Assembly: GCA_008638225.1 (NCBI GenBank)
Contig: VTPP01000012.1
Span: 1-36,028 of the forward strand
Reading direction: 5' to 3'
DNA: 36,028 bases
Source of the DNA: Pelagibacteraceae bacterium
GTDB taxonomy: Bacteria > Pseudomonadota > Alphaproteobacteria > Pelagibacterales > Pelagibacteraceae
Of this stretch, positions 1 through 36,028 are shown one piece after another. Positions within the stretch are counted from its first letter, which is position 1. Every line of letters begins with the position of its first letter. Below the pieces are notes generated by a model, which saw nothing but the letters and a program-made list of their open reading frames with translations, was not told the DNA's origin and ran no database searches. The position numbers and the translations under genes were made by a program.

Positions 1-704
<704 letters not shown>

Positions 705-707
705 AAA

Positions 708-1109
708 ATGAATGAGACTATCCAGGTTGATATTGTAACACCTGAAAAAAAGATTTTCTCAGAAAACGACATTGTGTCGGTAACAGTTCCTGGGATTGAA
801 GGAGAAATGGGAATTTTGCATAACCATATACCCATTATTAGCTTTCTTAAACCTGGTACAATAAATATTGAAACAAAAAATAAAGAAACAAAATTCTTTA
901 TTGCTGACGGAGTTTTAGAGTTTAATAATAATATTGTAACAATTTTGGCCTCAGAAATTTATGATCTTGCAACAATAAATGCTTTTACTATTGATCAACT
1001 AAAGCAAAAATCTAAAGAAAAAATACAAAAAGAAAACCAGAGTGATAATGACATCTTTTTAGCAGGAAAATTCGAAGAAGAGGTTAATCGACTTACTTCG
1101 GTTAAATAA
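708..1109 (+). CDS. atpC: ATP synthase F1 subunit epsilon
   Basis: The 133-residue product matches F1 epsilon, the rotor-stalk subunit that couples F1 to the c-ring and regulates ATP hydrolysis. The N-terminal beta-sandwich carries the family pattern, with VDIVTPEKKIFSEND near residues 4-18 and GEMGILHNHIPIISFLKPG near residues 32-50. The C-terminal part is a short, charged helical region. It begins three bases after the atpD stop and is the last gene of the atp operon here. Its 3' end overlaps the convergent rppH by eight bases, and I see no hairpin terminator between them. Confidence 0.96.
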   Translation: MNETIQVDIVTPEKKIFSENDIVSVTVPGIEGEMGILHNHIPIISFLKPGTINIETKNKETKFFIADGVLEFNNNIVTILASEIYDLATINAFTIDQLKQKSKEKIQKENQSDNDIFLAGKFEEEVNRLTSVK

Positions 1110-1560
1110 AAGATTTAAATTCTTCCACCAATTCTTTATATAATTCTTTTTTAAATGGTACGATCAGATCAGGTAATTCGTCTATATTAACCCACTTCCA
1201 TTTCTTAAATTCAGGTTTTTTTTGATTTAAGTCTATTTCGTCTTCTTTTCCTAAAAACTCTGCTAAAAACCAAGTTTGCTTTTGTCCCTTATATTTTCCT
1301 TTCCATATTTTACCCAAAAGATAATCAGGAAGATCGTAGGTATATATTTTTTTGGATTTTTTTATAATTTTTATTGTTGAAATTCCTGTTTCTTCTTTTA
1401 ATTCTCTTTTAGCTGCATCAACTAAATTTTCTTCTTTATCAACTCCACCCTGAGGCATCTGCCATGCTGCTTGGTTATCAATTCTTTTGCCGACAAAAAT
1501 TTTTTTATCTTTACTTACAACCATTATGCCAACGCCCTGTCTGTATGGTAGTTTACTCAT
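1102..1560 (-). CDS. rppH: RNA pyrophosphohydrolase, Nudix family
   Basis: This 152-residue Nudix hydrolase resembles RppH, which removes pyrophosphate from the 5' end of triphosphorylated RNAs or cleaves diadenosine polyphosphates. It opens with the typical YRQGVGIMVV and has WQMPQGGVDKEENLVDAAKR at residues 33-52 leading into a full Nudix box (G-x5-E-x7-REL-x-EE-x-G, residues about 39-60). The length is close to the usual 155-160. It is the last gene of the minus-strand run that starts at rplU and lies 13 bases after ctpA. The arrangement ctpA-rppH is common in alphaproteobacteria. Confidence 0.93.
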   Translation of the reverse strand: MSKLPYRQGVGIMVVSKDKKIFVGKRIDNQAAWQMPQGGVDKEENLVDAAKRELKEETGISTIKIIKKSKKIYTYDLPDYLLGKIWKGKYKGQKQTWFLAEFLGKEDEIDLNQKKPEFKKWKWVNIDELPDLIVPFKKELYKELVEEFKSFI

Positions 1561-1573
1561 ATTTGATAAAATT

Positions 1574-2713
1574 TTATCCTCTAAAAAGATTTAAAGCGTA
1601 TTGTAGCTGGTTATCTTTTTTGTCGTCGTTAATTTTAAAATCAGTTTTATTTTCTTTAACTGAAATATCTGGTTCCACACCGATTTCTGAAATAGAGGTT
1701 CCAGACGGCAAATAATATTTAGCAGTTGTGAGTCTGAGTCCACCCTTATCTTTAAGTGGTATTATGGTCTGAACAGATCCTTTGCCAAATGTCTTTTCCC
1801 CAAGAAGTATTGCTCTTTTATGGTCCTTAAGTGAACCGGAAACAATTTCTGAAGCAGAAGCAGAGCCTCTATTAATGAGCACAACTAAAGGCTTGCCATT
1901 TAAAACATCCCCTTTTTTTGCAGTATAGATTTTGATGTCATCTTTGTTTCTTCCTCTAATAGAAACAATTTCACCACTATCCAAAAAAGCATCACTAATT
2001 TTAACTGCTTGTGAAAGTAGTCCTCCAGGATTGTTCCTTAAGTCTAAAATATATCCTTTTATATCTTTGTTAGTCTTTGAAAGGTCTTTTATTTTGGATA
2101 ATAATTGATCATAACTTTGTTCATTAAAAGCTCTAAGCCTTAGATACCCAACTTCTTCTTTGATAGCAGAAGTAACTTCCCTTACTTTTATAATATCTCG
2201 TACAATGGTGAATGATAAATCATCATCTACGTCTTCACGTCTTATAGTTATTTTGATAGAGGTACCAACTTTGCCTCTCATTAAATTTACAGCCTCCATT
2301 ATGTTAAGACCTTTGACCTGTTTATCATTAATTTTAATTATATAATCACCCGGTTTTATACCAACACGATCAGCGGGCGAGTCTTCCATGGGAGAAATAA
2401 CTTTTACGAAACCTTTTTCCATTGTAATTTCGATTCCAAGTCCACCAAATTCTCCTTTAGTATCTACATTCATGTTTTTAAAACTTTCTGGACTCATGTA
2501 GGATGAAAAAGGATCAAGAGACTGCAACATACCATTAATTGCTGCATCAATAACTTCACTTTGATCTACGTCTTTAACATACTCCTTATTAATTTTTTCC
2601 AATACATCAGAAAATAAATCTAATTTTTCATATAAAGTATTATTATTTTTTGCACTAGAGCTTTGAGAAATTAATATAAAGAGCAACAATGCAAACTTAA
2701 AAAAAAATTTCAT
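1574..2713 (-). CDS. ctpA: Carboxy-terminal processing protease, S41 family with PDZ domain
   Basis: The 379-residue protein is a periplasmic C-terminal processing protease. An N-terminal hydrophobic segment (residues about 3-21) looks like a signal peptide. A PDZ domain follows around residues 80-170, including FGGLGIEITMEKGFVKVISP and PADRVGIKPGDYIIKINDK. The S41 catalytic domain contains YILDLRNNPGGLL and the GSASASEIVSG motif; the spacing to FGKGSVQ gives the Ser286/Lys311 dyad expected from Tsp/CtpA. It is somewhat shorter than the typical 430-450. The gene lies seven bases after rlmH, without the EnvC-type peptidase gene often found between them in other alphaproteobacteria. Confidence 0.94.
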   Translation of the reverse strand: MKFFFKFALLLFILISQSSSAKNNNTLYEKLDLFSDVLEKINKEYVKDVDQSEVIDAAINGMLQSLDPFSSYMSPESFKNMNVDTKGEFGGLGIEITMEKGFVKVISPMEDSPADRVGIKPGDYIIKINDKQVKGLNIMEAVNLMRGKVGTSIKITIRREDVDDDLSFTIVRDIIKVREVTSAIKEEVGYLRLRAFNEQSYDQLLSKIKDLSKTNKDIKGYILDLRNNPGGLLSQAVKISDAFLDSGEIVSIRGRNKDDIKIYTAKKGDVLNGKPLVVLINRGSASASEIVSGSLKDHKRAILLGEKTFGKGSVQTIIPLKDKGGLRLTTAKYYLPSGTSISEIGVEPDISVKENKTDFKINDDKKDNQLQYALNLFRG

Positions 2714-2719
2714 AACTAT

Positions 2720-3160
2720 CTAATACTTGTGATAAGGATGGTTTGTTACAATTGTAGCACACCTATAAAATTGTTCACACAAAATTACTCTCGATAAAGA
2801 ATGTGAAAAAGTTAATTTACTTAATGATATTTTTTCGCAATTTGCAGGCTGCATAGAAACACCCTCAGGTTTACCTATTAATAAATACAAATCTTTTATA
2901 TTATTATTTAAATTTTTTAATATCATTTGGGTAAACTCAGTGCTTGAGTAAAGCTTTCCTTCTTCACTTAAAATTAATATTTTTTTATGAACATTTTTTT
3001 CTTTAATTATTTTAATAATTTCTTTGGCTGTAGAGTGCTTTATATTAAAACTGCTAAATCCACTTTTTTTTATTAAATTAATTCTTTTTTGATACATTTC
3101 ACACAATTCTCTCTCAGGACTTTTGTTAATTCTTCCTTCACACAAAATTGTGACTTTCAT
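2720..3160 (-). CDS. rlmH: 23S rRNA pseudouridine-1915 N3-methyltransferase RlmH
   Basis: The 146-residue product is a SPOUT-class methyltransferase that modifies pseudouridine 1915 in helix 69 of 23S rRNA. The family landmarks are seen: LLIGKPEG (a variant of the SAM-binding IGGADG loop), then KLTFSHSLSRVILCEQFYRC and a C-terminal NHPYHKY that fits the usual GHPYHR/K end. It overlaps the rsfS stop codon by one base (TAATG arrangement), which suggests translational coupling. The protein is slightly shorter than the usual 155 residues, in keeping with compact proteins throughout the window. Confidence 0.94.
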   Translation of the reverse strand: MKVTILCEGRINKSPERELCEMYQKRINLIKKSGFSSFNIKHSTAKEIIKIIKEKNVHKKILILSEEGKLYSSTEFTQMILKNLNNNIKDLYLLIGKPEGVSMQPANCEKISLSKLTFSHSLSRVILCEQFYRCATIVTNHPYHKY

Positions 3161-3516
3161 TACACAGAGATATTTTGCTTAGGAAGGATATCTTCCCACA
3201 TTTTTTCTAAATTATATAGCGCCCTTTTTTCAGGATGAAATATATGAATTATAATCTCAATAGCATCTATTAATTTCCAGTCATCGCTTTCTTTTCCTTC
3301 GATTGTACAATTTTTTATACCTAACTTTTTTAACTCGTGCGCAGTTATTTCTGAAACAGCTTGTATGTGTCTTGAAGAAGTACCGCTTGCTACAATCATA
3401 TAATCAGCGATAGAACTTTTATCTTTTAGATCTATAGTAACGATATTTGTTGCTTTATTGTCGTCCAGTATTTTTTTTATTTGAGATACAAGATTTGTTT
3501 TTTTTGAAATTGGCAT
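3160..3516 (-). CDS. rsfS: Ribosome silencing factor RsfS
   Basis: This 118-residue protein belongs to the RsfS/Iojap family, which binds ribosomal protein L14 and blocks subunit joining under nutrient limitation. Family features are visible: IADYMIVASGTSSRHIQAVS near residues 36-55, IEGKESDDWKLIDAIEIIIHIF near residues 78-99, and a terminal YNLEKMWED. It is sandwiched between nadD (14-base gap) and rlmH (one-base overlap), the standard nadD-rsfS-rlmH order. The N-terminal 20 residues are less conserved and lysine-rich. Confidence 0.94.
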   Translation of the reverse strand: MPISKKTNLVSQIKKILDDNKATNIVTIDLKDKSSIADYMIVASGTSSRHIQAVSEITAHELKKLGIKNCTIEGKESDDWKLIDAIEIIIHIFHPEKRALYNLEKMWEDILPKQNISV

Positions 3517-3530
3517 TTAATTAGGGTTCT

Positions 3531-4112
3531 TTATAGACTAATTCTTAATCTCGAAGAAGAAAGATTTAAACCTTTATTATTGACATAAATCCACTCATTT
3601 TTTTTTACTCTCCTTTTTTTTAAAATCGAAATATTTATTTTGAAATTAGCAAATTTTTTTGCAGCTAAAGATTTCATGGCTAGCTTTTTATATCCAGGCC
3701 TATTTATTATTACAATTGTGCAAAGCTCAAATATTTTTTTATAATTTTGCCATTTGTGAAAATCAATTAAATTATCTGCACCAATTATGAAGAATAGTTG
3801 AACTTTGTTGCTAAGTGTCTTTTTGACAGATTTAATAATATTAATTGTTAAATCAGGCTTTTTTATATTTTTTGTATTCAAAATTTTAATTTTAGAGTTT
3901 TTTTTTATTATTTTTTTACATAAAAAAATTCTTTTTTTCTCTGATATAGAAGGTATAAATTTTTTTAAAGGATTTTGTCTAGTAACAGTCCAAAATAATT
4001 TTTCTAATCTTAAATTTTTTATTGCTAAGTTTGAAATATAAACATGACCTTTGTGGGGGGGATCAAAAGTGCCTCCTAAAATTCCGATATTTTTATAAAT
4101 ATCTGTAATCAA
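3531..4112 (-). CDS. nadD: Nicotinate-nucleotide adenylyltransferase, TTG start
   Basis: The 193-residue product makes deamido-NAD from nicotinate mononucleotide and ATP. It has the nucleotidyltransferase motif GGTFDPPHKGH (residues 13-23, with HxGH at 20-23) and the C-terminal LSSSRLR that corresponds to the ISSTxIR signature. FIIGADNLIDFHKW near residues 108-121 is also typical. The only plausible start in front of the motif is TTG at 4112-4110, overlapping the proA stop as TTGA, so a non-ATG start with coupling to proA is likely. Lysine and isoleucine content is very high, as expected from the base composition. Confidence 0.93.
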   Translation of the reverse strand: MITDIYKNIGILGGTFDPPHKGHVYISNLAIKNLRLEKLFWTVTRQNPLKKFIPSISEKKRIFLCKKIIKKNSKIKILNTKNIKKPDLTINIIKSVKKTLSNKVQLFFIIGADNLIDFHKWQNYKKIFELCTIVIINRPGYKKLAMKSLAAKKFANFKINISILKKRRVKKNEWIYVNNKGLNLSSSRLRISL

Positions 4113-5368
4113 GTTCTAATTTGTCCGTTGCCCTTAACTACATATTTATAGGTAGTTAGCTGTTCTAGCCCCACAGGTCCTCTTGGGTGAAGCTTGTTTG
4201 TAGATATTCCTACTTCTGCGCCAAAGCCAAATTCATAACCATCCGCAAATTGCGTTGATGTATTATGCATAACAATTGAGCTACTTACTTCTTCTAAAAA
4301 TTTTTGAGCACTTTTCTTGTTTTGCGTTATAATTGCTTCCGTATGGTTTGTTCCATATTTTTTTATGTGAGAGATTGCATCATCAATGCTGTTCACTACT
4401 TTTACAGAGATAATAGAGTCCAAATATTCAGTTCTCCAGTCTTTCTCAGTTGCAAGAATTGCATTAGTAAAATACTTTTTTACTAATCGATCCCCAATAA
4501 TTTTACATTGATTTTTACTAAGAAGGTTTAATATTGGAATAAGATGTGTTCTTAAAACTTTTTTGTGTATTAATAAAGTTTCAGTCGCTCCACAAATACT
4601 GGTTCTTCGTAGTTTTGCATTTAAAATAATTTTTTTTGACATCTCTATAGGTGCATCAGAATCTACATATGTATGACAAAGACCCTCTAGGTGACCAATT
4701 ACAGGAATTTTTGATAAATCTAAAACCTTTTTCACGAGACTTTTTCCTCCCCTAGGAACTATTACGTCAATATAAGATTGCATGTTAGATAATAAATAAT
4801 CAACATGGTCTCTACTCGTTTTATTTATTAATTGTACACAATCAGGGTTAATTTTATTTTTTTTTAAAACATTTCTAAATAAATTAGAAAGAATTGTGTT
4901 TGAATAAAATGCCTCTGTACCACCGCGTAAAATTGCACAATTTCCAGACTTAAAACACAAAATTGAAATATCGGTTGTTACATTTGGTCTTGCCTCGTAA
5001 ATAACTCCAATCACACCAATTGGCATAGTAATTTTTTGTATCGTTAGGCCATTAGGTCTTTTCCATGAGCTAACAATTCTTTTAGTAGGGTCTTTGAGTT
5101 TAATTACCTCCCTAATAGATTTAATGATCAATTCTATACGGTCATTTGTTAATATCGATCTTTCAATTATATTTTCTTTAATTTTGTTTATTTTTGCTCT
5201 TTTAATATCCAGAGCATTTGCGTTTAAAATTTTTTTCTTATTTTTTTTGATTTCTTGAATATAATCATTCAATATTTTATTTTTTTTTTCTTCCTTCAGC
5301 TTAGCCACAGACTCGGATGCAACCTTAGCTTTTCTGCCAAGCTCATCTAGATATTTATTTTTTTTCAT
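4109..5368 (-). CDS. proA: Gamma-glutamyl phosphate reductase
   Basis: The 419-residue protein reduces gamma-glutamyl phosphate to glutamate semialdehyde, the second step of proline synthesis. It belongs to the aldehyde dehydrogenase superfamily. PIGVIGVIYEARPNVT, NCAILRGGTEA, VIVPRGGKSL and GHLEGLCHTYVD are characteristic, and the catalytic cysteine sits in RRTSICGATETLL near residue 259. The C-terminal region ends with PRGPVGLEQLTTYKYVVKG, also typical. Length matches the family. It overlaps proB by 14 bases and nadD by four bases, so the three are probably co-translated. Confidence 0.96.
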   Translation of the reverse strand: MKKNKYLDELGRKAKVASESVAKLKEEKKNKILNDYIQEIKKNKKKILNANALDIKRAKINKIKENIIERSILTNDRIELIIKSIREVIKLKDPTKRIVSSWKRPNGLTIQKITMPIGVIGVIYEARPNVTTDISILCFKSGNCAILRGGTEAFYSNTILSNLFRNVLKKNKINPDCVQLINKTSRDHVDYLLSNMQSYIDVIVPRGGKSLVKKVLDLSKIPVIGHLEGLCHTYVDSDAPIEMSKKIILNAKLRRTSICGATETLLIHKKVLRTHLIPILNLLSKNQCKIIGDRLVKKYFTNAILATEKDWRTEYLDSIISVKVVNSIDDAISHIKKYGTNHTEAIITQNKKSAQKFLEEVSSSIVMHNTSTQFADGYEFGFGAEVGISTNKLHPRGPVGLEQLTTYKYVVKGNGQIRT

Positions 5369-6479
5369 TTTTTTTATCTCTCACCAAATTATCTATATGA
5401 ATTACTTCTCCACGTGAAGAATATCCTAGAACTTTGTTAATACGATCACTTTTTAATCCCTTGATTTTTTTAACATCATCGCTTGAATAAGAAGTCACAC
5501 CTAGACCAATTTTTTTTTTATTTATATCAACTACAGAAACAGTATCTCCTCTTTGAAAAGAGCCTGTGAGATCAACAATTCCAACAGGTAGTAAACTCTT
5601 ACCCGCAGAAAGCGCTACAGCAGCTCCTTGGTCAACTATAATGGTTCCTTTAGTTTTAATAGTCCCCATAATCCATTTTTTTTTAGCGTTGTATAAATTT
5701 ATTTTAGGAACAAACCAAGTGTACTTTTTTCTATTTAATATATTTTGAATAGGATTATTAACCTTTCCAGAACTAATTAGCATATGGCAACCAGAGTCCA
5801 TGCAAATTTTTGCAGCTTCAATTTTTGTTATCATTCCGCCAGATCCGTAGTCACTAATACTTTTTGTTGCAAGTTTTTCTATTGCTTTATTAATTTCTGT
5901 AACTTTTTCTATAAACACAGAGTCTTGAAATTGATTTGGATTTTTAGAATATAAACCGTCAATATCTGAAAGCATAATAAGGGTGTCAGCATTCGTTATT
6001 TGAGCAACCCTAGCGGCTAAGCGATCATTGTCGCCATAACGAATTTCAGTCGTTGCAGTAGTATCATTTTCATTAACTATTGGAACAATTCCCATTTCAA
6101 ACAAATTAGCGATAGTATCTTTAGCATTTAAAGCCCTTCTTCTATTTTCAGTATCTTCAAGAGTAAGCAAAATTTGTCCAATTTTTAATTTTTTTCTTAA
6201 AAAAGATTTTTTAAATATATTCATTAACTCTATTTGGCCAACAGCAGCAACAGCTTGGTGTTCTTTAAGCTTTAATTTTTTTTTATTTTTTTTTAATATT
6301 TTACAACCCAGAGCAATAGCTCCTGATGTTACTATTATTATTTTTATTTTCTTTTGAATTAGAAAATAAACATCATCGATTAATTTATTAATCCAAATAT
6401 TATTAAAATTATCAGTTTGATCTACTAGTGTTGAAGAGCCAATTTTAATAACAATTAATTTAGAATTTAGAATATTCAT
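5355..6479 (-). CDS. proB: Glutamate 5-kinase with C-terminal PUA domain
   Basis: The 374-residue product phosphorylates glutamate, the first and feedback-controlled step of proline synthesis. The amino-acid-kinase domain (about residues 1-265) shows VIKIGSSTLVD at the N-terminus, VTSGAIALG, PIVNENDTTA, FGDNDRLAA-like RYGDNDRLAARVA and SDIDGLYSKNP. The PUA domain follows from about residue 280, including TKGTIIVDQGAAVALSAGKS and YSSDDVKKIKG. Length matches the two-domain form. It shares one base with obgE (TAATG) and overlaps proA, consistent with one transcript. Confidence 0.96.
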   Translation of the reverse strand: MNILNSKLIVIKIGSSTLVDQTDNFNNIWINKLIDDVYFLIQKKIKIIIVTSGAIALGCKILKKNKKKLKLKEHQAVAAVGQIELMNIFKKSFLRKKLKIGQILLTLEDTENRRRALNAKDTIANLFEMGIVPIVNENDTTATTEIRYGDNDRLAARVAQITNADTLIMLSDIDGLYSKNPNQFQDSVFIEKVTEINKAIEKLATKSISDYGSGGMITKIEAAKICMDSGCHMLISSGKVNNPIQNILNRKKYTWFVPKINLYNAKKKWIMGTIKTKGTIIVDQGAAVALSAGKSLLPVGIVDLTGSFQRGDTVSVVDINKKKIGLGVTSYSSDDVKKIKGLKSDRINKVLGYSSRGEVIHIDNLVRDKKNEKK

Positions 6480-7447
6480 TACAAGGCCCTTAAAACAGAA
6501 TTAATATTTTGCTTGTTAAGAATTGAAATTTCAAAAAATTTTTTCTTAAAAAAAGTTTTAAATTTTTTAAGTTTTTCATTTTTTTCTTTTTCCTCTAATA
6601 AATCTATTTTGTTAAACACCACAATCTCTCTTTTCTTTAATAATTGCTCACTATATTGTCTAAGTTCTTCTCTTATTATTTTGTAATTAGTAATCAAATC
6701 TTCCTCATTAATATCTATAATATGCAATAAACTTTTACATCTCTCTATATGCTTAAGAAACTGGTCACCCAATCCCACACCTTTGTGCGCACCTTCAATT
6801 AATCCAGGTATATCAGCCAAAACAATTTCTTTATCGTCAATTTGCAAAACTCCAAGATTCGGATTTAAAGTTGTGAAGGGATAGTTTGCAATTTTTGGTC
6901 TAGCTCTGGTAGAAATTGAAAGAAAGCTAGATTTTCCAGCATTTGGAAATCCAATTAATCCTACATCTGCTATAATTTTAAGTTCAAGCCAAACACAAAT
7001 TTCTTCTCCCTCTTTTCCTTTTGTAAATTTTCTTGGTGCTCGATTAGTTGAGCTCTTAAATTTTGTATTACCAGCACCTCCCAAACCTCCTTTTGCCAAA
7101 ATAAACTCTTCATTTTCTTTTGTAAAATCATAAATTAAAGTTTTCTTATCTTCAGCATATACTTGGGTTCCAAGAGGAACACGTAGATATAGATCATTTC
7201 CTCCATGACCAGTTTTGTTTGTTGATCCTCCCTTTTCTCCATTCGTAGCTTTAAAGTGTTGCGCATATCTGAAATCTATTAAAGTATTTAATCCATTTAC
7301 CGCTTTTAGGATTACTGATCCACCAGAACCTCCATCGCCACCATTTGGTCCACCAAATTCTACGAACTTTTCTCTTCGGAAACTAGCTAGACCATTACCT
7401 CCATCCCCAGCTTTAACATAAATTTTAGCTTGATCTAAAAATTTCAT
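6479..7447 (-). CDS. obgE: Obg family GTPase
   Basis: This 322-residue GTPase acts in large-ribosomal-subunit assembly and stress response. The glycine-rich Obg fold covers residues 1 to about 157 ([32 protein letters not shown]). The G domain follows with the P-loop GFPNAGKSS at about 164-172, [12 protein letters not shown] as G3, and NKIDLL as G4. There is no C-terminal OCT domain, and the length is at the short end of the family. It follows rpmA by 48 bases, matching the widely conserved rplU-rpmA-obgE order. Confidence 0.96.
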
Positions 7448-7495
7448 AATTGAGAAATTATACGATGATTAGTTCTTAAAAAAAGAACTGATTAC

Positions 7496-7750
7496 TTAGT
7501 GAGGGATGACTGAAATGTAGGTTTTTCCAAATTTTTTGGTTTGGAATTTAACTCTTCCACTTACTTTTGCAAAGATAGTGTGATCTTTTCCCATACCAAC
7601 ATTTAAACCTGGATGCATTTTTGTCCCTCTTTGCCTTAAAATGATATTTCCAGGTATAACAACTTGTTCGCCATATTTTTTGACACCAAGTCTTCTTCCT
7701 GCGCTATCTCGGCCGTTTCGTGTTGATCCACCAGCTTTTTTTGTTGCCAT
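7496..7750 (-). CDS. rpmA: 50S ribosomal protein L27
   Basis: The 84-residue protein is ribosomal protein L27, whose N-terminal tail reaches the peptidyl-transferase centre. It starts directly with [20 protein letters not shown], the conserved N-terminus, so no cleavable extension of the Firmicutes type is present. [18 protein letters not shown] and GVGKDHTIF-like [14 protein letters not shown] are also visible. It lies 19 bases after rplU and 48 bases before obgE. Confidence 0.98.
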
Positions 7751-7769
7751 AGTATAATTTTTATATCAC

Positions 7770-8180
7770 TTATTTGTTTATATTTTCAATCTTTTCTTTA
7801 CTCTTTTTTACTTCAACTTTGGTAGTTTTTGGTTCCAATGTGGCCTCTGATAAAAGTTTTCCATTTTTACCAAAAATTTTAGTAATTTGAACTACAGAAA
7901 TTTTTTGTCTATGACCTTTTCTTCTTCTAGAATTTTGTCTTCTTCTTTTGGTAAAAGCTATGACAGTCCTATTTTTTGTTTGCTTAACTATTTTTCCTTC
8001 AACTTTTGCACCTTCTAAAATGGGTAGTCCAATTTCAATGTCATCATCTTTGTTTGTAAGCAAAACCTGGTCAAAATTAACAACCTGACCCTCCTCCACG
8101 GAAAGCTTTTCTAGACGCAGGGTATCGTTTGCTGCAACTTTATATTGTTTTCCACCTGTATGAATTACTGCAAATGTCAT
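7770..8180 (-). CDS. rplU: 50S ribosomal protein L21
   Basis: The 136-residue product is ribosomal protein L21, which binds 23S rRNA. It begins MTFAVIHTGGKQYKV and contains FTKRRRQNSRRRKGHRQK, the basic family core. Residues after about 105 form a lysine- and glutamate-rich tail absent from the ~103-residue E. coli protein but common in alphaproteobacteria. It is the first gene of the long minus-strand run and has a strong promoter at about 8204-8231. Confidence 0.97.
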   Translation of the reverse strand: MTFAVIHTGGKQYKVAANDTLRLEKLSVEEGQVVNFDQVLLTNKDDDIEIGLPILEGAKVEGKIVKQTKNRTVIAFTKRRRQNSRRRKGHRQKISVVQITKIFGKNGKLLSEATLEPKTTKVEVKKSKEKIENINK

Positions 8181-8203
8181 AATGTATTTTTTAAAGTAGG
8201 GGC

Positions 8204-8231
8204 AATATATCCAGCAAGCTTACCATGTCAA
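8204..8231 (-). promoter_or_regulatory. Sigma-70-type promoter for rplU-rpmA-obgE run
   Basis: On the minus strand a perfect TTGACA (8231-8226) is separated by 16 bases from TATATT (8209-8204). Transcription would begin near 8197, leaving a 5' leader of under 20 bases before the rplU ATG at 8180. The match to the -35 consensus is exact and -10 is 5 of 6, making this one of the clearest promoters in the window. It probably drives the ribosomal genes and at least part of the genes that follow down to rppH. Confidence 0.7.
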
Positions 8232-8250
8232 GGCGTTAGATAGTAAATAA

Positions 8251-9012
8251 CTAAAAATTATCCTTAAGTTTCCTTAGTTTTGAGAAGACTTCTAGTTCGG
8301 TTGCGTTTTCAAGTGAAATAGCTTTTCTAATTTTTGTATCATCAAGTCTAAAAAAAATATTTGTTTTTTGCTCATCCATGACTGTGGTTGGTATAGTTGG
8401 TATATTGTGTTTTCTCTGATCTAAAATAATTTGTTCTTTTATTTTTAAATCTTTATTATTTTTGTCAATCGACATACAAAAATTTAAGTTTGATTTTGTA
8501 TACTCATGTCCACAAAATATTTTAGTTTCAGGTGCTAGATTCTTAACTTTGTTAATCGAATGATACATTTGATTCATTGTCCCCTCAAATACCCTTCCGC
8601 AACCTAATGAAAAAACAATATCTCCCACAAAAGCTATTTTTTCATTTCTTAAATAATAAAAAACGTGCCCAGAAGTATGCCCAGGAGCGTGATGAGTTTC
8701 TATTTCTAGGTTTCCTATTTTTGTCGTTTCTTTGTCTTTTAAAAAAATATCAATACCTGGTATTCGATCTTTATCAGCAGCAAATCCTAATATACTACAA
8801 TTATATTTCTGTTTTAATAAAATATTTCCACCAACGTGATCAGAATGATGATGTGTATTTAGGATATAATTAGGAACTAAATTTTTTTTTTTTAAAAAAT
8901 TATCAACCGCACCAAACTCTGCAGGATCAATTAAGATAATATTTTTGTTTACTGCGTCGATGATGCAGTAAGAGTAGTTATCAGCCAAACATGGAATTAG
9001 ATTTACAATCAT
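8251..9012 (-). CDS. gloB: Hydroxyacylglutathione hydrolase (glyoxalase II)
   Basis: The 253-residue protein is a metallo-beta-lactamase-fold enzyme that hydrolyses S-lactoylglutathione, the second step of methylglyoxal detoxification. The metal-binding HxHxDH motif is at residues 54-59 (THHHSDHVGG). Further ligands are seen in HHAPGHTSGHVFYY, FVGDIVFSLGCGRVFEGT and IFCGHEYTKSN, all typical of GloB rather than other family members. The length matches. It is divergent from the adjacent methyltransferase-like gene, a neighbour relation often seen in alphaproteobacteria. Confidence 0.94.
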   Translation of the reverse strand: MIVNLIPCLADNYSYCIIDAVNKNIILIDPAEFGAVDNFLKKKNLVPNYILNTHHHSDHVGGNILLKQKYNCSILGFAADKDRIPGIDIFLKDKETTKIGNLEIETHHAPGHTSGHVFYYLRNEKIAFVGDIVFSLGCGRVFEGTMNQMYHSINKVKNLAPETKIFCGHEYTKSNLNFCMSIDKNNKDLKIKEQIILDQRKHNIPTIPTTVMDEQKTNIFFRLDDTKIRKAISLENATELEVFSKLRKLKDNF

Positions 9013-9041
9013 TTATTTTTTTTTGTATTATATAAATAATT

Positions 9042-9758
9042 ATGTATCAAGATTATAGTGAGTTTGAAAAATTTTACCGATCTGACTTAGGTGAAAGTCT
9101 CAAGTATCTTGTATCATCAAAACTAAAAAAACACATTTACCTTCATGAAAAAGAAATTGTAGGTTTTTTTGGTTACGGAAATCCTTATTTAGATTTGATA
9201 CAGAAAAAAAATAATAGAATATTTAATTTTTCATCTGAAAAAATAGGTATAGGAAAAAATTTAACAAGCGAAGATTGTGTTAATATATTATTTGATGAAG
9301 AAAAATTTCCAATTGAAGATAATTTTTTTGATCACATGTTGGTTATTCACTATCTTGAAAATGTAAATAATTTAAAGAAAAATCTTAGAGAATTGTGGAG
9401 AGTTCTTTCACCAGAGGGAACAATTTATATTATTTTGCCAAACAAAAAATCTTCTTGGAACCATTCTTCGAAGAGTCCTTTTTCTTCAGGATTTGGTTTT
9501 TCTAAAAATAAAATACACCATATGTTTGAAGACAATTTTTTTGAAACACTATTTATTGAAAGATTGATTTATTTCCCCCCTTGGAATTTATCTTTAATTC
9601 AAAAAAATAAATTTTTATTTGAAAAAGTAGGATCTTATTTCTGGAAATTTTTTAATGGAATATATATATGTGCTGCCAAAAAAAGATTATATGCAACTTC
9701 AACACAACAACGCGTACCTTTCTTAAATAAAATAAAAGTAGTTAATAAAACTAAATAG
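9042..9758 (+). CDS. Methyltransferase-like protein (class I fold, degenerate SAM motif)
   Basis: The 238-residue product resembles the class I methyltransferase-like protein commonly found next to gloB in alphaproteobacteria; its substrate is unknown. The C-terminal half of the fold is recognisable: FPIEDNFFDHMLVIHYLENV, then LRELWRVLSPEGTIYIILPN. The expected glycine-rich SAM-binding loop is replaced by VGFFGYGNPYLDLI near residues 40-53, so activity is not assured. It ends just before the convergent metW, one base away. The gene starts 29 bases from divergent gloB. Confidence 0.75.
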   Translation: MYQDYSEFEKFYRSDLGESLKYLVSSKLKKHIYLHEKEIVGFFGYGNPYLDLIQKKNNRIFNFSSEKIGIGKNLTSEDCVNILFDEEKFPIEDNFFDHMLVIHYLENVNNLKKNLRELWRVLSPEGTIYIILPNKKSSWNHSSKSPFSSGFGFSKNKIHHMFEDNFFETLFIERLIYFPPWNLSLIQKNKFLFEKVGSYFWKFFNGIYICAAKKRLYATSTQQRVPFLNKIKVVNKTK

Positions 9759-9759
9759 T

Positions 9760-10371
9760 TTATTTTTTTATTAAAAATATTCCAATTTCAGAAAGAAGAT
9801 TTTTAATTTCTAAATTTCCTCTTTGAATATTGCTTATTTTGTCCGAACTTACAGAAATAGATTTTTCAATCGTGATATTGTCTAACCTGCAAAGATTGTA
9901 AAAATCTTTAATTGTACACATGTGCAAATTGGGAGTGTTATACCATGTATATGGAAGATTTTTAGTAACTGGCATTGTACCTCGCAATACTAGTTGAAGT
10001 CGAACTTTCCAATAACCAAAATTTGGAATTGTTATAATAGCTTTTTTTGCAATTCTTAAAAGTTCGTTCATGACCTTTCGGGGATCGTAGAATTGTTGAA
10101 GAGATTGATTTAAAATTGCAAAGTCAAAGGAGCTATTTGGATAACTTATTAAATCTTTTTCTGCATCACCTTCGATAACTGCCAAACCTTTTGCGACACT
10201 TTCTTGAACTTTTTTTTGGTCTATTTCTATTCCACGACCATCTACTTTTTTATTTTTTTTAAGATGTAATAACAAATTACCATCACCGCAACCCACATCA
10301 AGCACTCTAGAGTTGATATCGATCAATCCTGCCAAAACATCATCTTCAAATTTCATTTTTAAATTCCTCAT
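9760..10371 (-). CDS. metW: Methionine biosynthesis protein MetW
   Basis: MetW is a class I methyltransferase-fold protein that works with MetX in acyl-homoserine formation in many proteobacteria. The SAM motif SRVLDVGCGDGNLLLHL lies about 25-40 residues in, followed by GIEIDQ, NSSFDFAILNQSLQQFYDP and ITIPNFGYWKVRLQL, all typical of MetW. The frame opens at 10383 with a TTG; the first ATG is at 10371 and is used here, giving 203 residues. Either start lies inside the 3' end of metX, so the two genes overlap and are probably coupled under the SAM-II riboswitch. Confidence 0.92.
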   Translation of the reverse strand: MRNLKMKFEDDVLAGLIDINSRVLDVGCGDGNLLLHLKKNKKVDGRGIEIDQKKVQESVAKGLAVIEGDAEKDLISYPNSSFDFAILNQSLQQFYDPRKVMNELLRIAKKAIITIPNFGYWKVRLQLVLRGTMPVTKNLPYTWYNTPNLHMCTIKDFYNLCRLDNITIEKSISVSSDKISNIQRGNLEIKNLLSEIGIFLIKK

Positions 10372-11479
10372 ATGTTGAATCAATAAATCCTTTTAAGGTG
10401 TTAAAAAAAGCTGGTTCATCTACCAGAAAAGAATCGTGACCATTATTAGAAACTATTTCAACAAAGCTTACTTCAGCACCTATGGAGTTTAATGCAATAA
10501 CAATTTTTTTACTTTCCGAGGTTGGATACAGCCAGTCTGTCGAGAAAGAAATTATGCAGTATTTAATTTTTGATCCATCAAAAGCTTTAGATAAATTTCC
10601 ATTATTTTGTTTGTATAAGTCAAAGTAATCCATAGCTCTAGTTATGTAGAGATATGAATTCGCATCAAATCTATCTACAAATGAATAGCCCTGATATTTA
10701 AGGTAACTTTCAACCTCAAAATCTGCATCAAATGTAAATTTTACATCTGTTTGTTTTTGTAATTTTCTTCCAAATTTATTTTGCAATCCTTGCTCTGATA
10801 AATAACTAATATGTCCAGCCATCCTGGCAATTGCCAAACCTTTTCTGGGAACTTTTCCAGATATTAAATAGTTTCCATTATCCCATTCTGGATCAGCCAT
10901 AATGGCTTGACGAGCCAATTCATTAAATGCAATATTTTGTGCAGAGTGACTTGCGGCACAAGCTATCGGAATTGATGCATAAGTACGTTCAGGAAATAGG
11001 GTGCAAAATTGCAAAGCTTGCATTCCACCCATAGAGCCTCCAAGTACAGCTAACGTTTTTCTTATTCCAAAATAATCGAGCAAATGAGCTTGAGCTGAAA
11101 CCATATCTTTAATGGTAATTACAGGAAAATTTAAACCGTAAGGTTTACCAGTTGCTGGATCTATTTCTTTAGGACCGGTGCTTCCCATGCATCCACCAAT
11201 TACATTCGCACATATTACAAAATATTTATTTGTATCAATAGATTTATCTTTGCCGACCGCTAGATTCCACCAGCCATCTTTATTAGTAACTGTATTTGTT
11301 TCAGTTACAAACTGGTCACCTGAAAGTGCATGAAAAACTAAAATTGCATTATTTTTTTTCTCATTAAGCTTACCATATGTCTCGTAGGCAAGATTAAATC
11401 CATTCAAAGTAACGCCGCAATCTAATAGAAGTGGTTTTTCTATTTTAATTTTTTTAATACTTGAAAAGTTTAAATTCAT
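10346..11479 (-). CDS. metX: Homoserine O-acyltransferase
   Basis: The 377-residue alpha/beta-hydrolase-fold protein acylates homoserine, committing it to methionine synthesis. The nucleophile serine is in LGGSMGGMQAL (about residue 149), and the start region has GFNLAYETYGKLN. The aspartate and histidine of the triad are likely in FSTDWLYP and NNGHDSFLVDE near the C-terminus. The ATG at 11479 is preferred over the TTG one codon upstream. It overlaps metW and is preceded by a SAM-II riboswitch, so expression should fall when S-adenosylmethionine is plentiful. Acetyl versus succinyl specificity cannot be decided by eye. Confidence 0.95.
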   Translation of the reverse strand: MNLNFSSIKKIKIEKPLLLDCGVTLNGFNLAYETYGKLNEKKNNAILVFHALSGDQFVTETNTVTNKDGWWNLAVGKDKSIDTNKYFVICANVIGGCMGSTGPKEIDPATGKPYGLNFPVITIKDMVSAQAHLLDYFGIRKTLAVLGGSMGGMQALQFCTLFPERTYASIPIACAASHSAQNIAFNELARQAIMADPEWDNGNYLISGKVPRKGLAIARMAGHISYLSEQGLQNKFGRKLQKQTDVKFTFDADFEVESYLKYQGYSFVDRFDANSYLYITRAMDYFDLYKQNNGNLSKAFDGSKIKYCIISFSTDWLYPTSESKKIVIALNSIGAEVSFVEIVSNNGHDSFLVDEPAFFNTLKGFIDSTYEEFKNEI

Positions 11480-11487
11480 CAATTTTT

Positions 11488-11507
11488 AACCATCATAAGC
11501 GATGGTT
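11488..11507 (-). promoter_or_regulatory. Stem-loop between SAM-II aptamer and metX start
   Basis: On the minus strand AACCATC, a six-base loop and GATGGTT form a perfect 7-bp stem. It begins directly after the AAGAGG at the 3' end of the SAM-II aptamer and ends eight bases before the metX ATG. No U-tract follows (the next bases are AAAAATTG), so it is not an ordinary terminator. Folding it would bring the Shine-Dalgarno-like AAGAGG from 28 bases to about eight bases of the start codon. Confidence 0.65.
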
Positions 11508-11550
11508 CCTCTTTAGCAGTTTCAGCCCGCAATTTGGTTAAATCAGCGAA
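11508..11550 (-). promoter_or_regulatory. SAM-II riboswitch upstream of metX
   Basis: Read on the minus strand, 11550-11508 contains GCTGATTTAACC, then ATTGCGGGCTGAA, then CTGCTAAAGAGG. The first and last blocks match the conserved SAM-II aptamer core (GAUUUAACC loop and GCUAAA near the 3' end). The P1 stem can pair TTCGCT with GGCTGAA with one bulged base. SAM-II elements are established regulators of metX and metA-type genes in alphaproteobacteria, including SAR11. The AAGAGG at the 3' end is both pseudoknot strand and likely ribosome-binding site, which fits translational repression by SAM. Confidence 0.88.
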
Positions 11551-11554
11551 TGAA

Positions 11555-11583
11555 GTTGTACTAAATGATAATTTTAATGTCAA
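11555..11583 (-). promoter_or_regulatory. Promoter for metX-metW
   Basis: A perfect TTGACA (11583-11578, minus strand) is followed after 17 bases by TACAAC (11560-11555), four of six matches to the -10 consensus. Transcription would begin around 11551-11548, at the first bases of the SAM-II P1 stem. The leader RNA would therefore consist almost only of the riboswitch, the following hairpin and eight bases. Confidence 0.65.
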
Positions 11584-11622
11584 ATAGCTAATGTTTTTTT
11601 GATAAACGTTTAGAGTTATTGT

Positions 11623-12723
11623 ATGAAGAAAATAATTAATAATTGTAAGATGAACTTTCCAAAAGCTAAAAAAGTAATTATCCAAAGATACGAAGGAGGG
11701 CTTTCGAAGATACCCGGTATTACAAACCCAATTAAACTATCATCTAATGAGTCTGCTTTGGGCTGTTCACCAGCCGCTACAAAAGCAATAGATAAAATAA
11801 AAAAAAAAATTTTTAAATATCCAGACTCAAATAGTAGTTTAATTAAAAAGCAGCTATCAAAAATATTTAATGTGAAAAGCAATCAGTTAATTATTGGTTC
11901 TGGTTCAGATGAAATTATTAGTTTTGCATGTCAGGCTTTTTTGGAAAAGGGAGACGAGGTAATAGTTCCTGAATTTAGTTTTCTAATGTACAGAATTTAT
12001 GCGCAAATTAATGGAGCAAAAGTTATTTTTGCTAAAGAGAATAATTTTAAAATAAGCACAGATTCAATTTTGAATTGCATAACAAAAAAAACAAAAATTA
12101 TATTTCTAGCAAATCCCAACAATCCTACAGGCACTTATTTAACTAAAAATGAGCTGAGGTATTTACAACAAAGAATTCCCACCAATGTGTTGTTAGTTGT
12201 GGATGATGCTTATTGGGAGTATGTTCAAAAAAAAGATTATAGCTCAGGATTGTCTATCTTTAAAAATGCCAAGAATGTTTTAGTCTTAAGAACATTTTCA
12301 AAAATTTATGGATTAGCAAGTTTAAGGTTGGGATGGGGCTATTCCTCAAAATCAATTATTTCCTCGCTATTAACCTATAAGCCACCATTTAACATTACAA
12401 CTGCTGCTGAGTTAGCTGGTGTAAGTGCACTAAAAGATAATAAATGGTTAAAAAAAAATATAAGTCATAACAAATTTTGGAGTAAAAAAATTTTTGAAAA
12501 ATTAAAAGAAAAAAATATTAAATGTAATTTACCAAATGCTAACTTTTTTTTGATGCAATTTAGTAAAAAATATGACGCAAATAATATTTTTAATAAATTT
12601 GCTAAGTCCGGAGTTATACTGCGAAAAATGAATAATTATAAAATTAAAAATAGTCTAAGAGTTACGGTTGGTAATACGCAAGAAAGTAAATTGTTTATTA
12701 AACTTATAGATAGATTTTTTTAA
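11623..12723 (+). CDS. hisC: Histidinol-phosphate / aromatic aminotransferase
   Basis: The 366-residue PLP enzyme is of the HisC type (fold type I, class II aminotransferase). KLSSNESALGCSP near residues 38-50, GSGSDEII, NPNNPTGTYL, VVDDAYWEYV and TFSKIYGLASLRLGWGY with the PLP lysine near residue 226 are all visible. Because it shares one base with the tyrosine-pathway dehydrogenase downstream, it may also transaminate aromatic keto acids, as many HisC paralogues do; that part is inference. ATG at 11623 is used, but ATG at 11650 is also possible. It is divergent from metX. Confidence 0.92.
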   Translation: MKKIINNCKMNFPKAKKVIIQRYEGGLSKIPGITNPIKLSSNESALGCSPAATKAIDKIKKKIFKYPDSNSSLIKKQLSKIFNVKSNQLIIGSGSDEIISFACQAFLEKGDEVIVPEFSFLMYRIYAQINGAKVIFAKENNFKISTDSILNCITKKTKIIFLANPNNPTGTYLTKNELRYLQQRIPTNVLLVVDDAYWEYVQKKDYSSGLSIFKNAKNVLVLRTFSKIYGLASLRLGWGYSSKSIISSLLTYKPPFNITTAAELAGVSALKDNKWLKKNISHNKFWSKKIFEKLKEKNIKCNLPNANFFLMQFSKKYDANNIFNKFAKSGVILRKMNNYKIKNSLRVTVGNTQESKLFIKLIDRFF

Positions 12724-13625
12724 TGTTTAAAAAAGTTTCAATAATTGGCTTTGGATTAATCGGTTCTTCAATTGCTAGAGAAATTAAGAAATATAAATTA
12801 TCAAAAATAATAAGCGCTTGCGATATTTCTAAAAGTGCACAAAAAGAAGTGAAATCTCTAAGACTTGCTAATGAAATAACATCAGATGTTAAAACGAGCC
12901 TTAAAAATGCTGATTTAGTTTTTATTTGTTCTCCACTTAGTACTTATAAAAAAATATTTTTAGCCATTAACAAAAGTGCTAATAAAGATGCAATAATTAC
13001 AGACGTTGGATCATCTAAACTAAACGTTGTTCAGTTAGCAGAAAAAATCCTGTCTAAAAATCTCTGCTTTGTGCCTGGGCATCCAATTGCTGGTACGGAG
13101 GAGAGTGGACCAAAATCTGGATTCTTGAGTCTTTTTAAGAATAGATGGTTTATTATTACTCCATCTAAATTAACAAAAAAAACACAAAAAATAAAAATAG
13201 AGAAAATCTGGAAAAAGTTTGGAAGTAAAGTGACCTCTATGAGCGCCCAAAGTCATGATAATATTATGGCGATTACTAGTCATATTCCCCATTTAATAGC
13301 TTATAATATTGTAGGAACCGCTTCCAGATTAGAAGAAAAAATTAAATCTGAAGTTATTAAATTTAGCGCCAGCGGTTTTAGAGATTTTACAAGAATAGCA
13401 TCCTCAGATCCTACAATGTGGCGAGATATTGTAATTAGCAATAAAAAACAAATTTTATTTATGTTAAAAAAATTCAATAAAGATCTAAAAAATTTAGAAA
13501 TGGCAATTAGAAATGAAAATAAAAATAAATTATTTACTATCTTTAAAAATACCAGAAATATCAGGAAAAAAATAATTCAAACTGGCCAAGATACTAAAGT
13601 TCCTAATTTTGGAAGAAAAAATTAG
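12723..13625 (+). CDS. tyrC: Prephenate/arogenate (cyclohexadienyl) dehydrogenase
   Basis: The 300-residue protein is a TyrA-family NAD(P)-dependent dehydrogenase that oxidatively decarboxylates prephenate or arogenate in tyrosine synthesis. The Rossmann fingerprint is IIGFGLIGSSIAREIK near residues 8-23. DVGSSKLNVV, FVPGHPIAGTEESGP and SHIPHLIAY carry the conserved catalytic and binding histidines, and FRDFTRIASSDPTMWRDI is a family hallmark. No ACT domain is present. The start overlaps the hisC stop as TAATG; the 3' end overlaps convergent plsC by four bases. Confidence 0.94.
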   Translation: MFKKVSIIGFGLIGSSIAREIKKYKLSKIISACDISKSAQKEVKSLRLANEITSDVKTSLKNADLVFICSPLSTYKKIFLAINKSANKDAIITDVGSSKLNVVQLAEKILSKNLCFVPGHPIAGTEESGPKSGFLSLFKNRWFIITPSKLTKKTQKIKIEKIWKKFGSKVTSMSAQSHDNIMAITSHIPHLIAYNIVGTASRLEEKIKSEVIKFSASGFRDFTRIASSDPTMWRDIVISNKKQILFMLKKFNKDLKNLEMAIRNENKNKLFTIFKNTRNIRKKIIQTGQDTKVPNFGRKN

Positions 13626-14314
13626 TTATAAATAGAGTTCTCTAACTGATTTGTAAACGAGGCACTATCTAACCCAGGTTCAATCAAATCTTTAAATTCA
13701 AAAGTAATTATGCCAGGATATTTAAAAAAACTATTTTTGGGCCAGACGACTCCAGTATTTAGTTTTACTGGTAAGCAAGCTATATTTAATCCTTGATAAA
13801 TTCTGCTTGCGCCTTTCTTTAGTGGAGGCTGTTCATCAAATTTAACTCTAGTTCCTTGAGGGAATATAATTAATGTTCTATTACTCTTAAGAACAAGATC
13901 AAAAACTTGATCAAAAGAATCTGAATTTTCTCTAGATGCTTTACCTCTATTTATGGCAACGTATTTTAATTTTCTTAAATAAAGTCCATATAATGGAATT
14001 GATAACAATTCTTTTTTGATAATAAAGGTACAGTCTGGAATTAAAAAATTATAAATAAAAGTTTCAAACATTGATTGATGGGCCGAAGCTATAAAGAATT
14101 TTTTGTGTTTTGGAATTTTATCAAGCCCTTTAAATTCAACTTTAGTTTGTAGCACAATTTTAGTTATTAAAAGTAAGTATAATCCTAAATAATATGACAA
14201 TTTGCTTAAAAAAATCTTTCTTGGTAGAGCAAGCATTGGGATAGCAATTATACATGCGATTATAATCGCAGCATATGTAAGTAAATTAAATATTAAAGAA
14301 CGAATAAAATTCAC
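13622..14314 (-). CDS. plsC: 1-acyl-sn-glycerol-3-phosphate acyltransferase, GTG start
   Basis: The 230-residue membrane enzyme probably converts lysophosphatidate to phosphatidate in phospholipid synthesis. Hydrophobic segments occupy about residues 7-30 and 40-55. Motif I reads ASAHQSMFETF, an H-x4-E form of the usual H-x4-D that is common in alphaproteobacterial members. IIFPQGTRVKF is motif III and CLPVKLNTGVVW the last motif. The frame starts with GTG at 14314, and the next methionine is 27 residues in, within the membrane segment, so GTG is preferred. It follows lysA by six bases. Confidence 0.9.
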   Translation of the reverse strand: MNFIRSLIFNLLTYAAIIIACIIAIPMLALPRKIFLSKLSYYLGLYLLLITKIVLQTKVEFKGLDKIPKHKKFFIASAHQSMFETFIYNFLIPDCTFIIKKELLSIPLYGLYLRKLKYVAINRGKASRENSDSFDQVFDLVLKSNRTLIIFPQGTRVKFDEQPPLKKGASRIYQGLNIACLPVKLNTGVVWPKNSFFKYPGIITFEFKDLIEPGLDSASFTNQLENSIYN

Positions 14315-14320
14315 AACTTT

Positions 14321-15556
14321 TTATTTGATAAGATCTTGCAGCTTTTGTCTAGGTCTTATCACTCGATAAGAGTTTTTATAAACAGCTATCTCTGCTGGAA
14401 GTGGTCTTATGTTATAATTAGATGATAAAGACCTGCCGTATGCTCCTACGTTAGTGAAACACACAAAGTCACCTTGGTTTAACTTAGGATAATTTGTATA
14501 AGTAAGAAATTTATCTGTACTTTCACAAATAGGACCAACAAATTCTATTTTTTTATTAAATTTACTTTTAATTTTTTGTACTGGTACTATCTCGTGTTTT
14601 GCTCCATACAAAGCTGGTCTCATTAAGTCATTCATTGCTGCATCTATAATTACAAAATTTCTATCGTGAATAGATTTTATATAAATTACCTTTGTAACTA
14701 ATAGAGCAGAATTTGCAGATAGGTATCGTCCTGGCTCAAAAATAATTTTAAATTTATGTTTTTTATTAAATTGATAAACTATGGAGGCATATTTCTTTAA
14801 ATTGAATTTTTTTTCTGTATCTGAATAAGGAATGGCCATACCCCCACCAAGGTCTAAATACTTAATATTAATTTTATTTTCTTTTAATTTTTGAATAAAT
14901 TTATCAATGAGATTTAATGTTTTTTGAAATGGAATTATTTCTTTTATTTGACTTCCTATGTGAACGCTGAGAGCCTCTATTGAAATATTATTATTATTTA
15001 TATTTTTTTTGAAAATATCCAAACAATGTTCTAAACTAATGCCAAATTTATCACTTTTACCTCCTGTAGAGATTTTTTTTATAGTTTTGGCCTCTATATT
15101 TGGATTTAGTCTAAGGCCTATTTTTACTTTACATTTTTTTCTTTTGGCTATTTTCGTAATTTCATTAACTTCATTCTCTGACTCAGCATTAATTAGTAGT
15201 ATATCTTTAGTAATGGCATAATCTAACTCCTCAGTTGTTTTTCCAACTCCAGAAAAAACAATTTTTTTTGGATCAATCCCCGCTTTTAAAGCAATTTGTA
15301 ATTCACCCATAGATACAACATCAGTACCAGACCCAAGTTTTTTAAGGTTTTTTAAAATTGTTAAATTTGGATTAGACTTTACCGAAAAACATATTAATGG
15401 ATTTGTTTGTTTAAAGGAGTTACGAAAATAATTAAAATTATCTTTTATTTGTTTTAAAGAATATAAATAAAAAGGAGTAATAATTTTTTTTGTAATTTTT
15501 TCTATAGGGGCGTTTTCTAAATAGAGATTATTACCTCTATATTTTATTGCTTTCAT
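14321..15556 (-). CDS. lysA: Diaminopimelate decarboxylase
   Basis: The 411-residue protein is a PLP-dependent fold type III decarboxylase forming lysine from meso-diaminopimelate. The PLP lysine is in CFSVKSNPNLTIL (about residue 59). SVHIGSQIKEI, LDLGGGMAIPYSD, IFEPGRYLSANSA and GPICESTDKF match the family motifs, and FTNVGAYGRSLSSNYN lies near the C-terminus. It begins three bases after the lipoprotein gene and follows argH, an order (argH-lipoprotein-lysA) often conserved in alphaproteobacteria. Confidence 0.96.
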   Translation of the reverse strand: MKAIKYRGNNLYLENAPIEKITKKIITPFYLYSLKQIKDNFNYFRNSFKQTNPLICFSVKSNPNLTILKNLKKLGSGTDVVSMGELQIALKAGIDPKKIVFSGVGKTTEELDYAITKDILLINAESENEVNEITKIAKRKKCKVKIGLRLNPNIEAKTIKKISTGGKSDKFGISLEHCLDIFKKNINNNNISIEALSVHIGSQIKEIIPFQKTLNLIDKFIQKLKENKINIKYLDLGGGMAIPYSDTEKKFNLKKYASIVYQFNKKHKFKIIFEPGRYLSANSALLVTKVIYIKSIHDRNFVIIDAAMNDLMRPALYGAKHEIVPVQKIKSKFNKKIEFVGPICESTDKFLTYTNYPKLNQGDFVCFTNVGAYGRSLSSNYNIRPLPAEIAVYKNSYRVIRPRQKLQDLIK

Positions 15557-15558
15557 TT

Positions 15559-15681
15559 TTAGGAAAGTAGCTTTTGTATTTGAACAGATGTTGCTTTATT
15601 ATCTTTATAAATAGGGGGTCCTTTTTTCCCACAAGCAAAAATTAATATACAAGATATGACTACAAAGATTATTTTTTTCAT
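15559..15681 (-). CDS. lptM: Small lipoprotein, LptM/YifL-like (40 residues)
   Basis: This short frame encodes a lipoprotein precursor. A lysine start (MKK) precedes a hydrophobic stretch and a lipobox IFAC, with cysteine at residue 17. It is followed by GKKGPPIY, which matches the CGxKGPL/P pattern of LptM (YifL), a factor that helps mature the LptD-LptE lipopolysaccharide translocon. Only about 23 mature residues remain. Its ATG overlaps the argH stop as ATGA, and its TAA lies two bases before the lysA ATG, so it is inserted exactly between those genes. Similar short lipoproteins occupy this position in other alphaproteobacteria. Confidence 0.85.
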   Translation of the reverse strand: MKKIIFVVISCILIFACGKKGPPIYKDNKATSVQIQKLLS

Positions 15682-17066
15682 TTAAACTCTTTTTTAATCT
15701 TTTTAATCATATTAATAACATTTTTTCTACCTGTACCGCCGAAAGAAATCTTTTTTTCAATAGAGTTTTTAATATCAAAAACGTTCATCACATCCTTTTC
15801 AATAACTGGGTCAATTTTTTTGATAATTGTAAAATCAAGTTGGTCTAGCCTTTTATTGCTTTTTTCAGCAATATTAACTAATTGAGCCGATTTTTTATAT
15901 GCCTCTCTAAATGAGATACCTTTTTTTACTAAATAATCAGCAAAATCGGTGGCGGTCGTAAAGCCTTTTAATGCAGCTTCATATAATTTTTTTTTGTTTG
16001 GCTTTATTCCCTTAATCAACTCAGTTGCTAATAAAAGATTTAATTTTAAATTATCATAAGCACTAAACACCGCAGCCTTATCTTCTTGCATGTCTTTGAA
16101 ATAAGAAAGAGGCAGACCTTTCATTGTAATCAGTAAGGAATTTAAATTTCCGTAAATACCGCCTGTTTTGCCTCTAATTAGCTCTGCAGAATCTGGATTT
16201 TTTTTTTGTGGCATCATAGAAGATCCTGTCAATAAACTATCTTCAATATCAATAAAATTTATTAAATCTGAATTCCAAAGTATAATTTCTTCTGCTAGTC
16301 TTGATAGGTGCATGGCACACAAACTGGAAGCAAATAAAAATTCAATTGCGTAATCTCTATCTGATACGGAATCGATTGAATTTTGAGTTGGCTTACTAAA
16401 TCCCAAAAGTCTTGATGTTAAGTGTCTATCTATATTATATGAAGTTCCAGCTAATGCTCCAGCACCCAACGGGTTTTCATTTAAGTTATTTATAACATTA
16501 TTGAATTTAACAATATCTCTTTTGAACATCTCAACATAAGCCAGCAAGTAGTGAGAAAATAAAACAGGCTGAGCATTTTTTAAGTGAGTAAAACCAGGCA
16601 TTATAATATCGGTATTTTTGTCCGCGAGATTTAAAAAATTTTTAATTAAGATATTAAGCAAATTTTTAATTTCATTTGATGATTTCTTAATCCATAATTT
16701 AAAATCTGTTGTTACCTGATCATTTCTTGATCTTGCAGTATGTAAAAAACCAGCATCTGTTCCAATGATTTCAAATAGTCTTTTTTCTATGTTTAGATGA
16801 ATATCTTCATGTTTTGTTTTAAATATAAATTTATTTTTTTGAATTTCTTGTTCTATTTTTTTTAGTCCAGCGATAATTTTTTTGGACTTTGTTACATCAA
16901 TAATTTTTTGCTTTGCAAGCATCGTACAATGTGCAATTGATCCATTAATATCTTCTTGGAAAAGTCTTTTATCTATTTCTATGGATGAGTTTGCACTCTG
17001 TAGTACGGAGGAAACTACTTTGTTCATTCTAGTTCCCCAAACAGAGTTTTTTTTTGTTTTTTTCAT
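15678..17066 (-). CDS. argH: Argininosuccinate lyase
   Basis: The 462-residue protein cleaves argininosuccinate to arginine and fumarate. The fumarase/aspartase-superfamily signature GSSMMPQKKNPDSAELIRGK is at about residues 279-298 and contains the catalytic serine loop. TARSRNDQVTTDFKLW, MPGFTHLKNAQPVLFSHYLL and GAGALAGTSYNIDR are further family motifs. Length is standard. It is divergent from the tlpA-like gene with a 24-base gap, an arrangement frequent in alphaproteobacteria. Confidence 0.96.
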   Translation of the reverse strand: MKKTKKNSVWGTRMNKVVSSVLQSANSSIEIDKRLFQEDINGSIAHCTMLAKQKIIDVTKSKKIIAGLKKIEQEIQKNKFIFKTKHEDIHLNIEKRLFEIIGTDAGFLHTARSRNDQVTTDFKLWIKKSSNEIKNLLNILIKNFLNLADKNTDIIMPGFTHLKNAQPVLFSHYLLAYVEMFKRDIVKFNNVINNLNENPLGAGALAGTSYNIDRHLTSRLLGFSKPTQNSIDSVSDRDYAIEFLFASSLCAMHLSRLAEEIILWNSDLINFIDIEDSLLTGSSMMPQKKNPDSAELIRGKTGGIYGNLNSLLITMKGLPLSYFKDMQEDKAAVFSAYDNLKLNLLLATELIKGIKPNKKKLYEAALKGFTTATDFADYLVKKGISFREAYKKSAQLVNIAEKSNKRLDQLDFTIIKKIDPVIEKDVMNVFDIKNSIEKKISFGGTGRKNVINMIKKIKKEFK

Positions 17067-17090
17067 TTAAAAATATTATAGTTACTTAAA

Positions 17091-17636
17091 ATGAATTCTT
17101 TTACAATTTTTTACAAAAAGTTAACTATTTTTGTTTTTTTATTCTTACTTATTACTAATTATTGCTTATCTCAACAAAATATCCAAGTTCCTTTTAAGAA
17201 CATAGTTCTTCATGAAAAACTAAAAGATTTACCTACGCTTATGCTTGAAGATAAAAAATCAGGCAAGGATGTAGAAGTGATTTTTAATAAGAAAATAACT
17301 GTAATAAATTTCTGGGCTACTTGGTGTGCACCCTGTAAAGAAGAAATGCCTTCTTTAGATCAAATGATTGATATCTTAGGTAAGGACCAAGTTGAAATGA
17401 TTGCTGTTAATGTTGAGTCCATTAGTTATGAAAAATCGAAATTTTTTTTAGATGAATTAAACATAAAAAATTTTGACAGTCTTTTCGATAAAGAGTTAAG
17501 GGTGGTAAAAGGTCTTGGTCTAAGAGGCTTGCCGACAACTATATTAATAAATAAACAAGGCAAAGAATTTTCTAGAGTAGTGGGGGCAATAGATTTTTCG
17601 GATAAGAAATTTATTGATTGGATTAAAAATTATTAA
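17091..17636 (+). CDS. tlpA: TlpA-like thioredoxin-fold protein, secreted or membrane-anchored
   Basis: The 181-residue product has an N-terminal hydrophobic segment (about residues 11-24) that could be a signal peptide or anchor, then a thioredoxin fold. The redox motif WCAPC sits at residues 78-82 within FWATWCAPCKEEMPSLDQ, and the cis-proline region is GLRGLPTTILINKQG. TlpA-type proteins reduce periplasmic disulfides, for example during cytochrome oxidase assembly. Divergent placement from argH matches the tlpA-argH neighbour relation of other alphaproteobacteria. The precise partner here is unknown. Confidence 0.87.
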   Translation: MNSFTIFYKKLTIFVFLFLLITNYCLSQQNIQVPFKNIVLHEKLKDLPTLMLEDKKSGKDVEVIFNKKITVINFWATWCAPCKEEMPSLDQMIDILGKDQVEMIAVNVESISYEKSKFFLDELNIKNFDSLFDKELRVVKGLGLRGLPTTILINKQGKEFSRVVGAIDFSDKKFIDWIKNY

Positions 17637-17637
17637 A

Positions 17638-17841
17638 CTATTTTCCGTATATCGCAGCAAGAGCCATCAGAACTACTATTGCACAAAATTGAAGAAAAAT
17701 TCTTAGTTGCATTAACTTATTGCTTTTTCTTTTTTCTTCCATATCGCCACCTTTAAAAAAAGATTTTAGGCCTCGGATAAGCACAACCAGTACTGCTAGG
17801 ATGATTAAAATTCCAAAAAAGCTAAGTGTATTTTGACTCAT
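17638..17841 (-). CDS. HIG1-domain-like two-helix membrane protein
   Basis: The 67-residue protein has two predicted membrane helices (about residues 6-24 and 46-64) separated by a charged loop. The loop-to-helix segment NKLMQLRIFLQ fits the R-x3-Q core of the HIG1 (hypoxia-induced) domain; bacterial members are known in alphaproteobacteria and their mitochondrial relatives act on respiratory complexes. Function in this cell is not established. It ends one base from the convergent tlpA-like gene and is divergent from the carboxylesterase. Confidence 0.75.
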   Translation of the reverse strand: MSQNTLSFFGILIILAVLVVLIRGLKSFFKGGDMEEKRKSNKLMQLRIFLQFCAIVVLMALAAIYGK

Positions 17842-17886
17842 GCAAAATAATTAACATAAATACTTTATAATGATAGATAAGATTTT

Positions 17887-18528
17887 ATGGGACTTAAATA
17901 TAAAAAGTTAAATTCTGTATCTGGACAAACAAAAAAAATAGTTATTTTGTCCCATGGTTATGGAGCAGATTGTAACGACTTAATATCTATTGGAGAATAC
18001 TGGCAAAGATTTTTACCTGACATAGCTTTTGTTGCACCTAATGCACCAACTATTTGTCAAATAAATAGATCTGGATTCGAGTGGTTTGATTTAATGCAAA
18101 CATCACCAACAAAAATAAATGATGAATTTAAATCAGCTTTAGTAAAATTAAATGATTTTGTTGAAGAGCAACTTTTAGAATACAAGTTAAACAAAAAAGA
18201 TTTATTTTTAATGGGCTTTAGTCAGGGAACGATGATGTCACTGCAGTTGGGCCTTTCTTATAAAGAATCAGTAGCAGGAATTTTGGGATATTCAGGAAAG
18301 ATATATGATTTTGAGATGTTGAAAAAAAATATTAACTCTAAACCATCTGTTGTTTTGTTTCATGGAACAGAAGATACTATTATTCCTTTAGAAGAAATGT
18401 ACGCAAGTTATGAACTATTACAAGAGCAATCTGTAGATGTAACTTACAAAGTTTTTGAAAACTGCGGTCATTCTATTACTCCAGATGGTTTGAGTTTAGG
18501 ATTAGATTTTATAAAAAGTAAAAGTTAG
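17887..18528 (+). CDS. Phospholipase/carboxylesterase, alpha/beta hydrolase
   Basis: The 213-residue protein is an alpha/beta hydrolase of the phospholipase/carboxylesterase (acyl-protein thioesterase-like) family. The nucleophile elbow GFSQG places serine at residue 112, with Asp163 in HGTEDTIIP and His195 in CGHSITPDG completing the triad. LSHGYGADCNDLISIG near the N-terminus is the usual oxyanion-hole region. No signal peptide is seen, so it is probably cytoplasmic. The natural ester substrate cannot be told from sequence. Confidence 0.9.
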   Translation: MGLKYKKLNSVSGQTKKIVILSHGYGADCNDLISIGEYWQRFLPDIAFVAPNAPTICQINRSGFEWFDLMQTSPTKINDEFKSALVKLNDFVEEQLLEYKLNKKDLFLMGFSQGTMMSLQLGLSYKESVAGILGYSGKIYDFEMLKKNINSKPSVVLFHGTEDTIIPLEEMYASYELLQEQSVDVTYKVFENCGHSITPDGLSLGLDFIKSKS

Positions 18529-18583
18529 CAGCAAGAAAACTTTAACTTGAAGCTAGATTTAAATAGATATAATTTAAAGAGTA

Positions 18584-19153
18584 ATGATCGTTAACCATAT
18601 TTCTGAACTTCCACTTGAGAAATGTCCAGCCTTGGTTTTAAATGCTGACTATCGTCCTTTAAGTTATTACCCATTATCACTTTGGTGTTGGCAAGATGTT
18701 GTCAGGGATGTTTTTTTAGATAGAGTAAATATTGTTTCTGAATATGAACGAGAAATTCGTAGCCCATCCTTTTCAATGAAACTACCAAGTGTTATTTCTT
18801 TAAAAACTTTTATTAAACCTTCGGAATACCCTAATTTTACAAGGTTTAACGTTTTTTTGAGAGATAAATTTACCTGCCAGTATTGTGGTGCCCACAAAAA
18901 CCTAACCTTTGATCATCTTGTGCCAAAATCAAAAGGAGGCATCACCTCTTGGGAAAATGTTGTAACAGCTTGCATGTGTTGTAACGTAAAAAAAGGAAAT
19001 AGATTATCAAGCGAATGTGCAATGTATCCAAAAATAAAGCCTTATCGACCGACGGATGAACAGTTGCATAAAAATGGAAGAAATTTTCCTCCTAATTTTC
19101 TTCATCAAAGTTGGCTTGATTATTTATATTGGGACGTTCGATTGGAAGCGTAA
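18584..19153 (+). CDS. HNH endonuclease family protein
   Basis: The 189-residue protein carries an HNH nuclease domain at about residues 88-145. Zinc cysteines are C98 and C101 (CQYCG) and C130/C133 (CMCCN), with the D110-H111 catalytic pair in TFDHLVPKSKGG and Asn125 in SWENVV. The N-terminal part (LVLNADYRPLSYYPLSLW) is typical of a widespread housekeeping HNH family found in alphaproteobacteria and cyanobacteria, rather than a restriction enzyme; no methylase is next to it. Its role is uncertain. It is convergent with coq7. Confidence 0.88.
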   Translation: MIVNHISELPLEKCPALVLNADYRPLSYYPLSLWCWQDVVRDVFLDRVNIVSEYEREIRSPSFSMKLPSVISLKTFIKPSEYPNFTRFNVFLRDKFTCQYCGAHKNLTFDHLVPKSKGGITSWENVVTACMCCNVKKGNRLSSECAMYPKIKPYRPTDEQLHKNGRNFPPNFLHQSWLDYLYWDVRLEA

Positions 19154-19157
19154 GCAG

Positions 19158-19688
19158 TTAAATTTTTTTTGAAATTTCAATTGCAGCTTTTGAGCCTATT
19201 TTAATAAGGGCATCTAATATACCATAAGCACCTTCTTTACTGGCGCCCTCTTCATAAGCAATATCTCTGTGTTCTAGCTCATCTTGTCTAAATTTTTTAA
19301 ATTTGGAAATTAGATCTTTTTCTTGTTTTTCGTTTTTACTCAAATAATCAATTTGATCCGAGTAATGTTTGTCAATTACCTCTTCAACAGAAGCAGTGCA
19401 TAACATTGCAGCCTTTTTTCCTAACATTGCCGTTCCAAATCCAAGCGCTGTTCCAAGAAGATCCCACAAGGGAAGAAATAAAGTTGGTCTTATTCTTCTC
19501 TCAGCTAACTGCTGCTCAAAATACTTTAAATGTTCTTTTTCATGCTCCTTCATTTCTGCAACTTTTTTTTCTAAATCTGGATCTGCTTTTAATAATTGCA
19601 AAGCAAGTAATTGACCATCATAGATTTTGATAGCCCCGCGTTCCCCGGCATGATCAACTCTAATTATTTCTTCTATCTTGTTTCTCAT
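19158..19688 (-). CDS. coq7: Demethoxyubiquinone hydroxylase Coq7
   Basis: The 176-residue protein is a di-iron carboxylate hydroxylase of ubiquinone synthesis. Expected ligands are visible: E16 in RVDHAGERGAIKIYDGQ, E50 and H53 in the first ExxH (EKEH), the glutamates of ASVEEVIDKHY, and the second ExxH in DELEHRDIA. Length matches the short bacterial form. The start at 19688 lies 29 bases inside the dsbB 3' end, so coupling is likely. It is the last gene of the yqaA-dsbB-coq7 run. Confidence 0.93.
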   Translation of the reverse strand: MRNKIEEIIRVDHAGERGAIKIYDGQLLALQLLKADPDLEKKVAEMKEHEKEHLKYFEQQLAERRIRPTLFLPLWDLLGTALGFGTAMLGKKAAMLCTASVEEVIDKHYSDQIDYLSKNEKQEKDLISKFKKFRQDELEHRDIAYEEGASKEGAYGILDALIKIGSKAAIEISKKI

Positions 19689-20148
19689 ACTTTAAAAATA
19701 TTCCAAAAAGTAACATTAAAATAATACTTAATATAAAATTTATTGTCGCAAGTGACAAACCAAAAATTTGAAAAATAATATTTTTGCAAGAAATAACAGG
19801 TTGCATTTGTAATTCTTTTAATAAATTTTCAGTATTGTTTGATTTAGTGTTACTAGTGCAAGAACCTAGTTCATCAAAAAAAGACTGCTCAATACCTATG
19901 TGGTAAAAACTTAGTGAAGCACTTACAAAAGAAGTAAATAACAATAGTATAAATACTTGTTTTAAATTTATTTTTTTAAAAAAAGCTAAGATAATAACTA
20001 TAGTAGCAAAGTAATAAGGGTACCTTTGATAGTAGCATAATTGACACGGAGGTATGTTCAATACGTATTGAATAAAATAAGCAGATATAAGAATAGAGCT
20101 ATAAATAATCGCCAGAACTATAAGTATCCGGTTTTTAAAATTGGACAT
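19660..20148 (-). CDS. dsbB: Disulfide bond formation protein DsbB
   Basis: The 162-residue membrane protein reoxidises periplasmic DsbA and passes electrons to quinones. Four hydrophobic helices are apparent. The first cysteine pair is C35/C38 in PPCQLCYYQRYPYY, the family signature; the second is C97 and C121 in the periplasmic loop. It sits between yqaA (one-base overlap) and coq7 (29-base overlap), so a quinone-linked enzyme and a quinone-synthesis gene share a transcript. No DsbA gene is in the window. Confidence 0.9.
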   Translation of the reverse strand: MSNFKNRILIVLAIIYSSILISAYFIQYVLNIPPCQLCYYQRYPYYFATIVIILAFFKKINLKQVFILLLFTSFVSASLSFYHIGIEQSFFDELGSCTSNTKSNNTENLLKELQMQPVISCKNIIFQIFGLSLATINFILSIILMLLFGIFLKYEKQDRRNN

Positions 20149-20765
20149 TAACTAATAAAATATTGATAATTATTGTAAATTAAATAGGCAATAAAAAATC
20201 CTAGTAATAATAAAATTGATAAAATCACAAGAATTTTTGCTGATTTGGCCTCTATATAAGGAATAATTTTATGACCAAAAAATCTGATTAATCCAGCTAG
20301 TATAAAAAATCTTGAACCTCTGGTTAGTGAAGCAACTATAATGAAAACGAAAAAATTGAAATTAATAAAGCCGCTAGAAATTGTAAGTAACTTAAAAGGA
20401 ACAGGAGTAAATCCAGCAATGACTAATAAAACTACCCAGGCCCAAAATCCTTTACCAAAAGAAACTTGTTCTTTGAAAGCTGAAAATCCTTCAAACCCAT
20501 AAAATTCAAAAATTGGTATACCTATCTCTTTGTAAAAAAAATGACCAATTGCCCACCCAGCACATCCTCCAGCTACAGATGCTATAGATGCTGTAGAAGC
20601 AATTTTGATCCAATCTTTGCTGCGCGCGATTGTCATTGGTACAATCATGACATCCGGAGGAATTGGAAAAAAAATACTTTCTATAAAACATACCGCTGCC
20701 AAATAAGCCCTTGCACTTTTGTGCCCAGCTAGAGCTACTGTTTTTATAAGAAGATTTTTAAGCAT
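20148..20765 (-). CDS. yqaA: YqaA-type membrane protein, DedA/VTT superfamily
   Basis: The 205-residue protein has about five hydrophobic segments and the VTT/SNARE-associated fold. FIESIFFPIPPDVMIVPMTI near residues 28-47 and GGCAGWAIGHFFYKEIGIPI are hallmarks of the YqaA subgroup, and FTPVPFKLLTISSGFINFNF carries the second re-entrant-loop motif. Members are thought to move lipids or support membrane homeostasis; the substrate here is unknown. It heads the yqaA-dsbB-coq7 run and is divergent from tRNA-Leu. Confidence 0.85.
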   Translation of the reverse strand: MLKNLLIKTVALAGHKSARAYLAAVCFIESIFFPIPPDVMIVPMTIARSKDWIKIASTASIASVAGGCAGWAIGHFFYKEIGIPIFEFYGFEGFSAFKEQVSFGKGFWAWVVLLVIAGFTPVPFKLLTISSGFINFNFFVFIIVASLTRGSRFFILAGLIRFFGHKIIPYIEAKSAKILVILSILLLLGFFIAYLIYNNYQYFIS

Positions 20766-20826
20766 GCAAATAACGGAGCTTATATCTTAAACTAGAGAAT
20801 ATGTATTTCTAATTTTAATCTAGATT

Positions 20827-20857
20827 TTGACTATTATTTTAATTACAAAGCTATTAA
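20827..20857 (+). promoter_or_regulatory. Probable promoter for tRNA-Leu
   Basis: TTGACT (20827-20832) and TATTAA (20852-20857) are separated by 19 bases and lie just ahead of the tRNA, whose first base is 20871. The -35 matches five of six positions; the spacer is slightly long. Start of transcription near 20864 would give a short leader removed by RNase P. Confidence 0.5.
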
Positions 20858-20870
20858 CCCTAATAAATAT

Positions 20871-20956
20871 GCGGATGTGATGGAATGGTAGACATGTCAG
20901 ACTCAAAATCTGATGCGCGCAAGCGTGTAACGGTTCAAGTCCGTTCATCCGCACCA
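20871..20956 (+). tRNA. tRNA-Leu (anticodon CAA)
   Basis: A complete class II tRNA folds here. The acceptor stem pairs GCGGATG (20871-20877) with CATCCGC (20946-20952), followed by discriminator A and an encoded CCA. The anticodon stem TCAGA/TCTGA encloses the loop CTCAAAA, giving anticodon CAA for leucine UUG codons. A long variable arm (around GCGCGCAAGCGTG) and the T arm AACGG/CCGTT around TTCAAGT confirm a leucine tRNA. It is the only tRNA I find in the window. The following acyl-CoA synthetase ATG lies only seven bases after the CCA. Confidence 0.98.
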
Positions 20957-20963
20957 TAAATGC

Positions 20964-22694
20964 ATGAACCTTTCTTTTTGCAAAAGCCTTCCGGAACTTT
21001 TTTTTGAAAATTGCAAACAAAAGCACAATAAACAACATTTAATTTACATTAATAAAGAAACTAGCAAACAAGAATTCTATAATTGGCAGCAAACAAAAGA
21101 AGAGGTTTTGTCTTTATCAAATATATTATTTGATCAAAAAGTACTAAAAGGAGATAGGGTGATGCTAGTTTCTGAAAATAGGCCTGAATGGTTAATTTCA
21201 GATATCTCTATAATGACTAATGGCGCAATTACAGTGCCAAATTACACCACGTACTCAGCCAAGGATTTTGAATATGTCATTCAAGATTGTAAACCTGTCG
21301 GTTTAATTGTTTCAAATGAAAATATATTGAACAAAATTATCTCTGCTGCAAATAATCTTGGATATGCTTTTAATTTTATTATTCATTTAGATAAATTAGA
21401 TAAAGATTATTCAGGTCACAATTTAATTTCATATGCTAAAGATATTAAGTTAAATTCAAAAACTACTAGTTTTTTTTTTAATAAAGAAATTTTGCAAAGA
21501 AAAGATCCTGCTTGTATTATTTATACGTCCGGCACTGAAGGAAATCCAAAAGGAGTTATCCTAAGCCACGGAGGAATTTTAAGTAATTGTGATAGTGCCT
21601 TGGATCTGTTGAAAGACATAAAAATAAAAAATCACACCTTTCTGACATGGCTACCGTTATCTCATTCTTACGAACATACTGCTCAGTTTGTTCAAATAGC
21701 TATTCAAGCAAAAGTATTTTACGCAGAAAGTTTAGAAAAACTATTATCAAATTTAAAAACAGCAAGCCCAACTATTATGACAGCGGTTCCAAGATTTTAT
21801 AATAATTTTTATAATAAAATAAAAATAAATATTTCTAAAACACAAGGATTGAAAAAAATTTTATTTGATAAAACAATCGAGATTGGAGAAAAAATAATTT
21901 TACAAAAAAAAATATCTTTTTTTGAAAAAATATTAAATTTTTTTTTAGATATTTTAGTACGTAGAAAAATAAACCAAAATTTAGGTGGAAATATAAAAGC
22001 CTTTATATCCGGTGGTGGGCCACTGGATCCCAAAGTTGGTCTTTATTTAAATGCACTAGGTTTAAAAACGATGCAAGGTTATGGACTTACAGAAGCATCA
22101 CCGATAGTCAGCTGTAATCCTGCAAATTTTATAAAAGTAGATACTGTTGGAAAAATACTAAAAAATACAAAAGTAAAAATAGCTGAAGATGGTGAGATAC
22201 TAGTAAGTGGTGAAAACATAATGCTTGGATATTGGAACAATGAACAAGCAACAAATAAAGTACTAATTAATAACTGGTTATATACAGGAGATATAGGAGA
22301 AATAGATTCTGATGGTTATTTAAAAATTACAGATAGAAAAAAAGATATTATTGTCACATCTGGTGGAGATAACATTTCTCCAGCTAAAATTGAAAATTTA
22401 ATTTGTGCAAATCCTGAGATCGATCAAGCGTTTGTATATGGCGACAATAAAAATTATTTAGTGGCATTAATTTTTATTAACAAAGAATTTAAACTATCAA
22501 AGCAAGAAGTGCAGATAATTATAGATAAAGTTAACAACAATCTCACAGCAATTGAAAAAATTAAAAATTTTCAACTATTAGATGAAGGTTTTACTTTGGA
22601 AAATAATATGCTCACACCAACTATGAAGATGAAACGCTATGTGATTAAGAAAAACTTTTCTAAAATTCTAAATAGTTTTTATCATTCATCATAA
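20964..22694 (+). CDS. Long-chain acyl-CoA synthetase, AMP-forming
   Basis: The 576-residue protein is an ANL-superfamily adenylate-forming enzyme of the long-chain fatty acid-CoA ligase type. The AMP-binding motif ACIIYTSGTEGNPKGVILSH lies near residues 187-206, with LTWLPLSHSYEHTAQ after it. GYGLTEASPIVSCNP is the second core motif, and YTGDIGEIDSDGYLKITDRK is the hinge region; the catalytic lysine region is near TPTMKMKR at the C-terminus. The ATG follows the tRNA-Leu CCA by seven bases with no room for a Shine-Dalgarno sequence, so it may be translated from a very short leader after tRNA processing. Confidence 0.92.
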   Translation: MNLSFCKSLPELFFENCKQKHNKQHLIYINKETSKQEFYNWQQTKEEVLSLSNILFDQKVLKGDRVMLVSENRPEWLISDISIMTNGAITVPNYTTYSAKDFEYVIQDCKPVGLIVSNENILNKIISAANNLGYAFNFIIHLDKLDKDYSGHNLISYAKDIKLNSKTTSFFFNKEILQRKDPACIIYTSGTEGNPKGVILSHGGILSNCDSALDLLKDIKIKNHTFLTWLPLSHSYEHTAQFVQIAIQAKVFYAESLEKLLSNLKTASPTIMTAVPRFYNNFYNKIKINISKTQGLKKILFDKTIEIGEKIILQKKISFFEKILNFFLDILVRRKINQNLGGNIKAFISGGGPLDPKVGLYLNALGLKTMQGYGLTEASPIVSCNPANFIKVDTVGKILKNTKVKIAEDGEILVSGENIMLGYWNNEQATNKVLINNWLYTGDIGEIDSDGYLKITDRKKDIIVTSGGDNISPAKIENLICANPEIDQAFVYGDNKNYLVALIFINKEFKLSKQEVQIIIDKVNNNLTAIEKIKNFQLLDEGFTLENNMLTPTMKMKRYVIKKNFSKILNSFYHSS

Positions 22695-22767
22695 AGTAAA
22701 AAACATTCATTAAATCGTTTAAAAACAACATTATTTTTAATTATTTAATTATTTAATTGTTAGTTTC

Positions 22768-22795
22768 AAAATTGAATCAATTTTAATTTTTTTTT
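22768..22795 (+). terminator. Weak Rho-independent terminator after acyl-CoA synthetase
   Basis: AAAATT (22768-22773), a five-base loop and AATTTT (22779-22784) form an all-AT stem, followed after two A bases by nine T residues. A low-GC stem is weak by general standards but the long T-tract makes termination plausible in such an AT-rich genome. It separates the synthetase gene from the promoter of the small basic protein. Confidence 0.45.
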
Positions 22796-22820
22796 GGAAA
22801 ATTTTTCAATTATTTAAAGT

Positions 22821-22850
22821 TTGACTTTAATGTGTATTTCTTTTTATATG
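22821..22850 (+). promoter_or_regulatory. Promoter for the small lysine-rich protein
   Basis: TTGACT (22821-22826) and TATATG (22845-22850) are 18 bases apart. The -35 has five matches to consensus and the -10 has four. Transcription would start around 22857, giving a leader of about 60 bases that holds a perfect hairpin and an AGGAG ribosome-binding site. Confidence 0.6.
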
Positions 22851-22863
22851 AATTAATAACGAA

Positions 22864-22887
22864 TCACTTAGAAAATATTCTAAGTGA
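22864..22887 (+). promoter_or_regulatory. Perfect 10-bp hairpin in the leader of the lysine-rich protein
   Basis: TCACTTAGAA and TTCTAAGTGA are exact inverted repeats around a four-base AATA loop. The hairpin sits near the expected transcript start and 16 bases before the AGGAG at 22904-22908. There is no T-run after it, so it is not a terminator. It could protect the 5' end of the mRNA, act as a protein-binding site, or serve autoregulation; none of these is shown. Confidence 0.7.
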
Positions 22888-22915
22888 AACTCCAAAAACA
22901 AAAAGGAGAGCAAAG

Positions 22916-23020
22916 ATGGCTAAAAAAAGAAAAAAAGCAGCAAAGAAAAAAGCACCAGCTAAAAAAAGAAAAGCTGCTAAGAAAACTACTAAGAAAAAAG
23001 CTAAGAAAAGAAAAAGATAG
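22916..23020 (+). CDS. 34-residue lysine-rich, histone H1-tail-like protein
   Basis: The frame starting at ATG 22916 is preceded by a good AGGAG at 22904-22908. It encodes 34 residues: 18 lysines, four arginines, eight alanines, two threonines, one proline and the methionine, with AAKKK/KKRK-type repeats like histone H1 or Hc1 tails. A longer in-frame start at 22832 lies upstream of the expected transcript start and is rejected. The gene has its own promoter, leader hairpin and strong terminator, so it looks monocistronic and well expressed. Nucleic-acid binding is inferred from composition alone; no folded domain is present. Confidence 0.75.
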   Translation: MAKKRKKAAKKKAPAKKRKAAKKTTKKKAKKRKR

Positions 23021-23040
23021 TTTTAGATCTAGTTTTCAAA

Positions 23041-23073
23041 AAAAACGCTCTCTAATTAGAGGGCGTTTTTTTT
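23041..23073 (+). terminator. Strong Rho-independent terminator (probably bidirectional)
   Basis: AAAAACGCTCTC (23041-23052), loop TAATTA and GAGGGCGTTTTT (23059-23070) form a 12-bp stem with one G-T pair, followed by further T residues. A-tracts on the other side make it work for the minus strand too, where it overlaps the carD stop codon at 23072-23074. This is by far the most GC-rich hairpin in the window. Confidence 0.9.
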
Positions 23074-23878
23074 ATTCCACTAAATTTTTTTCCGGAGTTT
23101 TGCCAAGAGCCTTATTTAATTTTTCCTTAGCTTCTTCTTCAGTTGATTCTAGTACAACAGTAACTTCCCCAAGAAGCCTCTCAAATGCCTTTTCAAATAA
23201 TTGTCTTTCACTATAAGACTGATCAACTGGCATATCCGTATTCTTATTTAAATCTCTTACTACTTCTGCAATTTGATAGATTTCTCCAGAATTAATTTTT
23301 TGTTCATATTCCTGTGCTCTTCTACTCCACATGGTTCTTTTTATTTTTGCTTTCCCTTTTAAAATTGAGATAGCTTTATTAATTTGGTTAATGCTGGATA
23401 GAGGCCTTAGATGAGATTGCTGATTAGTAGGAATAGTTAAAACTAATTTATCTTTTGTAATTTCAATTTTGTAAAAATTTATGTCTATTCCAGCTATTAC
23501 ATCTTTCTCCACAGCAACAATTTGGCCAATTCCGTGCTTTGGATATATTACGTAATCTTTAATTTTATAAATTCGTTTTTCATTATCTTGTTTTTTAATT
23601 TTTACAATTTCAACAAGAGGGTCTTGAGAAGAGTGTGAGGTATAAACTCTTCCACTTTTAATAATCGGTTTTTGAACTATAGGAGAATCTTTTTTCTCAA
23701 CAGCTTCTTTTACTTCTTTAATTGCTTTAAGTTTTTTTTCTTTAACAGGCTTAGCCGCTTTAACTTTTTTTTCTTTAGTAGGTTTAGTGACTTTAATTTT
23801 TTTTTCTTTAACAGGTTTTTGAGATTTTTTTTTTGGCGCCACAGCTTTTAAAAGAGATTGTTTAATTTTTTTTAACAT
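23072..23878 (-). CDS. carD: CarD-family transcription regulator with lysine-rich repeat tail
   Basis: The 268-residue protein has a CarD/CdnL-type RNA-polymerase-interacting domain from about residue 103 on: IKDYVIYPKHGIGQIVAVEK, then LTIPTNQQSHLRPLSS and WSRRAQEYEQKINSGEIYQI with a helical C-terminus. Such proteins bind the RNAP beta subunit and stabilise open promoters, for example at rRNA genes. The first 60 residues are an unusual lysine-rich tail with three 11-residue repeats (KPVKEKKIKVT-like, residues 21-53). CarD proteins of other alphaproteobacteria are usually near 165-200 residues, so the tail is extra. It follows fdxA by 58 bases. Confidence 0.9.
   Translation of the reverse strand: MLKKIKQSLLKAVAPKKKSQKPVKEKKIKVTKPTKEKKVKAAKPVKEKKLKAIKEVKEAVEKKDSPIVQKPIIKSGRVYTSHSSQDPLVEIVKIKKQDNEKRIYKIKDYVIYPKHGIGQIVAVEKDVIAGIDINFYKIEITKDKLVLTIPTNQQSHLRPLSSINQINKAISILKGKAKIKRTMWSRRAQEYEQKINSGEIYQIAEVVRDLNKNTDMPVDQSYSERQLFEKAFERLLGEVTVVLESTEEEAKEKLNKALGKTPEKNLVE
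23720..23818 (-). repeat. Three 33-bp tandem repeats in carD coding sequence
   Basis: These bases encode residues 21-53 of the CarD-like protein, three consecutive 11-residue units of the form KPxKEKKxKxx, with a partial fourth (KEVKEAVEK) after them. At DNA level the units share TTTAACAGG-type and TTTTTTTCTTTA-type blocks on the plus strand with scattered differences. The array looks like an in-frame expansion that lengthened a basic tail. Confidence 0.8.
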
Positions 23879-23936
23879 TGATTTTTTGTAAGGCGATGGA
23901 AATAGCTTATATTAAGAACCTTTTCAAGAAATATAA

Positions 23937-24281
23937 TTATTTTTTGTCCCCAGAACCTGGGTTTTCATTATAAAATTTATCTAATTTGTTTTCCATGTCT
24001 TTGAATTTTTCCCAATCAGGTAATGGGTCTTTCTTTTTAGTGATAACTGGCCAAATCTCAGATAATTTTTTATTGAGCAAAACATGTTTTTCCGCACCGT
24101 TGTTTGTATCAGGTTCTATTGCATTGATAGGACATTCCGGTTCGCACACACCGCAATCAATACATTCGTCTGGATTAATGACCAACATGTTCTCACCTTC
24201 ATAAAAACAATCAACCGGACATACTTCCACGCAGTCTGTTAATTTACATTTGATACACTTATCGTTTACAACGTACGTCAT
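23937..24281 (-). CDS. fdxA: Seven-iron ferredoxin FdxA
   Basis: The 114-residue protein is a [3Fe-4S][4Fe-4S] ferredoxin of the FdxA type. Two cysteine-rich motifs are clear: [18 protein letters not shown] at residues 9-26, where the usual CxxCxxCxxxCP pattern is modified for a 3Fe cluster, and [12 protein letters not shown] at residues 40-51. The C-terminal 50 residues are the family's helical extension. It is a soluble electron carrier whose partner is unknown. It overlaps terB-like by four bases and precedes carD, matching the conserved fdxA-carD pair of alphaproteobacteria. Confidence 0.95.
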
Positions 24282-24697
24282 ATACTTAATTTTTTCTTTA
24301 TTTTAATTTTAATTGCACCTAAATCCGCACTTTCTATGTAAGTAAGGCCAGCAACCCTTCGTATTAAATTGTCTTCAAATTCATGAATAGTCCTGTCTGA
24401 ATATATAATTTCAATTAACATTTCAATTATTTTGAGTCTTTCTGTATATTCAAGTTTTTTAACTTCTTGTGTGAGGTGCAGTATTTGATTTTTATTTTCC
24501 TCTAGTATTTCACATTCACTAATCAATTCTTTTATATATTCATCATCTGCAATAAAAAATTTCTTTACGCACTTAATAATAGTTTCTTTTTCTATTTCGC
24601 TATAAATTCCATCAAGTTTTGCCGCATGTATAAACAGAGTAGTAATAGATAATTCTAAAGCTTTGAATTTGCGATTTTCTTTTAAAAACCAGCTCAT
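24278..24697 (-). CDS. TerB-like helical protein
   Basis: The 139-residue protein matches the TerB/DjlA-like helical domain. [20 protein letters not shown] near residues 16-35 and the later [20 protein letters not shown] show the paired acidic D-G/D-x-x-x-x-E metal-binding pattern of this fold. Despite the family name, most members are not known to act on tellurite. It lies two bases after the helicase and overlaps fdxA by four bases. In many alphaproteobacteria this position is held by an S4-domain RNA-binding protein gene; no S4 domain is recognisable here. Confidence 0.8.
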
Positions 24698-24699
24698 AA

Positions 24700-27174
24700 T
24701 TAAGAAAGTATTTTAATCTTTTTAAGCTCACTAAATGGATTGTTGGATACTTTCTTTTTACTGATTTTTGAATTAAATTTTTTAGGGGAATATTTAAAAA
24801 ATATTTTACCTTCTTTTTCTATATAATTATAATTCATTTTTTTCATTAATTCTTTAAAATCTTCTTTTGTTGAACCAAGTAAATTTAATATATCACTTGT
24901 TAATTCAAATAATCCATTTTTACTTAAGGAAATAATTTTTAAGAATAATCGTTCCAATATATCTATTCTTATTATGTAATTATCAAAAGTTTCAAATCCG
25001 CAAATCAAAAGATATTCTTTATCTTGGTTTGTAAAATTCTTTACAAAATTTAATCCAAATGCTGGAGACTTATTGTCGGATAAATTGTGAAAACAATTCC
25101 AAAGAATTGTTTTAAAAATAACAGCGGCTGGCTTTACCATTCTTGGTTGATAAATATGATATCTTCCAATTTTAATACCCAACTTTCTTAAAATAGATCT
25201 GTCTTCTTTATTTATTTGCTTAACAATTTCATTAACATTTTCTCTTTTTAGAACGCCATTGTTTTCAAATAGTTGATAACATAACCCACGAATAAATCTA
25301 TTTTCGTACTGAGAATTTTCAATTTTTATCAAATCTTGTAATAAGTTTTGTTTTTCTAATTTTAGCCAATTTGATAAACTTAAAGATATTCTCTGCTGAT
25401 CTTGCAGTTCCACGCTTTCATCTACTAAAATTTTAACATCAGGATTTAGATAATTTTTTCCCGGATAAATTTTACCTATAATTTTTTCTTTCCAGTAAAT
25501 ATTTTTATCTTTTTTTAAACTGAAATGCTCAGGTGAAGCTATTATTTCCTCAATTCTTTTCTTTAATTCTAAAGCTGCCCCATTTCTTGCTGCTTTCTTA
25601 ATAGAGCGAATGTCAGTTTGCAAAGCGTTGGATGTATAATCAAGAATAATTTTTAATCCATTGATCTTTCCAACAAGCTGTCCATCCATAATAATTTCAT
25701 TACTTTCTGAAATTTTGGCCTCATGTTGAATGTCTTGTTTTAGACCTCTCGACAGAATACTAATTCTTTTATCTACAAAACTTTTTGACAATTCTTCGTG
25801 AAGACGATCAGATAATTTGTCTTCTATGTCTTTAGTTTTGGCAATCCAGTAATCATTATTTTCAACCCAATTTCTTTTGTTTGCCACATAAGACCATGTT
25901 CGTACGTGAGATATTCTATTTGCAATAGCATCAATATTTCCAATCAAATTATCTAGGTTTGATACCTGCTTTTTCATCCAGTCATTAGTTATTTTTTCTT
26001 TATCAGAGGTCAAAAAATTAAAAACGCTAGTAACTATTTCCATATGCTCATTATAAGAGCTTTTGGTAAAATCAGGTATCTGGCAGCATTCCCAAAGTTT
26101 TGAGATATGATTTTCTTCATTGTTTATTTTTAATTGAGATTTTTCTGTTGTTAGGAATTTAAACATATTCTCATCGATTAATTCTCTGTTTCTTAATAGA
26201 TTTGGGATAGAAGGTGGCTTATTTAAGCTCTCTATAAATTTTTTGATACTCGAAAAATCTAAACTAGAATTTCTCCAGTAAATATTAACAACACTATCAA
26301 ATTTGTGATTTTCTAATTTTTCTATTTGTTCGCTTGTCAGCGCTTCACAATCTCCAGTGATTCCAAAGCTTCCATCATTTTTGTATCTACCAGCGCGTCC
26401 ACTAATCTGACCAATTTCTGTATTTCTTAATCCTCTAATTTTTTTTCCATCATATTTTCTTAAATTATTAAAACTAACATGGTCTATATTCATGTTAATA
26501 CCCATACCAATAGCGTCCGTTGCTACTAAAAAATCGACATCACCTGATTGATACAAATCTACTTGTGCATTGCGCGTTTTAGGACTCAAGGATCCCATCA
26601 CTATGGCTGCGCCACCTCTTTGTCTTCTAATAAATTCTGCTAACGCATAAACTTCATCTACTGAAAAAGCAACAATTGCACTGCGAGGCTGTATTCTAGA
26701 TATTTTCTTGTAACCAGTATAAATTAATTTTGACAATCTATCTCTATATACAAACTCACTAGATGGAACCAAATTAGAGATAATATTTTTCATTGTATCG
26801 GCACCTAAAAACATTGTTAATTTATCTCCGCGGTAATTTAATAATCGGTCCGTAAAAATATGCCCTCGTTCTGGATCTGCGCACATTTGAATTTCATCAA
26901 TTGCCACAAATTCAAAATTTAAATCAAGAGGCATTGATTCTACAGTGCACAAATAATAATTTGCAGTTGGTGGTATTATTTTTTCCTCACCAGTTATTAA
27001 TGCTACTCGATTTGACCCTAATTTTTTTACACAATTATCGTAAACTTCTCTTGCGAGAAGACGAAGAGGAAAACCAATCACACCAGTCTCGAATTGTAAC
27101 ATTCTCTCCACAGCAAAATGTGTCTTGCCAGTATTGGTTGGACCTAAAACAGAAATTATTTGAGGATTCATCAT
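24700..27174 (-). CDS. SUV3-type DEAD/DExH RNA helicase
   Basis: The 824-residue protein is a superfamily 2 helicase of the SUV3 (mitochondrial degradosome) type. Motif I is GPTNTGKTHF at residues 11-20 and motif II is DEIQM at 93-97, both hallmarks of SUV3. FLVATDAIGMGINMNIDHVS and EIGQISGRAGRYKNDGSFG are motifs V and VI. The C-terminal 450 residues resemble the poorly characterised helicase tail of alphaproteobacterial members. RNA unwinding for decay or ribosome processing is likely by family. Two ATG codons are tandem at 27174 and 27171; the first is used. It heads a run with the TerB-like gene, fdxA and carD. Confidence 0.92.
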   Translation of the reverse strand: MMNPQIISVLGPTNTGKTHFAVERMLQFETGVIGFPLRLLAREVYDNCVKKLGSNRVALITGEEKIIPPTANYYLCTVESMPLDLNFEFVAIDEIQMCADPERGHIFTDRLLNYRGDKLTMFLGADTMKNIISNLVPSSEFVYRDRLSKLIYTGYKKISRIQPRSAIVAFSVDEVYALAEFIRRQRGGAAIVMGSLSPKTRNAQVDLYQSGDVDFLVATDAIGMGINMNIDHVSFNNLRKYDGKKIRGLRNTEIGQISGRAGRYKNDGSFGITGDCEALTSEQIEKLENHKFDSVVNIYWRNSSLDFSSIKKFIESLNKPPSIPNLLRNRELIDENMFKFLTTEKSQLKINNEENHISKLWECCQIPDFTKSSYNEHMEIVTSVFNFLTSDKEKITNDWMKKQVSNLDNLIGNIDAIANRISHVRTWSYVANKRNWVENNDYWIAKTKDIEDKLSDRLHEELSKSFVDKRISILSRGLKQDIQHEAKISESNEIIMDGQLVGKINGLKIILDYTSNALQTDIRSIKKAARNGAALELKKRIEEIIASPEHFSLKKDKNIYWKEKIIGKIYPGKNYLNPDVKILVDESVELQDQQRISLSLSNWLKLEKQNLLQDLIKIENSQYENRFIRGLCYQLFENNGVLKRENVNEIVKQINKEDRSILRKLGIKIGRYHIYQPRMVKPAAVIFKTILWNCFHNLSDNKSPAFGLNFVKNFTNQDKEYLLICGFETFDNYIIRIDILERLFLKIISLSKNGLFELTSDILNLLGSTKEDFKELMKKMNYNYIEKEGKIFFKYSPKKFNSKISKKKVSNNPFSELKKIKILS

Positions 27175-27290
27175 TTATGGTCTAAAATTTCTTGACCCAC
27201 TATATTTAGATTTGGTCGAAGAACAAAGTAGGCATAAAGGGTGACCGAATCAATTAAAAAAATGTTCTCGTTTTGAGTGAATTTTGAAAA

Positions 27291-27575
27291 CTACGATCTA
27301 ATTTCAAAATTATTAGATGTTATTTCCTCTTCAAAATCGTCAACAAGAATATTAGTAACGCATGAATTTTTGGGTCCCAAAAAACACTCTGATAAAATAT
27401 TTGTAAATATTTCATAGCCCACTTTAAAAAAAAAAGCTTCTACATCACCATTTTTTTTATTAGCAACCCATCCAACAACACCTTTATCATTACATATTTT
27501 TTGTAACCAACTCCTATAGCCAACGCCTTGGACGGTGCCAGTAATTATTATTTTTTTAGAAATCAAATTGGTCAC
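27291..27575 (-). CDS. acyP: Acylphosphatase, GTG start
   Basis: The 94-residue product has the acylphosphatase fold. The phosphate-binding loop and catalytic arginine are in GTVQGVGYRSW (Arg21), and the catalytic asparagine is Asn39 in GWVANKKNGDVEAFF. The enzyme hydrolyses carboxyl-phosphate bonds such as acetyl or acyl phosphate. The start is GTG at 27575, overlapping the preceding NlpC/P60 stop as GTGA. The next 116 bases to the helicase start hold no gene. Confidence 0.92.
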   Translation of the reverse strand: MTNLISKKIIITGTVQGVGYRSWLQKICNDKGVVGWVANKKNGDVEAFFFKVGYEIFTNILSECFLGPKNSCVTNILVDDFEEEITSNNFEIRS

Positions 27576-28321
27576 AAAGGTCTTTTAATGGCCAAAACTT
27601 TGAGATTATTTTTTTTTAATAAAATATTAATAGTTTTCTTAATAGACATGATAATAACTCTTTTCTTAGGACCATAAGCATGAACTAAATTTTTTTGATT
27701 AATAGCTATTGCAACATGGCCTTTCCAAAATAGCAAATCTCCTCTACGAATATTGTGCAAAGGCACATTTTTTTTAAAAAAAACCATTTGATCTTTACTG
27801 TCTCTAGGACATTTTTTATTTATGCTTTTAAATAATTCTTGAACTAATCCAGAACAATCAATGCCTTTAATTGTATTTCCACCCCACAAGTATTTTGTTT
27901 TAAGAAAATAAGAAATATTATCTAAAAAATTATTAGTCTTATTTTTTGTTTTATTTATAGAATTATTTTTGATCCAAAATTTATTAATTTTAATAAAATT
28001 ATTATCTTTTTTTAGGATAGTAACTTTTGAGTTAAATAAAAGTTTTTTATTTGTTTTTTTAAAACTTATGTTACCTTGATAAAGAGAAGTTTCTTTTTCT
28101 TTTATTCTATAACTATTTTTAGTATTTATTTTTTTAAAATTTTTTTTTAAGACAAATCCAGGGTAATTATCAAAAATACAATAGCCCTTATAAAATGTAC
28201 CAATTGATTTTTGTACAGAGAACTGCTCTCCGTATAAAATTTGAGAAACAACCTCAGCTTTTTTGCTTGGTTCTTTAAAAATGTTACTAACTTGATTAAT
28301 ACAAGTTAAAATTCTATGCAT
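27572..28321 (-). CDS. NlpC/P60 peptidase with SH3-like N-terminus
   Basis: The 249-residue protein ends in an NlpC/P60 cysteine-peptidase domain. The catalytic residues are Cys156 in YLWGGNTIKGIDCSGLVQ, His202 in GDLLFWKGHVAIA and His214 in LVHAYGPKK. The first 130 residues resemble bacterial SH3-type wall-binding repeats (ISxxxxKEPSKKAEVVSQILYGE). Family members cut peptidoglycan stem peptides. No clear signal peptide is present, so export is uncertain. The upstream ATG at 28345 would overlap the preceding gene; ATG at 28321, one base past that gene's stop, is preferred. Confidence 0.88.
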   Translation of the reverse strand: MHRILTCINQVSNIFKEPSKKAEVVSQILYGEQFSVQKSIGTFYKGYCIFDNYPGFVLKKNFKKINTKNSYRIKEKETSLYQGNISFKKTNKKLLFNSKVTILKKDNNFIKINKFWIKNNSINKTKNKTNNFLDNISYFLKTKYLWGGNTIKGIDCSGLVQELFKSINKKCPRDSKDQMVFFKKNVPLHNIRRGDLLFWKGHVAIAINQKNLVHAYGPKKRVIIMSIKKTINILLKKNNLKVLAIKRPL

Positions 28322-28322
28322 T

Positions 28323-28742
28323 TTATTTAAACAAACTTTGTGCAAATTCTGTAGCCCAATTTATACTTTGCATAATAATGTCTTTAACAATTTCAGATGC
28401 TTCAAAAAATCCGGAGAGAAATGGGTAGTGTAATAATATTAAGTCTTCGTTAAAATGAATTCCTGCAAACAATGCTGAAATAAATAATAAAGAAGTAAAA
28501 ACAATTGAATAAAAATTGCTACTTTTATCTTTTGATGTGCTTTTCTTAACTTCTTTTAAATTTTTATGAGGTATTGGTATTTCTAAATTTAATGTAGAAT
28601 TAGAAATTTCCTCATTATTGTTTTCGTTTTTATGAAACCATTGTTCATGGCAAAATCCACACTGAACAATCCTGCCTTCGCTTGAAATGGCATCGTCTGG
28701 AATACTAAATGCATATTTTTTACACTTACAGTTGATGATCAT
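28323..28742 (-). CDS. Zinc-ribbon (MJ0042-like) single-pass membrane protein
   Basis: The frame encodes a zinc-ribbon of the MJ0042/zinc_ribbon_5 type followed by a membrane helix. From the ATG at 28742 (139 residues) the cysteines are C5, C7, C28 and C31: MIINCKCKKYAFSIPDDAIS, then GRIVQCGFCHEQW. The first pair is CxC, not the usual CPxC, so zinc binding may be altered. A hydrophobic helix lies near residues 83-103. The 28751 opening codon is TTG. The partner gene behind it is an NlpC/P60 peptidase. Function is unknown; similar proteins are widespread in alphaproteobacteria. Confidence 0.8.
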   Translation of the reverse strand: MIINCKCKKYAFSIPDDAISSEGRIVQCGFCHEQWFHKNENNNEEISNSTLNLEIPIPHKNLKEVKKSTSKDKSSNFYSIVFTSLLFISALFAGIHFNEDLILLHYPFLSGFFEASEIVKDIIMQSINWATEFAQSLFK

Positions 28743-28790
28743 CAAAGGCAAATTAAGTTTAAAAAAAAAAAAATCAATTTTATTTTTAGC

Positions 28791-28819
28791 TTGCTAATTT
28801 AAGTTTATTAGTATCTAAA
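28791..28819 (+). promoter_or_regulatory. Possible promoter for the TPP-controlled operon
   Basis: TTGCTA (28791-28796) and TCTAAA (28814-28819) are spaced by 17 bases, each matching consensus at four of six positions. Transcription would start near 28826, right at the first bases of the TPP aptamer P1 stem. The assignment is tentative. Confidence 0.4.
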
Positions 28820-28824
28820 TAGTT

Positions 28825-28897
28825 TTGTTCGGGGGTGCGTAAACGCTGAGATTATACCCTTAGAACCTGATGTTTAATTACAACGTAGGGAGAACAA
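28825..28897 (+). promoter_or_regulatory. TPP (THI-box) riboswitch
   Basis: The conserved TPP aptamer blocks appear in order: GGGGGTGC (28831-28838), GCTGAGA (28845-28851), ATACCC, GAACCTGAT (28863-28871) and GTAGGGAGAAC (28885-28895). Stem P1 pairs TTGTTC (28825-28830) with GAACAA (28892-28897), whose last A is the first base of the porin ATG. P3 is minimal (GCG/CGC). The aptamer's own AGGGAG is a Shine-Dalgarno sequence about five bases from the start codon, so thiamin pyrophosphate binding should hide it and repress translation. No terminator follows. Confidence 0.95.
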
Positions 28898-29568
28898 TGA
28901 GCAAAAAAAAAGTCATAATTATATCTATTTTAATTAATTTTTTTCTTTTAGAAAAATCAATTTGCGAACCTATTCAGCTAGCAAGAGATGTGGAGGTTAG
29001 TTTTTCGGCTGAATATATGAGTCGTTATGTTTATAGAGGAATTGACCAAAACAAAGATCGTAGTACAGCCTCTGTCTCAGCTAATCTTTCACTGCCTGCA
29101 GGTATTTATATGGGGACGTGGATAGCAGAGGCTAATTATGGAGGATCCTCACAAGAAGTAGATTTATATTTTGGAATTAACCAAAGTTATAAAGATTTTA
29201 ATTTTGATATTTATTATCTAGAGGCAAGATATCCAGGAAAAAAGTTAGTAAATGTTGGAGAGTATAATTTTAAATTAGTTTATCAGGCAAATGAATCTCC
29301 ATTTCGTATCGGATATTATTTTGCATTGGAAGATACAAATGAAACAGTGGGAAGCGATTATAAAGAATATAGCATAGGATATGATTTTAAAAATTTTAAT
29401 TTATTAGCTACCTACGGTGATTGGGATGTCATTAATAAAACAAAAACTATCACTGCATCAAAAAGCTTTCAGCACTTTGATATAAAAATTTCTCATATTA
29501 TTACAGATAATAGTTCTAATGTTGCGAATGAAAGATTTAATACAGTAATAATCAGTAAATCTTTTTAA
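28897..29568 (+). CDS. Putative outer-membrane porin (TorF/TIGR02001-like), TPP-controlled
   Basis: The 223-residue protein has a signal peptide (residues about 1-24, ending at SICEP) and then a beta-rich region with alternating hydrophobic residues. VEVSFSAEYMSRYVYRGIDQ and GIYMGTWIAEANYGG match the N-terminal region of the TorF/TIGR02001 putative porin family, and the last residue is phenylalanine, as in BAM-assembled barrels. ATG 28897 is chosen because 28870 lies inside the aptamer. AGGGAG five bases upstream is the ribosome-binding site. As the first gene after a TPP riboswitch, it probably admits a thiamin precursor such as HMP; that role is inference. Confidence 0.8.
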   Translation: MSKKKVIIISILINFFLLEKSICEPIQLARDVEVSFSAEYMSRYVYRGIDQNKDRSTASVSANLSLPAGIYMGTWIAEANYGGSSQEVDLYFGINQSYKDFNFDIYYLEARYPGKKLVNVGEYNFKLVYQANESPFRIGYYFALEDTNETVGSDYKEYSIGYDFKNFNLLATYGDWDVINKTKTITASKSFQHFDIKISHIITDNSSNVANERFNTVIISKSF

Positions 29569-29576
29569 TAAATATT

Positions 29577-31055
29577 ATGATCTTTGAATTGAATACATTC
29601 ATATTGTTACTTGTGTGTATTTTGTCTGCATTATTTGGGCTTTTTTTTTCAAAAAATAATTTGTCTGCATCTTCTTATTTAAATGCAGGACGCTCCATTA
29701 AATCTAAATCATTAACAGCATCTATAGTTGCTTCTTGCTTTGGAGTTTGGATTTTAATAGGGCCGGCTGAAGCAGCTACCTGGGGTGGAATGGGAGCTAT
29801 ATTGGGTTATGCTTTAGGGCAAGCATGTCCATATTTAGCCATGATAACTTTTGGAGAAAGGCTACGATCTATTATGCCGAATGGAAATAGCTTAACCCAA
29901 TTTGTTTTTGCTCGTTATGGAAAAAAAATGCTAAAAATTATTCTATTACTTTCTCTTTTTTATATGTTTGTTTATTTATGTGCGGAAGTAACAGCGATTG
30001 CCAAAGTAACAAATCTGATCACAGGTCTACCATTATGGAAAACTTCTTTATTAATCTTAGTTACTACTTTAATTTACACTCTAAAAGGTGGTTTAAGAAT
30101 ATCTATATTAACAGATAAAATTCAATTTATAATTATCTTAATTTTTTTAATTTTTATTTTTTATTTTTTATTTTTTTCAGGAACAATAAATATTTCTTTT
30201 GACTTAATACAATCAAAAGCAAGTAACTTAATAAGTTTAAATTATTTTTATGGGTACACAGCTGGTTTAACCTTTTTTATCGCTGTATTTGCCACAAACT
30301 TATTCGACCAAGGAGTTTGGCAAAGAATTTTTGCAGCAAACTCAACTTATGATTTGAAAGCAGGTTTTAGAAATTCCTTTTTAATTATTTTACCGGTCAT
30401 ATTGATCTTAGGGTTTTGCGGAATCGTAGCTATTTCCTTGGTACGAGTGGATGATCCAAGCACAATTATCTTTTCATTATTACTCGGACAAGGTGGAAAA
30501 TATATATCGAGCATAGTCTTGGTATTAGCATTGACATTAGTTATTAGTAGTATGGATACATTAATTAATGCTATTTCAAGCCTTCTGGTCATAGATGGTA
30601 GCAAATTTATTAAATATAATTTAAAAATTACCCACTTAAATTTTTCTAGAATTATTTTAGTTTTAGTTTCAATTATAGTTTTTTACATTGCATCAAAAGG
30701 ATTGAGCGTTCTTTACATGTTTCTTCTAGCTGACCTTCTTTGCTGTGCTGCAGCGATACCAGTTTTTTATGGAATGTTTAAAGATGATACTAATGAACAT
30801 GTTTCTATTATGGCAATTTTTTCTGGTTTGCTAGCTGGTCTAATGCTTTTTCCAGATATGAGTTTTCAGAAAAGTATTTTAGTGGGCCTTTTGCTTGATG
30901 TGGAATTATTTCCAGTTTGGATTTCTAGTGCATTATTATTTTGGTCTTTTGTATTTGCAACCTTCATTCCTTTAGCAGTCATTATCCTTGGAAGAAATAA
31001 TAACAATAAATTTGATTTTAGAAAAATTAAAGCATTAATTATTGAAATAAAGTAG
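29577..31055 (+). CDS. thiV: Sodium:solute symporter, ThiV-like thiamin-precursor transporter
   Basis: The 492-residue integral membrane protein belongs to the sodium:solute symporter (SSS) family, with about a dozen hydrophobic helices. FGVWILIGPAEAATWGGMGA near residues 55-74, LYTLKGGLR-like IYTLKGGLRISILTDKIQF, and LFDQGVWQRIFAANS near residues 240-255 are typical. In 'Ca. Pelagibacter ubique' an SSS protein behind a TPP riboswitch was named ThiV and proposed to import the pyrimidine precursor HMP; context and family here match. It begins eight bases after the porin stop, so the riboswitch should control it too. Substrate is inferred. Confidence 0.82.
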   Translation: MIFELNTFILLLVCILSALFGLFFSKNNLSASSYLNAGRSIKSKSLTASIVASCFGVWILIGPAEAATWGGMGAILGYALGQACPYLAMITFGERLRSIMPNGNSLTQFVFARYGKKMLKIILLLSLFYMFVYLCAEVTAIAKVTNLITGLPLWKTSLLILVTTLIYTLKGGLRISILTDKIQFIIILIFLIFIFYFLFFSGTINISFDLIQSKASNLISLNYFYGYTAGLTFFIAVFATNLFDQGVWQRIFAANSTYDLKAGFRNSFLIILPVILILGFCGIVAISLVRVDDPSTIIFSLLLGQGGKYISSIVLVLALTLVISSMDTLINAISSLLVIDGSKFIKYNLKITHLNFSRIILVLVSIIVFYIASKGLSVLYMFLLADLLCCAAAIPVFYGMFKDDTNEHVSIMAIFSGLLAGLMLFPDMSFQKSILVGLLLDVELFPVWISSALLFWSFVFATFIPLAVIILGRNNNNKFDFRKIKALIIEIK

Positions 31056-31070
31056 ATTAGTTCTAATCTA
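31053..31070 (+). promoter_or_regulatory. Intercistronic hairpin at thiV stop / permease start
   Basis: TAGATTA (31053-31059) and TAATCTA (31064-31070) form a perfect 7-bp stem around a GTTC loop. It includes the thiV stop codon TAG and ends five bases before the permease ATG at 31076, leaving no Shine-Dalgarno sequence. No T-run follows, so it is not a conventional terminator. It may uncouple or weaken translation of the third gene. Confidence 0.55.
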
Positions 31071-31075
31071 GCATT

Positions 31076-31828
31076 ATGGAATTTGTAGAATTAAATTATC
31101 TTTTTTTTATAACTTTGTTTATTTTTTTTATAGGTGGCTTAGTAAAAGGTACCATAGGTGTAGGGTTGCCAGCAGTGATATTAACGCTCTTGTCATTTCT
31201 TTACGATATTAAAGATTCAATTTCTTTTATTTTAATTCCAATAATATTAACTAATTTATACCAGTTATTAGATGGTAAACATTTACGGTCTATTTATAAC
31301 CAAACTAAATTTTTTTTAATTTCATCTGTAATATTTATTATACCAGGATTTTTTATCTTAAGAGCTGTAAGTTCAAAAATAATTTTATTAATCATAGCAG
31401 GATTACTTATTACTAATTCATCTTTAGTTTTATTAAAAAAAATAATTACCTTTAAAAATTATAATTCGTTTAAAGTACAATCTGTTATTGGAGCGATAAA
31501 TGGAATTACAGCTGGCACGACTAGTATCTACGTTATGCCATTAGTATTTTTAATCCAGTCTCTACAATTTAATAAAGAAAAATTAATTCAATTTATGGGT
31601 TTAACTTTTTTTTTATACTCTTCTTTTCATTTTATTCTTTTTTATAGTTACTCTATGATTGATAATCGTGGTTTGTTCTTTTCCTTAATCGCATGCGCAC
31701 CAATTTTTTTAGGTGTACTGACAGGAAAATACTTAAGAAAAATTTTGAGTGAAAAAATTTTTAAAATTCTTTTTAATTATATGCTTTTAATAAGTGGAAT
31801 AATAATTATAGTAAAAAATATTATTTAG
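31076..31828 (+). CDS. TauE/SafE-family permease
   Basis: The 250-residue protein has seven or eight hydrophobic segments and the TauE/SafE (DUF81) pattern. FIGGLVKGTIGVGLPAVILTLL near the N-terminus is the first repeat motif, and GAINGITAGTTSIYVMPLVF the second, as expected of this two-repeat fold. Members export or import sulfite, sulfoacetate or other small organosulfur or carboxylic anions. It lies 20 bases after thiV and may be transcribed with it. Whether it moves a thiazole, pyrimidine or sulfur compound is not visible. It is convergent with the EF-hand gene, which begins at its stop. Confidence 0.85.
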   Translation: MEFVELNYLFFITLFIFFIGGLVKGTIGVGLPAVILTLLSFLYDIKDSISFILIPIILTNLYQLLDGKHLRSIYNQTKFFLISSVIFIIPGFFILRAVSSKIILLIIAGLLITNSSLVLLKKIITFKNYNSFKVQSVIGAINGITAGTTSIYVMPLVFLIQSLQFNKEKLIQFMGLTFFLYSSFHFILFYSYSMIDNRGLFFSLIACAPIFLGVLTGKYLRKILSEKIFKILFNYMLLISGIIIIVKNII

Positions 31829-32203
31829 TTACTTTTTAGAATTATTTTTTTTCAAATAATCTTTTTGTTCTTGAAGTGTTACGGAGCCATCTTTATTTGT
31901 ATCCATGGTTATCAAAATTTTTTCTCGTTCTTCTTTAGAAACTTTACCATCTTTGTTAGTATCTGCTAATTTTCCCAACTCCTGATCTATTTTTCGAGCT
32001 TCGTCAATTTTGGCTTTATATGCTTTTTGTTCTTCCGGAGTAACTTTGCCATCTTTATTTGTATCGACAGTATCAAATTCCTGTTCTAACCTTTTTATAT
32101 TATTATCTAGATATTCTTTTTTTGTGATAGTCTTTAGTTCTACCGCAAAGCTATTGGTAGAAATTGAAATTATGCTAATTAGAACAAGAATAAGTTTTTT
32201 CAT
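31829..32203 (-). CDS. Secreted EF-hand calcium-binding protein
   Basis: The 124-residue protein has a signal peptide (residues 1-20, ending SFA) and three EF-hand loops of the form DTNKDGxV-x3-E at residues 47-58, 81-92 and 101-112. All have aspartate at positions 1 and 5 of the loop and glutamate at 12, so calcium binding is likely. Spacing is unequal (34 then 20 residues), so loops two and three are close together. It is probably periplasmic. No enzymatic domain is present and its role is unknown; small EF-hand proteins of this kind occur in many marine alphaproteobacteria. Confidence 0.9.
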   Translation of the reverse strand: MKKLILVLISIISISTNSFAVELKTITKKEYLDNNIKRLEQEFDTVDTNKDGKVTPEEQKAYKAKIDEARKIDQELGKLADTNKDGKVSKEEREKILITMDTNKDGSVTLQEQKDYLKKNNSKK

Positions 32204-32239
32204 AAGAGCCCATTAGCACTTTATTTGCACATTGTAAAA

Positions 32240-33709
32240 TTAACCTCTTTTTTTTGAAGGCATATCTTTAATTAAATAAATCAAAAATAAAACCGGCAAT
32301 CCTAAAACGGCTGTAAATATAAAAAAGAATGGATATCCGATTGCATCAACCATGGAACCAGCGTAGCCAGCAATTAATTTTGGAACAAATAGCATTATAG
32401 AACTAAAGAGCGCGTATTGTGTTGCTGTAAATTTCACGGAAGTGAGAGAAGAAAGATAAACCACAAAAGAAGCACCAGCAAATCCACTTGCAACGTTATC
32501 CGCAGTAATTACTGCTATTAAAAATATAATACTAATATCTGCAATGGCTAACCAAGCAAATAAAACATTACTCAGAGCTGCGATAATAGCACCAACAAGT
32601 AAACTTTGGATAACGCCTTTGTGCATGGAATAAAGTCCTCCGAGAAAACCACCCAGTATGGTAGCGAACAATCCAAAAAATTTTGAATAGGTTGCAATTT
32701 CTGTAATCTGATAACCTTTTTCCAAATAAAATACATTGGCCATGACGCCCATCACAATGTCGGCAATTCTATATAAGCCAATTAGCATTAATATAAATAA
32801 AGCAGCTTTTTTGTATCTCTGGCAAAATTCACTAATAGGTTCAATGTAGGCTAATCTAGCTTTATCCATGGAAATGAAATTAATTTTAGTAAAAAAAATC
32901 ATAACAAATATTGCAGCCGTTAAAGAAATAAATACTTTTAAAATATTTTCTAATGCACTTAATAATAAAGAATTATCAATGATTATTTTAGGTAAATAGC
33001 TGTAGAAAAGAAAAAAAGTAATAATAGACAATATCAAAACAAGCACAAAATTAATTTGAGAATGAGTTATTTTTTTCTTTATAATGATAGGTTCTTTAGA
33101 TGTAAGAGTTGCAAATATACCAACTAGCATAAGGCAGCCCATAATCTGGTATACATTTTTCCAAGTTTCAACATTGTAGCTTTCAACCCCAAAATACGCG
33201 GCCAACCACAAACTCCCAGCACCAGAGACAATCATCGCTATTCTGTATCCAGCAAGATACATCGATGATAATGCACCTTGTTTTTTGATCGTTGTGGATT
33301 CTATTCTAAAAGCATCAATAACAATGTCCTGAGTTGCGCTAGCAAATGCAATTAAAACTATTCCTATTGCTGTATAAAATAAATTTTTACTTGGATCTGT
33401 GAATGAGGTTATAAAAATAGATATAATGATAAAAATTTGAGATAATAAAAGCCAACTTTTTCGATGACCAATTCTAGAAAGAAAAGGTAATTTACAATGG
33501 TCAACTATGGGAGACCATAAAAATTTGAACGAATAAGCAAAACCAGCCCAGCTAAATAAAGTAATAGTGCTTCTTTCCACACCAGCTTTTACTAACCAGA
33601 CAGATAGAGTGGAAAAAATAAGAAGTAACGGTAAACCAGCCGAAAAACCAAACAAAGCCATACCCAATGACTTTTTATTTACAAGTGAGCTTATAACAGA
33701 AAAGTTCAT
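32240..33709 (-). CDS. ampG: AmpG-like major facilitator permease
   Basis: The 489-residue membrane protein is a major facilitator of the AmpG type. GFSAGLPLLLIFSTLSVWLV near residues 22-41, YSFKFLWSPIVDH, and SATQDIVIDAFRIES are AmpG-family landmarks. AmpG imports anhydro-muropeptides for peptidoglycan recycling; some marine homologues may carry other substrates. About 12-14 hydrophobic segments are present. It ends 37 bases before the EF-hand start and follows the cytochrome gene. Function by family is likely, not proven. Confidence 0.85.
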   Translation of the reverse strand: MNFSVISSLVNKKSLGMALFGFSAGLPLLLIFSTLSVWLVKAGVERSTITLFSWAGFAYSFKFLWSPIVDHCKLPFLSRIGHRKSWLLLSQIFIIISIFITSFTDPSKNLFYTAIGIVLIAFASATQDIVIDAFRIESTTIKKQGALSSMYLAGYRIAMIVSGAGSLWLAAYFGVESYNVETWKNVYQIMGCLMLVGIFATLTSKEPIIIKKKITHSQINFVLVLILSIITFFLFYSYLPKIIIDNSLLLSALENILKVFISLTAAIFVMIFFTKINFISMDKARLAYIEPISEFCQRYKKAALFILMLIGLYRIADIVMGVMANVFYLEKGYQITEIATYSKFFGLFATILGGFLGGLYSMHKGVIQSLLVGAIIAALSNVLFAWLAIADISIIFLIAVITADNVASGFAGASFVVYLSSLTSVKFTATQYALFSSIMLFVPKLIAGYAGSMVDAIGYPFFFIFTAVLGLPVLFLIYLIKDMPSKKRG

Positions 33710-33749
33710 TAACTAATTTGAACTATACAATAAATTAATTATTTAGATA

Positions 33750-34295
33750 TTACTTTAAGGGAGCTGGAGAATCACTTTTGCTATTTAGAAAAGCGATAAC
33801 GTTTGCTCTATCGCTTTCTTTGTTTAATCCTGCAAAAGCCATTTTGCTTCCCTTGATGTACTGTGTAGGCTTATATAAAAATTGATTTAGCTCTTCAAAT
33901 GTCCAGTTTTTTCCATGAGCCTGAAGAGCTGTTGAATATTTAAAGCCTTCATGAGCAGCAGATTTATTATTTACAATATTCCAGAGTCCAGGACCAATTT
34001 TATTGGCTCCACCTTTTTCTACAACATGACAAGCTGCACACTTTTTAAAAACATTTGCACCCTCATCAATACTTGCAGATGCTAGTAACGGAGTAATGGG
34101 ATTAAGTTGTGCCTCTTCTTTTTTCGGAGTTTCTGAATTGGCCTCTGCTTTCACCTGCACGCCCGCAATTTTGTATGCAGATTGTTTTGGTTTTTCTACA
34201 TGAAAAATAATATCGGAAATTTCTTTAACTCCAATTACTAATAAAATAGTAATCAGAATTGCGGCAGCGATTTTATTAAATTCAAAACTGTCCAT
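33750..34295 (-). CDS. cycM: Membrane-anchored c-type cytochrome (CycM/c552-like)
   Basis: The 181-residue protein has an uncleaved-looking N-terminal membrane helix (residues about 9-29), a proline- and glutamate-rich linker, and a class I cytochrome c domain. The haem motif CAACH is at residues 86-90, and the methionine ligand is Met152 in GSKMAFAGL. It resembles CycM/c552, which passes electrons from the bc1 complex to terminal oxidase. Position next to kdsB and pheA is the conserved alphaproteobacterial cycM-kdsB-pheA neighbourhood, here divergent. Confidence 0.92.
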   Translation of the reverse strand: MDSFEFNKIAAAILITILLVIGVKEISDIIFHVEKPKQSAYKIAGVQVKAEANSETPKKEEAQLNPITPLLASASIDEGANVFKKCAACHVVEKGGANKIGPGLWNIVNNKSAAHEGFKYSTALQAHGKNWTFEELNQFLYKPTQYIKGSKMAFAGLNKESDRANVIAFLNSKSDSPAPLK

Positions 34296-34385
34296 AATTG
34301 TTAGATTAAATCATATAGTATTTTGAGCAAGTTTTAGAGTATAAAATAAAGTTGTAGATGTCGCAGTATTTAAATTTTTAATTAA

Positions 34386-35111
34386 ATGAAAACAATAATT
34401 ATTATCCCCAGTCATTTACATGCAAAAAGATTACCGAATAAACCGTTATTATTAATCAAAAATGAACCTATGATCGTTCATGTTTGGAAGCAGGCAAAAA
34501 AAAGCAATATAGAAGAAGTTATCGTTGCAACATCTGATCAAGAAATAGCTGACGTTATTTCCAAACAAGGGGGAAAAAGTATTATTACAAACAATAATCA
34601 TACAAATGGGTCGGACAGAATTTTTGAGGCTGTAGAAAATTTAAATTTAAAACCAGATGTAATTATTAATGTACAGGGCGATATGCCATTGATTAATCCC
34701 GATGCTATTAATTACTTGTTTAATTTTATGAAAACAGAATCTGCAGGCATGGCGACACTTGCTAGCTATCTTGAAAAACAAGATGAAGCCAATCCCAATG
34801 TGGTTAAAGTTGAAACTAAAAATGAAATAAGCACAGGTAATTTTTCTTTAGCAAAAGATTTTTTTAGAAAAAAAGATGAAAGAACTAATCATATTTATCA
34901 TCATGTTGGTATTTATGCTTACCAATATCCCATCTTAAAAAAATATGTTGGTTTGCACAAAACAAAAAATGAGCTAGAAAGAAGTTTAGAGCAAATGAGA
35001 GCTCTGGATAACAATATTAAAATTCATGTAGGTTTTATAAAAGATTATCCACTAGGTGTTGATACGCAGGAAGATTTAGATAAAATTAGATTATTGTATA
35101 ATGAAAAATAA
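34386..35111 (+). CDS. kdsB: 3-deoxy-manno-octulosonate cytidylyltransferase
   Basis: The 241-residue enzyme activates Kdo with CTP for lipid A core synthesis. The nucleotide-binding start IIIPSHLHAKRLPNKPLLLI (residues about 4-23), ATSDQEIADVISKQGGK, NVQGDMPLINPDAI and HHVGIYAYQYPILKKYV are all typical of KdsB. The usual SRL in the first motif is AKRLP here. Its presence fits a Gram-negative outer membrane. The stop overlaps the pheA start by 11 bases, so the genes are probably co-translated. Confidence 0.94.
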   Translation: MKTIIIIPSHLHAKRLPNKPLLLIKNEPMIVHVWKQAKKSNIEEVIVATSDQEIADVISKQGGKSIITNNNHTNGSDRIFEAVENLNLKPDVIINVQGDMPLINPDAINYLFNFMKTESAGMATLASYLEKQDEANPNVVKVETKNEISTGNFSLAKDFFRKKDERTNHIYHHVGIYAYQYPILKKYVGLHKTKNELERSLEQMRALDNNIKIHVGFIKDYPLGVDTQEDLDKIRLLYNEK

Positions 35112-35943
35112 AATAGCATTTCAAGGAGAATTGGGAGCCTACTCTCACTTGGCTTCAACCAAAATGTTTGGAAGTGCAGAAGTTCTTCCTTGTAAAACCT
35201 TTGAAGATGTTTTTCAAATATGCAAAAAAAACAATAATATTATTTCAGTTATACCGATAGAAAATTCTTTAGCAGGACGAGTTGCAGATATCCATTATTT
35301 ACTTCCAAGGTATAAATTAAAAATAATCGGAGAATATTTTCATAATGTTGAGCATTGTTTACTTGCCAATAAAGGAGTTAAATTGAAGGACATTAAGTTT
35401 GTTAGAAGTCATGCGCAAGCAATTGGACAGTGCCAAAAAAATTTAAACAAATATAAATTAACTTCAATCGTTGCAGCAGATACAGCTGGATCAGCAAAAT
35501 ATATTTCTGAAAATTACAGCACCTCTGAAGCAGCAATAGCATCATCTTTAGCAGCTAAAATTTATAATTTAAATATTTTGAAGAAATGTTTTGAAGATAG
35601 GAGAGGAAATACTACTAGATTTCTAATAATGAAAAAAAACCATAAATTTCCTAAACTTATTAAAGGAAAAAAATTTATTACTAGCTGTATATTTATGATT
35701 AAAAGTACCCCAGGAGCTCTTTTTAAGGCACTGGGCGGATTTGCAAAAAACAATGTTAATTTAACAAAGCTCGAGAGTTTTTCGGTTAATAATACGTTTT
35801 TGCAAACAATATTTTATTTAGATATCGAAGGTCATGCAGAAAATAAATTTGTAAAACAATCTATTCAAGAATTAAAAAAATACACTAAAAAATTAGATAT
35901 TTTAGGGATTTATATAGCAGATAAATTCCGCTACAAAAAATAA
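35101..35943 (+). CDS. pheA: Prephenate dehydratase with ACT domain
   Basis: The 280-residue monofunctional enzyme converts prephenate to phenylpyruvate. The catalytic PDT domain (residues about 3-180) shows AFQGELGAYSHLASTKMFG, PIENSLAGRVADIHYLL and the active-site TRF in NTTRFLIMKK. The ACT domain follows at about 192-275 with GALFKALGGFAKNNVNLTKL and ESFSV, equivalent to the GAL and ESRP phenylalanine-binding motifs, the latter altered. Feedback inhibition by phenylalanine is expected but the ESRP change may weaken it. The chorismate mutase domain is absent. It overlaps kdsB by 11 bases. Confidence 0.95.
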   Translation: MKNKIAFQGELGAYSHLASTKMFGSAEVLPCKTFEDVFQICKKNNNIISVIPIENSLAGRVADIHYLLPRYKLKIIGEYFHNVEHCLLANKGVKLKDIKFVRSHAQAIGQCQKNLNKYKLTSIVAADTAGSAKYISENYSTSEAAIASSLAAKIYNLNILKKCFEDRRGNTTRFLIMKKNHKFPKLIKGKKFITSCIFMIKSTPGALFKALGGFAKNNVNLTKLESFSVNNTFLQTIFYLDIEGHAENKFVKQSIQELKKYTKKLDILGIYIADKFRYKK

Positions 35944-35981
35944 TATACGGAATCTTTCCTATCGTTTTTTTTCTATCTTGT

Positions 35982-36028
35982 TATACTATTGCCTTGGGGA
36001 ATTGGTAGCAGGTGGATGTTGCGCTAAT
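35982..36028 (+). other. Promoter-like TATACT and possible start of an RNA gene, cut by the window end
   Basis: After pheA there is a T-run (35965-35972) following a weak GGAA/TTCC hairpin, then TATACT at 35982-35987, a near-consensus -10. The next bases, from about 35991, run GCCTTGGGGAATTGG and GGTGGATGTTGCGCTAAT, unusually GC-rich for this genome, with no open frame seen. This base composition and position suit a structured RNA. The signal recognition particle RNA (ffs) lies between the pheA region and dnaX in other alphaproteobacteria, so it is my best guess, but the diagnostic GGTCAGGTCCGGAAGGAAGC-type core would lie beyond the window. Confidence 0.3.

Follow-up and report, generated by a model that had tools for sequence, protein, structure and literature searches.

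A TPP riboswitch, a predicted porin and the symporter ThiV as a candidate two-membrane uptake operon for a thiamin precursor in SAR11

SAR11 bacteria, which rank with the most numerous in water, rely on vitamin precursors at picomolar levels. Across 197 genomes of Pelagibacterales, the usual layout places a TPP riboswitch immediately before the symporter gene thiV. Why, then, does the gene for a putative porin stand between these two elements on contig VTPP01000012.1 of assembly GCA_008638225.1, of which the whole 36,028-nucleotide stretch, here called the window, was analysed? The answer that appears rather probable from sequence comparison is that riboswitch, porin and symporter form a two-membrane uptake operon, controlled by TPP, for a pyrimidine vitamer of thiamin. 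The locus hints at a two-membrane form, retained only rarely, of a familiar system for taking up vitamin precursors. The window genome falls in Pelagibacterales, in the genus of the MAGs CP.15 and M30B8, and probably represents SAR11 subclade IIIa. Its thiamin pathway was probed for thiC and TenA only: thiC is absent, and none of 11 genomes carries it (0/11), in keeping with the HMP-requiring background that an earlier sequence-only reading of this DNA had supposed.

The operon is headed by a TPP riboswitch aptamer (RF00059; positions 28821–28908, forward strand, as for all features below), matched by cmscan at 60.9 bits with an E-value of 9.9e-10 against a gathering score of 54.3. The earlier reading had recognised it from its letters, and the match begins 4 nt before the coordinate given then. 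It is the single TPP riboswitch of its own, 95%-complete genome. The core blocks CTGAGA, ACCC, GAACCTGAT and CGTAGGGA are all intact, and the final 12 model positions run into the start of the porin gene. According to the Rfam consensus structure line, the P1 helix is built from UGUUC (28826–28830) and GAACA (28892–28896), with the ATG of the porin (28897) coming right after the latter. A Shine-Dalgarno-like AGGGAG (28887–28892) lies within the 3' end of the aptamer and is the likely expression platform; this ribosome site inside the aptamer suggests that the riboswitch binds TPP and would control the downstream gene. The same geometry of P1 and start codon is found in G157/G032 and in LD12, at the ATG of thiV. 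Minimum-energy folding of the aptamer is no better than that of shuffled sequences, and the evidence for it is therefore the covariance-model match rather than energy. Scans for promoters and terminators were uninformative, with fewer promoter-like sites than in shuffles. The order riboswitch–porin–thiV recurs in the independent MAG CP.15 (G097), with a porin 59% and a ThiV 70% identical to those of the window, which shows that the layout is no assembly accident.

The first gene (28897–29568) encodes a putative outer-membrane porin of 223 residues belonging to TIGR02001/PF09694 (TorF-family, Gcw_chp), with 57.3 bits against TIGR02001 (cut-off 47.15) and 45.6 bits against PF09694 (cut-off 24). 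The N-terminus is signal-peptide-like and the chain ends in NTVIISKSF, its last residue being Phe, while the AF2 model (pLDDT 85.2) has 12 barrel strands, so that the earlier description of an exported beta-rich protein ending in Phe agrees with the predicted structure. Model, fold matches and C-terminal Phe together indicate an outer-membrane beta-barrel with a terminal aromatic residue. The closest folds are KdgM (TM 0.60/0.76), VhGalP (0.59/0.62) and NanC (0.53/0.57), which share the small 12-strand barrel (TM 0.53–0.60 on the window porin) and differ in their substrates and, at about 8–10% identity, in sequence. The genes of these channels each serve the uptake of one substrate class; we know of no riboswitch linkage for any of them. 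Profile searches gave no other family, and a 223-residue TIGR02001 barrel is not a TonB-dependent receptor. A longer start proposed by the ORF caller at 28870 would extend the reading frame across the aptamer and can almost certainly be dismissed. The TIGR02001 family itself is named only 'putative porin', and a barrel with a C-terminal Phe carries by itself no information on substrate. The porins linked to thiV contain 17–21 basic residues, as against 8–10 in two unlinked SAR11 porins, and the window porin is less acidic than most sampled TIGR02001 members of the class.

The second gene (29577–31055) codes for a 492-residue member of the sodium:solute symporter family (PF00474, 65.8 bits), 45–70% identical to most riboswitch-linked ThiVs of Pelagibacterales and about 40% identical to that of LD12. 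Its identity as ThiV follows from the TPP riboswitch that stands directly before thiV across the order and before most of the distant homologues outside it; family match, orthologues and tree thus confirm what had been called a ThiV-like symporter. The described signature of HMP symporters consists of Tyr, an acidic residue, and Phe followed by His or a polar residue, with Asp named at 139 (PMC11452348). Among 21 ThiVs, Y78, E137 and F243 are invariant, and the window protein has D244, polar and charged, where most carry His; this numbering is not tied to SiaT positions 78, 139 and 254, as a PDB sequence search with ThiV returned relatives of DUR3, SGLT and NIS only. The gene starts 8 nt past the porin stop and is devoid of a Shine-Dalgarno site, so that its translation is probably coupled to that of the porin in the window. 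Such coupling is not general, since thiV of CP.15 has its own AGGGAGG.

A TauE/SafE-family permease gene (31076–31828; PF01925, 72.8 bits, cut-off 32.6) follows 20 nt after thiV, and both intergenic spacings are exactly as first read. The proposal that this third permease takes part in the uptake system fares poorly: tauE is present in 6/6 members of the genus and lies behind thiV in this genus only, and it remains intact in the closest relative, G197 (M30B8), where thiV has been lost. Its product would be a passenger or an ancillary exporter.

That relative lacks the segment corresponding to 28810–30762, which comprises the riboswitch, the porin gene and about 80% of thiV. By blastn, window positions 22539–28809 (92% identity) and 30763–36028 (89%) abut in G197: one deletion took all three elements, and it could be a hitchhiking deletion. 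The joint loss is a single event.

How widely are porin and thiV associated? Only 4 of the 197 Pelagibacterales genomes have a TIGR02001 porin, which is therefore an accessory of a few lineages, not a component of general SAR11 HMP uptake. Despite this rarity, it adjoins thiV in all five Pelagibacterales genomes seen with both genes, and adjacency among relatives, as the sequence-only reading would have it, is upheld; for a randomly placed gene the chance of adjacency is p about 0.002 per lineage. Two layouts exist, riboswitch–porin–thiV in the window and CP.15, and porin–riboswitch–thiV in Fonsibacter/LD12. They carry different ThiV subfamilies (support 99/99 and 99/98) and different porin clades (100/100 and 99/99), so that porin and thiV were probably brought together on two separate occasions. 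The LD12 porins lie upstream of the riboswitch, with no second, weak riboswitch found ahead of them, so that linkage to thiV is conserved and riboswitch control of the porin is not. In the class as a whole, TIGR02001 is found in 60 of 289 sampled genomes amid varied neighbours, and none of 30 loci checked outside SAR11 shows a TPP riboswitch or thiV in the flanking 1.5 kb. For ten ThiV homologues of other orders, the surrounding 1.5 kb contains no porin; most of them have a TPP riboswitch. Ammonium transporters stand beside TIGR02001 in G197 and in 2 of the 30 class loci, a frequency at which a regular partnership with Amt/P-II was dropped as a general rule.

The favoured operon would work as follows. 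When TPP is scarce, the aptamer would stay open, AGGGAG would be free and the porin would be translated from the ATG abutting P1, and ThiV would arise through coupled re-initiation. A small channel of monomer type with 12 strands, the porin would raise the permeability of the outer membrane to HMP and/or AmMP, ThiV would bring the vitamer in with sodium, and TenA would turn AmMP into HMP. With ample TPP, P1 would close and both genes fall silent. Support comes from the switch, which abuts the porin ATG as it abuts that of thiV in porin-less relatives; from the resemblance of the fold to the substrate-specific channels KdgM and NanC; from the shared loss in G197; and from the unlinked loci outside SAR11 together with the richness of linked porins in basic residues. 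The earlier idea of a joint, riboswitch-run porin and ThiV system thus keeps its single switch before both genes, its adjacency and its thiC-less background, and is weakened by the scarcity of the porin and by the LD12 porin beyond the reach of the riboswitch. Also against it, HMP is small and might cross through general porins, and most SAR11 live on HMP via ThiV without such a porin, which argues that none is needed.

The nearest known arrangement is the SAR11 riboswitch–thiV unit (SAR11_0811, Candidatus Pelagibacter), alike in riboswitch class, ThiV family, an aptamer flush with the start codon and lack of thiC; the window differs in having a porin on that start codon, Asp for His in TM6 of ThiV, and tauE behind. 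The ThiV literature consulted does not address how vitamin precursors cross the outer membrane in SAR11. The novelty first claimed for the locus is reduced by OMthi-pnuT-tnr3 of Bacteroides, where outer and inner importers for thiamin stand under a TPP riboswitch and deletion of either raises the thiamin requirement of a non-synthesising strain (PMC5613172). That system uses a TonB-dependent receptor and PnuT, of another fold, whereas in the window a sodium symporter is paired with a barrel predicted to be a passive porin, probably for a precursor rather than thiamin. A TPP riboswitch likewise governs Omr, a btuB-like receptor gene of the outer membrane (PMC2211319). What stands of the claim is the passive porin: neither one under a TPP riboswitch nor a thiamin-linked TIGR02001 protein appeared in the literature searched, most subscription journals being outside its scope, and the window porin belongs to TIGR02001/PF09694 by the curated cut-offs but has both thiV and a TPP riboswitch beside it. 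If the porin is indeed so controlled, outer-membrane permeability would be a regulated step of vitamin-precursor uptake.

In this lineage the transported vitamer may be AmMP instead of HMP: a change from His to Asp is common to these ThiVs, and they are found together with TenA. The operon would then serve, through D-type ThiV, TenA and porin, in the salvage of a thiamin breakdown product, a plausible reading to which we give somewhat less than an even chance; it refines the substrate of the favoured explanation and overlaps with it. In the TM6 motif NLF-H-QG, His is found in 40/40 sampled g3/g5 ThiVs, in LD12 and in all nine outgroup ThiVs. Asp occupies the position in g1, g2 and G173, and the D-type proteins form one clade (99/99). 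High-scoring TenA accompanies D-type ThiV in 4 of 7 cases and other types in 0 of 43 (Fisher p 1.5e-4, an overstatement as the genomes are related). TenA is encoded away from the operon in the window genome; tenA comes immediately after thiV, inside the operon, in CP.15, and also directly after it in G173, a g3 genome whose ThiV lies within the D clade. IIIa.3 genomes carry tenA (PMC10030771), and in HTCC7211 AmMP hardly affects HMP uptake (PMC11452348), so that use of AmMP would call for a different ThiV. On the other side, g2 and G032 have D-type ThiV as well but no high-scoring TenA, and TenA can also serve intracellular recycling. The His/Asp difference offers a one-residue hypothesis for HMP versus AmMP specificity, which bears on differences between brackish and freshwater SAR11 and their oceanic relatives.

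Somewhat unlikely, in our estimate, is that the porin is a channel for general or other nutrients that landed between riboswitch and thiV, its control by the switch being incidental and its role in thiamin-precursor uptake nothing special. The breadth of TIGR02001 in the class, its other neighbours, ammonium transporters included, the restriction of this order to two MAGs and the silence of a C-terminal Phe barrel on substrate all suit such a channel. Constant adjacency in SAR11 through two apparently separate placements does not, nor do the porins of the window and CP.15, which form a separate long branch and have remained intact while diverging to 59% identity. A bolder extension of the favoured operon, unlikely in its entirety, is that a passive porin was brought to the thiV locus two or more times in subclade III, in one case directly under the TPP riboswitch as a dedicated thiamin-pyrimidine channel, with an AmMP-retuned Asp-type ThiV and TenA as its IIIa partners.

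Quite improbable is that control of thiV is the chief role of the riboswitch, as in the rest of SAR11, and that the porin is a recent insertion borrowing its start codon. The switch does sit directly on thiV in porin-less relatives, and the thiV start of CP.15 retains TAGGGAGGAC, which matches the aptamer 3' end at 9/10 positions; of 259 ORF starts only one more has such a match upstream, and that one is itself a riboswitch–thiV junction. But the retention of a 220-residue ORF by two species that have diverged speaks for function, and in the window the ribosome site of thiV is gone, which would leave thiV dependent on translation of the porin.

The sequence-only reading had described a TPP riboswitch followed by an outer-membrane porin, ThiV and a TauE/SafE permease, and this description proved exact. 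On the forward strand of the window, the riboswitch (28821–28908; 60.9 bits against a gathering score of 54.3) leads into a TIGR02001 porin of 223 residues (28897–29568), ThiV, a sodium:solute symporter and the proposed importer of the thiamin pyrimidine precursor (29577–31055), and the permease (31076–31828). It is the only TPP riboswitch in this Pelagibacterales genome (95% complete, 1.02 Mb), whose genus, which we take to be probably SAR11 subclade IIIa.3, also holds the Pelagibacteraceae MAGs CP.15 (G097) and M30B8 (G197). A small AT-rich inverted repeat, TAGATTAG-TT-CTAATCTA, lies at the thiV stop ahead of tauE (31051–31070) and folds no better than shuffles.

Among 197 Pelagibacterales genomes, 168 carry a TPP riboswitch and 126 a ThiV (E below 1e-30). 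Wherever positions were compared, thiV lies immediately 3' of the riboswitch, save in the window and CP.15, where the porin stands between them; the order in CP.15 is riboswitch, porin, thiV, tenA, tauE. A second layout characterizes G009, G054 and Fonsibacter ZLKRG47, in which the porin gene shares the strand of the riboswitch and sits immediately 5' of it, and thiV comes next. The genus of G009 is probably Fonsibacter/LD12, judging from the gene order common to G009 and a named Fonsibacter locus (L079). The proposed riboswitch control of the porin is thereby confined to two genomes so far, the window and CP.15. Porin and thiV are adjacent in all five SAR11 genomes having both (chance p ~0.002 for a single gene landing beside the thiV unit), and a joint porin–ThiV uptake system is the best reading, one that we hold somewhat probable, with the porin as a rare accessory of few lineages (4/197). 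The upstream porin of G009 is a tandem pair; the two copies have diverged, follow an Lrp/AsnC-type regulator gene and precede riboswitch-thiV (L054 5467–7050).

The 3' strand of P1, GAACA (28892–28896), abuts the porin ATG (28897), and the sole Shine-Dalgarno-like site, AGGGAG (28887–28892), lies within the aptamer. In two porin-less relatives (G157, of the window's genus, and G032), and likewise in LD12, the aptamer is placed on the thiV ATG with the same geometry; the start codon controlled by the switch is thus that of the first gene. We infer that translation would be controlled through P1 closure. As thiV in the window lacks a Shine-Dalgarno site and begins 8 nt past the porin stop, its translation may be coupled to that of the porin. 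In CP.15, thiV is preceded by ATAGGGAGGACTAGTG, whose core matches the 3' end of the aptamer at 9/10 positions and occurs upstream of 2/259 ORF starts in the loci checked (CP.15 thiV and one riboswitch–thiV junction); it is possibly a scar of porin insertion at the start codon of the switch. Gene callers use an in-frame start within the aptamer (28870–28896) and lengthen the porin by nine residues into the riboswitch, as they do for thiV in G157; the annotated N-termini may be wrong.

The closest relative, G197, is 92% and 89% identical to the window on the two flanks and lacks 28810–30762, a single deletion that removed the riboswitch, the porin and ∼80% of thiV. The residual thiV tail is frameshifted and tauE is intact; the permease, which had been assigned to the system, is not tied to ThiV. 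The sole TPP riboswitch of G197 (a strong match of 71.3 bits, G197:C1:399147-399237) is now immediately 5' of a short-chain dehydrogenase gene (L127 746–1600), whose product is 53% identical to one in the unrelated G557 (L087 3199–4134). The latter has its own TPP riboswitch and adjoins thiV, divergent from it; the dehydrogenase is a putative recurrent TPP-controlled reductase.

SAR11 porins form one clade (97/99), within which the window and CP.15 (100/100) stand apart from LD12 (99/99). ThiV proteins divide into a clade of the window's genus, a second genus (g2) and G173 (99/99) and one of three other genera, including LD12 (g3–g5; 99/98), with a warning from the tree program that long branches meet. 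The two layouts therefore use different ThiVs and different porin clades, and their flanking genes also differ. An alternative is an ancestral porin–thiV pair, later rearranged, with replacement of ThiV; separate recruitment of the porin to thiV is the simplest reading of these trees.

The porin is modelled as a 12-strand barrel (AlphaFold2, eight homologues; pLDDT 85.2). Among the best PDB hits, the closest by TM-score are KdgM (0.60/0.76), VhGalP (0.59/0.62) and NanC (0.53/0.57), all small substrate-specific channels. Net charge, a crude measure, ranges from −2 to −10 in thiV-linked SAR11 porins, which are much less acidic than most class members, and reaches −15 and −17 in the two unlinked ones; the difference hints at other cargo for the linked porins, whose charge would be hard to reconcile with strong cation selectivity of the pore. 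Those two are found beside an ammonium transporter (G197) and at a contig end (G097). The G197 porin, directly behind the transporter gene, is a second SAR11 TIGR02001 type (L050 6189–8662, G197:C12), and its position suggests that members of the family team up with different importers.

HMP had been proposed as the cargo. The absence of thiC, known for SAR11 and seen in 11/11 genomes searched, agrees with this, but the aminomethyl compound AmMP is possible instead, given the Asp-type ThiV and TenA. Y78, E137 and F243 are invariant across 21 riboswitch-type ThiVs, whereas the residue following F243 in TM6 (F243–R250, 30303–30326) varies: NLF-D-QG occurs only in the window's genus, g2 and G173, and NLF-H-QG in LD12, all outgroups and 40/40 sampled g3/g5 ThiVs. 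This residue may mark HMP versus AmMP specificity. High-scoring TenA (≥135 bits) is restricted to G000 (the window's genome), G097, G197, G157, G173 and G090, the last without a ThiV match; it accompanies 4/7 Asp-type ThiVs versus 0/43 others, an association confounded by kinship. Since tenA also lies immediately 3' of thiV in CP.15 and G173, is reported in IIIa.3 (PMC10030771), and HMP uptake by HTCC7211, whose ThiV we infer to be of the His type, is hardly affected by AmMP (PMC11452348), Asp-type ThiV may favour AmMP. G173 is the only sampled member of g3 with tenA; its riboswitch-thiV-tenA (L059 936–3091), with an Asp-type ThiV 61% identical to that of the window, has the look of a cassette acquired by transfer.

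TPP riboswitches preceding thiV are already known (PMC4260697, PMC11452348, PMC2211319), as are outer-membrane genes under such switches: the BtuB-like Omr (PMC2211319) and the TonB-dependent OMthi with PnuT, for which mutant phenotypes were shown (PMC5613172). The difference here lies in a passive porin-type barrel paired with ThiV, and published accounts of HMP uptake in SAR11 and of subclade IIIa make no mention of a porin. TIGR02001 is present in 60/289 sampled genomes of the class; within 1.5-kb flanks of the best 30 class loci, neither a TPP riboswitch nor thiV was found, and two of these loci have an ammonium transporter nearby. Likewise, no porin lies near any of ten ThiV homologues from outside SAR11, seven of which have a TPP match directly 5' of thiV, one slightly below the gathering score.
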